A DNA stretch of 64,000 nucleotides from Fidelibacterota bacterium (GCA_016845785.1 JAERSH010000039.1:1-64000), one strand, 5' to 3'. Numbered from the stretch's first letter, positions 1 through 64,000 are shown. Notes: generated by a model from the letters alone, not told the origin. Translations and numbers: made by a program.

Positions 1-1
1 C

Positions 2-133
2 AGAACCATAACAGATAAGGAGTTAATCCACGCCATGAAAAGATTAAATAATCGTCCAAGAAAAAGACTTGGGTATAAAACACCCAATCAAGTATTTTTT
101 GGAGAATCATACACTGTTGCACTTACTACTTGA
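2..133 (+). mobile_element. IS30-family transposase, C-terminal fragment (5' end outside window)
   Basis: Reading frame 2 from the window edge encodes 43 residues, then TGA. They contain 'LNNRPRKRLGYKTPNQVFF', the characteristic C-terminal signature of IS30-family DDE transposases; the DDE core lies outside the window. The last 46 bases overlap, tail to tail, the 3' end of the minus-strand gene that ends at 88. I cannot recognise the element's right terminal inverted repeat, so its exact boundary, and whether it truncates the neighbouring gene, are unknown. The family call is fairly secure because the signature is distinctive, but only the tail is visible. Confidence 0.8.
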
Positions 134-1071
134 ATCCAGGCAAAATCATCAACAAATAAATATCCATAATTGCCAATGCTACTAAAATCATTTTTGATCT
201 TTACATTGTTCATAGCAAAATAAGTTGCTTTAAATGTTGCTGGGATTGCGTAATCGTGGTCTGTTAAGGCAATATCTATTGAGTAAACATCATATTTTTC
301 TGAAATTAATATTGGATGAGTTTTCTGCCAATGTTGGAAATACTGTGTATCTCCATTGTGCGTTCTCTCATGTTCTATAGCAGACAAAGTGAATTGACTA
401 CCCCAATGGAATGGCCCAATAGTTTCACCGCTTTGAATTATTTCCGAACTCCCGTACAGTTCAATTCCATCTACTCCTACGTTTCCACCTTCAAAATTGT
501 TTTTAACTTTTAATTTCCATAATTTTCTTTTCCTTGCGAGGCCAACTATATCACCATATGGTTTACCTTTTGTGTAAAATAAAGGCACATCTTCTTCAAC
601 TTCACCTCCTTCATTTGGCATTTGATTTACCCTTATCCTATACCATAGATTAAGTGTAGGGATTTTGAACACTTCCATAATTACTGCTGCGTGACCACTC
701 CCTTCACTGCTACCCCAAAGTATTATATCGCCCCATTCAGCTTTTTCTAATAATTTTGATACTTCATCATCAGAAACCTTTCCATCATCCTGATAGATTA
801 TGGGAATAAATTCAAAATATTGATTGGAGTTTTCTTCTATACTTGTGGGGACTGAATCCTCCTCTAATATAGCAGTGGTTGGATCACATACTATTTTGTC
901 TCTGTTATTAAATGTGCTTGTAACTGCATAAGATCGACAGTTATGTACACCATTGCCATGAGTATGTGCAACTGGATGGTGTTTACTTTCCCATACTTTT
1001 TGATCCTGGCCAATAATAAACAATGGTAAAAACAAAATTACTTTCATTTGAATATTTAATTCCCCTGTCAT
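88..1071 (-). CDS. Secreted NlpC/CHAP-like candidate cysteine peptidase, unknown function
   Basis: A 327-aa protein with a short hydrophobic signal-like segment (about residues 9-21, 'MKVILFLPLFIIG'). The start could be M1, which has AGGGA about 8 nt upstream, or M9. The N-terminal half has a Cys within 'HNCRSYAV' (C45) followed by 'GDIILWG' and 'GHAAVI' (H127). This Cys-then-GD-then-His order is typical of NlpC/P60 and CHAP papain-like folds, but similarity is weak and catalysis is inferred. The C-terminal half (about 190-327) looks like an extended beta domain with no family I recognise. It begins 2 nt after the upstream lipoprotein gene stops, so the two are probably coupled. Its last 15 or so codons lie over the IS30 transposase tail, so the natural C-terminus may be lost. 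Confidence 0.5.
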   Translation of the reverse strand: MTGELNIQMKVILFLPLFIIGQDQKVWESKHHPVAHTHGNGVHNCRSYAVTSTFNNRDKIVCDPTTAILEEDSVPTSIEENSNQYFEFIPIIYQDDGKVSDDEVSKLLEKAEWGDIILWGSSEGSGHAAVIMEVFKIPTLNLWYRIRVNQMPNEGGEVEEDVPLFYTKGKPYGDIVGLARKRKLWKLKVKNNFEGGNVGVDGIELYGSSEIIQSGETIGPFHWGSQFTLSAIEHERTHNGDTQYFQHWQKTHPILISEKYDVYSIDIALTDHDYAIPATFKATYFAMNNVKIKNDFSSIGNYGYLFVDDFAWIQVVSATVYDSPKNT

Positions 1072-1073
1072 GG

Positions 1074-2165
1074 TTATTTCCCTTTTATGACTATTGTTTT
1101 TTCAGGATATGCCGAATTGGTGTACCCAATTACAAATACTGAATTTTTATCAGCCCATACATCCAAAAAAATGACATCTTTGAATTTTTTTGGTAATATA
1201 CCTGTCCAATCTTTTCCATTATAATAATATAATTGACTGAAAAAGTGATCGTTTTTGTATTCTACTCCGACAACAAATATATGATTTTCATTTAAACCAT
1301 AAATGGCATTTACAACATGGTCTTTTGGAAAAGATGAATCAATCAACCAATCATGGCCGTTATATTTTCTTAATTTATAACCACCTGTGTAAAGGTTCCC
1401 CTGAGGGCTCAACCACATTTGAGTCCTTGCATAAGTAACTGTATCTTTTACGATCCATTCCCCATCGTATTCTAATAAGTGGGTCCTCGTTTCATTTGCA
1501 AATCGGGTTAAGTTATTGCCTAGTAATACAAACGTTTTTCCTTTTTGATCCACTTGAATATCCTCAACCCATTGCCTGTTGATCGCAGGTGTATCAACGG
1601 GTGATTTATAATGGGTAAATTCAAATCCATTATAGCTATAAATATTACCGCGATTTGTACCAAACCATAGATTTGTGCTAGAAGAACCATTTATTGATAA
1701 CAATCCCTCAATACCTTTTGCTTCTAATTCCTTCCACTGTAATCCATTATAATGCAATATGAATGCATGATTATTAGAATAGTAGTATCCTCCTGTTGGG
1801 TATCTTTTTCTAATGTTTTTTCTTCCAACGAGCCAAACATTATGTCTTGAAAAACCATAAACAGACTTAAGCTGATACGGTGTTGTCGGTATTGGGCCAC
1901 CATCTAAATCAACAATTGGGATCGGTGACCATTTAGTCCCATTATAATGCCACATATCACCCGTTCTACTTGAATGGCCAATAGTATAAACGTCATTCCC
2001 AGAACTACCCCATACTTTAAACATGATAGTTTGGGAGTTTCCCTTGACGTGCAGCGTATCAATAGTCCATGTATAATCTCTCGGGTCTTTCGGGGCATCA
2101 TCTTCAAACAGGCTGCAGCCAATAAAAGCAACAATAGAAATGGAAATGAACAAAAGACGATTCAT
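1074..2165 (-). CDS. Lipoprotein with beta-propeller-like repeats
   Basis: A 363-aa protein with a lipoprotein signal peptide: 'MNRLLFISISIVAFIGC' puts the lipidated Cys at residue 17. The mature part repeats a pattern of the type 'VWGSSGNDVYTIG ... WHYNGTKWSPI', seen again near 'LKSVYGFSRHNVWLVG', 'INGSSSTNLWFG' and 'IYGLNENHIFVVG'. Such repeats occur in beta-propeller surface proteins, usually of unknown function. It lies downstream of the 1102-aa sorting-domain protein and directly upstream of the NlpC/CHAP-like gene. It is probably anchored in the outer membrane and may bind a partner protein. No catalytic motif is visible. Confidence 0.6.
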   Translation of the reverse strand: MNRLLFISISIVAFIGCSLFEDDAPKDPRDYTWTIDTLHVKGNSQTIMFKVWGSSGNDVYTIGHSSRTGDMWHYNGTKWSPIPIVDLDGGPIPTTPYQLKSVYGFSRHNVWLVGRKNIRKRYPTGGYYYSNNHAFILHYNGLQWKELEAKGIEGLLSINGSSSTNLWFGTNRGNIYSYNGFEFTHYKSPVDTPAINRQWVEDIQVDQKGKTFVLLGNNLTRFANETRTHLLEYDGEWIVKDTVTYARTQMWLSPQGNLYTGGYKLRKYNGHDWLIDSSFPKDHVVNAIYGLNENHIFVVGVEYKNDHFFSQLYYYNGKDWTGILPKKFKDVIFLDVWADKNSVFVIGYTNSAYPEKTIVIKGK

Positions 2166-2224
2166 GGTTTGATCACTTTTTACCCCAATTCTACTTCACT
2201 TCTGGAAAGCAATTTGATGATAAA

Positions 2225-5200
2225 TCATTTCATGAGTACCATTTTCTTTGTGTCTTGATATAGGTGGTTACCCCCGTGGGATATGACCTCTAAGCGGTAG
2301 AGATAAATACCTGAAGGCAATTGATGGCCATGGCCATCTTTGCCAGCCCAAATGAAGCGATGGTTACCTTTACCGAAGGATTGATCCACAGCAATGGCAT
2401 TCAATTCTTCACCCAATAAGTTGTACACCTTCAATGTGATATTGGCATCCTCTATGAGAGATACACGGATATTGGTCACAGGGTTGAAGGGATTAGGGGT
2501 ATTCTGGGCCAATTCAAATGATTGGGGTACCATGCCCATATGAGCCAGTTGATCTTGAATATCATCCGGCGGCCCCACCAATAGTTCGAAATAATAGGGG
2601 TTTTCTGTACCTTGAGATGTGAATGTCACTTCATTAACAGATCGAAGATCATGAGTCAATCCGAGGGCCCTATCTACCAATCGAATATCTTGATAGGCCG
2701 GAATTTGATTCATATCATCTAATTTAAGACTGACAATCCCTTTTATATTGGTCTTAGCTGATAATATCCATGATTGCACTTGTGAATCCTCAGAGCGAAT
2801 ATCTTGGCTATATCGACCCTTTCGGTCGGACCAATTTTCATTGTCAAACGCCACAGAAATATAATCGCCAATCACCGGTGGTTCACGTCTATCTAATTGA
2901 TCCCACTCATCATTCCCATTTGGATGGGTACCGAATGAATTATGGTTATCCTGTTTATTCCCGATGCCAGCTGAAATATTGGCAATCCAATTGAATTGAT
3001 TCAATTCATCTGTTTCATCATTGGGTTCATTGTGTGATCCAGAAATATCTGTGAGAAAATCAAATGTGATTCGCCCAGATGTATTGGCATGAATCCAATA
3101 TCCTTCTCCCGGCTGCAGATTGGTTGTGGGACTATACCCGGAACCGTTGTACCGGTGAAGCTGTTCCTCAATGTCGCCTTCAAATTCCACTTTTGAATTT
3201 GTTAATGAAATTGAAAACGCAAACGGATTACCAATCATGTTCCATCCTTGGGATAAGTTGATGGATGGGGGGTTGATCAATGCAGTTGATTTTCCATTAC
3301 CGGCCAATATGGTTTCACTTTCTTTGGTGATAAGCCAATAGGCGCTGCCCGGTGTGAATGAACCGGAATTCTCTGTATAACCACTGCCTGTCCATCTGAA
3401 TTGTCGCCACAGGGTTGGATCTCGTTCACCCAATTCATCCAATACGGCACTCAACGATGTATTTTGCAATAGTCCCGGTGCAGAAATCATGATGTACTGT
3501 CCGCCCGGGGAATGGGTTAAATGAAGTTCCTGAAAGTCAATTTGAACCTCATGGATACCTGAGAATGAATCCATCCCTCTGGAATCTTCAGCTACTACTT
3601 CAACCAATAATCCACCGGCATTCACCTCCGAACCGGGAATGGTTCCCCGCCATGAGTCGCCCCCGGAATTGGACATAGATACAGTGGATATTTGGGAACT
3701 GCCGCTCACATAATATTCAATCTTTGCCTGTTGAACAGAATGGGTAGACATAATATTCACAATAATCTCTAAATCTTCACCTTCGTTGGCAGACAGACCT
3801 ATCAAGTCATTAATCTGGATTTCAGGGCCGGTCATATCTTCAAATACAAGTTTAATCGATTGAGATACAGGCCAATTAAACTGGGGTGTCATGCCTTGGG
3901 GTTCTCCCGGATCGGGTGATTTGTTATTATTCAAATCAAAGAAACCGCCGATAAAATAATTCTTACCATCTTGAAGGGTCCAATTTAATCCATATGATCG
4001 AATAAAAGGGAATGGTGGGCCTGGATCTTCGCCCACTTGATGCTCATGAATAGGCTGGGTTATGGCCGGATTCTGACCCTCTTCCCACACGCCAAACCAC
4101 ACCTGTCCAAAGGGGTAATCTTGATTCATTTCAACATCTACGGTGAGTGTATGGCCACCGCCACCACCTTTTGTCATATTTATAGGTCCTGCATTTCCAT
4201 ATGATCCTTGGATATTAAATGAGGCAGATATGCCATAAGCTTCATTCGCATCATCCAGATTCCAATCATTATTTTCATCATAAAAAACTATGATATGATA
4301 ATCATTTCCATCTGGAATATCATTGTTCCAAACTGATGTAGGATAACTTCCTGGAAAAGTAAAGGCACCAAATGTCCAATCCCAGGAGCGACTCGACCAG
4401 TAATTAGGATCTTTTCCTGCCGGAATAAGCCCCACTCTTGTTTCACCGCCTGATAAAGATTCTAGACTACCAATGGTTAAATCTATTATTTGGTTTCCGC
4501 CACCACTGCCGCCAAATACATCACCATCCAATTGACCGTTGCCTTCTATTAGACCATGGTTATTTTTATCTGATTCATCTTTTAAGTATTGATTGCTGTG
4601 ATTTGGGTTAATGCTTGCATCAACTAAAATCTCATTACAGTTCCATACCAAAATAGCGTCATTGCCCATGTTGGTTTGATCCCAAATACCACCTGGTATC
4701 CCTTCGAACCCGGATGCATTCCTAAATCGAACGCCATCAATGGACCCTTTGAATTTTTCAAACATGAATTGATTACTAGACGTTGGAAAAATCAAGTTCG
4801 GTATATTTTGAACTGAAGCCACATTATTTCCATCCCAAAAGAAATTCAGATCTTGGTTGTTGTATTCAAAATAGACATGATGCCAACCTGAATTATTCAA
4901 TCCGCCACCCATGAGGTTTGATTCTGGATAAGTAAGGGTTCCAACTTGGTCGATCGTTAATACAAACTCCTTATTGGTATGATTATAGTCGAAGAAAAAA
5001 TCATGGTACGTTCCGTCATTACTTTCCCGCTCAATAATAACTTGCTCTTCATTGGGTTCCGTATGAAACATGACAAAAAATTCCATGCTAAAATGTGAAG
5101 AACCATTTAGTTCGGAGGCCGAAACTTCGACTTCATCGCCTTGTTCAAAATCATATGAACCGCCCACATTCCAACTTTGGGGGGCTCCTTCTTCGATCCA

Positions 5201-5533
5201 TTTTTTAATTTTCTCCTCATCTGCCTGTGATAAATTAGCCCCGCCCTTTGGCATCCTGTCGCCAAAAGCAGTATTGCCTACGATTTTTTGGTAAAGGGCC
5301 GAATTGGCCGGATCATTAGGTTTGACTCGCAAAAATCCAGAATAGGCTTGTGAAGCCACGTTGACCATTTCTGAATAGCTATTGGCCGGAGTCAGGTTTA
5401 ATCCGCCGCTATTATTCCCTGAATTATGGCAAGATGCGGTGCAGGAGTTGTCCCAAATGGGCTGAATTTCACTCTGGTAGTCCTGAGCAATTATAATTGA
5501 AAAAAGCATTGGAAGTATTATTGAGCGTCTCAT
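2225..5533 (-). CDS. Secreted cytochrome-like/LamG-like protein with C-terminal sorting domain
   Basis: A 1102-aa exported protein with signal peptide at residues 1-16. Residues 20-118 form a single-haem c-type cytochrome-like domain of the kind found in large surface proteins: 'IQPIWDNSCTASCH', M94 in 'GDRMPKGG' as likely distal ligand, and 'KIKKWIEEGAP'. The haem motif is CxxxCH (C31, C35, H36), not CxxCH. A LamG/concanavalin-like domain follows (about 125-300), then beta-rich modules and a region shared with the 3203-aa protein ('GWNMIGNPF', 'LQPGEGYWI'). The last 90 residues are a FlgD-like/type A sorting domain ('QNTPNPFNP', 'GIYLYRL', ending 'KKMVLMK'). The ATG overlaps the stop of the upstream CsgG-like gene by 4 nt, so the two are coupled. 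Export probably uses a type IX-like route; surface attachment is inferred. Confidence 0.75.
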   Translation of the reverse strand: MRRSIILPMLFSIIIAQDYQSEIQPIWDNSCTASCHNSGNNSGGLNLTPANSYSEMVNVASQAYSGFLRVKPNDPANSALYQKIVGNTAFGDRMPKGGANLSQADEEKIKKWIEEGAPQSWNVGGSYDFEQGDEVEVSASELNGSSHFSMEFFVMFHTEPNEEQVIIERESNDGTYHDFFFDYNHTNKEFVLTIDQVGTLTYPESNLMGGGLNNSGWHHVYFEYNNQDLNFFWDGNNVASVQNIPNLIFPTSSNQFMFEKFKGSIDGVRFRNASGFEGIPGGIWDQTNMGNDAILVWNCNEILVDASINPNHSNQYLKDESDKNNHGLIEGNGQLDGDVFGGSGGGNQIIDLTIGSLESLSGGETRVGLIPAGKDPNYWSSRSWDWTFGAFTFPGSYPTSVWNNDIPDGNDYHIIVFYDENNDWNLDDANEAYGISASFNIQGSYGNAGPINMTKGGGGGHTLTVDVEMNQDYPFGQVWFGVWEEGQNPAITQPIHEHQVGEDPGPPFPFIRSYGLNWTLQDGKNYFIGGFFDLNNNKSPDPGEPQGMTPQFNWPVSQSIKLVFEDMTGPEIQINDLIGLSANEGEDLEIIVNIMSTHSVQQAKIEYYVSGSSQISTVSMSNSGGDSWRGTIPGSEVNAGGLLVEVVAEDSRGMDSFSGIHEVQIDFQELHLTHSPGGQYIMISAPGLLQNTSLSAVLDELGERDPTLWRQFRWTGSGYTENSGSFTPGSAYWLITKESETILAGNGKSTALINPPSINLSQGWNMIGNPFAFSISLTNSKVEFEGDIEEQLHRYNGSGYSPTTNLQPGEGYWIHANTSGRITFDFLTDISGSHNEPNDETDELNQFNWIANISAGIGNKQDNHNSFGTHPNGNDEWDQLDRREPPVIGDYISVAFDNENWSDRKGRYSQDIRSEDSQVQSWILSAKTNIKGIVSLKLDDMNQIPAYQDIRLVDRALGLTHDLRSVNEVTFTSQGTENPYYFELLVGPPDDIQDQLAHMGMVPQSFELAQNTPNPFNPVTNIRVSLIEDANITLKVYNLLGEELNAIAVDQSFGKGNHRFIWAGKDGHGHQLPSGIYLYRLEVISHGGNHLYQDTKKMVLMK

Positions 5534-6234
5534 TTTCCACCTCCAATCATAAACATGCCGCTCGTGGGTGGATCCGGTGGTTCAGGGAGATCTACATCAC
5601 CACCTGCCTGCATGGCTGCATAGGCACCACCGCCAGCCAATACCAGCAATATCAATGTATTGCGAAACCATTTGCTGCCGCTTTTTTTCTTTGGCGCTTC
5701 AGCCACTTCTTCCATCGGGGGTTGAATTCCAGCCTTGGCTAATAAATCTTGTGGCGCCTGAAGACCTACCAATTCCCATGCCACAATTTGGATTTGGGTT
5801 AAAAGGCCATCCACCTCACCTTTGTATGTTTTACTAACCGTTTTTTCTGTCTCGCCAGTTTCAACAGCAAACATCCGGGCTTCAATCGTATAGGAGTTTC
5901 CAATCTTTCCAAATGATCCTGTAATCATTTTTTGGACACCCAGCAAAGCACCGATCTCTGCTGCACATTCGGCAGAGGTACAACCAGATTGCTGGAAACC
6001 TTGCTCTTCCATGATTTCGCTCATTTGATTTCTTTCCACCATGATGAGGGCATCGGTCTGAACCAACTCAGAACCCAATCGTTGGGTGAGAACTTGTGCT
6101 TCTTGGGTGGTAATGCCAGATCCTTCAAAATCAAGGACCGCTGCGGTGGGCTTTGCTTGGGAACCATCATTCACCTGTGCAACAAGGCAGGATGATAAAA
6201 TGGCCAAAATGAAATATTGTTGTATCCGCTTCAT
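5530..6234 (-). CDS. CsgG-like protein with C-terminal membrane helix (copy 1)
   Basis: A 234-aa protein from the ATG at 6234, chosen because AGGAG lies about 8 nt upstream and the signal peptide 'MKRIQQYFILAILSSCLVAQ' starts there; a longer frame begins at 6297. The body has the CsgG/FlgO-type core 'AVLDFEGSGI', 'ERNQMSEIMEEQGFQQSGC', 'GALLGVQKMITGSFGK'. A single membrane helix lies near the C-terminus ('NTLILLVLAGGGAYAAM'), followed by a Pro/Gly tail. Unlike CsgG it has no lipobox. Over the best-conserved 94 residues 71 are identical to the second copy at 16014-16745. It immediately precedes and overlaps the 1102-aa surface protein gene. Family known: CsgG forms the outer-membrane pore for curli. 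Inferred here: a periplasmic or envelope helper for the adjacent giant protein. Confidence 0.7.
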   Translation of the reverse strand: MKRIQQYFILAILSSCLVAQVNDGSQAKPTAAVLDFEGSGITTQEAQVLTQRLGSELVQTDALIMVERNQMSEIMEEQGFQQSGCTSAECAAEIGALLGVQKMITGSFGKIGNSYTIEARMFAVETGETEKTVSKTYKGEVDGLLTQIQIVAWELVGLQAPQDLLAKAGIQPPMEEVAEAPKKKSGSKWFRNTLILLVLAGGGAYAAMQAGGDVDLPEPPDPPTSGMFMIGGGK

Positions 6235-6310
6235 GAGAGACTCCTGTTTACGTGCAAACTTACAGAAAAAGTAACCTAAATCCTGTGATACAAGCAACAG
6301 GGTTCATATA

Positions 6311-6338
6311 AAGAAAAAGGGGCTGTTTCCAGCCCCTT
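6311..6338 (-). terminator. Rho-independent terminator after the giant beta-helix gene
   Basis: A perfect 9-bp stem (AAGGGGCTG / CAGCCCCTT, 4-nt loop) is followed, in minus-strand sense, by a T-rich run. It lies about 60 nt beyond the stop of the 3203-aa gene and splits the two CsgG-like/giant-protein pairs into separate transcripts, or at least lowers expression of the second. Confidence 0.8.
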
Positions 6339-6398
6339 CTCTTTTCAATATCATTGCTTATCCTTAAGAAAGGTCTCAGCAAGTTGTATCTCTACTTT

Positions 6399-9300
6399 CT
6401 ATTTCAAAAATATCATTTTCTTTGTTTTATTTAAGACGACCTTACCCTGTCCATTTCGAATCAATGCATGGTAGAAATACACACCGGTGGATACCTTATC
6501 TCCCAAATTATTCCGACCATTCCAAATGAAGTTGTAATAGCCTGCAGGCCGGTGGTCATTATGGGCCAGTCTCGTTATCTCTTCACCCAAGAGGTTGTAG
6601 ATGATTAAATCCACATTTGCATCTTCTTCCAGACTGATCATGATTGATGTCTGAGGATTAAATGGATTGGGATAGTTCTGAGCCAAGGTAAACGCATCGG
6701 GATAGAGACTCACACCTGCATTATTATCCTCAACAAATTTCTTCGTACCCACCACCAGTCTTAACTCTTGTTTAAGATAGCTGTCTGAGCCCGTATTGGC
6801 AAATCGATACTGGCTATCCCATTCTAGATTCTTCGCCTGTTTTGTGGTCTTATTGATGAGGAATACATCATATTCATCGGGGACATAACCCAGTCCTTCA
6901 AATGTGATGTAAGTCCGCTGACCATTGGTGGGCGCAAAGACTTGAAGATCCCAGTAATGGCCTTCTTCGTTGGGCTTTCTTATATCCTTTGCATAGAGGT
7001 CCGGTGTTTCTTGACGATTTCTATTGTCAATGCGTAGGACTACATCGCCAGGTACACCGGGGGGCTCGAATTCATCTAATGGATCATATCCATCAGAAGC
7101 GAAAGAGCGAACACCTACGCTATTCAGTTCATCCCGGGCATTGCCCGTGGTGGCGATCATATCGATAACCCATTCATTCCCATCCATGGGATAATCGTCG
7201 GGATTCATTGCTTTTGACATTTTACCAAATGTGGATCCCCGAACATCAATATTCAGCTTCGTTGCACCGCCAGACTTAAAGATATACCCTTTCCATGGCT
7301 GGAGGGATGAACCGGCGCTGGACCAAGAACTGTTCCACGTATAAATGGAACCAGCATCACGAACATTGGTGCCGTCCTCAGTATAGATATTATCTAATGA
7401 GACATTGAAATTGTAAGGCGATCCAAAGAACTTCCACTGGCCTGTAGTCACACCAAAACCATAAGGCGGTTCCGTAGGTGTGGATGTACCTTGACCAAAA
7501 TCAAAATGCATTTGTGGGTTGTCTGAATATTTATCCGGATCGTAAATCAAGAAATATCCATTCCCCATGGTGACGGAAGATGGATTCTCTTGCCATCCAT
7601 TACTATAACCGTAGAGTCGATAGTTGAATTCATTCGGTCCTTCATTATCCGGATCCAAAATAGATGTAATGGCGCTCTTCGCATTGCCTACATCAAATGG
7701 GATAGAGAAAAACACATAATTGGTGGAATCCGTACCACCAGGCACGCCGCTGGGCCATCTGGATGCGGTAGAGACTGAATTCTCTGTCCGAACCTTCACA
7801 GAATGGAATTCACCTTCTGCTGGCCAATAACGCGTATTTCCTACATTATCTTCAGATTCAATATAATATTCTAACCCATCTGATTTCACGTCGCCGCCCG
7901 GAATACTATAAGAGCCTGAACTCATATCTACAGATACAAATCCGCCGCCACCGCCAGACCGACGATAATAGAGGAATGTTTCTTTTACGCCAGAAGCACC
8001 ATCGGATACATCAACCGTAATCGCTGGTGTGGTAGATCCTTCATCCACAACTGTGAGTGGATTACTATGGTTGATAAGAGGGGCAGTCACATCCACACCA
8101 AAATGTACTGTATCATTCGACCATGTGATATTATCAGCAAAGTCCCATGCTTCCACATGCCAAGAATAGTTCCCATCGGGTATTGATGTGGGGGCATCTA
8201 CATAGAATTCCTCATTGGATTCATTATAGGTGACCTCATTAATTTGAAATTTTGCATAATGATTTTCATTCAAGAATATATGGAATTCCTTAATCCCCGA
8301 AGGATAATCACCTAATTCCGACCAATGGAATCGAGGTTTATCGCTTTCCCATACATCTGGACTGGGGTAATGGAGCCAAAATTCATCTGGAGACTGGTTA
8401 TCAAATTTTGCCGTAACAGCAGATGCACTATCCTCTGAATCATTCCCAAGCTCATCCACTAGCCATACTTTGTATTGCCATTCACCCAATTCCGGAACCT
8501 CTACCTCAACAGTATTCACATCAAACTGTGTCTCGCTAGTTCGGTTGATATATTCGGGATAGTCATCACCAAGTTTCACGACAGCGCCTAAGAATTCTCG
8601 GCCATAAGCGCCTTCATCAGGGTTTGTCCAAGAAATCGTGAATTTGTTCTGATTTGTCCAATCACTAGGACTAATTGCTATATCCGAAACTGGTGGTGGT
8701 GCACCAGTTACCTGTCGCTCAATGATATATAGTTCTGTCACCCTGACTGCATCAGCAATATCCACACCTACACGGAATTTAAATCCTGTGATTCCGGTGG
8801 CTTTCACTTTTACTGATGCTTCACCATTGGATGTAACTGTATCATTTTCTACTATTGTGACGTGTTTATCTGTCGGGGCAATAAACCATTTCACTCTTTC
8901 TTCAGCCGTAACAATATTGCCCTGGTTATCATTGGTTTTGATAGTGATATTAAACTCTTGATCTCTGGATAGATAGGTTGTATCACGACTTATGGGAGAT
9001 ATATCATCAGCCAAATCAAGAATATACTTACTGGCACCAAATTCATAGGCGCCAATATCAGTTGTACCAAGCCTATAATAATTTCGGATATCTACTGTCG
9101 GTGCTTTTTGGCCACCATAATGATCTGTTCCGGCATCTATCAATTGGCTTGTAAAACTGAGTCTAAAATCTTCACCACCAGGATTTTTAAATTTGGGCTT
9201 ATGTGTTGTCATGGTTTCTGCATTGAACCATGGCTTGCCTTCTTCGTCATCCACATTAAGGTGACTCATATCAATATTGGCACCATCATCTTTTAGAATT

Positions 9301-12300
9301 GAATTGTCATTCCCGGAGCGATTGCCATAAACAATCGTGTTAAACCAAAGGCCACCTTGGTTGCCGGCGCCCATGGCCATTATGCCACCACCACCATGGG
9401 CATAATTCCCATTTCGGTCTCTGAATTCATTCCCAACAATAGTATTATTAATTAATACAGATTGCCCAACTGTACCATTTCTATCATGAATACTGAAATT
9501 TAATCCGCCACCGCCACCGTGGTCTCCTTTTCCTTGGTTGCCAACAACTAATGAATTAATAATGGTAATGGGTGATTCTGAAGAAATTGCACCTCCATGT
9601 GCACCAGCATTCACACTTTCTGCATAATTTTTTACAAAAACACATCGCTCAAATGTGGTGAATTCTGTCATGGTCTCAGTCCAATCATTCAATCTCACTG
9701 CACCCCCATTCGCATTCCGATCTTGACTGCGTACCGAATTGCTTTCAAATCGACAATCAATAAATGTACCCATACTGGCACCACCAGCAATACTTACAGC
9801 GCCACCCCATGATGATTCAGATTGGTTATTGACTGCATTCCATTTAAATATGGTGTGCCTAAATATAGGTGCTGAATATGAGTACGGAGTATGGTCACTA
9901 CTAACCACGATTGCACCACCTTGAGTTTTTGCGCTATTATTCTCAAAAACACAATTAAAAAACTCGGGCGATGCATTCTGCAAATGAATAGCACCACCTT
10001 TTCCCCAAATATTTCCAGAGGCATTATTTTCAGTCCAAATACAATTTACAAATTTGGGAGATGGGTTTTCATGGACATCTGTCCCTTTATCGTCATCCCA
10101 ATATGTATCTCCACGCAATCGAAAAGAGCCGCCTTCCGCTTGATCTCCATCGTGCATCCCCGAACCGCGGGTGAATGTGATATTAGCAAAAACAAGTGTG
10201 CTGTCATAAGCACCCTCTATTTCAAAATGATTACCGCTATTTTCAGCATCTAATATTACTTCATCTGCACTGGCTGAAAGGTCACCATAAATACTTAGCG
10301 GAATGCCCGTGTCTAATCGAATATTGCGGTTCCCCGGTCCTGTGTGAGTGCCCGCTAATAAAATAATTTCATGACCCGTTTTTGCTGAATCAATTGCTGT
10401 CTGTAAGTCTGATAATGGTGATGATTGATCTCCATCATTGGTATTATTTCCATCCACAGCCACATACCACTTTGGTCCTCGATAATATGGAATGGCATGA
10501 ACCGTCTCAGAATGTTCACCCATGTTTCCTTTTTCATTAATCGCAGCAACAGCAAAGAAATATTCTGTTTTATTAATTAATGTATCACTAGTGGTATAGC
10601 TATTTGTAGTAACGCTGGTTAAACTATCCGCTGAGGAAGGAATAAAATCCTTTACGGTAGACATATAAACTGTGTACGAGGCGATATCCGTTTCTGAATT
10701 TGCATCCCATGCCAAGGATACGAGTTTATGACCGCCCTTCGCGGCAAGATTGGCCACTTGTGATGGGTATGGGCTGGCTTCTAATTCATGCTCAAAGGCA
10801 CCCATATCTGGGGATGAACCGGATGGGTTGGGTCTTGAACTGCCATTGATATCGACATTCGGTGCATAAATACCATCAAAACTTGAAACGCCTTTTCCGA
10901 TTAAGTAACTGGCATCAGAGAGTGAATATACATGGTTGGTTGTATCGGTGAATTTTGGATCCTTGGAATAGAGGTTTTCAGTAATAGGAATCCCAGAATA
11001 CACATCTTCAACAACATTATGACCAAATATCAGTGGAGTCTGATTATCCCATTCAATATCTTTATTGGATTCAGATTCATTGCTCCAGATTATATTATTA
11101 AACCAAACGCCATTTAAGTTGTTGCCGCCATACATATTTATACCGCCACCTGAACCGGTTCTTCTACCTGCGTTTGCACCCACATATTCAATCGTGTTAT
11201 TCACAATCGTATTATTAATTAGGTATGTCCTTGGATATTCTTGCTGATTCGTATTTTGATTATAACGACCATGGATTTCAAAAGATATGGCGCCACCACC
11301 GGGCCAAAATCCATTACCACCTGTATACACATGGTTATCATAAAATAGGGAGTTGGTGATTTTCACGCCACCACGAATATAGAGGGCACCGCCACGGTTG
11401 TTCCCACCATTAGCTGCTTCATTCGTATTCCCATTAAATGTGGTTCGATCAATTGTTAATTCTTCATTATTAGTAATATCATAATCATCACCAACAAAAA
11501 TCGCACCACCGGAAGGTGAGCCTACCGTTGAGTAGGCCTGATTATTTGAAAAAGTACAATCTAAAATTTTAGCGGATTCCGGACCATGAAAATAGATTGC
11601 ACCGCCTTCAACACTAAAGTTGGTGTTCCCTGCAAAATATGCTTTATTTTGACTAAAAGTGGTGGATCTAAATTGAGGAGAACCATCATTAACATATACA
11701 GCGCCACCTTGATTACTACTTCCGGTTCCGTCAACTGAATTGCTATCAAATAAGCACGATTCAAAAATGGGATCACCATTATCGATATAAATTGCACCAC
11801 CATACCAAGAGGCATTATTTCCGTAAAAAGTGCAATTCTTAAACTTTGGGGATGCCTTTAAAGTTATATTTTGTTGGGTCGATTGGTTCCAACCGTTATA
11901 TCCAACTATACGGATAGATCCGCCTTCTGAATTTTTACCACCATTTTTAAAGGTAATGCCTTCAATAACAAATGTACTATCGATGGCATGGGATCCATCA
12001 TTAATATTTAAAACAAGATGCCGCCCAAATCCGCCAGCATCAAAAATGACTTTTTCTTTACCATTAATTGATTGGATAACCAATTGCTTGGATCCATCAA
12101 TATACACCTCTCGATTATCTCCTCCAGAGTAAGTACCATCACCGATGAGAATTGTATCTCCCGTGGCTGCTTTTTCTACTGCTTTCGAAAGAGACAGTAA
12201 CGGCGATGCTTCTGAGCCTTCATTGGAATCAGATCCACCTGAATCAGTAACGGCCATGTACCATACTGGCCCCGTATAAGCGGGCGTAATATCTATGGAT

Positions 12301-15300
12301 TGAGAAGCAGCCCCTACATAACCAGAGCTGTTAACAGCCGCAACGCGGAAATAATATCGTGTCGCATTATTTAATCCTGTATTGGTGTATGTAGTTGTCG
12401 TGGTGGAGTCTATCAAATAGGAGCTTCCAGCTGTAAATGATGATGTATCACGATATACAAAATACTTGGCCATATCCGTTTCAGAATTGGCCGTCCAAGA
12501 TAATGTTACAGACCCATCCCCACCTTTTGCTTTCAGTCCTGCCACTTGAGAAGGATAGGGTGTTGTAGAAAGTCTGTTTTCATAGGCCCCTAAATCCGGA
12601 TTAGATCCTGATGGATTTGGTCGACTATTGGCTACACCAGTAATATCTGTAGTGGGTGCACTGTAATTTTCATAAGAAGATACCCCTGCGCCAATCAAAG
12701 TACTTCTGTCATGAAGTGCATATGGGGTGGTTCCGGAACCTACAAATTCCGGATTTTCTTTTAGATTATTATCCCCAAATGAGGTTGCATCTACATATTG
12801 AATTGAATTATTTGACCAGCGAAAATCATTATTGTCCCGATGAAAATATATAGATTTCTGTTCATCGTCTGAACTATTGGCCTTATTCCCCCAAACAATA
12901 TTATTAAATAAATATGCCTGCTGTGCATGCTGAAAATAGATACCACCACCATGTCCGTTATTTGAGGAACCTCTGGCTTCATTCAGAGTCAATGTGTTAT
13001 TGATAAAAATCAATTCACCATTATATTCATATGAATTTGTACTATTATTCCAGTCGCGTGAAATATCAGTATGAATGGCACCACCGTGACCGCCATTATA
13101 GTTAGTCCCCCATTGCTGAACGCTTATACCACCTTCGGCAATATTATGGTAAAACAAACTGTTTTGGATTACAGCCTTTGCCCGTTGGTTTATATAAATA
13201 GCACCACCAGCCGCGGATTGGCCTCCATTACTTCCGGGTACAATGCTATTATTAGAAAAGGTGCAATTTTCAATACTAATATCAATCCGGTCATCATTTT
13301 GATTGTTATATTGAGGAGAAATGGCGATTGCACCACCGCCACCGTTGTTATTTGAATTTGTGGTCACTTTATTTGAATCAAACACACAATTGGTAAATAT
13401 GGCAGGGCCATGAATAAAAACGGCACCGCCACTTGCCTGCCATTGATTTGCACCTGCATCTGATTCATTTCCATTAAAGGTACAGTTTTCAAATACGGGG
13501 GCATTCCCACGGCTATTCCAATTCCCTTGTTTAAAAACGGCACCGCCACGACCTCTGTTAATATTATAATTGAATTCTACATTTCGAAAATGTGGTGCTG
13601 CCCATGTATCGATATACACAGCACCACCATCATTGTAATCCCATTCACCCGTACCTGATTTTGATTTATTACTTTCAAAATTTATATTTTGGAATAATGG
13701 CCCTGATGAAGACCAAGATGTACTACTCTGATCCCATTTAGCATTGATATAGACAGACCCACCCCGGTCTTGGCTTGATGGCTGTCCATTTTTAAGTGTT
13801 AAATCCATCACCTTAAAATTGGTATCAATGGCTGCTGTACCCATCCCAAAATAAAAATGGCGATCTTTGGATTGAGCGTCCAATATGGTTGAAGTTTTTC
13901 CCTGCCCCTTTATGATTAAGGATTTAGATCCATTAAAATTCATATTCCAATAAGAACTGGACGTGTACTGATGGGTGCCCGCTCCGATGGAAATTGTATC
14001 GCCTGTAGACGCAGAATCAACAGCCATTTTCAAAGAGAAAAATGGTGCTGATGAGGATCCTTCATTTGAGTCGCTGCCACCATTTGCAGATGTTGCCACG
14101 TACCAAGTTGGTCCTTTATAATAGGGCATTGCACTCACTTCGGCAGAAGGCGATCCTTCATAGTCGTCACTATCTACAGCCGTAATTAAAAAATAATAGG
14201 TCGTCTTATTGGTCAACCCTGTTAATGTCGTAGATATAGTTGACCCACTGGATGGATGAGATACAGTTGCCACAAGACTATCGGCGGATGTTGAGAATCC
14301 AGAAGTTCGGCTTTGATAAATCTTGTAGGATGCCATATCCGTTTCAGTATTTAATGCCCATGTTAAAGTAACCTGCTGATTCGCAACAGTCGCAGAAACT
14401 CCGCTTACATTTGTTGGATAGGGAGAAGTTCCCAATGCATTTTCATATGCACCAATATCGGGATTTGATCCTGACGGAGACGGTCGGGAGTTTTTATTGA
14501 TATCATCGCTTGAAGCGCTATATGTATGGCTTCCAACTGTTAGAGAAGCAATCCCGGCACCAATTAACTGACTACGATCATGAAGAGAATAAGGATAAGT
14601 ATTTGATGAATCAAAAGCCGGATCCACACCTATTTTATTATCATTACTAGAAATATTATATTCAGACCCATATTTTGATCCATCAAAATACTGAAATGCA
14701 TTATTTGAAAAATTAAATTCTGAATCTGTATTAATATTGATATCAAAGTCTGTGCTATCAGCATTATTATTAACCGAATTTCCATGAAAAACATTATTGA
14801 TCATGACTGAGTTTTCACGGTATGAATAATATATAGCACCACCTTGCCCGGAGTTGTTTCCGCTACCGGTTGCCACATTATTTACAAATGTATTATTAAT
14901 AAAAACTACTGGGTTATATGGCTCATAAGTTGAACCGGACCAGCGATCATACATTTCTATCCGAATGGCACCACCCTCTCCATTTGAATTATAACTGCCC
15001 CATTGGTCCGACCATGCAGAAGATGTAACCGAATTGCTATTAAATAAACAATTTTCAAAAATGACTTTTCTTCGACCTGAGATATTAACAGCGCCACCTT
15101 TTGCGCCACCGCCCCCATCGCCGGCCAACACCTGATTTTGTTTAAAAATGGTTCGTTGAATATTGATGACCGTATCTACAGCCGTGGTACTACTTGTATT
15201 CACATATGACCCGGAAATGTAAATGGCCGCTCCATAATTATTCCACGAACTATTCATTTTTACCAAATTAGAATCAAAAGTACAGTCAGAAATATTAGGG

Positions 15301-16010
15301 GATCCCTGTACATAAATTGCGCCACCCCAAGATTCATTGTATGGATAGGGTGTCAACTCATTTCCATAAAATGTTGACCGCTCAATGACGGTATTAATCG
15401 AGTCAATTGAATTATTAACATAAATTGCGCCACCATAAGCATCCGAACTATTGTACTTAAATGTACAATCTCTTATAATCGGCGCACCCCAAGTGAAGTA
15501 CATTGCGCCACCGCTCATCCAATAATTTGAGGCACTATGTTTTGTTTGATTTGATTCAAATATGCAACTGTCAAATACAGGATTTGATCCGTTTGTCACA
15601 TAAATGGATCCACCCGAATCATTTGAGTTGGGTTTTCCGTTTTTCAAAGTAAATCCAATTAATTTAAAACTGGAATCCACTGCTGTCCCTGTAAAATAGA
15701 AGTGCCGGTCCGACTGTTCTGCGTCCAGAATAGTTGAAGCGGCTCCACTTTCAGAATAAATATATAATTTTTTACTGATACTTAGATTTCTATTGAGACT
15801 ACCTGTATAAGTCCCCGCTTTCACCAGGATAGAATCGCCATCCACAGCAATTTCAATAGCCTTACTTAAGGATTGATAAGGTGAACTGGATGTTCCCGCT
15901 CCGGATCTATCATCCCCATTTGTTGCATCAACATATATGGGATTATGGGTTTTCTCTGCAAAAGCGAAGGAAACAAGAAAAATACTAAGGGATAATAATT
16001 TTTTCATCAT
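6399..16010 (-). CDS. Giant secreted protein: four parallel beta-helix modules, FN3 linkers, C-terminal sorting domain
   Basis: A 3203-aa exported protein with signal peptide ending near 'FAFA' (residue 18). Four homologous modules (about 24-630, 631-1245, 1246-1845, 1846-2325) each open with 'WYVAxxxxGxDSNEGS..SP' plus 'A...GDTI.I..GTY'. Each continues with right-handed beta-helix repeats rich in 'GGAIYI', 'FENCxF' and 'FNNTxV', and ends in 'RPNPSGSNPDxGAYE'. FN3 domains link modules 1-2, 2-3 and 3-4. Residues about 2330-3100 hold Ig-like domains and the 'GYxIF'-type region shared with the 1102-aa protein. The last 90 residues form the sorting domain ('QNYPNPFNP', 'KKMIFLK'). RBS GGAGG is 8 nt before the ATG. 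It starts 3 nt after the CsgG-like copy 2 stop. Beta-helix repeats occur in adhesins and polysaccharide lyases; I see no catalytic signature and favour an adhesin or structural surface role. Confidence 0.8.
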   Translation of the reverse strand: MMKKLLSLSIFLVSFAFAEKTHNPIYVDATNGDDRSGAGTSSSPYQSLSKAIEIAVDGDSILVKAGTYTGSLNRNLSISKKLYIYSESGAASTILDAEQSDRHFYFTGTAVDSSFKLIGFTLKNGKPNSNDSGGSIYVTNGSNPVFDSCIFESNQTKHSASNYWMSGGAMYFTWGAPIIRDCTFKYNSSDAYGGAIYVNNSIDSINTVIERSTFYGNELTPYPYNESWGGAIYVQGSPNISDCTFDSNLVKMNSSWNNYGAAIYISGSYVNTSSTTAVDTVINIQRTIFKQNQVLAGDGGGGAKGGAVNISGRRKVIFENCLFNSNSVTSSAWSDQWGSYNSNGEGGAIRIEMYDRWSGSTYEPYNPVVFINNTFVNNVATGSGNNSGQGGAIYYSYRENSVMINNVFHGNSVNNNADSTDFDININTDSEFNFSNNAFQYFDGSKYGSEYNISSNDNKIGVDPAFDSSNTYPYSLHDRSQLIGAGIASLTVGSHTYSASSDDINKNSRPSPSGSNPDIGAYENALGTSPYPTNVSGVSATVANQQVTLTWALNTETDMASYKIYQSRTSGFSTSADSLVATVSHPSSGSTISTTLTGLTNKTTYYFLITAVDSDDYEGSPSAEVSAMPYYKGPTWYVATSANGGSDSNEGSSSAPFFSLKMAVDSASTGDTISIGAGTHQYTSSSYWNMNFNGSKSLIIKGQGKTSTILDAQSKDRHFYFGMGTAAIDTNFKVMDLTLKNGQPSSQDRGGSVYINAKWDQSSTSWSSSGPLFQNINFESNKSKSGTGEWDYNDGGAVYIDTWAAPHFRNVEFNYNINRGRGGAVFKQGNWNSRGNAPVFENCTFNGNESDAGANQWQASGGAVFIHGPAIFTNCVFDSNKVTTNSNNNGGGGAIAISPQYNNQNDDRIDISIENCTFSNNSIVPGSNGGQSAAGGAIYINQRAKAVIQNSLFYHNIAEGGISVQQWGTNYNGGHGGAIHTDISRDWNNSTNSYEYNGELIFINNTLTLNEARGSSNNGHGGGIYFQHAQQAYLFNNIVWGNKANSSDDEQKSIYFHRDNNDFRWSNNSIQYVDATSFGDNNLKENPEFVGSGTTPYALHDRSTLIGAGVSSYENYSAPTTDITGVANSRPNPSGSNPDLGAYENRLSTTPYPSQVAGLKAKGGDGSVTLSWTANSETDMAKYFVYRDTSSFTAGSSYLIDSTTTTTYTNTGLNNATRYYFRVAAVNSSGYVGAASQSIDITPAYTGPVWYMAVTDSGGSDSNEGSEASPLLSLSKAVEKAATGDTILIGDGTYSGGDNREVYIDGSKQLVIQSINGKEKVIFDAGGFGRHLVLNINDGSHAIDSTFVIEGITFKNGGKNSEGGSIRIVGYNGWNQSTQQNITLKASPKFKNCTFYGNNASWYGGAIYIDNGDPIFESCLFDSNSVDGTGSSNQGGAVYVNDGSPQFRSTTFSQNKAYFAGNTNFSVEGGAIYFHGPESAKILDCTFSNNQAYSTVGSPSGGAIFVGDDYDITNNEELTIDRTTFNGNTNEAANGGNNRGGALYIRGGVKITNSLFYDNHVYTGGNGFWPGGGAISFEIHGRYNQNTNQQEYPRTYLINNTIVNNTIEYVGANAGRRTGSGGGINMYGGNNLNGVWFNNIIWSNESESNKDIEWDNQTPLIFGHNVVEDVYSGIPITENLYSKDPKFTDTTNHVYSLSDASYLIGKGVSSFDGIYAPNVDINGSSRPNPSGSSPDMGAFEHELEASPYPSQVANLAAKGGHKLVSLAWDANSETDIASYTVYMSTVKDFIPSSADSLTSVTTNSYTTSDTLINKTEYFFAVAAINEKGNMGEHSETVHAIPYYRGPKWYVAVDGNNTNDGDQSSPLSDLQTAIDSAKTGHEIILLAGTHTGPGNRNIRLDTGIPLSIYGDLSASADEVILDAENSGNHFEIEGAYDSTLVFANITFTRGSGMHDGDQAEGGSFRLRGDTYWDDDKGTDVHENPSPKFVNCIWTENNASGNIWGKGGAIHLQNASPEFFNCVFENNSAKTQGGAIVVSSDHTPYSYSAPIFRHTIFKWNAVNNQSESSWGGAVSIAGGASMGTFIDCRFESNSVRSQDRNANGGAVRLNDWTETMTEFTTFERCVFVKNYAESVNAGAHGGAISSESPITIINSLVVGNQGKGDHGGGGGLNFSIHDRNGTVGQSVLINNTIVGNEFRDRNGNYAHGGGGIMAMGAGNQGGLWFNTIVYGNRSGNDNSILKDDGANIDMSHLNVDDEEGKPWFNAETMTTHKPKFKNPGGEDFRLSFTSQLIDAGTDHYGGQKAPTVDIRNYYRLGTTDIGAYEFGASKYILDLADDISPISRDTTYLSRDQEFNITIKTNDNQGNIVTAEERVKWFIAPTDKHVTIVENDTVTSNGEASVKVKATGITGFKFRVGVDIADAVRVTELYIIERQVTGAPPPVSDIAISPSDWTNQNKFTISWTNPDEGAYGREFLGAVVKLGDDYPEYINRTSETQFDVNTVEVEVPELGEWQYKVWLVDELGNDSEDSASAVTAKFDNQSPDEFWLHYPSPDVWESDKPRFHWSELGDYPSGIKEFHIFLNENHYAKFQINEVTYNESNEEFYVDAPTSIPDGNYSWHVEAWDFADNITWSNDTVHFGVDVTAPLINHSNPLTVVDEGSTTPAITVDVSDGASGVKETFLYYRRSGGGGGFVSVDMSSGSYSIPGGDVKSDGLEYYIESEDNVGNTRYWPAEGEFHSVKVRTENSVSTASRWPSGVPGGTDSTNYVFFSIPFDVGNAKSAITSILDPDNEGPNEFNYRLYGYSNGWQENPSSVTMGNGYFLIYDPDKYSDNPQMHFDFGQGTSTPTEPPYGFGVTTGQWKFFGSPYNFNVSLDNIYTEDGTNVRDAGSIYTWNSSWSSAGSSLQPWKGYIFKSGGATKLNIDVRGSTFGKMSKAMNPDDYPMDGNEWVIDMIATTGNARDELNSVGVRSFASDGYDPLDEFEPPGVPGDVVLRIDNRNRQETPDLYAKDIRKPNEEGHYWDLQVFAPTNGQRTYITFEGLGYVPDEYDVFLINKTTKQAKNLEWDSQYRFANTGSDSYLKQELRLVVGTKKFVEDNNAGVSLYPDAFTLAQNYPNPFNPQTSIMISLEEDANVDLIIYNLLGEEITRLAHNDHRPAGYYNFIWNGRNNLGDKVSTGVYFYHALIRNGQGKVVLNKTKKMIFLK
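9030..15940 (-). repeat. Four tandem homologous protein-coding modules (about 1.4-1.85 kb each)
   Basis: Within the giant gene the module start motif ('WYVA' or 'IYVDA', then a GDTI-type segment) recurs at about nt 15940, 14110, 12270 and 10470. The module end motif (PSGSNPDxGAYE and variants) recurs before each new start and near 9030. The fourth module lacks the FN3 linker. Repeat boundaries are approximate and recognised at the protein level; at nucleotide level the copies have diverged. Confidence 0.75.
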
Positions 16011-16013
16011 GGT

Positions 16014-16745
16014 CTAACCCTCCGGCAATGTAGGTGCTTCAGGGAGAGGCACAGGTTTCGGGTCAAAAAGTCCAGCGGCATAAGCGCCACCCAATCCACC
16101 GCCAATAAGGATGACGGCCCAAAGGGTCCGCTTGGCGCCCTTGCTCATGGGTTTTTTCGGCTCAGCGACCGGGAGCACAGCCAAAGAAGGATCCGCTGCT
16201 TCAATGATGGCTACTTTATCCGCAGGCGGTGTGAGGCCTACAATTTCCCACGCTACAATTTCAATCACAGTTAAAAGATTATCTACAGGGCCTTTATATG
16301 TTTTGCTCACGGTTCGAATCGTGGCACCGGTTTCGACAGAAAACAATTTTGCATCAATGGTGTAGGAGTTTCCCAGCTTACCGAAAGCACCGGATACCAT
16401 ATTTTGCACACCAAGGAGGGCACCCACCTCAGCCGCACATTCAGCAGAAGTACAACCGGATTGCTGAAATCCTTGCTCATTCAGGATTTCTTCCATTTGG
16501 TTTCGCTCGACTAAAATCACAGCATCGGTGACAACCATTTCACTTTGGAGGCGATCGGTAAGTGTAGCTGCTTCCATTTGAGAAATACCGCGCCCTTCAA
16601 AATCTAGAATGGCTACAGTTTGCTTCCCCTCTGCAATCATCGCAGATGTTTGATCATTTAGCACATTTTGGACACCCTGTTGCGCATGTCCCCACACCAT
16701 GCCTAACACGAGACTCCAAACGATTGTTTTTTTGTATACCCTCAT
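16014..16745 (-). CDS. CsgG-like protein with C-terminal membrane helix (copy 2)
   Basis: A 243-aa paralogue of the protein at 5530-6234. It has a signal peptide (residues 1-22, 'MRVYKKTIVWSLVLGMVWGHA'), a CsgG-type core ('AILDFEGRGI', 'VERNQMEEILNEQGFQQSGC', 'GALLGVQNMVSGAFGK'), the conserved Cys pair 'GCTSAEC', then one membrane helix near 205-227 and a Pro-rich end. No lipobox is present, so it is not anchored like canonical CsgG. The stop is 3 nt before the start of the 3203-aa gene, a tight pairing that mirrors copy 1 and its giant partner. Upstream lie the TlpA-like, LPP20-like and FlgT-like genes, all minus strand. Function is unproven; export or anchoring of the neighbouring surface protein is the simplest inference. 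Confidence 0.7.
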   Translation of the reverse strand: MRVYKKTIVWSLVLGMVWGHAQQGVQNVLNDQTSAMIAEGKQTVAILDFEGRGISQMEAATLTDRLQSEMVVTDAVILVERNQMEEILNEQGFQQSGCTSAECAAEVGALLGVQNMVSGAFGKLGNSYTIDAKLFSVETGATIRTVSKTYKGPVDNLLTVIEIVAWEIVGLTPPADKVAIIEAADPSLAVLPVAEPKKPMSKGAKRTLWAVILIGGGLGGAYAAGLFDPKPVPLPEAPTLPEG

Positions 16746-16812
16746 AATTGGCTCACATTCTGCTTAAGTTTAGTAAGGCTGCCCATTATCTCCCTGTGGG
16801 CTGGCTCACAAT

Positions 16813-17460
16813 TTACCTGGTTCCGTTTTTTGGTGGCGGTAGTTCCGCCAAGAGACGTTCAATCTCTTCGGATAATTCCTTGGTGAATTTTTCTTCTTCC
16901 CCCTCATGAAACCCACGCCGTGTTAAGGTTATTTTTCGATTCCCGTCCATCATGAACAAGCGCGGTAAAATTTGTGCGTTATAACGTTTCATGGCTGACC
17001 CTCGGGTATCATAAAGGATCTGCATGGTGACCCCCTTCTCCCTTAAAAATGGACCTGCTTTGGGCACATTTTTATAGGCCATCCCATAAACTTCCCCCGG
17101 GTTATTTCGAGTCGCTTCTGTAATATCAATCAGAAAAAATTTGATGCGTTCATCTTTATATTTTTGATATACCTCTTCAAGGATCGGCAATTCTTTCATG
17201 CAGGGCTTGCACCACGTAGCGAAAAAGCTCATGAGTACAGCATGACGATCTGGTTGGGTGGTGAATTTCCGCAATCGCTTCCCTTCTTCTTCCGTCCAGT
17301 TTTTTAAAAATTCAAACTGGCCCGGGGCATACATCAATGCCCATGAGGGCGCAATGTCCCCTATAACGAGATCTTTCTTTTCGCCGTTTGCTTTCGATGA
17401 ATCCTGCCCCACCAATAGGGCAACCATCATGATTAAGGTTGAGATTAATTTCAATCTCAT
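16813..17460 (-). CDS. TlpA/ResA-like thioredoxin-fold protein
   Basis: Taking the start at 17460 (AAGGA about 11 nt upstream, clean signal peptide 'MRLKLISTLIMMVALLVGQ') gives 215 aa; in-frame starts at 17472 and 17526 also exist, the latter overlapping the gene before it. The thioredoxin active site is 'ATWCKPCMKELP' (Cys 84 and 87), after 'VLMSFF'. The cis-Pro region is 'ILPRLFMMDGNRKI'. TlpA/ResA/CcmG proteins are periplasmic disulfide reductases or oxidases, often serving cytochrome c maturation. Here it precedes two CsgG-like genes with a conserved Cys pair and a CxxxCH cytochrome-like protein, any of which could be its substrate; this link is inferred. Confidence 0.8.
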   Translation of the reverse strand: MRLKLISTLIMMVALLVGQDSSKANGEKKDLVIGDIAPSWALMYAPGQFEFLKNWTEEEGKRLRKFTTQPDRHAVLMSFFATWCKPCMKELPILEEVYQKYKDERIKFFLIDITEATRNNPGEVYGMAYKNVPKAGPFLREKGVTMQILYDTRGSAMKRYNAQILPRLFMMDGNRKITLTRRGFHEGEEEKFTKELSEEIERLLAELPPPKNGTR

Positions 17461-17498
17461 GGTAGTCCGCATCCTTTTCTGTTTGTTACTATAGGTAT

Positions 17499-18308
17499 TT
17501 AATCCAACAGGATCAATACGCGGCAATCTTTCAGTACATTGTGACTTCGATTTGCCGCATCAATTTTTGAAACATCTGCATTGGAAATGGTGATATCAGT
17601 CCTGTTCGTCCCCGCCGTGGCAACCCCTTTGACCACCAAGGGATTCCCCATGACCCTCGGGTCTTTTTGGGCCGCTTCTAATGATTTGGAATAACCTGCT
17701 ACGCCATTGGTAACTGCATATTCCCGACTATATGTGCCGGGGCCATAAACTGCATTTCCATTTTGATCTAAAATTCTTGGTGCCATGGCCGGCCGCGCTT
17801 TCAGTCCGCGCGCATCTATAATTACGCCAGTAATTCCCCCAGTGGTTGGCGTGGCGGTTTCTGCCGGTGTCCCTGCTGCTGGTGTGGGAATGGTGACTGG
17901 CGGTAAAACAATATCGGATATACCGCTCATGGGTACTGCATATTCCACTTCAACAGATGTGTCACTTAAATATTTGGGCTGTCCCGTTTGGCGGGCACCG
18001 CGAATAAATCCTTGGACCTTTGTGTTAATGACATCATCCACCATAGCACCGCTCATTGTGGTTTCGCTGGTGAGGGTTACCCCGTTCACGATTTCAATCA
18101 ACTGTCGCAATGCATCCTGTTTCGCGATCCGAAGTGCCATTCGTCGGGCTTGCCCTGCATTGATTGCATTTTGAGGGACAAATCCAATTCCCACGGCTGA
18201 AATAGTTTGATCTGAATAATTAATACTGCCCTTTTCCATTTGGGTGACCACACCTTGTGAAAAGGCCGTGCTAAATAAAATGGCTATTAATACGATTAAT
18301 CTCTTCAT
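17499..18308 (-). CDS. LPP20-like periplasmic protein
   Basis: Start at 18308 gives 269 aa with signal peptide 'MKRLIVLIAILFSTAFSQG' and GAGG about 7 nt upstream; an in-frame ATG at 18323 overlaps the previous stop. Residues about 20-135 resemble the LPP20 fold: 'AVGIGFVPQNAINAGQARRMA' then 'AKQDALRQLIEIVNGV' and 'VQGFIRGAR'. A Pro/Ala/Thr linker ('PPVTIPTPAAGTPAETATPT') leads to a C-terminal domain starting 'GVIIDARGL', with no further family I recognise. LPP20-like domains accompany FlgT/FlgO-type proteins in envelope assembly clusters, which fits its FlgT-like upstream neighbour. Confidence 0.6.
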   Translation of the reverse strand: MKRLIVLIAILFSTAFSQGVVTQMEKGSINYSDQTISAVGIGFVPQNAINAGQARRMALRIAKQDALRQLIEIVNGVTLTSETTMSGAMVDDVINTKVQGFIRGARQTGQPKYLSDTSVEVEYAVPMSGISDIVLPPVTIPTPAAGTPAETATPTTGGITGVIIDARGLKARPAMAPRILDQNGNAVYGPGTYSREYAVTNGVAGYSKSLEAAQKDPRVMGNPLVVKGVATAGTNRTDITISNADVSKIDAANRSHNVLKDCRVLILLD

Positions 18309-18319
18309 AGGATACCTCA

Positions 18320-19435
18320 TCATTGAACAACTTCTGCTGTGATTCTATTGCCGGTTAATCCGGTGACCTTAAAATTTAATCCATCTGGACTGGTTTGGGC
18401 CAATCCCATGGCGAGCGCTTGGGATTTTCCTTCAAATTCAACTTCATATTCTGCTACACCATCATTTAAACTTTTTGCGTAGGCATTCCGAATCCCCGAA
18501 ACAGTCTGTGCTTTTAGGAAAGATTCAAATGTCATGTACGACATGAAGTCCGCCCCTTTCAACACGATATATACTTTGATAAAATTGGACTGTTGGGTGC
18601 TCCATTTTGTTATGAGCTGGGAGATAATATTTGTGCCTAATACACCAGCAGCTTGGTTCGCTGCATTCACGCCGGAAGTGGATGGAGAAATATGGGGCTT
18701 TTTCCCACGGGCTTGGGGCACAACAGCTAATATCTCCCCTGTATCTGCCCGAATAATTTTTGCATTTATATCTGCCTGCCCGGAATGCATATTGTACACC
18801 TTCCCTCCAGATGAAATTTTAGCTGTTCCAATCACGATCACTTCTGCCCCAAGCTGGGCTGCAATTTTCGCTGCGGCCGATACATTGCCCGCTAAGGCTT
18901 GTTCATAATCCTGCTCTCCTCTTAGGGCTTGGACTAATTGGCGATCCACCACGTCAAACCCTTTATCATAGAACATGGATAATAGTTTGGTTTCTGCAAA
19001 ATCTGTGGGTGTATTGTCAATTAAATTTTCTTCACGAATCATAAATATAATGCGAGGGCGATTCATGGCATTGAGCAATGTTTGAAGGGCCGCCTCATCA
19101 GCCATGACCTGATCGATCATATCCGTTACTTGCGCTTCAATGGTGATTTCAAAATTGCCGTCAGGGCCTTTGGTTTCTTTGATAATCTTAAACGATTTGA
19201 CAAATCCCTGGGCTTTTGAGTAAATATTATCTTCAATGGATGTCGCCGTAACCGTGGTGCTTGAGGTCATATATGCCCCCAATCCTTGTTCAACCGCATC
19301 GCGCTTGGCTTGCTCAACGGCCGCATCTTTTGTGAGGCCATAGCCAACACCTGTGGCCGTTTGTCCTTGGGCCCACAGAAGTGATAATCCTGTGAGGCAA
19401 AGTAGTATCAGTTGCCTAAAAGAGAATTTTACCAT
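18320..19435 (-). CDS. FlgT-like / CsgG-fold periplasmic protein
   Basis: From the ATG at 19435 this is 371 aa with signal peptide 'MVKFSFRQLILLCLTGLSLLWAQG'; other in-frame starts are at 19441 and 19462, and the RBS is weak. The N-terminal domain resembles FlgT_N ('GVGYGLTKDAAVEQAKRDAVEQ', 'SKAQGFVKSFKII', 'FEITIEAQV'). The middle part resembles the CsgG/FlgT-M fold ('GFDVVDRQLVQAL', 'AAQLGAEVIVIGTAKIS', 'IIRADTGEIL'). It ends 'EVEFEGKSQALAMGL ... RITAEVVQ'. In flagellates FlgT stabilises the outer-membrane ring, but no flagellar gene is present here. It heads the surface-protein operon and its stop overlaps the longer reading of the LPP20-like gene, so a structural role with the CsgG-like proteins is plausible. 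Confidence 0.6.
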   Translation of the reverse strand: MVKFSFRQLILLCLTGLSLLWAQGQTATGVGYGLTKDAAVEQAKRDAVEQGLGAYMTSSTTVTATSIEDNIYSKAQGFVKSFKIIKETKGPDGNFEITIEAQVTDMIDQVMADEAALQTLLNAMNRPRIIFMIREENLIDNTPTDFAETKLLSMFYDKGFDVVDRQLVQALRGEQDYEQALAGNVSAAAKIAAQLGAEVIVIGTAKISSGGKVYNMHSGQADINAKIIRADTGEILAVVPQARGKKPHISPSTSGVNAANQAAGVLGTNIISQLITKWSTQQSNFIKVYIVLKGADFMSYMTFESFLKAQTVSGIRNAYAKSLNDGVAEYEVEFEGKSQALAMGLAQTSPDGLNFKVTGLTGNRITAEVVQ

Positions 19436-19611
19436 ATTCATCCATCTTAAGTTCGTATACATTTACAGGGTAAATTATCCAATTCGATGACGAGAAACAA
19501 TATATAATGATAAGAGATGTGATCTGGATCAAATGGCTGAATTCCCGTTATTTTTATTTATGGTTGATTCACGGTATATTCTCTGTAACCAAACTTTTTA
19601 AGGAATGCATT

Positions 19612-20739
19612 ATGTTAAAGAAATATCTTAAAAATACACCAATTTTAATTTTATTGCTCTTAGCGGCCTGTGCCACCAAACCTGAAAGTGACGTGGATAC
19701 GCCTGAATATCACTATAAGGCCGGGATGCGCGCCATTGAGAATGGTGATTACCAACAGGCAATCAAATCATTCCAGCGTTCTATCGATCTGGATAAAAAA
19801 TTCGCCCTTGGATATGGGGGGCTCGGTTTAGCCCATGCCCATCTGGGAAATAATAAAGAAGCAAAAAACTATGCATCCAAATGTGCCAGCCGAGGGAAAA
19901 AGGATCCGGAGGCCCTAGCATTAAGCGCCCAAGTTTGGATTACAATGCGAGATTCAGAAAAGCGATGGTTTAAACGGGCAGAGGATTATTTAGAAACAGC
20001 ATTAAAACGAGATGAAGACCACGAAGGGGCCAATTACTGGTTCGGTGTGGCGCATCTCTATAATTATCAATTTGATGATGCAGAGGATTATTTCCGCAAA
20101 GTGGTGAATATGCGTGGCGACTATGCAGGCAAAGCTGATTCAAAATGGAAATTGGCCCAAAAAATCGTCCGTGCCATGCCGGGCACTGCCGTCGGTAAAA
20201 AGGTAGCTTTAAAAGAACGAATCAATCGGGCAGATTTAGCCGTCCTGTTTGCCGAAGAATTAAAAATTGGTGTGCTGTTTGATCGGATGCCCACCACACA
20301 AAATGCCGGATTTCAAACCCCATCCCAAGCGAGCCAAACAGCAACCATTGTGGTCCCCAACGATTCAAGGAATCATTGGGCGGAGACCTGGATTAAAGAC
20401 ATGATTCGCTATGGCATCATGAATGTGGAGCCGGATGGGAACTTTTATCCTGACGACAATATCAATCGTGCTAACTATGCGCTGGCCGTTCAACGGTTAT
20501 TGGTGGTGGCCACGCGGGATGAAAGTCTAGAAACAAAGTATTTTGGTGAAGCGAATAGCCGTTTCAGTGATGTGCCAAGCAGTCATTTTGCCTACAATGC
20601 CATGGCCCTTTGTTCAGAGCGCGGCATTATGCAAGCCGATGTGATCACCGGCCGGTTTGACCCAACAGGTGATGTGACCGGCGCCGATGCACTATTGATC
20701 ATTCGCACATTACAAACATCATTGCGAATGACCTTTTAA
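19612..20739 (+). CDS. TPR and SLH domain lipoprotein
   Basis: Start at 19612 (AAGGA 8 nt upstream) gives 375 aa; the longer frame from 19507 would hide the signal peptide. 'LILLLLAACATKP' is a lipobox with the Cys near residue 19. TPR repeats cover about 30-165 ('AGMRAIENGDYQQAIKSFQRSI', 'GYGGLGLAHAHLGNNKEAKNY'). From about 200 there are SLH-like segments: 'INRADLAVLFAEEL', 'HWAETWIKDMIRYGIM', 'FYPDDNINRANYALAVQRLL', 'RFSDVPSSHFAYNAM'. SLH domains bind cell-wall polymers, so an outer-membrane lipoprotein with SLH domains could tether membrane to peptidoglycan. It is divergent from the surface-protein operon and followed by a strong terminator. Confidence 0.75.
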   Translation: MLKKYLKNTPILILLLLAACATKPESDVDTPEYHYKAGMRAIENGDYQQAIKSFQRSIDLDKKFALGYGGLGLAHAHLGNNKEAKNYASKCASRGKKDPEALALSAQVWITMRDSEKRWFKRAEDYLETALKRDEDHEGANYWFGVAHLYNYQFDDAEDYFRKVVNMRGDYAGKADSKWKLAQKIVRAMPGTAVGKKVALKERINRADLAVLFAEELKIGVLFDRMPTTQNAGFQTPSQASQTATIVVPNDSRNHWAETWIKDMIRYGIMNVEPDGNFYPDDNINRANYALAVQRLLVVATRDESLETKYFGEANSRFSDVPSSHFAYNAMALCSERGIMQADVITGRFDPTGDVTGADALLIIRTLQTSLRMTF

Positions 20740-20763
20740 AACACACCCAAATTCATAAAATTC

Positions 20764-20794
20764 AAAGGGTCACAATCGTGGCCCTTTTTGTTTT
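20764..20794 (+). terminator. Rho-independent terminator of the TPR/SLH gene
   Basis: A 10-bp stem (AAAGGGTCAC / GTGGCCCTTT, one G-T pair, loop AATC) is followed by TTGTTTT, 25 nt after the TPR/SLH gene stop. Confidence 0.85.
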
Positions 20795-20825
20795 CTCCCC
20801 TCGTAGAAACATGTAAATTATAGGT

Positions 20826-21842
20826 ATGCGGAACACAAAATTAGTCCTCTTATTTTTTACAGTTTTCTTCTCATTTCAATGCGTTGAAACCCTCATCACC
20901 GTACGCGTTTTTCCTGATGGAAAATACTTGATGCAATTCCGAAGTGAGGGTGATGAAAAAGATATTTACGACAGAGATTTTTCACTGCCGGCCGGAGGCA
21001 AATGGGCGTCTGACATCGTCCAAAAGGGAGATAAGGAATCGGGAGAAACAGTTCATATTATTACCTCCCAAGCGATCCTTAAAGGGGCCACCACTTTCCA
21101 TGATACCAACAAAGGGCCCGCGCCTCAACGGCATCCGATTGTGGTTGAAAAAACATCCTATTTATTTTCCACTCAATACACCCTCAATAAAACATTTAAG
21201 GGACGTGGTATCCACAATAAATATCCACTATTATCCAAAGCCATGAGCGATACGGGTAAAGAAGATTTAAATGAAAAAGTCGAAACTGAAATCATTATGT
21301 ATTGCCTAAAAATGGGACTTGAAAATCTCAAAGACGATCATGAACTCGATAATCTCCTTATCGAAAGAATCATCAATCATTTTCGCGGTGTATTTTACAA
21401 AGCGGAAGAAGCGGGTAATCTTTTTGGTATTTTGGATGAATCTAACGCTGGCGGAAATGAATCATTTGTTCTACCCGCTCAATTGATTGAAACTAATTTT
21501 CGACCTTTTTCCAAAGATCTGCCTGAAGGATTTGCCGACATCTGTATGGCAGCCATGATGCCATTTGTATCTGAAGCAAACATTACAGTAAAACTCCACG
21601 ATGATTCATTTAAATTTGCCGGTGTTCTGCCGGGCGTAATTACTGCATCTAATGCAGATTCAGTATCCAATGATACATTATGGTGGACTTTTGGCTCTGA
21701 TGCGTTCATCCATGATGACTACGTGATTGAGGCGGCATCCATTGTGTATCATCCAAAACGGGTGCAAATGGCCGTTGTTTTCGGCGCAATCGGAATTTTA
21801 TTGGGATTAGTATTCATTTCAAAAAGAAGGAAATCATTATGA
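20826..21842 (+). CDS. Exported protein with C-terminal membrane anchor, unknown function
   Basis: A 338-aa protein I do not recognise. It starts with a signal-like segment ('MRNTKLVLLFFTVFFSFQC') and ends with a membrane helix ('MAVVFGAIGILLGLVFIS') and a basic tail 'KRRKSL'. It therefore probably spans the membrane with a large extracytoplasmic domain between residues about 25 and 310. A Cys at residue 19 is not in a good lipobox. The middle is mixed alpha/beta with 'SKDLPEGFADICMAAMMPF'. Its stop overlaps the next gene's ATG by 4 nt, so the two are coupled. It begins after a terminator, implying its own promoter, though none is clear. Confidence 0.6.
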   Translation: MRNTKLVLLFFTVFFSFQCVETLITVRVFPDGKYLMQFRSEGDEKDIYDRDFSLPAGGKWASDIVQKGDKESGETVHIITSQAILKGATTFHDTNKGPAPQRHPIVVEKTSYLFSTQYTLNKTFKGRGIHNKYPLLSKAMSDTGKEDLNEKVETEIIMYCLKMGLENLKDDHELDNLLIERIINHFRGVFYKAEEAGNLFGILDESNAGGNESFVLPAQLIETNFRPFSKDLPEGFADICMAAMMPFVSEANITVKLHDDSFKFAGVLPGVITASNADSVSNDTLWWTFGSDAFIHDDYVIEAASIVYHPKRVQMAVVFGAIGILLGLVFISKRRKSL

Positions 21843-22261
21843 AAACGATATTAACTATTTTAATGGCATTTTCATTTTTAATCGCTGGTAAACCCAAATT
21901 TACGGATCAGCAAATTGCAGCCATGACTCCTCAATACTTTAAGCGAAATCATTCTGCACCCAAGCTGACCGGATTGAAAATCTATAAAGACGGTGGCGAT
22001 CGAATTTATCAGGTTGAAATAATGGCGGACCGAAGTCGATCTAGCGACGATTTAAGTTTTGCAGTATCCGCTTTAGCCAATATGGGGCAGTACGCCAAAA
22101 AGCCATTCAAAAAATATGTGGTGGTTATGCATTATAATGTGCGGGGAAAAAATGCGGATGTGTGTACGGCCAATGCGCGGTGTACCGCCGATTATATGAT
22201 TCGGAAGCAAGTGACATACGATCACTGGTATAAAAAATGCGTTACCTTCACTTCGTCCTAG
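21839..22261 (+). CDS. Small exported protein, unknown function
   Basis: A 140-aa protein with signal peptide 'MKTILTILMAFSFLIAG', no recognised family and three Cys near the C-terminus ('ADVCTANARCTADY', 'KKCVTF') that could form disulfides. RBS AAGGA lies about 9 nt upstream, inside the end of the preceding gene, which it overlaps by 4 nt. The next gene's RBS sits right after its stop, so genes 20826-22718 and ligA look like one operon. Confidence 0.6.
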   Translation: MKTILTILMAFSFLIAGKPKFTDQQIAAMTPQYFKRNHSAPKLTGLKIYKDGGDRIYQVEIMADRSRSSDDLSFAVSALANMGQYAKKPFKKYVVVMHYNVRGKNADVCTANARCTADYMIRKQVTYDHWYKKCVTFTSS

Positions 22262-22271
22262 AGGACTAGCC

Positions 22272-24723
<2,452 letters not shown>

Positions 24724-24763
24724 AAAAAGAATTTTATTCAATAGATAATTAAATAATGAATCT

Positions 24764-24811
24764 TTGGGGTCTCCTGACCCCAATCAAAGTCAGGAGACTT
24801 TGATCATTTTT
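24764..24811 (+). terminator. Two adjacent hairpins after ligA; the second is terminator-like
   Basis: Hairpin 1 (24764-24783) has an 8-bp stem TTGGGGTC/GACCCCAA with loop TCCT. Hairpin 2 (24783-24804) has a 9-bp stem ATCAAAGTC/GACTTTGAT with loop AGGA and is followed by CATTTTTATTT. The loops are complementary, and GTCTCCTGAC (24769-24778) pairs perfectly with GTCAGGAGAC (24789-24798), which would exclude both hairpins. It probably ends the ligA transcript; whether the alternative pairing regulates the next gene is unknown. Confidence 0.7.
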
Positions 24812-24838
24812 ATTTAAAATCTTTTATTAACTTCTCCT

Positions 24839-26026
24839 ATGATTAAACAAATACTTCTCACTATTCCATTTTTTCTTTTTGGTCAGGGAACTACCCTTTC
24901 TTCCACATTGATTGCAGATGGATTTAAAAAACCTATTTTCGTAACATCGCACCCAAAAGATGCCAATCTGCTCTATGTTGTAGAGCAAGCAGGACGCATC
25001 AAGGTCATTCAAAATGGTACTGTATTAAAAAATTCATTTTTGGATATTGACAAACAGGTGGTGAATCCTGTTCGCCCCGGTGATGAACGGGGTTTGCTTG
25101 GTTTCGCATTTCACCCGAATTTTGCTAACAATCGAAAATTCTATGTCAATTATATGAATAATGATGGATATACAGTTGTCTCTGAATTTTCTGCCAAAAC
25201 GAATTTGCAGACTGACCACTACTCTGAACGGAAATTATTCGATTTAGAGCAGCCCTATCGGAATCACAATGGCGGACATATGGAATTTGGTCCGGATGGA
25301 TATCTCTATATTTCCATTGGGGATGGAGGAAAGGCCGGCGATCCATTAAACGCGGGACAAGATTTGAACACCATCCTTGGTAAGGTAATTCGGATTGATG
25401 TAAATACACATCCTTATGGCATACCGAAGTCCAACCCTTATTATGGCCAGAAAGATAAGCGCGGTGAAATTTGGGCGTGGGGCTTCCGAAATGTATGGCG
25501 ATTTTCTTTCGACCGTGAAACCGGTGATATCTATTATGGGGACGTGGGTCAAAATAAATGGGAAGAGATTAATTATGAACCGGCTGACAGTCCCGGCGGT
25601 GTGAATTATGGTTGGCGGCTCATGGAAGCGAGCCATTGCTACAACCCGAAAGACAATTGCCCTAAAGAGGGTTTAACCATGCCCATAATTGAATATCCAA
25701 ATGATGCCAATTATATGGTAGTTCTTGGTGGCGGTTCTCAAGCGGATGCAGAAGGGTGTTCCGTTACGGGTGGATATGTATACCGAGGGAAAGCCATCAA
25801 AGGATTGAATGGTTATTATATATTCGGGGATTACTGCTCCGGAAATTCTTGGACATTTAAAGTGGTGAATGGAAAAGCCACCGAATTTGAAAATCGAACG
25901 GAAGAAATCAATTTGGCCAATGGTGAATTCACTACCTATATCTCCTCCTTTGGAGAAGATGCGGATGGGGAGTTGTATATTGTCGAATACAATGGCGGTA
26001 TATATAAAATTATTGAAGGCAATTAA
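24839..26026 (+). CDS. Secreted PQQ-dependent sugar (aldose) dehydrogenase family protein
   Basis: A 395-aa protein with a signal peptide (residues 1-16) and the six-bladed propeller of soluble glucose/sorbosone dehydrogenases. Family segments: 'RIKVIQNGTVL', 'DERGLLGFAFHPNF', 'NHNGGHMEFGPDGYLYISIGDGG', 'GKVIRIDVN', 'EIWAWGFRNVWRFSFDR', 'GDVGQNKWEEIN', 'NYGWRLMEASHCY' and 'GGYVYRGKAI'. The His in 'NHNGGHM' and the Arg in 'GFRNVWRFSFD' are positions used for PQQ and substrate in this family. It oxidises sugars or similar alcohols in the periplasm; the substrate cannot be told. The RBS is poor and the gene follows the ligA hairpins. Confidence 0.88.
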   Translation: MIKQILLTIPFFLFGQGTTLSSTLIADGFKKPIFVTSHPKDANLLYVVEQAGRIKVIQNGTVLKNSFLDIDKQVVNPVRPGDERGLLGFAFHPNFANNRKFYVNYMNNDGYTVVSEFSAKTNLQTDHYSERKLFDLEQPYRNHNGGHMEFGPDGYLYISIGDGGKAGDPLNAGQDLNTILGKVIRIDVNTHPYGIPKSNPYYGQKDKRGEIWAWGFRNVWRFSFDRETGDIYYGDVGQNKWEEINYEPADSPGGVNYGWRLMEASHCYNPKDNCPKEGLTMPIIEYPNDANYMVVLGGGSQADAEGCSVTGGYVYRGKAIKGLNGYYIFGDYCSGNSWTFKVVNGKATEFENRTEEINLANGEFTTYISSFGEDADGELYIVEYNGGIYKIIEGN

Positions 26027-26037
26027 AGGAGCGCCAT

Positions 26038-26370
26038 ATGGATAAAGCACCGATGAAGATTGATGATGTCTTGGATGATGTAGTACTGATTGTTCTCGAC
26101 GGTCATGATCCACTGAAAGAATTGGGGATTGATAAAAATAAAATCTATGTAAAAGTGGTGGGCTATGATGAATATGGTTTGTGGGTAGACCATCCTGCTT
26201 TTCAGGTTCCTATTATTAAAGATGGAAAGCCACAAGGTGAAAAGGATGTGAATGCCTCCATGCTTATCCCGTGGGGATTTATCGCATCCATAGTTCACTT
26301 CCCCGGGGTGGAAGGATTTGATTTTCCCAATCCGTTTGATGCGCCCATTGGGTTTGATATTGAGAAATAA
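26038..26370 (+). CDS. Small conserved-looking cytoplasmic protein, unknown function
   Basis: A 110-aa acidic protein with no signal or membrane helix and no family I recognise. It has a strong RBS (AAAGGAG) 7 nt before the ATG, and its TAA overlaps the ATG of the ABC ATPase gene by 1 nt. Motifs worth noting are 'IYVKVVGYDEYGLWVDHPAF' and 'LIPWGFIASIVHFPGVEGFDFP'. The coupling suggests a function with the ABC exporter, or just shared expression. Confidence 0.6.
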   Translation: MDKAPMKIDDVLDDVVLIVLDGHDPLKELGIDKNKIYVKVVGYDEYGLWVDHPAFQVPIIKDGKPQGEKDVNASMLIPWGFIASIVHFPGVEGFDFPNPFDAPIGFDIEK

Positions 26371-27293
26371 TGATCCCTGCCATTTTTATAAAGAATCTTA
26401 AGAAAAGTTATGGTGATACGGTTGCCTTAAAAGGGGTGAATATGACCATTGGGGATGGGGAATTCTTTGGGTTACTCGGACCCAATGGCGCGGGCAAAAC
26501 CACCACCATCAATATTCTTACCGGTTTGGTTCGGAAAAACGAAGGTACGTCAGAAGTATTTGGTAAGGATACGGTGTCCGATTATCGATTCACTCGATCT
26601 CAAGTGGGCATTTCGGCTCAAGAATTCACCCAGGATTGGTTCTTTCCCTTAGATAAACTCCTCTTTTTTCAAGCGGGGTATTATGGCATTCCAAAGGCAG
26701 AAGCCAAAGATAAAGTGGATGAATTGCTGGTTCGACTGGGGTTAGAAGAAAAGCGCACCTCCAGATTGCGTCAGCTCTCGGGTGGTATGAAACGGCGGTT
26801 TCAGATCGCAAAAGCATTGGTCCATGATCCAAAAATTCTCATTTTAGATGAACCTACTGCCGGTGTTGATGTGGAACTTCGCCATGAGCTTTGGCAATAT
26901 TTTAGTGAGCTTCACAAAGCTGGAAAAACCATTTTACTCACCACCCATTATATAGAAGAAGCAGAAATGCTCTGCGACAAGGTGGCCATAATCGATAAGG
27001 GTAATGTGATTAAAGAGGGAACACCAAAGGAACTGACCAATCAACTGGGGCAAGCGGGCATTACCATTAATATATCGGATACGGATGTAGATCTAAATAC
27101 ATCATTAAAAGGTTTTACTTTCACCTACACAGAAGGCAGACTCCATTTTACCATTCAAGATCCTGAAGAGGCTTTGCCCATTATTATCAATAAGCTGACA
27201 GAGATTGGATGTCACATCCAAAGGGTCGAAACTACAAAATCATCTCTTGAGGATGTGTTCTTGAGCCTCACCGGTAAGGGGATAAACGAATAA
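26370..27293 (+). CDS. ABC-2 type exporter, ATP-binding subunit (DrrA/CcmA-like)
   Basis: A 307-aa protein with Walker A 'GPNGAGKTT' (37-45), ABC signature 'LSGGM' (136-140), Walker B 'ILILDEP' (156-162) and the H-loop 'LTTHYIEEAE'. The extra C-terminal part (about 225-307) is typical of DrrA/NatA-type ATPases working with a separate ABC-2 permease. It energises export of a drug, lipid or polysaccharide-like substrate across the inner membrane; the substrate is unknown. The permease gene follows after a 115-nt gap occupied by a palindromic repeat. Confidence 0.92.
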   Translation: MIPAIFIKNLKKSYGDTVALKGVNMTIGDGEFFGLLGPNGAGKTTTINILTGLVRKNEGTSEVFGKDTVSDYRFTRSQVGISAQEFTQDWFFPLDKLLFFQAGYYGIPKAEAKDKVDELLVRLGLEEKRTSRLRQLSGGMKRRFQIAKALVHDPKILILDEPTAGVDVELRHELWQYFSELHKAGKTILLTTHYIEEAEMLCDKVAIIDKGNVIKEGTPKELTNQLGQAGITINISDTDVDLNTSLKGFTFTYTEGRLHFTIQDPEEALPIIINKLTEIGCHIQRVETTKSSLEDVFLSLTGKGINE

Positions 27294-27305
27294 TGGTCAC
27301 TTATA

Positions 27306-27395
27306 CTGTCTTTGCGAGGATGAGCCAACAGGCGAATACGAAGCAATCTAATTTGTGTTTAGAGATTGCCGCGCCTTTTAGGCTCGCAATGACAG
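27306..27395. repeat. REP/MITE-like palindromic repeat between ABC ATPase and permease
   Basis: The ends CTGTCTTTGCGAG (27306-27318) and CTCGCAATGACAG (27383-27395) are inverted repeats matching at 12 of 13 positions. Inside, GCAATCT (27343-27349) pairs with AGATTGC (27363-27369). The pattern resembles widespread bacterial 'TTGCGAG ... GCAATCT' palindromic repeats. It splits an otherwise tightly packed operon and ends 13 nt before the permease ATG. Confidence 0.7.
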
Positions 27396-27408
27396 GGAGT
27401 GTGGATAA

Positions 27409-28170
27409 ATGAACTGGGTTGGGCTGTTGACATTGACTGCGAGAGAAGTGGGACGGTTTTTTTCTGTATATCGCCAAACGGTGATTCCGGGACTTACATC
27501 CTCCATTTTATACATACTCATTTTTGGGTTTACCCTAGAAAAACGCATTTCTACCATCGACGGCATCCCCTATACCCTTTTCATCATTCCCGGATTAATC
27601 ATGATGAATACCCTTACAAATGCCACTTCCAATTCTGCTTCATCCATGCTACAGATGAAATTGTTAGGCCAATTGCCTGACCTCCTTCAGGCACCCCTTT
27701 CTAGTCTTGAAATATCTTTGGCATACATCATCGGCGGTATGGTTCGTGGAACAGTCAATGGCATTTTGATCCTACTCGTTGGCGTGGGATTAAGCGGCAT
27801 GCCCGTTGTAGATCCGGTAGCCACCATTGGATTTATTATGCTCGTTTCTTGGGCATTCTCCAGCATTGGATTGCTGCTGGGACAATTGGCAGAAACCTGG
27901 GATCAACTGGCCACCATGCAGAACTTTTTTCTCACGCCATTGAGCTTTTTGGGCGGCATATTCTACTCAATAAAAATGCTCCCGGAATGGGCACAAGAAG
28001 CCAGTTTCTTCAATCCCATCTACTATATGATTAATGGTCTCCGCTATACGATTTTGGGTGTGGCTGATTCAAATCCAACTTCGAGCCTTGTTGTGGCTAT
28101 TTTTATGACCATCGGATTTACGGTCGCAGCAATTCTTCTCATGGAAAGCGGTAAAAAGATCAAACAATGA
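27409..28170 (+). CDS. ABC-2 type exporter, permease subunit (DrrB-like)
   Basis: A 253-aa integral membrane protein with about six hydrophobic helices and the ABC-2 permease signature near the end ('QNFFLTPLSFLGGIFYS', 'FNPIYYMINGLRYTILG'). The N-terminus 'REVGRFFSVYRQTVIPGLTSSILY' is typical of the family. It forms the channel partner of the upstream ATPase. The start is only 13 nt after the palindromic repeat, so its RBS (GGGAG or GTGGA) may partly come from repeat sequence. Its stop overlaps the next ATG by 4 nt. Confidence 0.92.
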   Translation: MNWVGLLTLTAREVGRFFSVYRQTVIPGLTSSILYILIFGFTLEKRISTIDGIPYTLFIIPGLIMMNTLTNATSNSASSMLQMKLLGQLPDLLQAPLSSLEISLAYIIGGMVRGTVNGILILLVGVGLSGMPVVDPVATIGFIMLVSWAFSSIGLLLGQLAETWDQLATMQNFFLTPLSFLGGIFYSIKMLPEWAQEASFFNPIYYMINGLRYTILGVADSNPTSSLVVAIFMTIGFTVAAILLMESGKKIKQ

Positions 28171-28874
28171 ACCGACTTTTCTTTGGCCTGATTTTGGTCA
28201 TGGCCTCACCTCTTTTTGCTCAAGCTGATTCCATTGCGTGGAAACAATATGCCCGTGGCGGCATGGCCAATTCTGATTCTTTAAATGGTGGATTTGGTTA
28301 TTACCGATTGAATCGGCAAACGGAGAATACATTCCGGGATTTGCGATTGTTTGCCTATGGATTAAAAAAGGATTCTTTTGTCTATCTCCGATATAAATCC
28401 AGTGACAAATATGCCACCCGTCCTCAGTTTTATCGGTACACCATTACATCTTACCGGAAGAATACACGGGCCAATGTGGCCCTTCAATACCATTTTAATC
28501 AGGGGTTCGGTATGTTTGTCAATCAATATAATAATGGATTGATCAACACGGAACTGGGCCACGCATTTGATATGTCAGACTATTTAAATGAAACCCGAAA
28601 AACATCCTATATAAAAACGGGGTTATTCTGGGATCACGATTCGAATCGATTCTCTACCAAATTAGAATTGGAATATTTTAAACAGATTAGCGAGGTGGTT
28701 GAGAACAATCTATCCCGAATGCAGTATATGCTGGAATTGATCGTCCCATTCAAGAATGGATTATCATTTAATATAAATTATGAAATGGAGGATTATATGA
28801 GTCAATCATTGACCGATGCCTCCTCCCTTACCTTTGCCCTTGGGTGGCAAGGTGATTTAAAATGGACGTTTTAA
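28167..28874 (+). CDS. Outer-membrane beta-barrel-like protein
   Basis: A 235-aa protein with signal peptide 'MNRLFFGLILVMASPLFAQ' and alternating beta pattern ('FRDLRLFAYGLKKDSFVYLRYKS', 'FGMFVNQYNNGLINTELG'), ending with an aromatic-final strand 'LGWQGDLKWTF' as expected of a barrel assembled by BAM. The family is not recognised. It overlaps the ABC permease by 4 nt, so it may be the outer-membrane part of that export route, or just cotranscribed. Confidence 0.65.
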   Translation: MNRLFFGLILVMASPLFAQADSIAWKQYARGGMANSDSLNGGFGYYRLNRQTENTFRDLRLFAYGLKKDSFVYLRYKSSDKYATRPQFYRYTITSYRKNTRANVALQYHFNQGFGMFVNQYNNGLINTELGHAFDMSDYLNETRKTSYIKTGLFWDHDSNRFSTKLELEYFKQISEVVENNLSRMQYMLELIVPFKNGLSFNINYEMEDYMSQSLTDASSLTFALGWQGDLKWTF

Positions 28875-28893
28875 TTATATAGTACAGGGATTC

Positions 28894-29352
28894 TTATTGA
28901 GGCACACTATCCCGAAGCGTCTCAAAAAAGGGGATAAAATCTTTATCGAAATATTTTCCATATAAATCCCACGTCTCTCGTGCGATTTTGTTTTGATAAT
29001 AGCTCATCCCAATTTGATCAAAAGCACCTGAATCCAAGATGCCATCTTGAACTTGTAGATAAATATTCTCTATTCTGCGAAGACCGGCATAAACATGCAT
29101 TTGTAGACTGACATAATCCTCAGGACTTAAATCCTCACCACGTACGTTTTCAAACATCATTAAATGGGTCAATCTGCTCAATCGTTCATCTGTTGCAATG
29201 TCCCGAGCTATATCCATGACTTGGTTAGAAATAGCAATATTGGTTGCACTACGAACAGCACTGGTATTTTGCCGAATCTCAAACCCCACAAAAGCCAGAG
29301 AAGCCACAACACTCAGTAATCCTGTTGATTCAAAAATCTGTCTTTTATTCAT
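28894..29352 (-). CDS. Small membrane-anchored protein, unknown function
   Basis: A 152-aa protein with one N-terminal helix ('STGLLSVVASLAFVGFEI') then 'RQNTSAVRSA' and a helical rest. It resembles a loose group of short marine bacterial proteins that begin with a membrane helix followed by 'EIRQNT', all of unknown role. Its 3' end faces the barrel gene with 19 nt between; 24 nt separate it from the upstream propeller gene on the same strand. Confidence 0.55.
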   Translation of the reverse strand: MNKRQIFESTGLLSVVASLAFVGFEIRQNTSAVRSATNIAISNQVMDIARDIATDERLSRLTHLMMFENVRGEDLSPEDYVSLQMHVYAGLRRIENIYLQVQDGILDSGAFDQIGMSYYQNKIARETWDLYGKYFDKDFIPFFETLRDSVPQ

Positions 29353-29376
29353 AAGTAACCACTTCTTTGCAGAAAT

Positions 29377-30333
29377 TTACTGGATGGGGACAAATGCCAA
29401 AATCGTCCGTGGGTGTTCATCCACAATCATAAGAAATCCTTGATCTTCTAGCCGAACCAACCCTTCCCAATTTCGAGAATTTTTATCCAGAACCAGCTGA
29501 ATGGGTTTTGAATCGGTACGGGCAATTTTATCCGCATCAACTTGATATTCCACCAGCCGTTCAACATGTTCAAATTGGCCGTGGGTTTTGCCTAAGACGG
29601 TACCATCTTCCGCAGGCTTTAGCCGTTTTCGCTCTCCTGGCCAGAAAAAGTTGATGGCCCAAAATCGGCCTTGCCCATCCACTTCCGTTACATCGGTGAG
29701 GCGATATTCCAAATTGGGGAATGGCACTTCTCCCTTTGCCTTCAATCCTGAATTAAAGAAATATCCTGCAGGTTTCGGATTTACATTGGCACCATTTGCT
29801 TCATAAAGGGTCAGCAATCGATATTTAAATTTTAAGATACTTTCAATGCCCATATTCTTGATCTGAGTAGGCAATGGAATCTCCGCCATTGCATCGGGGT
29901 CGATGGTGAGTTTTTTTCTACGAAAGTCCATGCGGCCCTTTACGATAAAACTATTCATTTCATCATCATATTTTGATTCCATGATTAAATATGCATCCTT
30001 GCCGGAAAAGGTTAATGCTTCGAACCCTTGATATCCCGGAATCATCAAATCATATTGAGGCTGGATGAGGTCAATCTTTTCAGGTGTTAAACCGCCAGAT
30101 CGATTTCCATTGAGCCACCGTTGAATCTTAGTCTTGCTCAAGGCATAAAACCCCGGCGCATCTTTATTCACATATTGGGGCATCAGAATGAGATAATCCC
30201 CGTACCAAGCCAAGCCGGACATTTCCAAACTCCGCTCTGCGGCCTCGCCATTTAAAGGGATTTCAATGGGCATCACCTCTTGAGAAAAAAGGAGGCTCGA
30301 TAGAATGGTCAAAAATAGGATTTTTAGTTTCAT
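29377..30333 (-). CDS. Secreted phytase-like/SdiA-regulated-like beta-propeller protein
   Basis: A 318-aa protein with signal peptide 'MKLKILFLTILSSLLFSQE'. Segments 'EMSGLAWYGDYLILMPQY', 'GYQGFEALTFSGKDAYLIMES' and the end 'NWEGLVRLEDQGFLMIVDE' resemble the esterase-like phytase/SdiA-regulated propeller group, in which 'EG(L/I)' strands repeat. Enzymatic activity cannot be confirmed. It begins 1 nt after the S9 peptidase stop and is probably coupled to it. Confidence 0.6.
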   Translation of the reverse strand: MKLKILFLTILSSLLFSQEVMPIEIPLNGEAAERSLEMSGLAWYGDYLILMPQYVNKDAPGFYALSKTKIQRWLNGNRSGGLTPEKIDLIQPQYDLMIPGYQGFEALTFSGKDAYLIMESKYDDEMNSFIVKGRMDFRRKKLTIDPDAMAEIPLPTQIKNMGIESILKFKYRLLTLYEANGANVNPKPAGYFFNSGLKAKGEVPFPNLEYRLTDVTEVDGQGRFWAINFFWPGERKRLKPAEDGTVLGKTHGQFEHVERLVEYQVDADKIARTDSKPIQLVLDKNSRNWEGLVRLEDQGFLMIVDEHPRTILAFVPIQ

Positions 30334-30334
30334 A

Positions 30335-32308
30335 TTATTTCACGTACTTATTATACCAACCGACTAGCCGTTCCATGTAATCCAATTTATGGGCACGCTC
30401 TAACAACCCATGGGGCTCTCTGGGGTAAAAGACCAATTCTGTATCCACTCCTTTTATCCGAAGTGCTTGCCACAATTCCATCCCTTGCTCTGGGTGAACC
30501 CGTTCATCTTTCAATCCATGGATAACCAAAGTAGGTGTTTTTGCATTATTGATATGGGCCAAGGGTGATCGCTCCCAATGGAGTTCCATATTATCAAACC
30601 ACCATTGATTCCAGTGGGTGTCTGACATTTCATAAGGAATGTCTGTGGTACCCATGAAACTGATCATATTGGTTAAGCCTGCCCCCACCATGGATGCCTT
30701 AAATCGATCTGAATGTTTCGTGGCTGCCCATGCAGAGAAATATCCGCCATAAGACCAACCGCCTGTGCCCACTTTATTTCCATCCACAAGCCCTTCTGCA
30801 ATCAAATGGTCGATGCCGGCCAATACGTCTTCAAATTCTAACCCCGCTAAATCATCGTGATCTGCTTTTGAAAAGGCCACACCTTTTCCGCCACTACCAC
30901 GATAGTTCGGTTCTAATACCACGAATCCATTGGCCGCTAATAATTGCACCGGATAGGAAGCGCGTGTATTCCAGCCATCTAGACTGGTCCCTTCCGGGCC
31001 CCCATGTATTTGCAAAACGAGTGGATACCGTTTCCCTTTTCGATACTTCAATGGATAAGTAAGCACTCCTTCAATTTCTAAGCCATCTGTCCCTGTCCAA
31101 GAAATGGTTTCTTGGTTCGCTAAGGCAATTTCATCATAATCGGGGTTGGAATGGGTGAGGCGCTTAACTGTGGATTGCCCAAGTGACCCCACATGAATTT
31201 CATTGGGATGGTTGTGGCTCGATGCCGTCACGACCAATTGTCCAGAAGCGACATGAAGTGTGGCAGAAGATAAAATTTGGTTCGGTGCAAATACATCCGT
31301 TTGATTGGCCACACCTTCCGGCGAGTGCGCTTTTGTATCAATGGTGGATAATACTGTTTTTGTGCCACGATAAGATTTGCCCAAAATGGTATGATTATTC
31401 ACCCATTCCACCGTCATAAATGATTCTTTGAAATCAGGAGTATGGAGAGAAGCCTTCCCGCCTTTTACCGGTACGGTGTAAATACTTTGTGCAATCGGAT
31501 CGTTATAAGTGGTGGCACCTAGAAATGCCAATGTTTCACTATTGGGAGAGATGGCCATGTCGCCCAACTTACCCGGTGTTTCTAAAATTTTTCGTGGATT
31601 ACCACTGGGCACTTTTACTCTATAAATAGATCGTTCTAATAAATCTCGATCTGCACCTGTTTTTTCTGTGGCCTGAAACACAATATTTTTACTGTTTGGT
31701 GCCCATTCAAATGAACCTACATTTAGGTTCTGTTTATACACTTTTTGCGTTTGTCCCGTTTTTACATTATAAACCCAAATCCGCGTGTAGATATGCTCTT
31801 CATCCATGACAATCATATCGTAACCGGCTTTTTCTTTGGCTTTCTTCTCTTTTGATTTTTCGTCCCGGGATGTGAATGCAATCCATTTTCCATCGGGCGA
31901 CCATTGATAGGAACCGACACCGGTTTGATGATCCGTCAGAATTCTTGCTTCGCCTCCATCCAATGGGATCACATACACCTGTGTTGATTTATGATGATCT
32001 TTTCGTCGAGACAGAAATGACAGATCGCCATTGGGTGTCCATTGTGGAGACCAACTATTGACAGGCGATGAAGTATATTGCCGCTTATCGGAACCATCTC
32101 CATTCATGACCCAAATTTCACGATAACTGCCACCGCGGGGTTCATCTGCTGTTCTGGGTATAATGTTTACATATGCAATTTTTGTCCCTGCATCATTCAT
32201 GGCAGGTTGTGATGCATACCGCATATTGACAATATCTTCAGCCGTGATGGGTCGATCTGCCCATAGTACTGAAATAATAATGAGGGGAATGATAAATAGT
32301 TTTCTCAT
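30335..32308 (-). CDS. S9 family prolyl oligopeptidase-like peptidase, secreted
   Basis: A 657-aa protein with signal peptide (residues 1-17) and a good RBS (GAGGAG). The N-terminal 400 residues form a WD/TolB-like propeller ('YVIPLDGGEARILTDHQTGV', 'YQWSPDGKWIAFTSR'). The C-terminal alpha/beta-hydrolase has the nucleophile in 'GTGGWSYGGYF' (Ser near 518), the Asp in 'HGLKDERVHPEQG' and the His in 'EPHGLLER'. This architecture is that of acylaminoacyl-peptidase/dipeptidyl-peptidase IV-like enzymes that trim peptides. It is exported, so it likely processes external peptides together with the neighbouring acylase. Confidence 0.93.
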   Translation of the reverse strand: MRKLFIIPLIIISVLWADRPITAEDIVNMRYASQPAMNDAGTKIAYVNIIPRTADEPRGGSYREIWVMNGDGSDKRQYTSSPVNSWSPQWTPNGDLSFLSRRKDHHKSTQVYVIPLDGGEARILTDHQTGVGSYQWSPDGKWIAFTSRDEKSKEKKAKEKAGYDMIVMDEEHIYTRIWVYNVKTGQTQKVYKQNLNVGSFEWAPNSKNIVFQATEKTGADRDLLERSIYRVKVPSGNPRKILETPGKLGDMAISPNSETLAFLGATTYNDPIAQSIYTVPVKGGKASLHTPDFKESFMTVEWVNNHTILGKSYRGTKTVLSTIDTKAHSPEGVANQTDVFAPNQILSSATLHVASGQLVVTASSHNHPNEIHVGSLGQSTVKRLTHSNPDYDEIALANQETISWTGTDGLEIEGVLTYPLKYRKGKRYPLVLQIHGGPEGTSLDGWNTRASYPVQLLAANGFVVLEPNYRGSGGKGVAFSKADHDDLAGLEFEDVLAGIDHLIAEGLVDGNKVGTGGWSYGGYFSAWAATKHSDRFKASMVGAGLTNMISFMGTTDIPYEMSDTHWNQWWFDNMELHWERSPLAHINNAKTPTLVIHGLKDERVHPEQGMELWQALRIKGVDTELVFYPREPHGLLERAHKLDYMERLVGWYNKYVK

Positions 32309-32327
32309 GATAGGCTCCTCGTTCGTG

Positions 32328-34448
32328 TTATTCTTCGCCGGGACGATAGGATTTTTCCAGGTTCAATTTAATATCTTCTAAGTTCATCCATACGGGTTTC
32401 ATTTTATGGGTGGCAAACAGGGCCGCTTGGTCATCATAGTGTGGAGAATTTTCATCCAATGTGGCCGAACCAAATTGGTGAATGCTTTGTGCAGATACTT
32501 TTCCTTTAGGACTCCATTCTACAATTTGATAATAACAATCGCCTGCAGTGCCAGTCCGCTGTCCGTCTTTCTTCCGAGAATAGACGGCACGGAAAATATC
32601 GGGACCACCGCTGAGGGGCAAATCCGTATCGCCACGCTTTAACCGCTGAATATCGCCCCACTTCACATCAATCTTGCCATAGATAGATTGATACGTCTCG
32701 ACCGCTTTTTCCAATCGATTCATAATGGCATCATAGTCATATGTATATTGATCCGGATTGCTTCGAGGTTGAATTGCATCATATGCCAAATGCATGGCTG
32801 TTGTGGTGCTGTCTGTATCCAAATCCCAATTGCGGAGCAGTGCCAATGCTTCCCGAACCTTGGGATCATCACTGGTGGCTTCATCCAAAAACTGATTTAG
32901 GTTTACGGCCATAACGGATTTATCCGAATATTTGGTATCAAATTTATATGCGTAAAATTCCTCTCGCGTAATGGATGAATCTGCACCATAGGTTTCAAGG
33001 GCGCGATAGGCACGGTTGGTTTGAAATACTTCAATGCCAAGATTCCTCGGTAAAAAACCCGGCTTTGGATTATCCTCTCCAATGGTGGCATGATAAGGAG
33101 AAGCGTTGGCACTTTGAACAAATCCCGATTCCGGATTGACTACCCGCGGCATCATATCGTACTCAATATATCCACGCCATAATGAATAGATGGTATTCCC
33201 GGGGACGATCCCTTTCCAATCGTAGGCATCACTCATCCGCATGGGCATGAGTGCATTATATACATAAGAAATGTTGCCGGACTTATCTGCATATACGGTG
33301 TTAAACATGGGTATTGCTTGCGTGGTCATGGCCAATTCAAATTCTTCATGATTGGTGGCTTTGTTCATTTGGTACCATTGCTCCACCTGTCGCACTTCAC
33401 CATATCCCGAAAACCGCACCCCATATGTCCCATGGGGATTTTTAAATACCGGGCCATGGATAGACCACATTTTATCTCGCTTGAATGTCCAACGAAAAGG
33501 GCCCCACAGCTTTACTTCAATGTCCACCTCTTCAATTTCTATTTCTTCATACTTCCCTTGGATGAAATATTTATTCTCATCTTCCGGATGTATTTCCAAT
33601 TCATAGACATCAACCAAATCCGGTGCGTTTACCGTATGGCTCCAACCCAAATGTTCATTATGTCCCACAAAGATTACAGGTGATCCGGGGAAGAGACCAC
33701 CCGCCATATTCCACCCTTCTTCACTATGGAGATGGGCTTCGTACCACGCCACAGGACCTGTCCACGGCTGATGGGAATTGATGGCAATTCGCGTATAGCC
33801 ATCTGCAGATCGCTTCGGACTGACGGCCACTGCATTCGATCCCATCAATGTTTGTTCAAAAGGTCCCCATTCTGTCTTTTCAGGATGAAAAGAAAATTCC
33901 GGTTTTTCATCGGAGGCCAGTTTCCCCAACACACGGTCGAGCCCATACATTAAGGGCATGCGGTGCACAAATCCTGCAATCACATCTTTGCCAGAAACGG
34001 GGAAAACTCCACTATATATTTCATCAGGATGAAGCGTTGCATAATGGTTCAATCCGTCTGCATATCCTTCAACCAAATCCCGTGTTTCTTCTGTAAGTTG
34101 AGATGCATAGCTGGATTCTACCACATCCCAAATTTTCAGCAGTTTTACCATATAATCGTTAGCCGCCCCTTCTTTACCATGATAGAAAGCCAATTTCCCC
34201 CGGGCAGCGATGAGGGTTTCCTGAATGGTTTTAAAATCATCCTCGGCATGGGCGAAAGCGAGTCCGTAAGCTGTATCTTTATCCTTCTTGCCAAAGATGT
34301 GAGGGACGCCCCAAGTATCCCTGTGAATGGTCACGTCATATGTGCCAAATGCTTTCACATCCATGGGTGCATTGTATAGGGGGACATATGATTTTAGACC
34401 GATGATAACGCCAATAACCACCATGGCAATGATTGCATATTTTTTCAT
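32328..34448 (-). CDS. Penicillin acylase family (S45 Ntn-hydrolase) amidase
   Basis: A 706-aa precursor with an N-terminal hydrophobic segment (4-17). Family motifs: 'VTIHRDTWGVPHIFG', 'AYGLAFAHAEDDF', the autocatalytic site 'LMG-SNAVAV' with Ser204 becoming the N-terminal nucleophile, and 'INSHQPWTGPVAWYEAHLHS', 'VGHNEHLGWSHTVN'. The spacer before Ser204 is short, as in acylases such as AHL or cephalosporin acylases. It hydrolyses amides, but the substrate (peptide, N-acyl homoserine lactone or other) cannot be told. Its ATG overlaps the HAD gene stop by 4 nt. Confidence 0.92.
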   Translation of the reverse strand: MKKYAIIAMVVIGVIIGLKSYVPLYNAPMDVKAFGTYDVTIHRDTWGVPHIFGKKDKDTAYGLAFAHAEDDFKTIQETLIAARGKLAFYHGKEGAANDYMVKLLKIWDVVESSYASQLTEETRDLVEGYADGLNHYATLHPDEIYSGVFPVSGKDVIAGFVHRMPLMYGLDRVLGKLASDEKPEFSFHPEKTEWGPFEQTLMGSNAVAVSPKRSADGYTRIAINSHQPWTGPVAWYEAHLHSEEGWNMAGGLFPGSPVIFVGHNEHLGWSHTVNAPDLVDVYELEIHPEDENKYFIQGKYEEIEIEEVDIEVKLWGPFRWTFKRDKMWSIHGPVFKNPHGTYGVRFSGYGEVRQVEQWYQMNKATNHEEFELAMTTQAIPMFNTVYADKSGNISYVYNALMPMRMSDAYDWKGIVPGNTIYSLWRGYIEYDMMPRVVNPESGFVQSANASPYHATIGEDNPKPGFLPRNLGIEVFQTNRAYRALETYGADSSITREEFYAYKFDTKYSDKSVMAVNLNQFLDEATSDDPKVREALALLRNWDLDTDSTTTAMHLAYDAIQPRSNPDQYTYDYDAIMNRLEKAVETYQSIYGKIDVKWGDIQRLKRGDTDLPLSGGPDIFRAVYSRKKDGQRTGTAGDCYYQIVEWSPKGKVSAQSIHQFGSATLDENSPHYDDQAALFATHKMKPVWMNLEDIKLNLEKSYRPGEE

Positions 34449-35074
34449 AAAGCGGTTTCCAATTTTTGTGTGTGAATACCCAATGTATTGAGTTCAATTT
34501 TTAACTGATCCATATCTTGATAATGAATCCCGGCCCACCCCAAGGATTTGGCCATATCAATATTTTCTTTCAAATCATCAATAAATAGTGATGCTGATGC
34601 GGAAGCGCCGGATACCCTTAGGGCATAATCATAAATGGCTCTGTCCGGTTTTCTTGATTCGGCGTCAAAAGAGTAAATGGCCCCGTCGATATGCTGGGGA
34701 AAGCGATACCGAAGCTCAATTTCATCTCTAATGTGTCGTGGGTTTGTGTTGGACAGAAGCCAAATTTTGTAATCTGCTGAAAGGGATTCCATCATACCAG
34801 AAACTGCCGTTTCTTTACCCAATAGCTTTTGCCATCCTCGCCAGAAGTCCGATTCTTTTAAACAACAGGGTTGGGGGAGGCCATCCTTAAATGCTGTGAA
34901 GAATTCATAGTCTGTGAGTTGGCCCGTTTCGTAGGCATGGTGGACTTCATCAGAAAATGCCGTTTCAATTTCATCTAATGAAAGGTCGGCGCTGTCGGCC
35001 CAGTATTGGACGCACCGCTCCGGGTGAATATGAATGAGCACATTGCCAATGTCGAAGAAAATATGTTGAATCAT
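34445..35074 (-). CDS. HAD-IA phosphatase, YihX-like
   Basis: A 209-aa HAD hydrolase. Motif I is 'FFDIGNVLIHIHP' with nucleophile D8; motif II 'WLLSNTNP'; motif III Lys in 'ESRKPDRAIYDYAL'; motif IV 'FIDDLKENIDMAKSLG'. The N-terminal cap region ('DEVHHAYETGQLTDYEFFTAF') matches E. coli YihX, a glucose-1-phosphatase, from memory. It is cytoplasmic; the substrate is probably a sugar phosphate, not proven. It lies first in a minus-strand cluster with the acylase and S9 peptidase, which are exported, so a shared pathway is unclear. Confidence 0.88.
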   Translation of the reverse strand: MIQHIFFDIGNVLIHIHPERCVQYWADSADLSLDEIETAFSDEVHHAYETGQLTDYEFFTAFKDGLPQPCCLKESDFWRGWQKLLGKETAVSGMMESLSADYKIWLLSNTNPRHIRDEIELRYRFPQHIDGAIYSFDAESRKPDRAIYDYALRVSGASASASLFIDDLKENIDMAKSLGWAGIHYQDMDQLKIELNTLGIHTQKLETAL

Positions 35075-35194
35075 GATTAAAGATTTAAGTCTTAAAAAGG
35101 GGACGAAAATTAAGAAATGGACTGGAGATTTCTGAGGAATTTGGCTTTTAACTCAAAACGATGTAATTTTACTGAAACTGGCATCGTTCACTAC

Positions 35195-35665
35195 ATGAAT
35201 TACAAACATAATAATTATTTTAGATTTATTTTACTCATCCTCTTTCTTGGATGTGCATCCAATATCTCCTTTTTGCCTGAAGGGGTTACCCTCGAAAAAA
35301 ATCAAATGGTCTACCGAGATGATCCTATGGGTATATGGACCCATGATTGGGAGGGAAAATACCACCATTATGCACCAGAAGATTCTACTCAATACTTTAC
35401 ATTAACCCAAAAATTTGGTATTCAATTAGAAAATTCATTTGTGGGTCACTGTAAACGGCACAGTATTGTTGAGGCTGTGAATATTTCACCCGAAACCATT
35501 ACGGTGATGAATATCACGAAAAACAATAAACGCTTGTTCGCCCAAATAAATAAAAACTTTGATTTATTGACACCAACGACCGATGATTCATCCATGCCCG
35601 TGCAAGCACCCGCGCCCACCGATGGATTAATTCAAGCGGAAAAACGTGGCGATAAAAAGAATTAA
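35195..35665 (+). CDS. Small lipoprotein, unknown function
   Basis: Starting at 35195 gives 156 aa with signal 'MNYKHNNYFRFILLILFLGC', a good lipobox (LGC); the frame opens earlier at 35117 but that would bury the signal. The mature protein has 'MVYRDDPMGIWTHDWEGKYHHY' and ends in a Pro/Asp-rich tail. No family is recognised. It lies alone on the plus strand between two minus-strand genes, 3 nt from the end of the glycosylase gene. Confidence 0.55.
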   Translation: MNYKHNNYFRFILLILFLGCASNISFLPEGVTLEKNQMVYRDDPMGIWTHDWEGKYHHYAPEDSTQYFTLTQKFGIQLENSFVGHCKRHSIVEAVNISPETITVMNITKNNKRLFAQINKNFDLLTPTTDDSSMPVQAPAPTDGLIQAEKRGDKKN

Positions 35666-35668
35666 GCC

Positions 35669-36283
35669 TCACCACTCAAAAGGCCCATCCACAATTTTCC
35701 ACAGATACCATGCGGCTACCGTTCGATAGGGTCGCCACTTCTCCGCTTCTAATTCCATTTCTTTTGGGGTTGGTAATCGATCCATTTTATTCAGGCCCAT
35801 AAACCCTTTTTGAATACCCAAATCACCCAATGGAAATACATCTGGGCGGACCAGGGTGAACATGAGGAACATGTCGGCCGTCCACTGACCGATGCCTTTG
35901 ACTTTGATCAGTTCAGTGCTTATTTCCTCATCCGTCATTGCATCCACATTCGATAAGTCTATTGCTCCCCCATCCCATTTTTCAGATAGGTCACGGATAT
36001 AATTGGCTTTTTGATTTGAGAGTCCAACCGACCGTAACGTTTCATGGGGGATGTGAATGACATCCTTCGGCTTCGGATATTGATTGGTATTAAATAATGA
36101 TTTAAATCGCCCGTATATGGTGGCGGCGGCTTTGCCGCTCAATTGCTGATATACGATGGATCGGACCAAAGATTCATAATAATTAGATATGGGGTTGAAT
36201 TCCGGGGGACCGAATTCATCCATGAGGCGACCCATACGTGGGTCCGCTTTTCTTAGGGACAATAAGGCTTTTTTAAGATTCAT
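35669..36283 (-). CDS. AlkA-type DNA-3-methyladenine glycosylase (HhH-GPD)
   Basis: A 204-aa protein from the ATG at 36283, which overlaps the previous stop as TAATG; a TTG lies 12 nt earlier. HhH-GPD features: 'IVYQQLSGKAAATIYGRF', 'LRSVGLSNQKANYIRDL', the helix-hairpin-helix 'VKGIGQWTADMFLMF' and catalytic Asp154 in 'PLGDLGI'. There is no Fe-S cluster, consistent with AlkA/MpgII. It removes alkylated bases from DNA, starting base-excision repair. Confidence 0.92.
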   Translation of the reverse strand: MNLKKALLSLRKADPRMGRLMDEFGPPEFNPISNYYESLVRSIVYQQLSGKAAATIYGRFKSLFNTNQYPKPKDVIHIPHETLRSVGLSNQKANYIRDLSEKWDGGAIDLSNVDAMTDEEISTELIKVKGIGQWTADMFLMFTLVRPDVFPLGDLGIQKGFMGLNKMDRLPTPKEMELEAEKWRPYRTVAAWYLWKIVDGPFEW

Positions 36284-37014
36284 TACTTCGAACAAATATA
36301 CAGCTGAAGGAGGCTCGATTCATCGAAAGGCTCCCCATCATAATCTCCCCATTTTTCATCAATGGTGAACCCCGACTCCACCAGTAAACGATCCATGGTG
36401 TCGGGGTAGATCATGCGCATATCAAATTGGTATTCATCCTGTGCTTTGCCATCACCACGATCAAAAAACCAGTGGATGTGATTGGTCTCTGTTTCTTCAT
36501 CAAATTGATTCTTTTGCCACACGGTACAGGTTTCACCCGTGGGATGATTAATGACCATTTCTTCATATTTCTTATTAGGATCACGATATAAAAACTCAGG
36601 GTCAGGGACGAATATATCCAAAAGAAACCTCCCTTTTTCTGATAGATGATCTTTCACCGATTCCAAGCATTGGATCATTTCATTTTCATGATATAAATGG
36701 AGAAAGGAATTGAAAGGGATAAAAATGAGATCGAATTGTTGATCCAATTGAAATGAGCGCATATCACCGGTAATGAAATTGCCTTGTGGATATTTAATTT
36801 TGCAGTGATCGATAAAGACAGGACTTAAGTCTAAGCCGGTATAATTGTACCCCTTATCTAATAGGGGCCGAGCGACACGTCCAGTTCCACATGCCAATTC
36901 AAGGATGGGTCCATTTGTTTCTTTCGCCCAATGGGTGTAAAAAGGGATATCGTCAACCTTATGCCCTGTGCAAGCATCATAGAGGTCGGGTTGGTTGTAC
37001 ATTTGGATTTTCAT
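36283..37014 (-). CDS. Class I SAM-dependent methyltransferase
   Basis: From the ATG at 37014 this is 243 aa; the frame opens upstream to 37068, but that part is a palindromic repeat, so the later start is preferred. Motif I 'ILELACGTGRVARPLL' (37-52) binds SAM, followed by 'YTGLDLSPVFIDHCKIKYP', 'GNFITGDMRSF' and 'FDLIFIPFNSFLHL'. The fold is the Methyltransf_25 type; the substrate is unknown. Its TAA overlaps the AlkA-like ATG, so the two are translationally coupled. Confidence 0.85.
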   Translation of the reverse strand: MKIQMYNQPDLYDACTGHKVDDIPFYTHWAKETNGPILELACGTGRVARPLLDKGYNYTGLDLSPVFIDHCKIKYPQGNFITGDMRSFQLDQQFDLIFIPFNSFLHLYHENEMIQCLESVKDHLSEKGRFLLDIFVPDPEFLYRDPNKKYEEMVINHPTGETCTVWQKNQFDEETETNHIHWFFDRGDGKAQDEYQFDMRMIYPDTMDRLLVESGFTIDEKWGDYDGEPFDESSLLQLYICSK

Positions 37015-37025
37015 TTTACTCGAGG

Positions 37026-37085
37026 CCTGAGCCAGTCGAAGGGCTAGAGGGGCCTTCATAAATTGCACCCTTCGACAAGCTCAGG
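37026..37085. repeat. Palindromic intergenic repeat ('TTCGACAAGCTCAGG' type)
   Basis: CCTGAGC-CA-GTCGAAGGG (37026-37043) is the inverted complement of CCCTTCGAC-AA-GCTCAGG (37068-37085), apart from 2 central mismatches, with a 24-nt loop. Sequences like CCTTCGACAAGCTCAGG are common dispersed palindromes in bacterial genomes. Here one fills the gap between the TPR gene and the methyltransferase gene. Confidence 0.7.
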
Positions 37086-37096
37086 GTACAATCCTT

Positions 37097-37747
37097 TTAT
37101 AATGCAGCTTTGATGGCTTTTCGTTCGTCGGCGATCCGTTTTTTATCCTCACCCTTTTTCGCCAGAATATCCAATACATCTAGGGCTTGGTGATAAAGCC
37201 CCTGCCCTTTTAACACATTCACCAACGTGAATGTGGCCAAGCGCGGACTAATGGCCACCCCTTCTAAACTAATATCCTGAGGCAATGGCTTTTTGGATTT
37301 ATCCTGTTTTTTAATTTCAGGGATATCTGATTTCTTTTTGGTTTTTTTCGATGGTTTCTTGGCGAAGTAATCCTTGGCAAACTGGTTGTTTGGATCCACG
37401 GTTTGGGCCCGCTTCCAACTTGCTTTTAAGGTGGTGGGTGATCGATCTAATTGTTCCTGAACCATGGGTAGCGTGGTGGCCGCTGTCTGGTGATCTGGAT
37501 AGGTTTTGAGTACTTTTTTCATCCATTTTTCTGCTGCAGCCAAATTGCCCATGCCCATCTCTGCCTGGGATAAAATAAATTGTCCATCAGCCGAATCGGG
37601 ATGATGCTCTAAGCCAATTTCGCACACACGCTTGGCCCGATCATATTCACCCTTCGATTGATATATCTCTGCCAATACTGGAAAGAGCACCGTATCAAAA
37701 TGATTGGCGAAATAGAGTTCCAGTTCGGTGAGGTTTTTCAGGTCCAT
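37097..37747 (-). CDS. TPR protein, unknown function
   Basis: A 216-aa soluble protein with TPR-like repeats ('VLFPVLAEIYQSKGEYDRAKRVCEIGLEHHP', 'FILSQAEMGMGNLAAAEKWMKKVLKTYP') over residues 15-90. A Lys-rich linker ('KKPSKKTKKKSDIPEIKKQDKSKK') follows, then a last helical repeat ('LVNVLKGQGLYHQALDVLDIL'). It begins directly where the B12-binding gene stops (adjacent stop and ATG), suggesting coupling. It is probably a scaffold for protein contacts. Confidence 0.7.
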   Translation of the reverse strand: MDLKNLTELELYFANHFDTVLFPVLAEIYQSKGEYDRAKRVCEIGLEHHPDSADGQFILSQAEMGMGNLAAAEKWMKKVLKTYPDHQTAATTLPMVQEQLDRSPTTLKASWKRAQTVDPNNQFAKDYFAKKPSKKTKKKSDIPEIKKQDKSKKPLPQDISLEGVAISPRLATFTLVNVLKGQGLYHQALDVLDILAKKGEDKKRIADERKAIKAAL

Positions 37748-38152
37748 TTAACGGCGGTTTTCTACAACCCAGTTGGTGATATAGTCCACAGTGTCTTGCA
37801 CAGGTGTACCGGGACCAAATAATTTGCCCATGCCTAATCCTTCTAATTCTGCCACATCCTTTTTGGGGATAATCCCCCCGCCTGTGAGAAGAACATCATC
37901 CAATCCCTTTTCTTGCATGAGGTTATACACATTGGGGAAAATGGTCATGTGGGCATTGTTTAAACTGGACAGGGCAATCACATCTGCATCCTCTTGGAGG
38001 GCGGCAGATACGATCATTTCTGGTGTTTGGCGGAGGCCAAGATAAATGACTTCCATCCCTGCGTCTCGGTAGGCCGCAGCCAATACCTTAATACCCCGGT
38101 CGTGGCCGTCCAGGCCGGGCTTGGCCATGAGTATTCTGATTTTTCTTTTCAT
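37748..38152 (-). CDS. Stand-alone B12-binding subunit, methylmalonyl-CoA mutase type
   Basis: A 134-aa protein that is only a cobalamin-binding domain: '[15 protein letters not shown]' contains DxHxxG (D15, H17, G20) and is followed by '[16 protein letters not shown]', '[14 protein letters not shown]' and '[12 protein letters not shown]'. This corresponds to the small subunit of split methylmalonyl-CoA mutases or related acyl-CoA mutases, which interconvert methylmalonyl- and succinyl-CoA. The catalytic large subunit is not in this window. It precedes a TPR gene and follows dtd after an 81-nt gap. Confidence 0.92.
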
Positions 38153-38233
38153 TTTCTCGGATTAATTGAAGGGGGAAATTACAATGAAATGGGGTCTGAG
38201 TCGAGGAGTTCGAAGTGTTACGAACTTTTATGA

Positions 38234-38680
38234 TTACCTTTGATTACTATCTAAAACAAAAGTGACCGGCCCGTCATTAACCAAGGCCACATCCATCATG
38301 GCACCGAATTTCCCTGATTCCACCGGCACGCCTTTTTCTTTCAGCTTCTCCATAAAATATTCATAGAGGGCATTCCCTTTTTCCGGGGGTGCGGCATGGA
38401 TGAAACTTGGACGCCTTCCTTTTCGCGTATCACCACAGAGGGTGAATTGGCTGATGACCAAGGCAGAGCCGCCTACATCCTGAATGGACAAATTCATTTT
38501 TTCATTCTCATCTTTGAATACACGGAGATGGGCAATTTTATCGGCTAAATAATCTGCGTCTGTTTCTTCATCTGTATCGGTCACCCCCAGCAAGATTACA
38601 AACCCATGGTCAATTTGACCGATTATTTTTTCATCCACTGTCACCGAGCCGGACTTGGCTCGTTGGATCACAGCAATCAA
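38234..38680 (-). CDS. dtd: D-aminoacyl-tRNA deacylase
   Basis: A 148-aa protein of normal family length. It hydrolyses D-amino acids mischarged on tRNA (D-Tyr-tRNA and others). Motifs: '[16 protein letters not shown]', 'ISQFTL' with Thr80, and 'NDGPVT' (GPVT at 137-140), the cross-dimer motif. Its ATG overlaps the dnaE stop by 4 nt, so it is coupled to the polymerase gene. Confidence 0.95.
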
Positions 38681-41600
38681 TCAGACACCCACACGTTTTG
38701 TTTGCCGTAAGTATCCCGCAGTTTTTTTAAGAAAGATGAATGGGCGGACACTTTCACATTGTGGGCGTAGATCCGCTGCTGCTTTCCTCGGTCGGATGTC
38801 ATGTGAAACATCAGTCCGCACCCACCCGCATGATCTTTGGCCATAGTCAGGAGTGCATCCACATCCGTGGGAGACATTTGATTTGGTTCTAATCGTATGT
38901 TCACATTCTTCGAATAAATATCCCGGGCTTTTTCTACAGTCACAATTTCATCGGCGATCAGTTTTAGGTCAGAAAAATCTGTATCATCTGTGGGCTTGCC
39001 GGTGATGAACACCACACTGTCATTTTTGATCAATTCTTTATACTTGGCAAAGGTATCACTAAATGCCAAAATCTCTGCCTGGCCCCCAAGGCAGTCTAGC
39101 TTGAAAAAGGCCATTTGATTATTCTTTCGATCAAAGTGCATTTTTACTTCGGCAACGGCACCCCCAACACGAACCTTTTCGCCATTCCCACCCTTTACTT
39201 TTTCCGTAAAATCGAAATTGGAAAATTCTTCTAAATCTTCTGCATACTTTAACAATGGGTGGCCGGAGAGGTACATGCCCAATACTTCTTTTTCTTTCTC
39301 CAGCAATTGACTTTCAGACCATTCTTCTGCTTTAGACAGTTGCGGCACCATGGACATATCTTGCCCATTGGCACTGCCGCCACCAAATAGGTCCACCTGA
39401 TTTCTGGCTTCATTTTCTTGAATGGTTTGGCCATATTTCAAGGCGGTTTCGATAGCACCATTCTTCTGTGCTCGGTTGCCATCTAGCCCATCCAATGCGC
39501 CGGCCATGTTGAGACTTTCCAGCACTTTTCTATTCACAGCCTTCAAGCTCACATTGGCGGTGAAATCAAATAAAGAATCAAACTGCCCATGTTTGTCTCG
39601 AGCAGCCACAATCTGTTCTAATGCTTTTGTCCCCACATTCTTAATGGCGTTGAGTCCGAATGAAATGGTCTTTTTATCTACAGGACGAAAATTAATGTCG
39701 GATACATTTACATCAGGGGGATCCACCTCAATCTTTAACTTCCGACATTCATTGATTAAAATAACCACACGGTCAATGTTAGACATTTCACTGGTGAGGT
39801 TTGCGCTCATGAATTCCGCCGGATAATGGGTTTTGAGCCAAGCGGTTTGATAGGCCACATAGGCGTAGGCGGTGGAATGACTTTTATTGAAACCGTACTG
39901 GGCAAATTTTTCAATCAATTCATAGATTTCTTTGCCCTTCTTTTTCGGTATGTTGTGCTTTTTCTCTGCGCCATCAACAAACTTCACCTTCAGTTCATCC
40001 ATGAGTGCTTTAATCTTTTTACCCATGGCGCGGCGCATGATATCCGCTTCGGCCAGTGTGAAGCCCGCCACTTCATGAGCAATCTGCATCACCTGTTCCT
40101 GATACACAATAATACCGTATGTCTCTTCTAAGATGGGGGCCATAACAGGATGGGGATATTCGATTTTTTTCTTACCGTGCTTCCGGGCGATAAAGTCATC
40201 AATATTATCCATGGGGCCCGGGCGGTAGAGAGCGTTCATAGCAATCAAATCTTCAATGACGGTGGGTTTGAGCTTTTTTAAGAATTCTCGCATACCAGAG
40301 GATTCAAACTGAAAAACGCCTGTGGTCAATCCTTTCGCAAATAGTTTGTACACATCCGGATCGTCTAAAGGAATTTTTTCAATATTGACCTTTTCACCCC
40401 GTTCTTTCAGGAGCTTCATGGCGTTGTCAATTACAGTAAGATTGCGAAGCCCTAAAAAGTCCAATTTCAGGAGGCCCAATTCCTCCAGCCCCTTCATATC
40501 ATATTGGGATGTTACATCCCCTTGAGGCGAGCGGTAGAGAGGTACATAATCTGTTAAGTCCCCGGGGGCAATGACCACCCCGGCTGCATGGATGGAAGCA
40601 TGGCGGTTCATCCCCTCCAGCACCTTAGAATAATCGATTACTTCCTTAAATTGACCTTCTGCCGCCTCCTTCAGTTCCGGACTCTGAGCCAGTGCTTCTT
40701 CTAATGTTATATTTAATGTGGTGGGGATCATCTTTGCCAAACGATCAATTTCACCAAATGAATATCCCAATACGCGCCCCACATCGCGGACCACCTGTCT
40801 GGCCTTCATTTTACCAAATGTAATAATTTGGGTAACGGAATTTTCACCATATTGATCTTTAATATAATCAATAACCTCACCGCGACGTTCGATACAAAAA
40901 TCGATATCAATATCCGGCATAGAAATACGGTCGGGATTCAGGAATCGTTCAAACAAAAGTTGATGTCGCATGGGGTCAATGGTGGTAATCCCCAATGAAT
41001 AGGAGACCAAACTTCCGGCTGCAGATCCACGTCCCGGCCCTACGGGGATGGCATTGTCTTTTGCGTATTTTACAAAGTCCGCTGTAATGAGGAAGTAACC
41101 TGCAAATCCCATTTTTTGGATTACATTTAATTCATGATCTAATCGGGAATCCAACTCAGGGGTGTAGTCTCCGTATAAATCCTGTACGCCCTGTTTGCAG
41201 AGAATTTTTAAATAATCATCCGGATTGGTGCTGGGGGCATCTTGGGGAATGGGGAAGTTGGGCAAATGGTAATCGCCCATGGGCAGTTCAATATCGATGC
41301 TATCTGCAATCTTCCGTGTGTTCTCAATGGCATTGGGCACATCTTTGAACATTTCAAACATCTGGTCTTGGGTTTTGAAATAGAACTCCGGTGTGGCATA
41401 GCGAAGGCGATTTGGGTCATCGCGGTCTTTACCAGTGCCCAGACAAATATGCACATCGTGGGCTTCCCAATGTTCATGCTTGGCATAATGGGCATCGTTG
41501 GTGCACACCAATGGGAGATCCAATTCAGACGCCAATTTTTTCATATTCTGAATATTTTGGATTTCGTCAGGGATGCCGTGATTCTGGACTTCTAAATAAA

Positions 41601-42117
41601 ATCGATCATCAAAAATTTCAGCGAATCGCAATGCCGCATCTTTGGCGCCGGCCCAATCATCCTTCAGCATCTTTTCAGGGATTTCACCTTTTAAACATCC
41701 GGATAAACAAATGAGGCCTTCGCTATGTTGCTTCAATAATTCAATATCAATTCGGGGACGGTAATAGAATCCTTCCAGATAACCATGGGTGACCAGTTTC
41801 ATAAGATTCTGATACCCTTTATAATTCTGGGCCAAAAGAACAAGGTGGTTATTTCCCCAACCACCATCGGATCGGGGTTTTTTATCAAAGCGGCTACCCA
41901 TGGCCACGTATGTTTCGCATCCAATGATGGGTTTAACGCCTGCTTTTTTTGCGGATTTATAATAAGGAATAACACTAAACATATTCCCGTGCTCTGTGAG
42001 GGCCACTGAATCCATGCCCAAATCATCAATGGTATTCACCAATGTTTGAACCGTTTGGGCCCCGTCTAACAGGCTGTAATCGGAATGATTATGTAAGTGT
42101 ACGAATTCTGATGTCAT
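38677..42117 (-). CDS. dnaE: DNA polymerase III alpha subunit
   Basis: A 1146-aa replicative polymerase, DnaE1 type. It has an N-terminal PHP domain ('[15 protein letters not shown]'), the palm with catalytic acidic motif '[12 protein letters not shown]', '[20 protein letters not shown]', '[11 protein letters not shown]', the finger segment '[29 protein letters not shown]' and a C-terminal OB fold ('[19 protein letters not shown]'). It synthesises DNA within the holoenzyme. The ATG follows a strong palindrome and a gap to prmC, so it probably has its own promoter. Confidence 0.97.
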
Positions 42118-42168
42118 TTAAACTGAAATGGATTAATCATATGAAGCGGTGAAAAATACAGTTTGTTC

Positions 42169-42198
42169 TGTAGAGACACAAAGCATTGTGTCTCTACA
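42169..42198. repeat. Perfect 13-bp palindromic repeat between prmC and dnaE
   Basis: TGTAGAGACACAA (42169-42181) pairs perfectly with TTGTGTCTCTACA (42186-42198) around a 4-nt loop. No T-run follows on the minus strand, so a classic terminator is not supported, though it could stop or stabilise the prmC transcript. The 'GTAGAGAC' palindrome type occurs as dispersed repeats in other genomes. Confidence 0.75.
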
Positions 42199-42203
42199 TC
42201 CAG

Positions 42204-43079
42204 TTAAATTTGAATTTTAAGGACCCGTTCATCGCTATTGAAATCTTGAATTAATTCTAATGAATTGAAACCAGCCTTTTGAAATATATCTTTCACTTTT
42301 CCCGGATGAGAGCCGAGCCCTACCTCCAGAACAATCCATCCGCCGGGATTAATAATGCTCTTCGCTTCTGTGGCAATGCGTTGGTAAAAAGATAGTCCAT
42401 CTTTTTCATCTGTTAGGGCCACCCTTGGTTCGTGCTCCCGCACTTCAACCATGGTTTCATTCATTTCATTTTTAGGAATATACGGCGGATTGGAAACCAT
42501 TAGATCGAATGTACCATCCGGCATGGATGTGAAAAAATCGATTTCCAAAAATTGAATGTGGGACATTTGATTGAATTGGGCATTTTCCTTTGCCACGTTG
42601 AGCGCATCGGCCGATATGTCAATCGCCGTAATGTTCGCATCCGGTTTTTCCCCGGCAATGGCGATGGGGATGCAACCCGATCCTGTACCTATTTCTAAAA
42701 TATTGGGGGACGTCATATTGCCGATGCAATGTAGTGCCACATCCACAAGGCGTTCTGTCTCGGGCCTGGGGATTAAAACATGTGGATTCACTTTTATTTT
42801 ATGCCCGTAAAACTCAGTGGTGCCGGTAATATATTGAAGTGGTTCCCGATCCACTCGGCGTTTGATCCACCCTTTTAATTGGGTTAATTCATTTTGTGAA
42901 ATGGGTTGTTCAAATTGAACGTAGAGGTCAATGCGTTTATAATTCAATACATCGCATAGGAGCCATTCAATCTCCTGTTTTGGGGATTCAAATCCTTTGG
43001 TATGGAAATAATCCTCACCCCATTTGAGGATATCGATCACCCGCCATATTTTATTTTTTGTAGGGGCGGGATTCGACAA
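42204..43079 (-). CDS. prmC: Release factor glutamine N5-methyltransferase
   Basis: A 291-aa protein. It methylates the Gln of the GGQ motif in RF1/RF2. SAM site 'ILEIGTGSGCIPIAI', active-site 'MVSNPPYIPKNEM' (NPPY near 197), and an N-terminal helical domain with 'RVDREPLQYITGTTEFYG'. The start appears to be TTG ('TTG TCG AAT CCC'), 1 nt after the prfA stop; RBS GGCGAA is weak. It sits directly after its substrate gene prfA, the classic arrangement. Confidence 0.95.
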   Translation of the reverse strand: MSNPAPTKNKIWRVIDILKWGEDYFHTKGFESPKQEIEWLLCDVLNYKRIDLYVQFEQPISQNELTQLKGWIKRRVDREPLQYITGTTEFYGHKIKVNPHVLIPRPETERLVDVALHCIGNMTSPNILEIGTGSGCIPIAIAGEKPDANITAIDISADALNVAKENAQFNQMSHIQFLEIDFFTSMPDGTFDLMVSNPPYIPKNEMNETMVEVREHEPRVALTDEKDGLSFYQRIATEAKSIINPGGWIVLEVGLGSHPGKVKDIFQKAGFNSLELIQDFNSDERVLKIQI

Positions 43080-43080
43080 T

Positions 43081-44148
43081 TTATTCGCCCACAGATGCCA
43101 ATTGGGCCTGCTGATCAGCCAATTTCAAATTTTCAATAATGTCGGCAATGTCCCCATCCATCACACCTTCAAGATTATACGCGGTGAAATTGATGCGGTG
43201 ATCTGTAATGCGTCCTTGGGGAAAATTGTATGTTCGGATTTTAGCAGAACGATCACCGGTGGAGACCATATCCCGCCTTGCCGCCGCCCGTTCTTTTGCT
43301 AATTTTTCTTGCTCGGCTGCCAGTAATCGGGATCGTAATACTTTCAGGGCCGCTGCTTTATTCTTATGCTGGGATGTCTCATCCTGACAGGTGACCACCA
43401 ATCCAGTGGGAATGTGGGTAATACGGATGGCCGATTCAGTTTTATTTACATGCTGGCCGCCTGCACCACTGGCACGATAGGTGTCGATTTTTAAATCTGC
43501 ATCTACCACTTCCACATCCGCTTCTTCTGCTTCCGGCAAGACGGCTACTGTTGCGGCTGATGTATGAACGCGGCCACTGGTTTCAGTCTTGGGCACCCGT
43601 TGAACGCGATGCACACCACTTTCAAATTTCAGCAATCCATAGACACTTTCACCTTTCACGGAGAAGATGATTTCCTTGAAACCGCCGATGCCAATGGCAT
43701 TGGATTCCATCACTTCATATTTCAATCCATTCCGTTCTGCAAATCGGGAATACATTCGGAATAAGTCCGCTGCAAATAGTGCTGCCTCATCACCGCCAGT
43801 GCCGGCACGGATTTCTAAAATAGTGTTTTTATCGTCCGTTGGGTCATGGGGTAACAGTAAAACCTTTAATTCTTCTTCTTGGGACCGGAGTGCTTCTTGT
43901 AATTCTTCAATCTCTGCTTGGGCAATATCTTTCAGCTCTTCATCGTCACCTGCCAGAATTTCATTATCATCATCAATTTGTGTTTGAATGGATATATATT
44001 CTTTAGATTTTTCAACAATGGGACCCAACCGGCGATGCTCCTTAGCCACTTCGGTATATCGGTTTTGATCATTCATCAACTCCGGATCCAACATCTGGGT
44101 TTCCAATGATTCAAAATGAACAATGATTTCTTTAAGCTTATCAATCAT
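43081..44148 (-). CDS. prfA: Peptide chain release factor 1
   Basis: A 355-aa protein that terminates translation at UAA/UAG. The anticodon-like tripeptide is PKT in '[22 protein letters not shown]' (PxT type, so RF1, not RF2) and the GGQ in '[17 protein letters not shown]' near 230. It overlaps the end of the DUF1385 gene by 4 nt and runs directly into prmC. Confidence 0.97.
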
Positions 44149-45083
44149 CCGATGGCTTCTGCTACATACTCTTTACCGGTCATTTCTTCATACTGATCAC
44201 CAAATGCCTCTTTTAACGCCGTGATGGCCACTTCTACCATTTCGTCTTCCGGTTTTTTTGTGGTGATATTTTGAAGCCAAAGTCCTGGTGCTCTTAGGAT
44301 TCGAAAAATGAGACTGTCTCCCTTTCGGGCCGTGATTTTAATCACTTCATATGACACGCCCGCAACCAAGGGCATCATGGGCAAGTGCACCATCAATCTC
44401 ACGGGTAAACTGATATGGCCCGTTATGGACATAACTACGGTGTCGATGATAGAAAAAACAATAATGGCGGACAGAAGCACAATAAACATAAAACTTGTAC
44501 CACAGCGCGGATGCTGGGTCGGGAATGATTGGGCATTGTCTACAGCAATATCTTTTCCTGATTCAAAATTGTAAACCACACGGTGTTCTGCCCCATGGTA
44601 TTGAAAAAGACGTTTTACATCTTTCATCATAGAAATGAGCAATAAATATAAAATGAAGAATGTGATCCGAAAACCACCGGACACCATATTAAAAGCAACC
44701 GCTTCACGCTCCACATCTAACATTCTTGTGGTAATCCACATGGGCGCAATCATGAACAATGTAATGGCCAAACCGATGGCAAAAACTGTCGATAAAAACT
44801 CCATGATTGGATTTGGCTTTTTGTCCTTCTCTTCTGGCATGGCAATATCTGCAGACCAATTAAGTGTGGCCATTCCCATTTTCATGGCTTCAAAAAGTCC
44901 TGCCATTCCTCTAAATATGGGTTTATTCCATAGATTGGAACGTTCTGTGATGGATTTAAAATCATGACGATCTACGTGTACTTTGCCTTCCGGATCGCGG
45001 ACAGCGGTGGCATAAGCACCGGGCACACGCATCATCACCCCTTCAATCACAGCCTGTCCACCAACTAGGATGGTGGGCTTCAT
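44145..45083 (-). CDS. DUF1385 membrane protein
   Basis: From the ATG at 45083 this is 312 aa, starting '[19 protein letters not shown]', the usual N-terminus of DUF1385; an ATG at 45110 is inside the rpmE terminator U-run. It has about four hydrophobic helices and conserved blocks '[14 protein letters not shown]', '[13 protein letters not shown]' and '[11 protein letters not shown]'. The family is a widespread membrane metalloprotein-like group of unknown function (His and Cys in these blocks suggest metal binding) and is commonly linked to rpmE and prfA, as here. Confidence 0.88.
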
Positions 45084-45110
45084 AATGGATAAAAGTATGG
45101 TTTTAATCAT

Positions 45111-45153
45111 AAAAAAAATGGCTCCGGGCTGGATGTACCTATCCCGAAGCCAT
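45111..45153 (-). terminator. Rho-independent terminator after rpmE
   Basis: In minus-strand sense, ATGGCTTCGGG pairs with CCCGGAGCCAT (one G-T pair) around a 14-nt loop and is followed by eight T's (45111-45118). It begins 18 nt after the rpmE stop and closes the rho-to-rpmE operon. Confidence 0.85.
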
Positions 45154-45170
45154 TCCTATTTTTGTTCGTG

Positions 45171-45377
45171 TTACTGGTTTGCTTTGCCGTATTTCTTCTT
45201 AAACTGCTCGATCCGTCCAGCCGTATCAACCAGTTTTTGTTTTCCTGTATAAAATGGATGGCACTCAGAACAGATTTCAATCCGCTGATCACCCATGGTG
45301 CTATACACTTGAAATGTATGGCCACAGGAACATACAACATTGCCCAGTTTATAATCTGGATGCGTATTTGCTTTCAT
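45171..45377 (-). CDS. rpmE: 50S ribosomal protein L31, zinc-binding form
   Basis: A 68-aa ribosomal protein with the Cys set of the C+ form (C16, C18, C36, C39: 'CSCG' and '[10 protein letters not shown]'), which binds zinc. 'MKANTHPDY' is the standard start, with RBS AAGGAAG upstream. It is the last gene before the terminator and follows the aminotransferase by 20 nt. Confidence 0.97.
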
Positions 45378-45397
45378 TGCTTACTTCCTTATAATAC

Positions 45398-46597
45398 TCA
45401 ATTTAATTGTTCTAAAACTTTTTTCACGCGATTAATTCCTTCGCGTATGATTTCACTCCCCACGGGATATGAAAATCGAATATGTCCCGGCGCACCAAAC
45501 CCATCTCCCGGAACAGTCACTACTTTTGCCTCATTCAAAAAGACATCGGCCAAATCAAATGAATCTTTAATTTCTTCACCGCGAAATGATTTCCCGATAT
45601 AAGGTGAAAAATCCGGGAATGCATAGAATGCACCGCCAGGCATATCACAAGAGACACCCGGAATGTCATTCAGCAATTCAACCATTAAATTCCGTCGTTC
45701 TTTAAATTTGTCCCGCATCATTTCTACCGCAGATTGATCGCCGGTTAACGCTTCTACAGAAGCGGCCTGGCTGATTGAATTTGCACATGATGTGGCTTGC
45801 CCTTGGATTTTACTCATGGCTTGGATAATGGCTTTTTCACCGAATGCGTACCCAATCCGCCATCCTGTCATTGAATAGGTTTTTGACATACTCATACAGG
45901 TAATCACATTGGCGCCAATATGATGATCTTGATTCAGTTTTTCAGCGCTGGTGAATTCACCATCAAAAACCAAACGCTCATAACATTCATCAGCAATAAC
46001 CACCCATCCGTTTTCTTTGGCTAATCCCAAAATATTTATTATCGTTTCATCAGACCACACACTGCCTGTTGGGTTTGACGGGGAATTAATGATAATTCCT
46101 TTAACACGATCAGATATTTTGGATTGAATATCTTGGATGGCGGGCTCAAAGTTCTGTTTCGCGTCTGTATCAATCAGTACCGGTGTCGCATCTGAAAGTG
46201 TGACGAATTCAGGAAAGGAGACCCAGTATGGATTGAAGATTAATACTTCATCCCCACTTTGAAATAACGCCTGACAAATGAGGTAGAGGCTCTGCTTCTC
46301 ACCATTTGAAATCAATACTTGATCGGGCGCAATAACAAGATCATTTTCTCGTTTTACTTTTTCACAAACCGCTACTCTTAATTCAATGGTACCTGCACCA
46401 GCTGTATACTTGGTTTGTCCATTATCCATGGCTGCTTTTGCCGCATTACGAATATTTTCCGGCGTATTAAAATCCGGTTGGCCCGCGCTAAAGTTTATCA
46501 CATCCACACCCTGTGCGCGCAATTCTGCAGCGCGAGAGGTCATTTCGAGCGTAAAGGATGGTTTCACGCGGTGGACGCGATCGGCAAAAGATGTCAT
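45398..46597 (-). CDS. Class I/II aminotransferase, aspartate aminotransferase-like
   Basis: A 399-aa PLP enzyme. Sub-family I-gamma features: 'VINFSAGQPDFNTPENI', 'TKYTAGAGTIELR', 'NSPSNPTGSVWS', the PLP lysine in 'MSMSKTYSMTGWRIGYA' near residue 237 and 'IRFSYPVG'. Enzymes of this group are aspartate (and often prephenate) aminotransferases. Its start is 11 nt after the Cas6-like gene stop. Substrate range is inferred from the family. Confidence 0.92.
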   Translation of the reverse strand: MTSFADRVHRVKPSFTLEMTSRAAELRAQGVDVINFSAGQPDFNTPENIRNAAKAAMDNGQTKYTAGAGTIELRVAVCEKVKRENDLVIAPDQVLISNGEKQSLYLICQALFQSGDEVLIFNPYWVSFPEFVTLSDATPVLIDTDAKQNFEPAIQDIQSKISDRVKGIIINSPSNPTGSVWSDETIINILGLAKENGWVVIADECYERLVFDGEFTSAEKLNQDHHIGANVITCMSMSKTYSMTGWRIGYAFGEKAIIQAMSKIQGQATSCANSISQAASVEALTGDQSAVEMMRDKFKERRNLMVELLNDIPGVSCDMPGGAFYAFPDFSPYIGKSFRGEEIKDSFDLADVFLNEAKVVTVPGDGFGAPGHIRFSYPVGSEIIREGINRVKKVLEQLN

Positions 46598-46608
46598 ATT
46601 GAAATCAG

Positions 46609-47670
46609 CTAAATACTGTGCTGTTTTTTATGATACTTTTCTGAATTGAAGTTCACTTCACCTTCAGAAGATTTCTTTGCAGATTTTTTCCCTTTGCCCC
46701 GTTTTTTTGGTTTTGTTGGCGCAGGGTCTGCCTTAGAAACATTTGTTTCATATAAAGCGTCATCTTCTTCAATGTCAAACTCTTCAGAGAGCACTTTTTT
46801 GCTTCGTCGCGGTCTGTCTTTAGCCGCAGGCTGTGATGGTGGTGTTTCTCCGGGGACTTTCTTCGGTCTCGGTACTCTTTCCACATCAATCTCTTGCAAG
46901 TCCGATTCTGCAACCGTCGCTTCTTCCGGCTCATCTTTAACGGCCTGTGCTTCTAACTCTTGCAGATCGCCTTCATTGAATGAAAACATTTCAGGGTTGA
47001 AAAGCCCAAACATTGTACCATATCCGCGGGTAATGCCGTTCCCAATCCCTAAATAATTTGGGAGTAAGAAGTTTGCACGGAATTCGCCATTGAATGCACC
47101 CCAGTTATTTTCATCAACCGGTCTGGGAAAAAGGGAGGAAAGGGTTACTTTTGTAAAAATATTTTCCTCTAACTCCATGCCCATTTCTCTGGCCATAAAT
47201 ACAATATTCTGTCCGAGGAGTCTGTTGAGGAAATTCACCCGATCCACGTTATTCAAAAATCGATAGCGATATCCAGTGGTCTGATTCAATGCCACCCATG
47301 GGGTAACGAATCGATAACGAATCAGTTTGGTCATGGGTTGGAATCGATCCGTTTGCTCATCCACTTCAGAATCCAACACCTGAAAAGTGATGTTGCCAAA
47401 ATCAAGGAAATCCATTTTGGATACCATTGATTTAATAGGATCTACCCCTTCACCGATACCAACGATATAGATCTGTTCATTAAGAATCTTTACCTGCACA
47501 CGCGGATAAAGAAATTGCTGCCGATAGGAACCGTCCAACATGGGTACGATTTCCTCGTCGGGAAATTGCCGCATCAGTACACCTTTGACCTGATATGGCG
47601 TCTTACGGACTGGTTTATCCGTAAAAATACGTACAGTTATTGTACGTACTTCTGGGTACTTAGAACTCAT
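46609..47670 (-). CDS. Cas6-like (RAMP-fold) protein without CRISPR context
   Basis: A 353-aa protein. Residues 8-220 resemble the Cas6/Cas6b endoribonuclease layout: an N-terminal ferredoxin-like strand ('ITVRIFTDKP'), 'YPRVQVK' (55-61), 'IVGIGEG' (69-75), 'YRFVTPWVALNQ' (119-130) and the Gly-rich loop 'LGIGNGITRGYGTM' (207-220). I recall this pattern from Cas6b proteins; no search could be run. The His usually found before the 'YP(L/R)VQYK' strand is not evident (here 'LDGSYRQQF'), so cleavage activity may be lost. After 230 comes an acidic then Lys-rich low-complexity tail ('KPKKRGKGKKSAKK'), likely nucleic-acid binding. No CRISPR array or cas gene is present. It lies between rho and the aminotransferase. 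Confidence 0.5.
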   Translation of the reverse strand: MSSKYPEVRTITVRIFTDKPVRKTPYQVKGVLMRQFPDEEIVPMLDGSYRQQFLYPRVQVKILNEQIYIVGIGEGVDPIKSMVSKMDFLDFGNITFQVLDSEVDEQTDRFQPMTKLIRYRFVTPWVALNQTTGYRYRFLNNVDRVNFLNRLLGQNIVFMAREMGMELEENIFTKVTLSSLFPRPVDENNWGAFNGEFRANFLLPNYLGIGNGITRGYGTMFGLFNPEMFSFNEGDLQELEAQAVKDEPEEATVAESDLQEIDVERVPRPKKVPGETPPSQPAAKDRPRRSKKVLSEEFDIEEDDALYETNVSKADPAPTKPKKRGKGKKSAKKSSEGEVNFNSEKYHKKQHSI

Positions 47671-47725
47671 TTACATGCCTCCATAGTTGCTACACCTATA
47701 GTAAAATAGAGGGTAGAATTTAATT

Positions 47726-48973
47726 TTACTGGCTCATAGTTTCCATAAATTCTTCATTGGTCTTCGTTCGGCGCATTCTGTCCTGAATGAACTCCATTGC
47801 CTCTATTACATTCATTTCATTAAGTAATTTTCTTAAAATCCACATTCTTGCCAATACCTTCTTATCTAGCAATAATTCTTCTTTTCTTGTACCTGAGCGG
47901 ATCAAGTCGAATGATGGGAATACACGGCGGTCGCTTAATCGGCGATCTAAGACCAGTTCCATATTACCTGTCCCTTTGAATTCTTCAAAAATAACTTCAT
48001 CCATTCGGCTGCCTGTATCGATCAACGCAGTGGCGATAATGGTGAGACTGCCACTTTCTTCTGTGTTTCGAGCCGCTCCAAAGAATTGCTTCGGCTTTTT
48101 CAATGCATTTGCATCCACACCACCAGATAAAATTTTACCACTATGAGGGATGACCGCATTGTGGGCACGTCCCAACCGCGTAATACTATCCAGCAGGATG
48201 ACCACATCATCGCCAAACTCAACCATTCGCCTTGCCTTTTGAATTACCATTTCGGCCACAGCAACGTGACGTTCTGGCGGTTCATCGAAAGTGGAGCTAA
48301 TCACCTCAGCATCCACATGACGTTTCATATCTGTTACTTCTTCCGGACGTTCATCGATTAACAAAATGATCATCTTGACATCGGGATGATTTTTGGTAAT
48401 GGCATTCGCCACTTTTTGCATGAGAACAGTTTTACCCGTTTTGGGTTGGGCGACGATGAGTCCCCTTTGTCCCATGCCCACCGGAGAAATAAAATCCATA
48501 ATTCGGGTGGAAAGATCTTTTGGGTTCACTTCCAAATTGAATTTTTCTTCCGGATATAATGGCGTCAAATTATCAAATAGGATGGCCCGTTTCAATTCAG
48601 ATGGATCTTGCCCATTTACCTGATCGACTTTTAATAAAGCGTAGAATCGTTCTTTTGATTTGGGTGGTCGAATTTGCCCTGCCACTTCATGGCCGGTTCG
48701 CAATCCAAATCGTTTAATTTGGGATGGACTTACATAAATATCATCGGGGCCGGGTAGATAGTTAAAATCTGGACTACGGAGAAATCCATATCCTTCATTT
48801 AATACTTCCAGGACACCGCGGGCAGTTACACCACCATCTTTTTCAGTTTGTGCTTCAAGGATTTTGACAATCAATTCCTGCTTGTTCAATCCTGAATACC
48901 CTTCGATATTCAATTTGCCAGCAAGATCGGCCAACTCCTTGATCTTTAGTTTTTGTAGTTCATTAACATTCAT
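47726..48973 (-). CDS. rho: Transcription termination factor Rho
   Basis: A 415-aa RNA-dependent ATPase helicase that ends transcription. It has the N-terminal helix bundle ('[18 protein letters not shown]'), the RNA-binding cold-shock-like domain ('[34 protein letters not shown]'), Walker A 'QPKTGKT' (176-182), Walker B '[12 protein letters not shown]' and the R-loop '[20 protein letters not shown]'. It is first in a minus-strand operon with the Cas6-like protein, the aminotransferase and rpmE. The 121-nt gap upstream probably carries its promoter, but I cannot place it firmly. Confidence 0.97.
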
Positions 48974-49094
48974 ATAGAAATAACCTTCTGTAAATGATTA
49001 AAAATTTTGTGTTTGAAATTTTTTGGGGAATTGCCTTGTGGGGGCTATAAATAAAGCACTATATGCAAAGCAACTAGTGGGATATTACAGTATT

Positions 49095-50363
49095 TTAAAT
49101 TAAAAATCCAAATTTATCGAAAATTTCCTTTGCCACATAATGGCTGCCAAATATCAATGCGGGTCTGTCTTCTTTTTGGGACAGTTTTATCACGTCGTCT
49201 AATGCATCTGAAAATGAATTATTTATCTTAAAACCTGTTAATCCATTCTCTTTCATAACACTGCCCAATGCATCCCCGGTAAATAATCCATATTGGGCAC
49301 CGCCACTGATAATCAATGCCTCAAATTGATCCTGAATTGCAGATACGATTAAATCAGATTCTTTGTCACCCTTCATGACAAATAACCCAATGGGGCGCTG
49401 ATTAAATAAAGTGTTAAGCATATCTAAAACTGCGGCAATTCCCTCCGGATTGTGAGCCACATCGTAAAATATGGGTGCCGATCCACTCATCAGCTGCAAA
49501 CGGCCAGGCCATTGGGTTTTGTTCAATCCTTTTTGAATTAATTCTGAAGAGATATCTGAATCAAATGCCTTTACAATCGAGACGGCCATTGCACCATTCA
49601 TTGCTTGATGGACACCCAATAAGGGAATTGTAAACTGATCTTTGTTGATGCAAAATGTTGTTCCTGATTTGTCAGTTATAATATCATCAGATATAGAAAC
49701 TTCTATTATGGGTGCATTCTGACTCTCAGCCGTTTTAGTTAAAAGGGTTTTTACATCTTTTTCCTGATTAGAAATCAATACGGGCGTATCTGTTTTTATA
49801 ATCCCGGCCTTTTCTTTTGCGATTGTAAGAATATCATCTCCAAGGATTTCACGATGATCCATAGAAATGGATGTAATTGCAGTGAGCGTTGGATCAATTA
49901 CATTTGTTGAATCTAATCGGCCACCCAGTCCTGTTTCAATAATTGCTACATCCACATGGTGATTACGAAAATGATCAAAAGCCATGGCTGTCGTCGTTTC
50001 AAAAAAAGTGGATTCAATGTTATCAATATCCTTTTTATGTAACTCAACGAAAGATACAATTTCACCATCGCTGATTGGCTGTCCATTCACTCTAATTCTT
50101 TCGTTAAATCGAATCAAATGGGGCGATGAATAGAGACCAACTTTTAGCCCCGCTTCCATCAAAATTGCAGCTGTCATGGCGCAGGTTGACCCTTTCCCAT
50201 TGGTCCCGGCAATATGGATAGATTGAAAATGATCTTGGGGATTACCGCATCGGCCTAATAATTCACGGGTGTGGGACAATCCCACTTTGATACCCAGCCG
50301 CTGCAAATTATATAAATAATCTAAAAGGTATTCGAATTCAGTGGATGTGGACGGATGAGACAT
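49095..50363 (-). CDS. folC: Folylpolyglutamate synthase / dihydrofolate synthase
   Basis: A 422-aa Mur-ligase-family enzyme that adds glutamate to folates. The P-loop is 'IHIAGTNGKGSTCAM' (53-60), followed by 'YSSPHLIRFNERIRVNG', 'FEATTAM'-like 'FFETTTAMAFDHF', 'ETGLGGRLDSTNV' and 'FYDVAHNPEGIAAVL'. Its start overlaps the end of murI by 26 nt. The last part ('LIFGSHYVAKEIFDKFGF') is typical of the family. Confidence 0.95.
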   Translation of the reverse strand: MSHPSTSTEFEYLLDYLYNLQRLGIKVGLSHTRELLGRCGNPQDHFQSIHIAGTNGKGSTCAMTAAILMEAGLKVGLYSSPHLIRFNERIRVNGQPISDGEIVSFVELHKKDIDNIESTFFETTTAMAFDHFRNHHVDVAIIETGLGGRLDSTNVIDPTLTAITSISMDHREILGDDILTIAKEKAGIIKTDTPVLISNQEKDVKTLLTKTAESQNAPIIEVSISDDIITDKSGTTFCINKDQFTIPLLGVHQAMNGAMAVSIVKAFDSDISSELIQKGLNKTQWPGRLQLMSGSAPIFYDVAHNPEGIAAVLDMLNTLFNQRPIGLFVMKGDKESDLIVSAIQDQFEALIISGGAQYGLFTGDALGSVMKENGLTGFKINNSFSDALDDVIKLSQKEDRPALIFGSHYVAKEIFDKFGFLI

Positions 50364-51141
50364 GGTCTATTTCTCTGCCTAAAAATTGACGAGCAACGCG
50401 TTTAAAGCGAACCGGCAAATCCGTGACATAATTTTCTAAAACGCCCATATCATTTTGGTCATTTACTATGTTTTGAGATATTAATCGCTTCCCAGCATAC
50501 ATCGCTGTTGTTTCCGCCGAATCGACAATTTGAATTGTATCCCCTACCGTTTCACTCAAAACGGGTTTAAGAAGGGGATAATGGGTACATCCCAATATGA
50601 GTGTGTCTATTTGCTTTTGGATTAATTCTTTTAAATACGTATTGGCCACTTGAGTGGGTACATCCCCTTCCAGCCAACCTTCTTCAATTAGAGGTACAAA
50701 TAGGGGACATGATTTAGAAAAGGATTGAATAGAACTGTCCAATTGGGAGAGCGCCTTTTCATATGCACCAGATCGAATGGTTGCCAATGTGCCGATAATT
50801 CCAATTTTTCTATTTTTTGTCAATGATTGTGCTGCCTCTGCTCCGGGGTTTATAACGCCGATGATTGGTGTATCAAGTTTTCTCTTTAAATAATCCAGTG
50901 CCAATGCCGTGGCTGTATTACAGGCCACGATAATCAACTTCGCATCCTTTTGTATTAGAAATTCGGTGATTTCGGCACTGAATTCCTGAATGAGGTCTTG
51001 GCTTTTGTTCCCATAAGGGACGCGGGCTGTATCACCAAAATATATGATATTTTCATTAGGAAGATGGGTGTGGAGTGCTTTGACGACTGTCAGTCCCCCA
51101 AGGCCAGAATCAAATACGGCGATAGGCCGTTTATCGGACAT
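50338..51141 (-). CDS. murI: Glutamate racemase
   Basis: A 267-aa enzyme converting L- to D-glutamate for peptidoglycan. Catalytic Cys pair: C74 in 'VACNTATA' and C185 in 'LILGCTHYPLL'; the acidic site is 'VFDSGLGGLTV' (D11). 'FGDTARVPYGNKS' is also conserved. It starts 2 nt after the amidase stop and overlaps folC by 26 nt. Confidence 0.96.
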   Translation of the reverse strand: MSDKRPIAVFDSGLGGLTVVKALHTHLPNENIIYFGDTARVPYGNKSQDLIQEFSAEITEFLIQKDAKLIIVACNTATALALDYLKRKLDTPIIGVINPGAEAAQSLTKNRKIGIIGTLATIRSGAYEKALSQLDSSIQSFSKSCPLFVPLIEEGWLEGDVPTQVANTYLKELIQKQIDTLILGCTHYPLLKPVLSETVGDTIQIVDSAETTAMYAGKRLISQNIVNDQNDMGVLENYVTDLPVRFKRVARQFLGREIDHVSSVHIH

Positions 51142-51143
51142 AA

Positions 51144-52637
51144 TTAACTTTCGGCGAGGTACTGTTCGCGTGAATAGCGAAATTTTACAATCGCCTTGTA
51201 TATGGAATTAGCGATGGTTTGTCTATATTTCGGATTCCGGAGGTTTTTCTCTTCATTCCGATTGGTTAAAAATCCTGCTTCAATCAGTACATTCGGCATA
51301 CTTGCACCAATCAAAACATGGAATCCTGCCTGTTTTACACCGCGATTTTTAGACTTAATTTTTTTCGCCATCTCCTCTTGAATCATGGCCGCCAATTCTT
51401 CGCTCTCTTTCATATATACACTTTGGGCCATGGTGGCCAAAATTAAATTTTCTCCGGATAAATCTTTATATCTGTCTTTGGATCGATCTTCTAATTTGAT
51501 GGCTTCATTTTCTCTGGAGGCCACTTCGATGGCGTCCTCAGTTTTTCCCGGTCGGAGTAAATAAGTTTCAAAACCATAAGCTGTCTTATTTGGATTCGAA
51601 TTTAAATGGACACTTAAAAACATTTTTCCATTGGATTCGTTGGCAATTTTTGTCCGCTTCCATAATGGAATGAAGACATCTTCTTCTCTCGTATATATCA
51701 CTTTCAATTTTGTATTTTTTTCTAACAGAAGGCCTACGCGCTTGACAATATCCAACGCCAAATCTTTTTCTAATGTTCCCCTTCTTCCTATGGTACCGGG
51801 ATCTTTACCTCCATGCCCAGCATCCAAAACAATCGTGTCTAATTTCCATCGATCTTTTACTTTTTTTATGCGGGCAACACTGTTATCCATGGGTGTTCTA
51901 AGGGAGACGACAATTTCACTGGGATCTTTGCTTTGATATATTTCGTGATTGATGACTTTGGTTCGAATTTGAAATGCCAATTGGGCCGATTCACCCAGTT
52001 GATCGGCTGCAACACTTTTAATAACACCCCGTGTATCACTTCTCCTTATTTCGGTGGTGTCCACTAATCCGCCGGCAACGGTAATATAAAACCAGCCATT
52101 CTCGTGGAAAAATGAACTGATATTGCCATCCGGGAAATTATTGCGCGTCTGAATTCTTAAAATGGTTCCGTTGGCCTTTTGAGAAATGTTTACACCAGTA
52201 ATGGTGAACGATTTTATATCAATATCCAACACCATACGACGGGGGTCGTATTTGATCCCTGGCATCGTTGTTCTTTTTAAAATATCAAAAAATGATTCAG
52301 CCGGCAAATAGATATCATCCCCGGCCTCGATGGCGTAGGCAGGCATTTGATACACTTTTTCATCAATGAGAATAAAACTACTATTGCCCGAAATTTTGAT
52401 TCGATGATTACCAATATAAAGCACCATTTTCCCTCGTGCTTCATTCACAAAAGGATCTCGTTTCGCTAAAATTCGAGACACATCCCTAGTGGATACAAAT
52501 GTCCCCCGAAGCCTATCCAATGTTTCTATATCATCCAAAGAATTATTTACGCGATTCACAACGCGTATGGACCCGCCCATTAAACATGATAGGAGCATGG
52601 TAAGGATGAAAAGATTGGTGCAGATGCGATGAATCAT
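51144..52637 (-). CDS. N-acetylmuramoyl-L-alanine amidase (Amidase_3), exported
   Basis: A 497-aa exported cell-wall hydrolase with signal peptide (about 1-22). Residues 25-150 are a copper-amine-oxidase-like/AMIN-like N-terminal region ('DIYLPAESFFDILK'). The catalytic domain (from about 265) has zinc ligands in 'VLDAGHGGKDPG', Glu in 'GTLEKDLAL' and His in 'FLSVHLNSN', and catalytic Glu in 'NVLIEAGFLTN'. It cuts the bond between MurNAc and the stem peptide, mostly in cell separation. Its neighbour murI feeds the same wall pathway. AMIN-type N-termini target septal peptidoglycan. Confidence 0.93.
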   Translation of the reverse strand: MIHRICTNLFILTMLLSCLMGGSIRVVNRVNNSLDDIETLDRLRGTFVSTRDVSRILAKRDPFVNEARGKMVLYIGNHRIKISGNSSFILIDEKVYQMPAYAIEAGDDIYLPAESFFDILKRTTMPGIKYDPRRMVLDIDIKSFTITGVNISQKANGTILRIQTRNNFPDGNISSFFHENGWFYITVAGGLVDTTEIRRSDTRGVIKSVAADQLGESAQLAFQIRTKVINHEIYQSKDPSEIVVSLRTPMDNSVARIKKVKDRWKLDTIVLDAGHGGKDPGTIGRRGTLEKDLALDIVKRVGLLLEKNTKLKVIYTREEDVFIPLWKRTKIANESNGKMFLSVHLNSNPNKTAYGFETYLLRPGKTEDAIEVASRENEAIKLEDRSKDRYKDLSGENLILATMAQSVYMKESEELAAMIQEEMAKKIKSKNRGVKQAGFHVLIGASMPNVLIEAGFLTNRNEEKNLRNPKYRQTIANSIYKAIVKFRYSREQYLAES

Positions 52638-52680
52638 AGGGGCGAAATTATCCTGACTTTAAACCAGAAACAATAAGCGG

Positions 52681-54369
52681 TCATAAGTTTGCTTGAAATA
52701 TTATTCCCCCTTGAATGGTTGGGGACATATTAAAAGATAAGGCTTTATAATGGGATTTGACTCGAATTCCCATCCGCACATCTGGCGACGGTTGAAAAAC
52801 TAATTTAAACCCCATCCCATGACCCGATTCTGTAAACAGTCGAGAATGCATCTCTCCCGGGAGGTTCACATCCCAAAAGTAAATTCGCGATTCATAATCG
52901 TCTACCATCGACATCATCCAATCTATTTCTAATTGATATTTTGGTTGATAAAAAATGAATCTGAAATCGATTCCTTTTCCATAATTAAAATCGTTAACAC
53001 CTGACTTAACCCACTGTACTTTTACCAGAGAGCGCCACAATTTGGATACATATTTGTGCTCCAATCGGATACTTTCTTTTTGAAGTGCATCAACAAATTG
53101 AATGGGACCATAGATTAATGTTTCATTCTCATCTCTTTGGTCAAGTTTAAATTGCCCAATGATATAGTGGCGCCCAAATCTGGATTCTGTCCGGACACCA
53201 AATACTTGTTTATTTATATTTTTTTCAAAGTGAAATGCCCAATCGGCGTACACCATAATCCGTGTTTGCTTTAATCTAAATGTACCACCCTGAAAAATCC
53301 CTTTTTCTGATATGTATTTCCCCTGCCATGCAGCCATGGGATTGCTTGTTTGTCCTAATGAGCCATTTCTCAAATTTCGAAAATGAATCACATATTGAAA
53401 TGGCCTTTCCTTATACTGCATCGCCATCACAAAAGAAGGGGGACCAAGTCCGTAGGATATTTCGCCTGACAATTCAATTTTCCCTTTTTCAAATCCGCCA
53501 AAAAAAGATTGGGCCTTTTCCGAAACCACCAACCCCCAGTTATTGGAAACATTTTCCTGGGCATATATTCCAATCCCTCCAAAATTATTTGTACCATTCC
53601 GACCATTCATTTCACCCATTGAAATCAAGAATGAATGATTCTTTTTATTTTTTCGGAATGCACCACCCCGCACACGATTTATGCTGGTAGCACTATTATA
53701 TCCTCGCAATCTTGTATCGAAAGTGCTCCCCCTTGAAATGGTGCTAAATCCTCGCCTGGCAGGAAATGGTCGTCCTGCTACCAAACCAAATCCGTAAGCC
53801 ATGGACTGATCTCCGATGATCCACTGTGCGGATTTATCGGTAGCCCCAATATAAATACTGCCATTATTTGCGATATGTTTTTCAAATTTATTGCGTGCAT
53901 TAACAATGCCGCCTTCATACCCATTCATAAAATATTGACCTTGCCATCGATACCGCGTATCCTCTGAAATTGCAGACAATTGTTTCATGACAATTTTTGG
54001 ATGCGTCCCCTTATTTTTATCTAATGCATTTATTATCATGCTCAAAACTGATGACATCTCCGCTGGTTTTCTTAAATAGGATATATCATTATACTTCAAT
54101 ACCTGTTTAATTAAATGATAATCTGAAGTTGTTAGAATAGACAGGGATTGCAAATCCTGGAGGGCAATAACGTCGATCCCGGACGTTCTGGATAAAAGAT
54201 CATCAATTAAGATGATTTCATCTTCGTGGATGGTTTCTGATTCTTCCTGCGGAATTAATCCAAGGATGTCATCGTGAAATTGGGCCGATACAGATTCACT
54301 GCCTACCAAAAGGCAAATGAAACTCCATCCAATGAGACGGCCCCAATTCTGGGTGATTTGCCAATGCAT
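52681..54369 (-). CDS. Helix-hairpin-helix-like N-terminus plus outer-membrane beta-barrel protein
   Basis: A 562-aa protein with signal region (1-29, ending 'SESVSAQ'). An N-terminal segment ('IDDLLSRTSGIDVIALQDLQSLSILTTSDYHLIKQVL') resembles the degenerate helix-hairpin-helix repeats of a Bacteroidetes/FCB exported family. A long beta-barrel pattern follows, with 'QSMAYGFGLVAGRPFPARRGF' and 'RGYNSATSINRVRGGAF' being the family-like parts. It ends in an aromatic/hydrophobic strand ('IQGGIIFQANL'). Its exact role is unknown. Its start overlaps the next barrel gene by 74 nt in another frame, an unusually long overlap. Confidence 0.65.
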   Translation of the reverse strand: MHWQITQNWGRLIGWSFICLLVGSESVSAQFHDDILGLIPQEESETIHEDEIILIDDLLSRTSGIDVIALQDLQSLSILTTSDYHLIKQVLKYNDISYLRKPAEMSSVLSMIINALDKNKGTHPKIVMKQLSAISEDTRYRWQGQYFMNGYEGGIVNARNKFEKHIANNGSIYIGATDKSAQWIIGDQSMAYGFGLVAGRPFPARRGFSTISRGSTFDTRLRGYNSATSINRVRGGAFRKNKKNHSFLISMGEMNGRNGTNNFGGIGIYAQENVSNNWGLVVSEKAQSFFGGFEKGKIELSGEISYGLGPPSFVMAMQYKERPFQYVIHFRNLRNGSLGQTSNPMAAWQGKYISEKGIFQGGTFRLKQTRIMVYADWAFHFEKNINKQVFGVRTESRFGRHYIIGQFKLDQRDENETLIYGPIQFVDALQKESIRLEHKYVSKLWRSLVKVQWVKSGVNDFNYGKGIDFRFIFYQPKYQLEIDWMMSMVDDYESRIYFWDVNLPGEMHSRLFTESGHGMGFKLVFQPSPDVRMGIRVKSHYKALSFNMSPTIQGGIIFQANL

Positions 54370-55117
54370 AATTTATATTTATTGAATAAAGTCTTAGTCC
54401 CACCGCACCAGTAATTTGACCTGTCCCCGATATATATCCTGTTTGAATGTGCAGCCAGGATATTGGTTGGACGCTAAACCCTGCCTTTACCTGTTTTGAA
54501 AATTCCGTATCCTGCTCCCATTCGAGCAATATGGCAACAGGGCGAATGGGTTGAAAAATAATTGTAGATACAATTAATTGGGGCAAAGCATTCTGAGACT
54601 GGCCAATGGTGGGTTTATTGAAATTGTGAAGTATTGTCCCCCATTTAATTTGATTCGTCACTTGAATATGCCAAGACAGAGTCGTTCCGAAGGATTGGTC
54701 GGCACCATAGCCCGGAATTGATAGTGCATAATAATTTGCGGCAATACCCACTCCCATGCGGTCTTTAATATTATATCCATATCCGAAAGAAAATACGGAT
54801 TCTCGATATTGCTTTGTCCCAAATGACTGTAATCCAACAGACATACCATGACCTTTCACTGGAAATGCCGCTGCAGCGCTATGGTGGGTTAATTGGCGTA
54901 GATTAAATTTCTGTCCTGATAATATGGATACTTGCAAATTATTTTGATTGCTTAATGAAGCTGGATCCATAAATGATCCGGAGGGACTGGAAAAAAGATT
55001 ATAATATGATAAACCGAGGCCCACATTTAGCGGGGACTGGTTTAGGTGTTCGAATGACGCCGACAGGGTGCCTGTCGCACAGATAGATAGGGTGATATAT
55101 AACTGTCTATAATTCAA
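54296..55117 (-). CDS. Outer-membrane barrel protein (PorV/FadL-like pattern)
   Basis: I take TTG at 55117 as start, giving 273 aa with signal 'MNYRQLYITLSICATGTLSAS'; the longer frame from 55165 runs through the upstream terminator. The mature protein is a beta-barrel with 'FMDPASLSNQNNLQVSI', 'HGMSVGLQSFGTKQYRESVFSFGYGYNIKDRMGVGIAANYYAL' and 'IQTGYISGTGQITGAVGLRLYSININYAL'. This layout resembles PorV/PorQ/FadL-type outer-membrane proteins of the FCB group; no motif fixes the function. It overlaps the HhH-barrel gene, suggesting joint use in the outer membrane. Confidence 0.55.
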   Translation of the reverse strand: MNYRQLYITLSICATGTLSASFEHLNQSPLNVGLGLSYYNLFSSPSGSFMDPASLSNQNNLQVSILSGQKFNLRQLTHHSAAAAFPVKGHGMSVGLQSFGTKQYRESVFSFGYGYNIKDRMGVGIAANYYALSIPGYGADQSFGTTLSWHIQVTNQIKWGTILHNFNKPTIGQSQNALPQLIVSTIIFQPIRPVAILLEWEQDTEFSKQVKAGFSVQPISWLHIQTGYISGTGQITGAVGLRLYSININYALANHPELGPSHWMEFHLPFGRQ

Positions 55118-55130
55118 ACCACTTGTAAAC

Positions 55131-55158
55131 AAAAACGCCCCGCATTTCTGCGGGGCGT
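55131..55158 (-). terminator. Rho-independent terminator after the small hydrophobic gene cluster
   Basis: In minus sense a 10-bp stem (ACGCCCCGCA / TGCGGGGCGT, including the outer A-T pair) around GAAA is followed by TTTTTG. It starts 23 nt after the stop of the 70-aa gene and overlaps the long reading of the next barrel gene, arguing for the later TTG start there. Confidence 0.85.
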
Positions 55159-55180
55159 CTGTCAACTTACTATTTGGTAT

Positions 55181-55393
55181 TTATTTTTTATACCAAAAGA
55201 CGATGAGCATCAATGCAAGCAAGCCTGCAAATCCGGCATCGCCGAATTTGCTCATTAAGTCGCCTATGCCTGCTATGACGCCAAAGTAGTCGTCAAAGAG
55301 AATGCCGACCACGATGCCGAGGACAACCAGTCCTTTTAAAAGACTAGTTACATCTCCGATAAACGAGGTTACGGCTTCAAAGGCCTTATTCAT
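55181..55393 (-). CDS. Small hydrophobic protein, copy 2 of a tandem pair
   Basis: A 70-aa protein with AGGAG 7 nt before its ATG, two hydrophobic stretches ('LLKGLVVLGIVVGILF' and 'GFAGLLALMLIVFW') and a Lys end. It is a paralogue of the next protein (shared 'D-G-GFAGLLAL' and 'NI/GIL' layout). It is probably an inner-membrane protein. Possible roles, none provable here: abundant membrane regulator, holin-like or toxin-like peptide, or a subunit of an envelope complex. It is followed by a strong terminator. Confidence 0.6.
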   Translation of the reverse strand: MNKAFEAVTSFIGDVTSLLKGLVVLGIVVGILFDDYFGVIAGIGDLMSKFGDAGFAGLLALMLIVFWYKK

Positions 55394-55421
55394 TTGTTAT
55401 CTCCTAGGATTATTAAAGCAG

Positions 55422-55445
55422 AAAGGGGCCCAAAAGGGCCCCTTT
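55422..55445 (-). terminator. Hairpin between the two small hydrophobic genes
   Basis: A perfect 10-bp stem (AAAGGGGCCC / GGGCCCCTTT) with a 4-nt loop lies between the 69-aa stop and the 70-aa RBS. The downstream T-run is weak on the minus strand (CTGCTTTAAT), so it may only attenuate, or protect the upstream RNA from decay. Confidence 0.6.
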
Positions 55446-55455
55446 ATTCTACTGG

Positions 55456-55665
55456 TTAACCTGCGAAAGATACAAATATTAACAAGGCCAATAGACCGGC
55501 GAATCCACCATCTAGGAAGGATTCTACCAAGTCAACAATTCCGCCGATGGGATCAAACCCAGTCGAGTAAAGGATGTTCACAAATACAAACATCACAATA
55601 AGTGCTTTAATTAAGCCAACTACGGAATTGGCAATACCCTGTACGGTTGAAGTAAAATCAGCCAT
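55456..55665 (-). CDS. Small hydrophobic protein, copy 1 of a tandem pair
   Basis: A 69-aa protein with a strong RBS (AAGGAGG) and two hydrophobic segments ('LIKALIVMFVFVNILY', 'GGFAGLLALLIFVSFAG'). It is paralogous to the 70-aa protein downstream. Its ATG overlaps the TAA of a 38-codon ORF (TAATG). The end 'VDLVESFLDGGFAGLLAL' matches 'GDLMSKFGDAGFAGLLAL' in copy 2. No family is recognised and no Cys is present. Confidence 0.6.
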   Translation of the reverse strand: MADFTSTVQGIANSVVGLIKALIVMFVFVNILYSTGFDPIGGIVDLVESFLDGGFAGLLALLIFVSFAG

Positions 55666-55781
55666 TAGGTTCCTCCTTGGTTAGGTTTTAATTGAACAAA
55701 AAAAGGGGCAGGTATCCCCTGCCCCCCATTCGGTTCAATTCTTTCGCGTTTTGAGTATGTGGTTACTTGTTCCACTGTCAT
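55665..55781 (-). CDS. 38-aa leader-like ORF, too short for most gene finders
   Basis: Reading from ATG at 55781: MTVEQVTTYSKRERIEPN, then GGQGIPAPFFVQLKPNQGGT and TAA. GAGGG sits 7 nt before the ATG, a strong site in a genome with many weaker ones. Its stop overlaps the next ATG (TAATG). The terminator-like hairpin at 55698-55725 lies inside the ORF, so ribosomes reading it would block the hairpin. It may be a leader peptide or a real small protein; no conservation check was possible. Confidence 0.45.
   Translation of the reverse strand: MTVEQVTTYSKRERIEPNGGQGIPAPFFVQLKPNQGGT
55698..55725 (-). terminator. Possible attenuator hairpin inside the 38-codon ORF
   Basis: Minus-strand GGGGCAGG pairs with CCTGCCCC (8 bp, loop GGATA) and is followed by seven T's. 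It has full intrinsic-terminator form but lies between the RBS of the 38-codon ORF and the two small hydrophobic genes, so it would cut those genes off unless translation or another factor prevents folding. Confidence 0.7.
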
Positions 55782-55824
55782 TTCTATCCCTCGAATTTAA
55801 ACACAAAATAGAATTAATCAATAA

Positions 55825-57565
<1,741 letters not shown>

Positions 57566-57569
<4 letters not shown>

Positions 57570-57988
57570 TCTCGCTCAAAAATAATCTTTCTATTTGCCT
57601 TAGCATAAAAAAGTGTTAGGCTGTTGAAATACAGTTTATACGCATTAACCTTTTTTAATGCTGAATAGTATTCTTGGCTAGAGCTACCCTTCGGAATACC
57701 AACGAGTGTGGTAGATAAAATATTCATTAGAATTGAATTATTCTCTCCTACTGTATAATTACCATAAATCCGATTTGTAGAAACAATACCTTCAAGTCTG
57801 GAACTATCGCCAAAAATTAGATGATAATCTTCCCTCTTTGAGTCGACAATAAATTCCTCATAAGATAGTAAGTTTCCATTTAATTGCTCAAAAGATCTTA
57901 TTCCCCAATTAATATTTTTTAATTCTGGAGAATTATTTTCGCATGCGCATAAGATGAGAAGGCCAGTTAAAATAAATATGTGTTTCAT
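57566..57988 (-). CDS. META-domain (HslJ-like) lipoprotein
   Basis: Start at 57988 gives 140 aa with lipoprotein signal 'MKHIFILTGLLILCAC'; the frame opens at 58021. The lipid Cys is the last of 'ILCAC'. The rest fits a META domain: 'DYHLIFGDSSRLEGIVSTNRIYGNYTVGEN', a mid segment 'ILSTTLVGIPKGSSSQEYYSALKKVNAYKLYFNSLTLFY'. META lipoproteins are often stress-linked but their function is not established. It is convergent with the ftsB-like gene with overlapping stops. Confidence 0.65.
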
Positions 57989-58123
57989 GACTATAGTCCC
58001 AATAATTAAGGATTTCGGCAATATTACCGATAAATAAATAAAAAATACAATAGACTCTATTCCCTATTTCCCTTTCCCCATGTGTTCTCTTTGAAACATG
58101 TCATACTTTTTCTTTGCTACTGT

Positions 58124-58951
58124 TTAATCTTTCTCTATATCTCTACCCAAGTGACGGCTGTGGGTTAATAATTCATCTTTTTCATCTTCAGATAAACCTT
58201 CGTATCCCACCTCACTGATTTTATCCAATAGCCGATCCACATTGTGCTGCATTTTCATCCGCCGCATTTCCCGTTTTTCTGTCTTTTTATATTTCATTTC
58301 TGCCAACTTTGAATTGAACAATATGCGCAGCTTTGGCCATGTCCAAGGCGATTTCAAATATATATATCCGATGACCATCCCTGATAAATGGGTCAAATGA
58401 CTGATGTTCGACCCGCTCGCACCCATAGAAGACACAAAAGCCATGACGCCTAAAAAGATAACAAAATATTTTACTTTTACGGGAAACAGAAAATAAATAA
58501 GGATTTTCCGATTGGGGAACATGATGCCATAAGCCAATAGTAATCCATAAATGGCGCCGCTAGCTCCAATCAAAACAGCATAGGCATTTCCGGCATTGAA
58601 TAACAACCAAACCAATCCTGCACCCATGCCCGTTACAAAATAATATTTGAGAAATTCACGTCTTCCCCAAATGGATTCCATCTCCGAACCAAACATCCAG
58701 AGGACAAACATATTCATAAAAATGTGGAAAAAATCGCCATGGATGAACATGTAGGTAAATGGCTGCCAAATGAATGGCCACACATCCTCGGGGGAAAGTC
58801 CAAATATTTCTGCAAGATCAAATTGGCTTAGGGCCAAGTACCGAAAAAGAAACATGGCCGCATTCGCAATGATGAGTACTTTGATCGCATCGGTAAAATA
58901 TTGGGGTTTAAAGGCAATATTGCCCTGCTCTGATTGAAATTGATATCGCAT
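58124..58951 (-). CDS. Rhomboid family intramembrane serine protease
   Basis: A 275-aa protein with about six membrane helices. The catalytic dyad fits: Ser131 in 'LIGASGAIYG' and His188 in 'HLSGMVIGYIYLK'; 'FTYMFIHGDFFHIFMNMFVLWMFGSEME' is the L1/TM2 part typical of the family. The C-terminal 75 residues are a charged cytoplasmic tail. It cuts membrane proteins inside the bilayer; its substrates are unknown. It is single in its transcript and about 50 nt from the M1 peptidase stop. Confidence 0.9.
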   Translation of the reverse strand: MRYQFQSEQGNIAFKPQYFTDAIKVLIIANAAMFLFRYLALSQFDLAEIFGLSPEDVWPFIWQPFTYMFIHGDFFHIFMNMFVLWMFGSEMESIWGRREFLKYYFVTGMGAGLVWLLFNAGNAYAVLIGASGAIYGLLLAYGIMFPNRKILIYFLFPVKVKYFVIFLGVMAFVSSMGASGSNISHLTHLSGMVIGYIYLKSPWTWPKLRILFNSKLAEMKYKKTEKREMRRMKMQHNVDRLLDKISEVGYEGLSEDEKDELLTHSRHLGRDIEKD

Positions 58952-59007
58952 ATTAATTCAATGAATTTGGCAATTTATACTGAATTAAACTGATTTCCGT
59001 TCCCTAT

Positions 59008-61566
59008 TTATTGATTCAGGATATGGGCCGATCGATACAATCCATCCGCTGCTTGTAAGATTTTTAACTTTAGTCTCGGTGAATATTTCGGGTAATCCTT
59101 TAGGAAGGTATCAACAATTTGCACTGCCCCTTCCGATTGATGGCCTCGCAAGGTGGCGCTGATAAATCGTGCAGGAAAGAAGATATCGCCCGTTCGCTGA
59201 ATTTCTTCTAACAATTCTAAACTGGGTCTAATATATTTTTCAGCAGACGCCGCCCGCAATGGATGGTGAAGGTAGCCCACAGCCGCTTGAACCCATGGTT
59301 CCCGTGCACGATTTTCTTCTTTTTTAATGGATTCAAAAAATGAATCTCGAACACTTTCATCCTTCGATAGGGCCGGCATAATAAATGCAAATCGCGCTTT
59401 TCGATCCGGATTGTTAATGCGATCCAATTGACGATCCAAAATAATCTGGCTATCGGATTTTCCCCTAAGGGCCAATTCAGATGCTAAAGAAATATAATCT
59501 CGTTCAGATAGGGGCAATCCCTTTATTGATTCTTCTTTTTCCCATACTCGTTTTAACCATGCATAACCCTCGTCCGTTTGGGTGATGGACCTCAGTGATC
59601 GGAAAAAGGTGGATTTCATTGAAATGGATTCAGAACCATCCAGATGTGATTTATAGGCTTGTTCCAGTTTAGCCGCCATTCGTTTTCTTTGATCTTGATT
59701 CAAATATGACCAATAAGCTGAATTGATTCGACCCAAGATTCGCTGGATGTTTAGGATGTCATTTTCAGATGCTAGCGCGCGCAAACCCAAGTTTATAATT
59801 TGGGACGGTTCAGCGTGACCATACAACATGTCATCCCAAATATTCAGCCATGCGGTACCTCGAACCATTGGATCTTCAATTTCAGGTAAATGCCCTAATA
59901 AATAGGTGCGTGTATTTTCATCCATTTTGAAATATCCATACCCAACACCTTCACCATTGGTCAGAATATAATTCGGTGCTTGTCGCCCTTTAGCCCCTTT
60001 TACAGATACGCGCCGTTTATTTAAAAATATGGGTATGGTTTCATCTCTATCATCATATCCAAACCGCAGATTTAAATGCTGCATCCATATTCGATTCTTT
60101 TTTTTCGGATCCGATTGTGTAACTGCGAACCTTGAAATATTGCCATCCGTACCAATCTTAAAATCGAGATCTATGGTAGGCCGATCCGGTTCATCTACCC
60201 ATACTTGGCTCCACGACGTCAAGTCTTCTTCCGATAAATCATCCAATATTTTTATAAGGTCCGGCCAAGTGGCATTCTCAAAAGCATAAGTGGATAAATA
60301 GGTTTGCATGCCTTTTTGAAAGGTATCTTCGCCCACCATACGCTCTAGATGCTTCATGACCACGGGTGCTTTTGCATAAATGATGGATCCATAAAGGGTC
60401 CCTGCCATATTTAGATTTTCGAGTGGTTGTCGAATTTGGTTTGCACCTTCACTTCTATCCACGCCATAGGCCGATGCATAATTGCCCAAAAAGCGCAGAT
60501 CATGGTTAATCTCAGGAAATGCAGGGTTAACAATTTTACCGCCCATAAATCCTGCGAAAACTTCCTTTGTCCATACATCATCAAACCAATTCATGGTGAC
60601 CAAATCACCAAACCACATATGGGCAGTTTCGTGGGCAATGAGTCCGGCCCGGCCCAAGTATTGACTTTTGGTTGCAGAGGATTCTAAAAATAAACTGGCA
60701 TCCTTATAAAATATGGCTCCGGGGTGTTCCATGCCACCGTATTGAAATCCCGGGATTAATGCAAAATCAAACTTCTGGAATGGGTAGGGTATGCCTGTAT
60801 AGTCTTCCATCCATGTGATGGCATCACTATGGAGATCAAAAATCGCATCCGTGTTTCTATCTACTTTTAGAGAATCCGTCTCCCGATGAAACATGGTCAT
60901 GGTTCGGCCATTTCTTTCTTGAATAACCTTTTCAAATTTTCCCGCAGCAAAAGCCAATATATATGTACTTACTGGTTTGGTTTCACCAAAATAGAAAGAC
61001 CGGCGACCGTCCTTTTCCTCTTCCTTAATTAATGGTCCATTTGCCAGAGCAGTCCAATCTGATGGTGTATGAAGGGTTAAGGTGTATTTCCCTTTTAAAT
61101 TGGGTTGGTCAAAACAGGGAATGGCCGTCGCCGCTCGATCCGGCACGAATAAGGTATAGAGAAATTCCGGATTCCGATTTAAAGACATATCCCCTGCTCT
61201 AAATTGTATCGTTACTTCATTTTCACCGATTTGGAAATGTTTTGCAGAAAAAATAATATGCTCAGCCCGGGCTTCATAATGAATAGGAGTCCCTTTAATC
61301 GTTACGCCATGTATATGGTCGGACGGCTGCCGAAAATCCAAAACCACATCATGTCCATCCTCAGATAATTGAAAGCGTATGGTCTCTGATCCATTGATAG
61401 GTGCGTTCACTTCCCGAGGAATATCCAACTCAATCTCATATCGCACAACTGAAATGGTTGCCTTTCGATGTTCTGCCAACACCCATGAAACGCCCGGTTC
61501 AATAACGGTTTTGTGGGATTCGCAGCCCATGAAAAGGATTGCGGCAAAGAGGATGAATCGCTTCAT
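59008..61566 (-). CDS. M1 family aminopeptidase, lipoprotein
   Basis: An 852-aa zinc aminopeptidase with a lipobox signal ('MKRFILFAAILFMGC'), so probably anchored in the outer membrane. The exopeptidase motif is 'GGMEHPGAIFY' near 275 (GGMEH in place of GAMEN) and the zinc site 'LIAHETAHMWFGDLVT' (HExxH near 310) with downstream 'KEVFAGF'. It removes N-terminal residues from peptides. The C-terminal half is helical (ERAP1_C-like). Its ATG overlaps the DUF4105-like gene stop by 4 nt. Confidence 0.93.
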   Translation of the reverse strand: MKRFILFAAILFMGCESHKTVIEPGVSWVLAEHRKATISVVRYEIELDIPREVNAPINGSETIRFQLSEDGHDVVLDFRQPSDHIHGVTIKGTPIHYEARAEHIIFSAKHFQIGENEVTIQFRAGDMSLNRNPEFLYTLFVPDRAATAIPCFDQPNLKGKYTLTLHTPSDWTALANGPLIKEEEKDGRRSFYFGETKPVSTYILAFAAGKFEKVIQERNGRTMTMFHRETDSLKVDRNTDAIFDLHSDAITWMEDYTGIPYPFQKFDFALIPGFQYGGMEHPGAIFYKDASLFLESSATKSQYLGRAGLIAHETAHMWFGDLVTMNWFDDVWTKEVFAGFMGGKIVNPAFPEINHDLRFLGNYASAYGVDRSEGANQIRQPLENLNMAGTLYGSIIYAKAPVVMKHLERMVGEDTFQKGMQTYLSTYAFENATWPDLIKILDDLSEEDLTSWSQVWVDEPDRPTIDLDFKIGTDGNISRFAVTQSDPKKKNRIWMQHLNLRFGYDDRDETIPIFLNKRRVSVKGAKGRQAPNYILTNGEGVGYGYFKMDENTRTYLLGHLPEIEDPMVRGTAWLNIWDDMLYGHAEPSQIINLGLRALASENDILNIQRILGRINSAYWSYLNQDQRKRMAAKLEQAYKSHLDGSESISMKSTFFRSLRSITQTDEGYAWLKRVWEKEESIKGLPLSERDYISLASELALRGKSDSQIILDRQLDRINNPDRKARFAFIMPALSKDESVRDSFFESIKKEENRAREPWVQAAVGYLHHPLRAASAEKYIRPSLELLEEIQRTGDIFFPARFISATLRGHQSEGAVQIVDTFLKDYPKYSPRLKLKILQAADGLYRSAHILNQ

Positions 61567-62426
61567 GAAAATTTCCTTCTATTCAATCTAATATTTTTGA
61601 TTCTATTTTTTGGATTTATTAAAGGTGTCTGCTTACTGAAGCCTGCTTCATCCACTTTTAACTGGGGGCGTGTATAAAATCGTACTTTCAAATTTAATGC
61701 CGTCTCAGCCCGAACCATTGCCCATGCAGCAGCAACAAAAAAATCTCTCGGCAAAATACCGTTCAATGATGAAAATCCATACCGTCTTAATCCATCTCTA
61801 ATCATGGTGGTGCAACTATTCTTCAGAAAATTGAAATCCCGATATTTCTCCGGTGCATCAGGATTAACCGGTGCGGTATGAATCTTTGTTAATGTATCGT
61901 GGTAGATGCCAGATAGTTTTTCTGTATCCATTCCCTCAATATGGATTACATCAATGGAACGCATGAAATTTCGCCCAAACTTATCATAATAGGGCGTACC
62001 ATCTTCCATGATCTCAAACTGGCCTGTCCGTGGAGAAGGAGCAAATTCACCCAAAGCAGGACGGTACATAAATTCACCTTCATCCATGGTTTCATTTTCA
62101 TTCAACAAATGAGAAAAATTAAAAAATTCACCATTCACATTAATGGCATTATGGCCAAAAGTGGATGCAGGATATTTTACCAGCCGCTCATTATAATAGA
62201 TTTCAATATACGGTGTTTGGGGTTTAGGTACATGAGGCCACATTAAAATGATCGGGTTATCCGTTTCATAATCTTTTTGGGGCAATTCACGGGCACACAT
62301 CGATTGATTTAACCAATGCTGAATATATCCACCCCAGATTAACCGGTTTTCAAAATGTCGTTGCCCATTTTCCGATTCAATAAAATGGTTTCCATTGGAT
62401 GCCTTTAAAATTCCCTTCACCGTCAT
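61563..62426 (-). CDS. DUF4105-like permuted papain-fold protein, unknown function
   Basis: A 287-aa protein without a clear signal. His92 in 'STFGHNAINVNG' and Cys205 in 'NFLKNSCTTMIRDGLRRYG' are in the His-then-Cys order of permuted NlpC/P60-like folds such as DUF4105, where 'SFGH' and 'NCtt' blocks recur. The start 'MTVKGILKASNGNHF' follows recO with a 4-nt overlap, so the N-terminus could be incomplete. Peptidase or amidase activity is inferred only. Confidence 0.55.
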   Translation of the reverse strand: MTVKGILKASNGNHFIESENGQRHFENRLIWGGYIQHWLNQSMCARELPQKDYETDNPIILMWPHVPKPQTPYIEIYYNERLVKYPASTFGHNAINVNGEFFNFSHLLNENETMDEGEFMYRPALGEFAPSPRTGQFEIMEDGTPYYDKFGRNFMRSIDVIHIEGMDTEKLSGIYHDTLTKIHTAPVNPDAPEKYRDFNFLKNSCTTMIRDGLRRYGFSSLNGILPRDFFVAAAWAMVRAETALNLKVRFYTRPQLKVDEAGFSKQTPLINPKNRIKNIRLNRRKFS

Positions 62427-63112
62427 GAGGCCACCATCTCTTTTAAAATTTGAAGGGACTTCAATTGTTTTACCCCTTCAAAGTGAATCCCTAAGCAGGT
62501 AGAAAGATAGTTGCCAATAACTTGCCGATCTTGCGCCGTAACATTAAGACCAATATTTAGGCCATTACGCCCTTGCTCAAAGGCATGAAAAATGGCTTTA
62601 GAATTGGGTCCGCTATATGGATCGGGCAATGGGATAAAATCCAATTCTGCTTGAGAAAAATCCGGCTTAAACCCTAGCAGTGTTAATAACTGGTATTGAT
62701 AAAACCAATAGGCCAAATTCAGTTGGTTATCCTCATTTTCAACCGTCATCAATGCCGCTTCCAAAGCATCGTATAAATCCGAATGGGCATCATGATCTGT
62801 TAAGCATTTGTCTGTTAATTCAATCATGGCCATTGCGTAGGCTATTTTTTTTAAATCGGTAATTATTCGCTTCCAAGAATGGGAAAATGCGGCTTTTGAG
62901 ATGGTTTGTAAGTCGCGATTTTCTTTAAAATAAAAAACCAAATCCAAACAATTGGATGGCTGAAAGTATGCGCCCATGGGTGATTTATTTCGATGGGCAC
63001 CATGGACAATAAAACTGACTTTTCCTAAATCCCGGACAAAACATCGGGCAATGACGCTGGTCTCGCTATAGGGAAACCGCTTGAGAACAATTGCGGTTGA
63101 ATTGGTGATCAA
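62423..63112 (-). CDS. recO: DNA repair protein RecO
   Basis: A 229-aa protein with an N-terminal OB fold ('TAIVLKRFPYSETSVIARCFVRDLGKVSFIVHGAHRNKSPMGAYFQPSN', typical of RecO) and a helical C-terminal part. It helps RecR load RecA on SSB-coated DNA. No zinc Cys are present, as in many RecO. It overlaps proS and the next gene by 4 nt each. Confidence 0.9.
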   Translation of the reverse strand: MITNSTAIVLKRFPYSETSVIARCFVRDLGKVSFIVHGAHRNKSPMGAYFQPSNCLDLVFYFKENRDLQTISKAAFSHSWKRIITDLKKIAYAMAMIELTDKCLTDHDAHSDLYDALEAALMTVENEDNQLNLAYWFYQYQLLTLLGFKPDFSQAELDFIPLPDPYSGPNSKAIFHAFEQGRNGLNIGLNVTAQDRQVIGNYLSTCLGIHFEGVKQLKSLQILKEMVAS

Positions 63113-64000
63113 TATGCTTTAGCGAAAATGACTTCGTGCTTGGCAGGTTCCCCGGAGTAAATACAGGTTAATCCTTTGGGATTTTCATCAAATGGAATGA
63201 CGCGAATGGTGGCTTTTGTTTCATCTTTAATTGCCATTTCAGTCGCTTCCGTTCCATCCCAACCGCAACGAATAAAACCACCTTCTCCTGCAACAATTTC
63301 TTTGAAGTCATCATAAGATGAAACTGTATGTGTATTGGCGTCACGAAATGCCTTCGCCTGTGTCAACATGTTGTCTTGAATTGTATCTAGAATGGCCGGT
63401 ATTTGATTTGATAAATCTTCCTTTTTCAGCACTTGTTTATCACCATTGTCTCGTCGAGCCAAAACGGCATTGCCATTTTCTACATCTTTAGGACCGACCT
63501 CCAACCGAAGGGGAACCCCTTTCATTTCCCATTCATTGAATTTGAATCCGGGACTTCCTTTTCGCCAGTCCTCGTGAATGCGCACCCCTTGATCTCTCAA
63601 ATCAGCCAATACAGGAGTAATATAATCAGAGACTGCTTTTTTCCCTTCATCATCTCTAAAAATAGGAATCACCACCACTTGATAAGGTGCAATTTTGGGC
63701 GGGAGGCGTAACCCTTTATCATCGCCATGTGTCATAATAACACCGCCTACAAGCCGTGTACTGACACCCCAACTGGTGGCATATACCAATTCTTCTGTAT
63801 TGTCCTGTGTCTGAAATGTTACCCCAAATGCTTTAGCAAAATTCTGACCCAAATTGTGGGATGTGCCTGCCTGAAGTGCACGTTTGTCACCCATCATAGA
63901 TTCAATACAATAGGTTCGGTCTGCACCTGCAAATTTTTCAGATTCGGATTTCAATCCAGTATGGACAGGCATGGCCAAATAATCTTCAGCCAATTGACGG
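63109..64000 (-). CDS. proS: Prolyl-tRNA synthetase, C-terminal part (5' end beyond window)
   Basis: The last 297 codons; the frame stays open to the window edge, and a TTG near 63993 is internal. It contains the end of the catalytic domain ('GDKRALQAGTSHNLGQNFAKAFGVTF', 'TSWGVSTRLVGGVIMTHGDDKGLRLPPKIAP'), the anticodon-binding domain ('VVVIPIFRDDE', 'KGVPLRLEVGPKDVENG') and the zinc-like C-terminal domain ending in Tyr ('EVIFAKAY'). The layout is the type-3 (archaeal/eukaryotic-like) ProS, which lacks the INS editing domain. It attaches proline to tRNA-Pro and heads the operon with recO. Confidence 0.95.
   Translation of the reverse strand, partial: RQLAEDYLAMPVHTGLKSESEKFAGADRTYCIESMMGDKRALQAGTSHNLGQNFAKAFGVTFQTQDNTEELVYATSWGVSTRLVGGVIMTHGDDKGLRLPPKIAPYQVVVIPIFRDDEGKKAVSDYITPVLADLRDQGVRIHEDWRKGSPGFKFNEWEMKGVPLRLEVGPKDVENGNAVLARRDNGDKQVLKKEDLSNQIPAILDTIQDNMLTQAKAFRDANTHTVSSYDDFKEIVAGEGGFIRCGWDGTEATEMAIKDETKATIRVIPFDENPKGLTCIYSGEPAKHEVIFAKAY

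Follow-up and report, generated by a model that had tools for sequence, protein, structure and literature searches.

Two adjacent gene pairs in a Fidelibacterota genome were found to belong to a conserved unit, in which a secreted protein of CsgG/LpoB-like fold ending in a hydrophobic helix and a proline tail (the partner) is encoded directly upstream of a giant surface protein that carries a module of ~450 aa before its sorting domain. Comparison of gene order and sequences across the phylum showed tailed partner and module giant to be genetically coupled, tailed partners being restricted to giants with the pre-sorting module, and tail and giant being lost jointly. The gene pair is real and conserved and, as far as the literature was searched, undescribed, with full-text searches of the open-access literature returning no publication that deals with this pairing or with the CsgG-like proteins of Marinimicrobia. 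It is proposed, at roughly even chances, that the partner is a substrate-dedicated component of the type IX secretion system (T9SS), either an escort or an anchor, with a fold unrelated to that of PorP/SprF.

The window, that is the whole stretch analysed, comprises 64,000 nucleotides (contig C39:1-64000) of a 2.16 Mb genome on 93 contigs, 93% complete, whose relatives carry the names Ca. Marinimicrobia or Neomarinimicrobiota. On its minus strand, to which the coordinates below refer unless otherwise given, the order is FlgT/LipL46-like, LPP20-like, TlpA-like, CsgG-like 1, giant 1, hairpin, CsgG-like 2 and giant 2. The cluster is headed by a FlgT/LipL46-like secreted protein (18320..19462; NF033164 LipL46, E 1e-11, with weak matches to PF03783 and PF17680 FlgO), the position of which is kept in most relatives. 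Likewise conserved in position are an LPP20/FlgP-like secreted protein (17499..18323) and a TlpA/ResA-like thiol-disulfide oxidoreductase (16813..17526; PF08534, NF002854). Of the three names given to these genes in the first-pass annotation, FlgT-like and TlpA-like are supported, while LPP20-like is weak, with PF02169 matching at no better than E 0.12. Partner 1 (P0004; 16014..16745) is separated by 3 nt from giant 1 (3203 aa; 6399..16010), and partner 2 (P0002, read from its ATG; 5530..6234) overlaps giant 2 (1102 aa; 2225..5533) by 4 nt. Between the two pairs lies a terminator-like hairpin followed by a T run (6314..6341), its 12 pairs making it the best in the region. The coordinates, short gaps and paralogy annotated earlier for the two pairs hold on re-reading; the partners share 62% identity over 171 aa (E 1e-71), and over their best-matching 94 aa 72 residues are identical, where 71 of 94 core residues had been claimed.

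In both pairs the GGAGG that resembles a ribosome-binding site for the giant falls within the final codons of the partner gene (16017-16045 and 5530-5545), hence the partner endings LPEG and GGGK. The divergent neighbour of the cluster (19507-20739, plus strand) encodes TPR repeats and two S-layer homology domains, and in relatives the corresponding position is taken by a gene of 370-430 aa on the opposite strand. Contig C21 of the genome carries a third CsgG-like unit, of a different kind.

The recurrence of the pairs was examined in the neighbourhoods of ~80 homologues of CsgG-like 1, which were present in 51 of the 61 own and related genomes, together with 79 GTDB loci picked by CsgG-like sequence alone. 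The usual order was FlgT–LPP20–TlpA–CsgG1–giant1, often CsgG2–giant2, then FecR and a CHASE2-cyclase, the position of the last two being occupied in this genome by P0008 and P0009. This order is kept in many families, is conserved across the order and extends to other classes of the phylum. As many contigs end within the giant, only decisive cases in the sample picked by CsgG-like sequence were counted, and in 17 of these 32 the next gene encoded a sorting-domain protein or one of at least 1000 aa, compared with 21 of 430 background genes (Fisher p 2e-12). The 15 "other" cases mostly had small inserted genes, mobile elements or broken frames before the giant. Pairing by chance is ruled out, the arrangement being seen many times in this genome and its relatives. 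The first-pass annotation had made its reading depend on the pairing being found in other genomes with a large sorting-domain protein as the usual downstream neighbour; the pairing does recur across the phylum, and the association with such a next gene is strong.

The gap between partner and giant was also seen to be a repeated insertion site (L141, L142, L146, L149, L163, L171, L173, L204), the insertions being, by eye, small nucleotidyltransferase/HEPN-like pairs, a GIY-YIG-like protein and REP-type transposases, with the giant retained behind them in several cases. It should also be noted that four records titled Rhodobacteraceae, Flavobacteriaceae, Legionellales and Opitutia (L135, L136, L182, L186) contain typical Marinimicrobia clusters, and either their titles are probably wrong or the bins are mixed.

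The two giants are homologous over their last ~540 aa (27%, E 6e-51) and differ in their fronts, with beta-helix and fn3 repeats in giant 1 and LamG with an N-terminal CxxCH motif in giant 2. The start of giant 2 (5533-5350) resembles a small cytochrome c in its CxxCH region (CTASCH), with no Pfam call. Within this region the pre-sorting module (6684..8084 in giant 1; 2510..3829, 562 bits, in giant 2; alignments A2 and A4) takes up the ~450 aa that precede the sorting domain. The genome has exactly these two copies of it, its other sorting-domain proteins lacking the module. The AlphaFold model of the module is all-beta and confident (pLDDT 86), and a structure search with it returned no whole-module match, the hits being limited to immunoglobulin-like and sorting domains (PPAD, FlgD). 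Partner and module co-occur in the 61 genomes (p 2.6e-6) and in 245 genomes of the phylum (p 6e-16), statistics which ignore descent. Distances between partners and between modules are correlated (Mantel r 0.48, p 2e-4), and this gives weak support only because shared descent contributes to it. The module is also found without a tailed neighbour, in a class of proteins of 606-629 aa (among them L246-L248, L251 and L257) and in family f7, and can thus function independently of the partner. Restriction of the module to CsgG-linked giants, which is true for this genome, was rejected phylum-wide on account of these 606-629-aa proteins.

The partner consists of a signal peptide, an LpoB/CsgG-fold domain with a CxxxxC motif, a basic Gly-rich linker, a hydrophobic helix, an acidic linker and a PPxxP tail. 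In partner 1 the motif is formed by Cys98 and Cys103 (16437..16454), both invariant in alignments A1 and A3, and the helix (residues 202-226) and tail ...LPEAPTLPEG are encoded at 16017..16142; partner 2 likewise has CxxxxC and a C-terminal helix, and ends in the tail LPEPPDPPTSGMFMIGGGK. Both partners match PF03783 (30.1 and 27.8 bits, cut-off 20.8) with partial coverage (7-97 and 38-97 of 210), and P0004 scores over the cut-off for PF13036 LpoB with P0002 just under. The AlphaFold model of P0004 (pLDDT 82) has LpoB as its best structural match, followed by TolB, GNA1162 and PelC; with E 2e-7, TMt 0.71 and an rmsd of 2.1 A to LpoB (4q6z), it belongs by prediction to the LpoB/TolB-N fold. A sequence profile run against the PDB gave LpoB as the sole match, a weak one, and the partners fall far below the cut-off of the LpoB equivalog TIGR02722 (24.6 and 20.5 bits, cut-off 110.55). 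The hydrophobic helix is ~20 residues long, contains GGG/GGA and is flanked on average by 4.8 K/R on its N-side and by 0.3 K/R and 3.5 D/E on its C-side, a lean seen in 32 of 33 cases. In a protein whose domain leaves the cytoplasm by way of a signal peptide, this charge pattern is opposite to the positive-inside rule, making an inner-membrane stop-transfer less likely and an outer-membrane helix, of which Wza is a precedent, plausible. A PEP-CTERM/LPXTG-type processing signal was considered for the tail and is disfavoured, as the motif comes after the helix and the basic residues before it.

The tail follows the module giant closely. Where the next gene encodes a module giant, the tail is present in 19 of 20 CsgG-like proteins by the strict pattern and in 20 of 20 by eye; directly before FecR it is found in none of four, before a cohesin gene in two of 28, both pattern artefacts, and in the background the pattern occurs 11 times in 1067. 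Seven CsgG2 copies from three genera have neither tail nor module giant and form one clade, which makes this a single loss event. One of these tailless copies (L126) adjoins a sorting-domain remnant of 255 aa, an indication that the element linked to the tail is the module and not the sorting domain; the sorting domain alone is disfavoured in this role for the same reason. Outside the cluster, module giants have directly upstream a secreted protein with a helix and a PPxFPE-like tail (L231, L233, L239, L242, L243, L249). In most of these diverged proteins CxxxxC is still recognisable, and the one in L249 bears an OmpA domain (PF00691), that in L243 being alike by eye. In other orders and classes, a tailed protein and a module giant are adjacent (L281, L282, L285, L287) or separated by one gene (L283, L284, L286, L295), and in L295 the CsgG match is down to 59 bits with a tail of LPEPPSPPE. 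The dedicated envelope system suggested at first pass for sorting-domain proteins is thus retained for particular giants and narrowed to those with the ~450-aa pre-sorting module.

Similar endings were observed in genes downstream of module giants: a 252-aa protein in L245, at the FecR position before CHASE2, ends with a helix and PPDWPEP, and a 218-aa protein in L250 ends with a helix and PPGWPNS. The tail may therefore extend beyond CsgG-fold proteins.

A second unit was seen in eight loci (L011, L092, L097, L101, L107, L168, L174, L178), consisting of a CsgG-like protein, a cohesin lipoprotein (PF00963) and a giant. Its CsgG-like protein has one or two CsgG domains and the C-terminus LxYDPxxxQPQLRFSIALD, its giants mostly have a sorting domain and lack the module, and FecR-CHASE2 often precedes it. 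In L104 (9242-13396), L106 (3170-7309) and L184, the cohesin lipoprotein and giant are preceded by proteins of 1379-1384 aa that combine a long Ig-like region and two CsgG domains in a single chain.

The leading rival explanation, which is thought unlikely though to be taken seriously, is that partner and giant are operon mates without contact. The partner would be a general envelope-maintenance protein of LpoB/FlgO/FlgT type, co-expressed with the main surface proteins, that senses or reinforces the envelope during synthesis of the giant, with the FecR-CHASE2 cyclase as readout. The nearest structure being LpoB is in keeping with this, as are the OmpA-type peptidoglycan-binding domain in L249, the PEGA repeats seen by eye in L119 and L209, and the FecR and CHASE2 cyclase genes that come after the pair. 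Joint regulation or descent could also yield the gene order and co-occurrence, and the tail loss amounts to one event, both of which count against the proposal of a T9SS partner. However, the link is confined to module giants and tailed partners; a CsgG-like protein that has a different kind of neighbour is tailless, and the tail was lost together with the giant.

Translational pausing, in which the proline-rich end and the overlapping start codon would make production of the giant depend on the partner's export in the manner of SecM/MifM, is considered improbable. The 4-nt overlap or 3-nt gap, the GGAGG within the last codons of both partner genes and the position of the proline-rich end ~40 residues past the helix start would suit it, but the tail is kept where the giant lies 42-289 nt off or behind an inserted gene (L061, L082, L083, L163, L171), and type 2 tails continue for about ten residues beyond the prolines. 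The possibility that the tail is a by-product of ribosome-binding-site coding was rejected because the tail is kept across such long gaps.

Slightly less probable again is a role in disulphide or haem assembly, with the CxxxxC domain taking over redox equivalents from the TlpA-like protein and handing them to the giant. CxxxxC is present in all 62 tailed relatives, giant 2 has its CxxCH, and the TlpA-like gene is adjacent here and recurs next to module giants in L283, L286 and L298; however, no cysteine is conserved in the shared module, and the tail would be left unexplained.

That the partner is a genuine secretion pore of the CsgG type, serving the giant or a fibre, is very improbable, since, although PF03783 is over its cut-off and CsgG is among the structural matches, CsgG superposes at 8-14 A rmsd compared with 2.1 A for LpoB, the tight strand connections of the P0004 model contain no insertions and leave no room for the two transmembrane beta-hairpins, no lipobox was found in 60 of the 62 tailed relatives (a doubtful string occurs in two, P0002 among them, and the P0004 signal cleavage site has no Cys), csgF (PF10614) had no match in the genome (G000) in a search with a positive E. 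coli control, and the giants have type IX sorting domains in a genome with SprA, PorU and PorV. The CsgG name given at first pass, and the idea of a pore attached to it, are accordingly replaced by LpoB/TolB-N/PelC as the nearest predicted fold.

The T9SS proteins PorU (573 bits), SprA and PorV are encoded in the genome with matches over cut-off. The SprA homologue (G000:C9:46412-52156) is in separate pieces with one internal TAA, either an assembly error or a frameshift. Both giants have a signal peptide and the C-terminal sorting domain reported for them earlier, with matches below the curated cut-offs, that of TIGR04183 included, and these domains align to the C-terminal domain of PorU itself. 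Because PorU, SprA and PorV-family proteins are present, the giants are, by sequence, very probably T9SS substrates. PorP/SprF (TIGR03519) had no match in this genome and one over cut-off among 245 genomes of the phylum, the single match indicating that the search works.

If the partner is indeed a dedicated T9SS component, both it and the giant would be exported by Sec. The partner domain would then be periplasmic and might form a ring like those of PelC and CsgG. The TlpA-like protein encoded in the cluster would act on its cysteines, and the C-terminal helix would fix the partner in a membrane, more probably the outer one in view of the charge pattern. The proline tail could bind the pre-sorting module and either hand the giant on through SprA or hold it at the surface, and the FecR-CHASE2 cyclase, downstream in most relatives, may report on partner–giant assembly. 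The partner would thus stand in functionally for the PorP/SprF proteins lacking in this lineage. Against this proposal, a Sec-exported protein with such a helix could equally stop in the inner membrane, and the sorting domains of the giants look to be of type A, which PorV, being present, should already serve. A more far-reaching version is put forward tentatively, namely that these proteins are a second, phylum-wide class of substrate-dedicated T9SS partners, periplasmic and of LpoB/CsgG fold, in which the C-terminal helix spans the outer membrane, an exposed PPxxP tail captures the module, PorP/SprF is replaced for giant surface proteins and the assembly reports to a cyclase through FecR.

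How T9SS partners are chosen is understood in Bacteroidota alone, where the PorV and PorP/SprF barrels are known. Marinimicrobia, ocean bacteria that are abundant and for the most part uncultured, have a T9SS and giants but, according to the present search, hardly any PorP/SprF. Because the tail is short and, like the substrate module, can be delimited, the selection or retention of giants becomes testable with two purified pieces.

Among known systems, CsgG belongs to the same superfamily, as the PF03783 matches indicate, and differs in having the hairpins, lipobox and CsgF that the partners lack, and in serving curli subunits where the context here is T9SS substrates. LpoB, an activator of PBP1B that acts on cell-wall synthesis, is alike in predicted fold and in the weak profile match; the partners, however, lack its lipobox, have the CxxxxC, C-terminal helix and tail in addition, and are encoded beside sorting-domain giants, not a penicillin-binding protein. 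PelC and FlgO/FlgP/FlgT are ring-forming members of the superfamily, with PelC and FlgT among the structural matches and FlgT-like and LPP20/FlgP-like proteins at the head of the cluster, but no exopolysaccharide or flagellar context was seen around it. The closest likeness in organisation is to PorP/SprF. In Flavobacterium, type B substrates have an sprF-like gene immediately downstream that is required for their secretion (PMC12618676), and PorP-like proteins retain substrates of this kind at the surface and can link to the peptidoglycan-binding PorE (PMC9143113). There, as here, a partner gene adjoins that of a giant or adhesin-like T9SS substrate, with several pairs per genome (PMC12618676, PMC9143113); recognition near the substrate C-terminus may be likened to the pairing with the pre-sorting module, and where those systems can include PorE, some of the present partners have an OmpA domain. 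PorP/SprF are 14-strand outer-membrane barrels encoded downstream of their substrates, whereas the Marinimicrobia partner has an LpoB/CsgG fold with one hydrophobic helix and is encoded upstream. By analogy, the Marinimicrobia pair follows the same logic as the sprF/PorP pairs with an unrelated fold.
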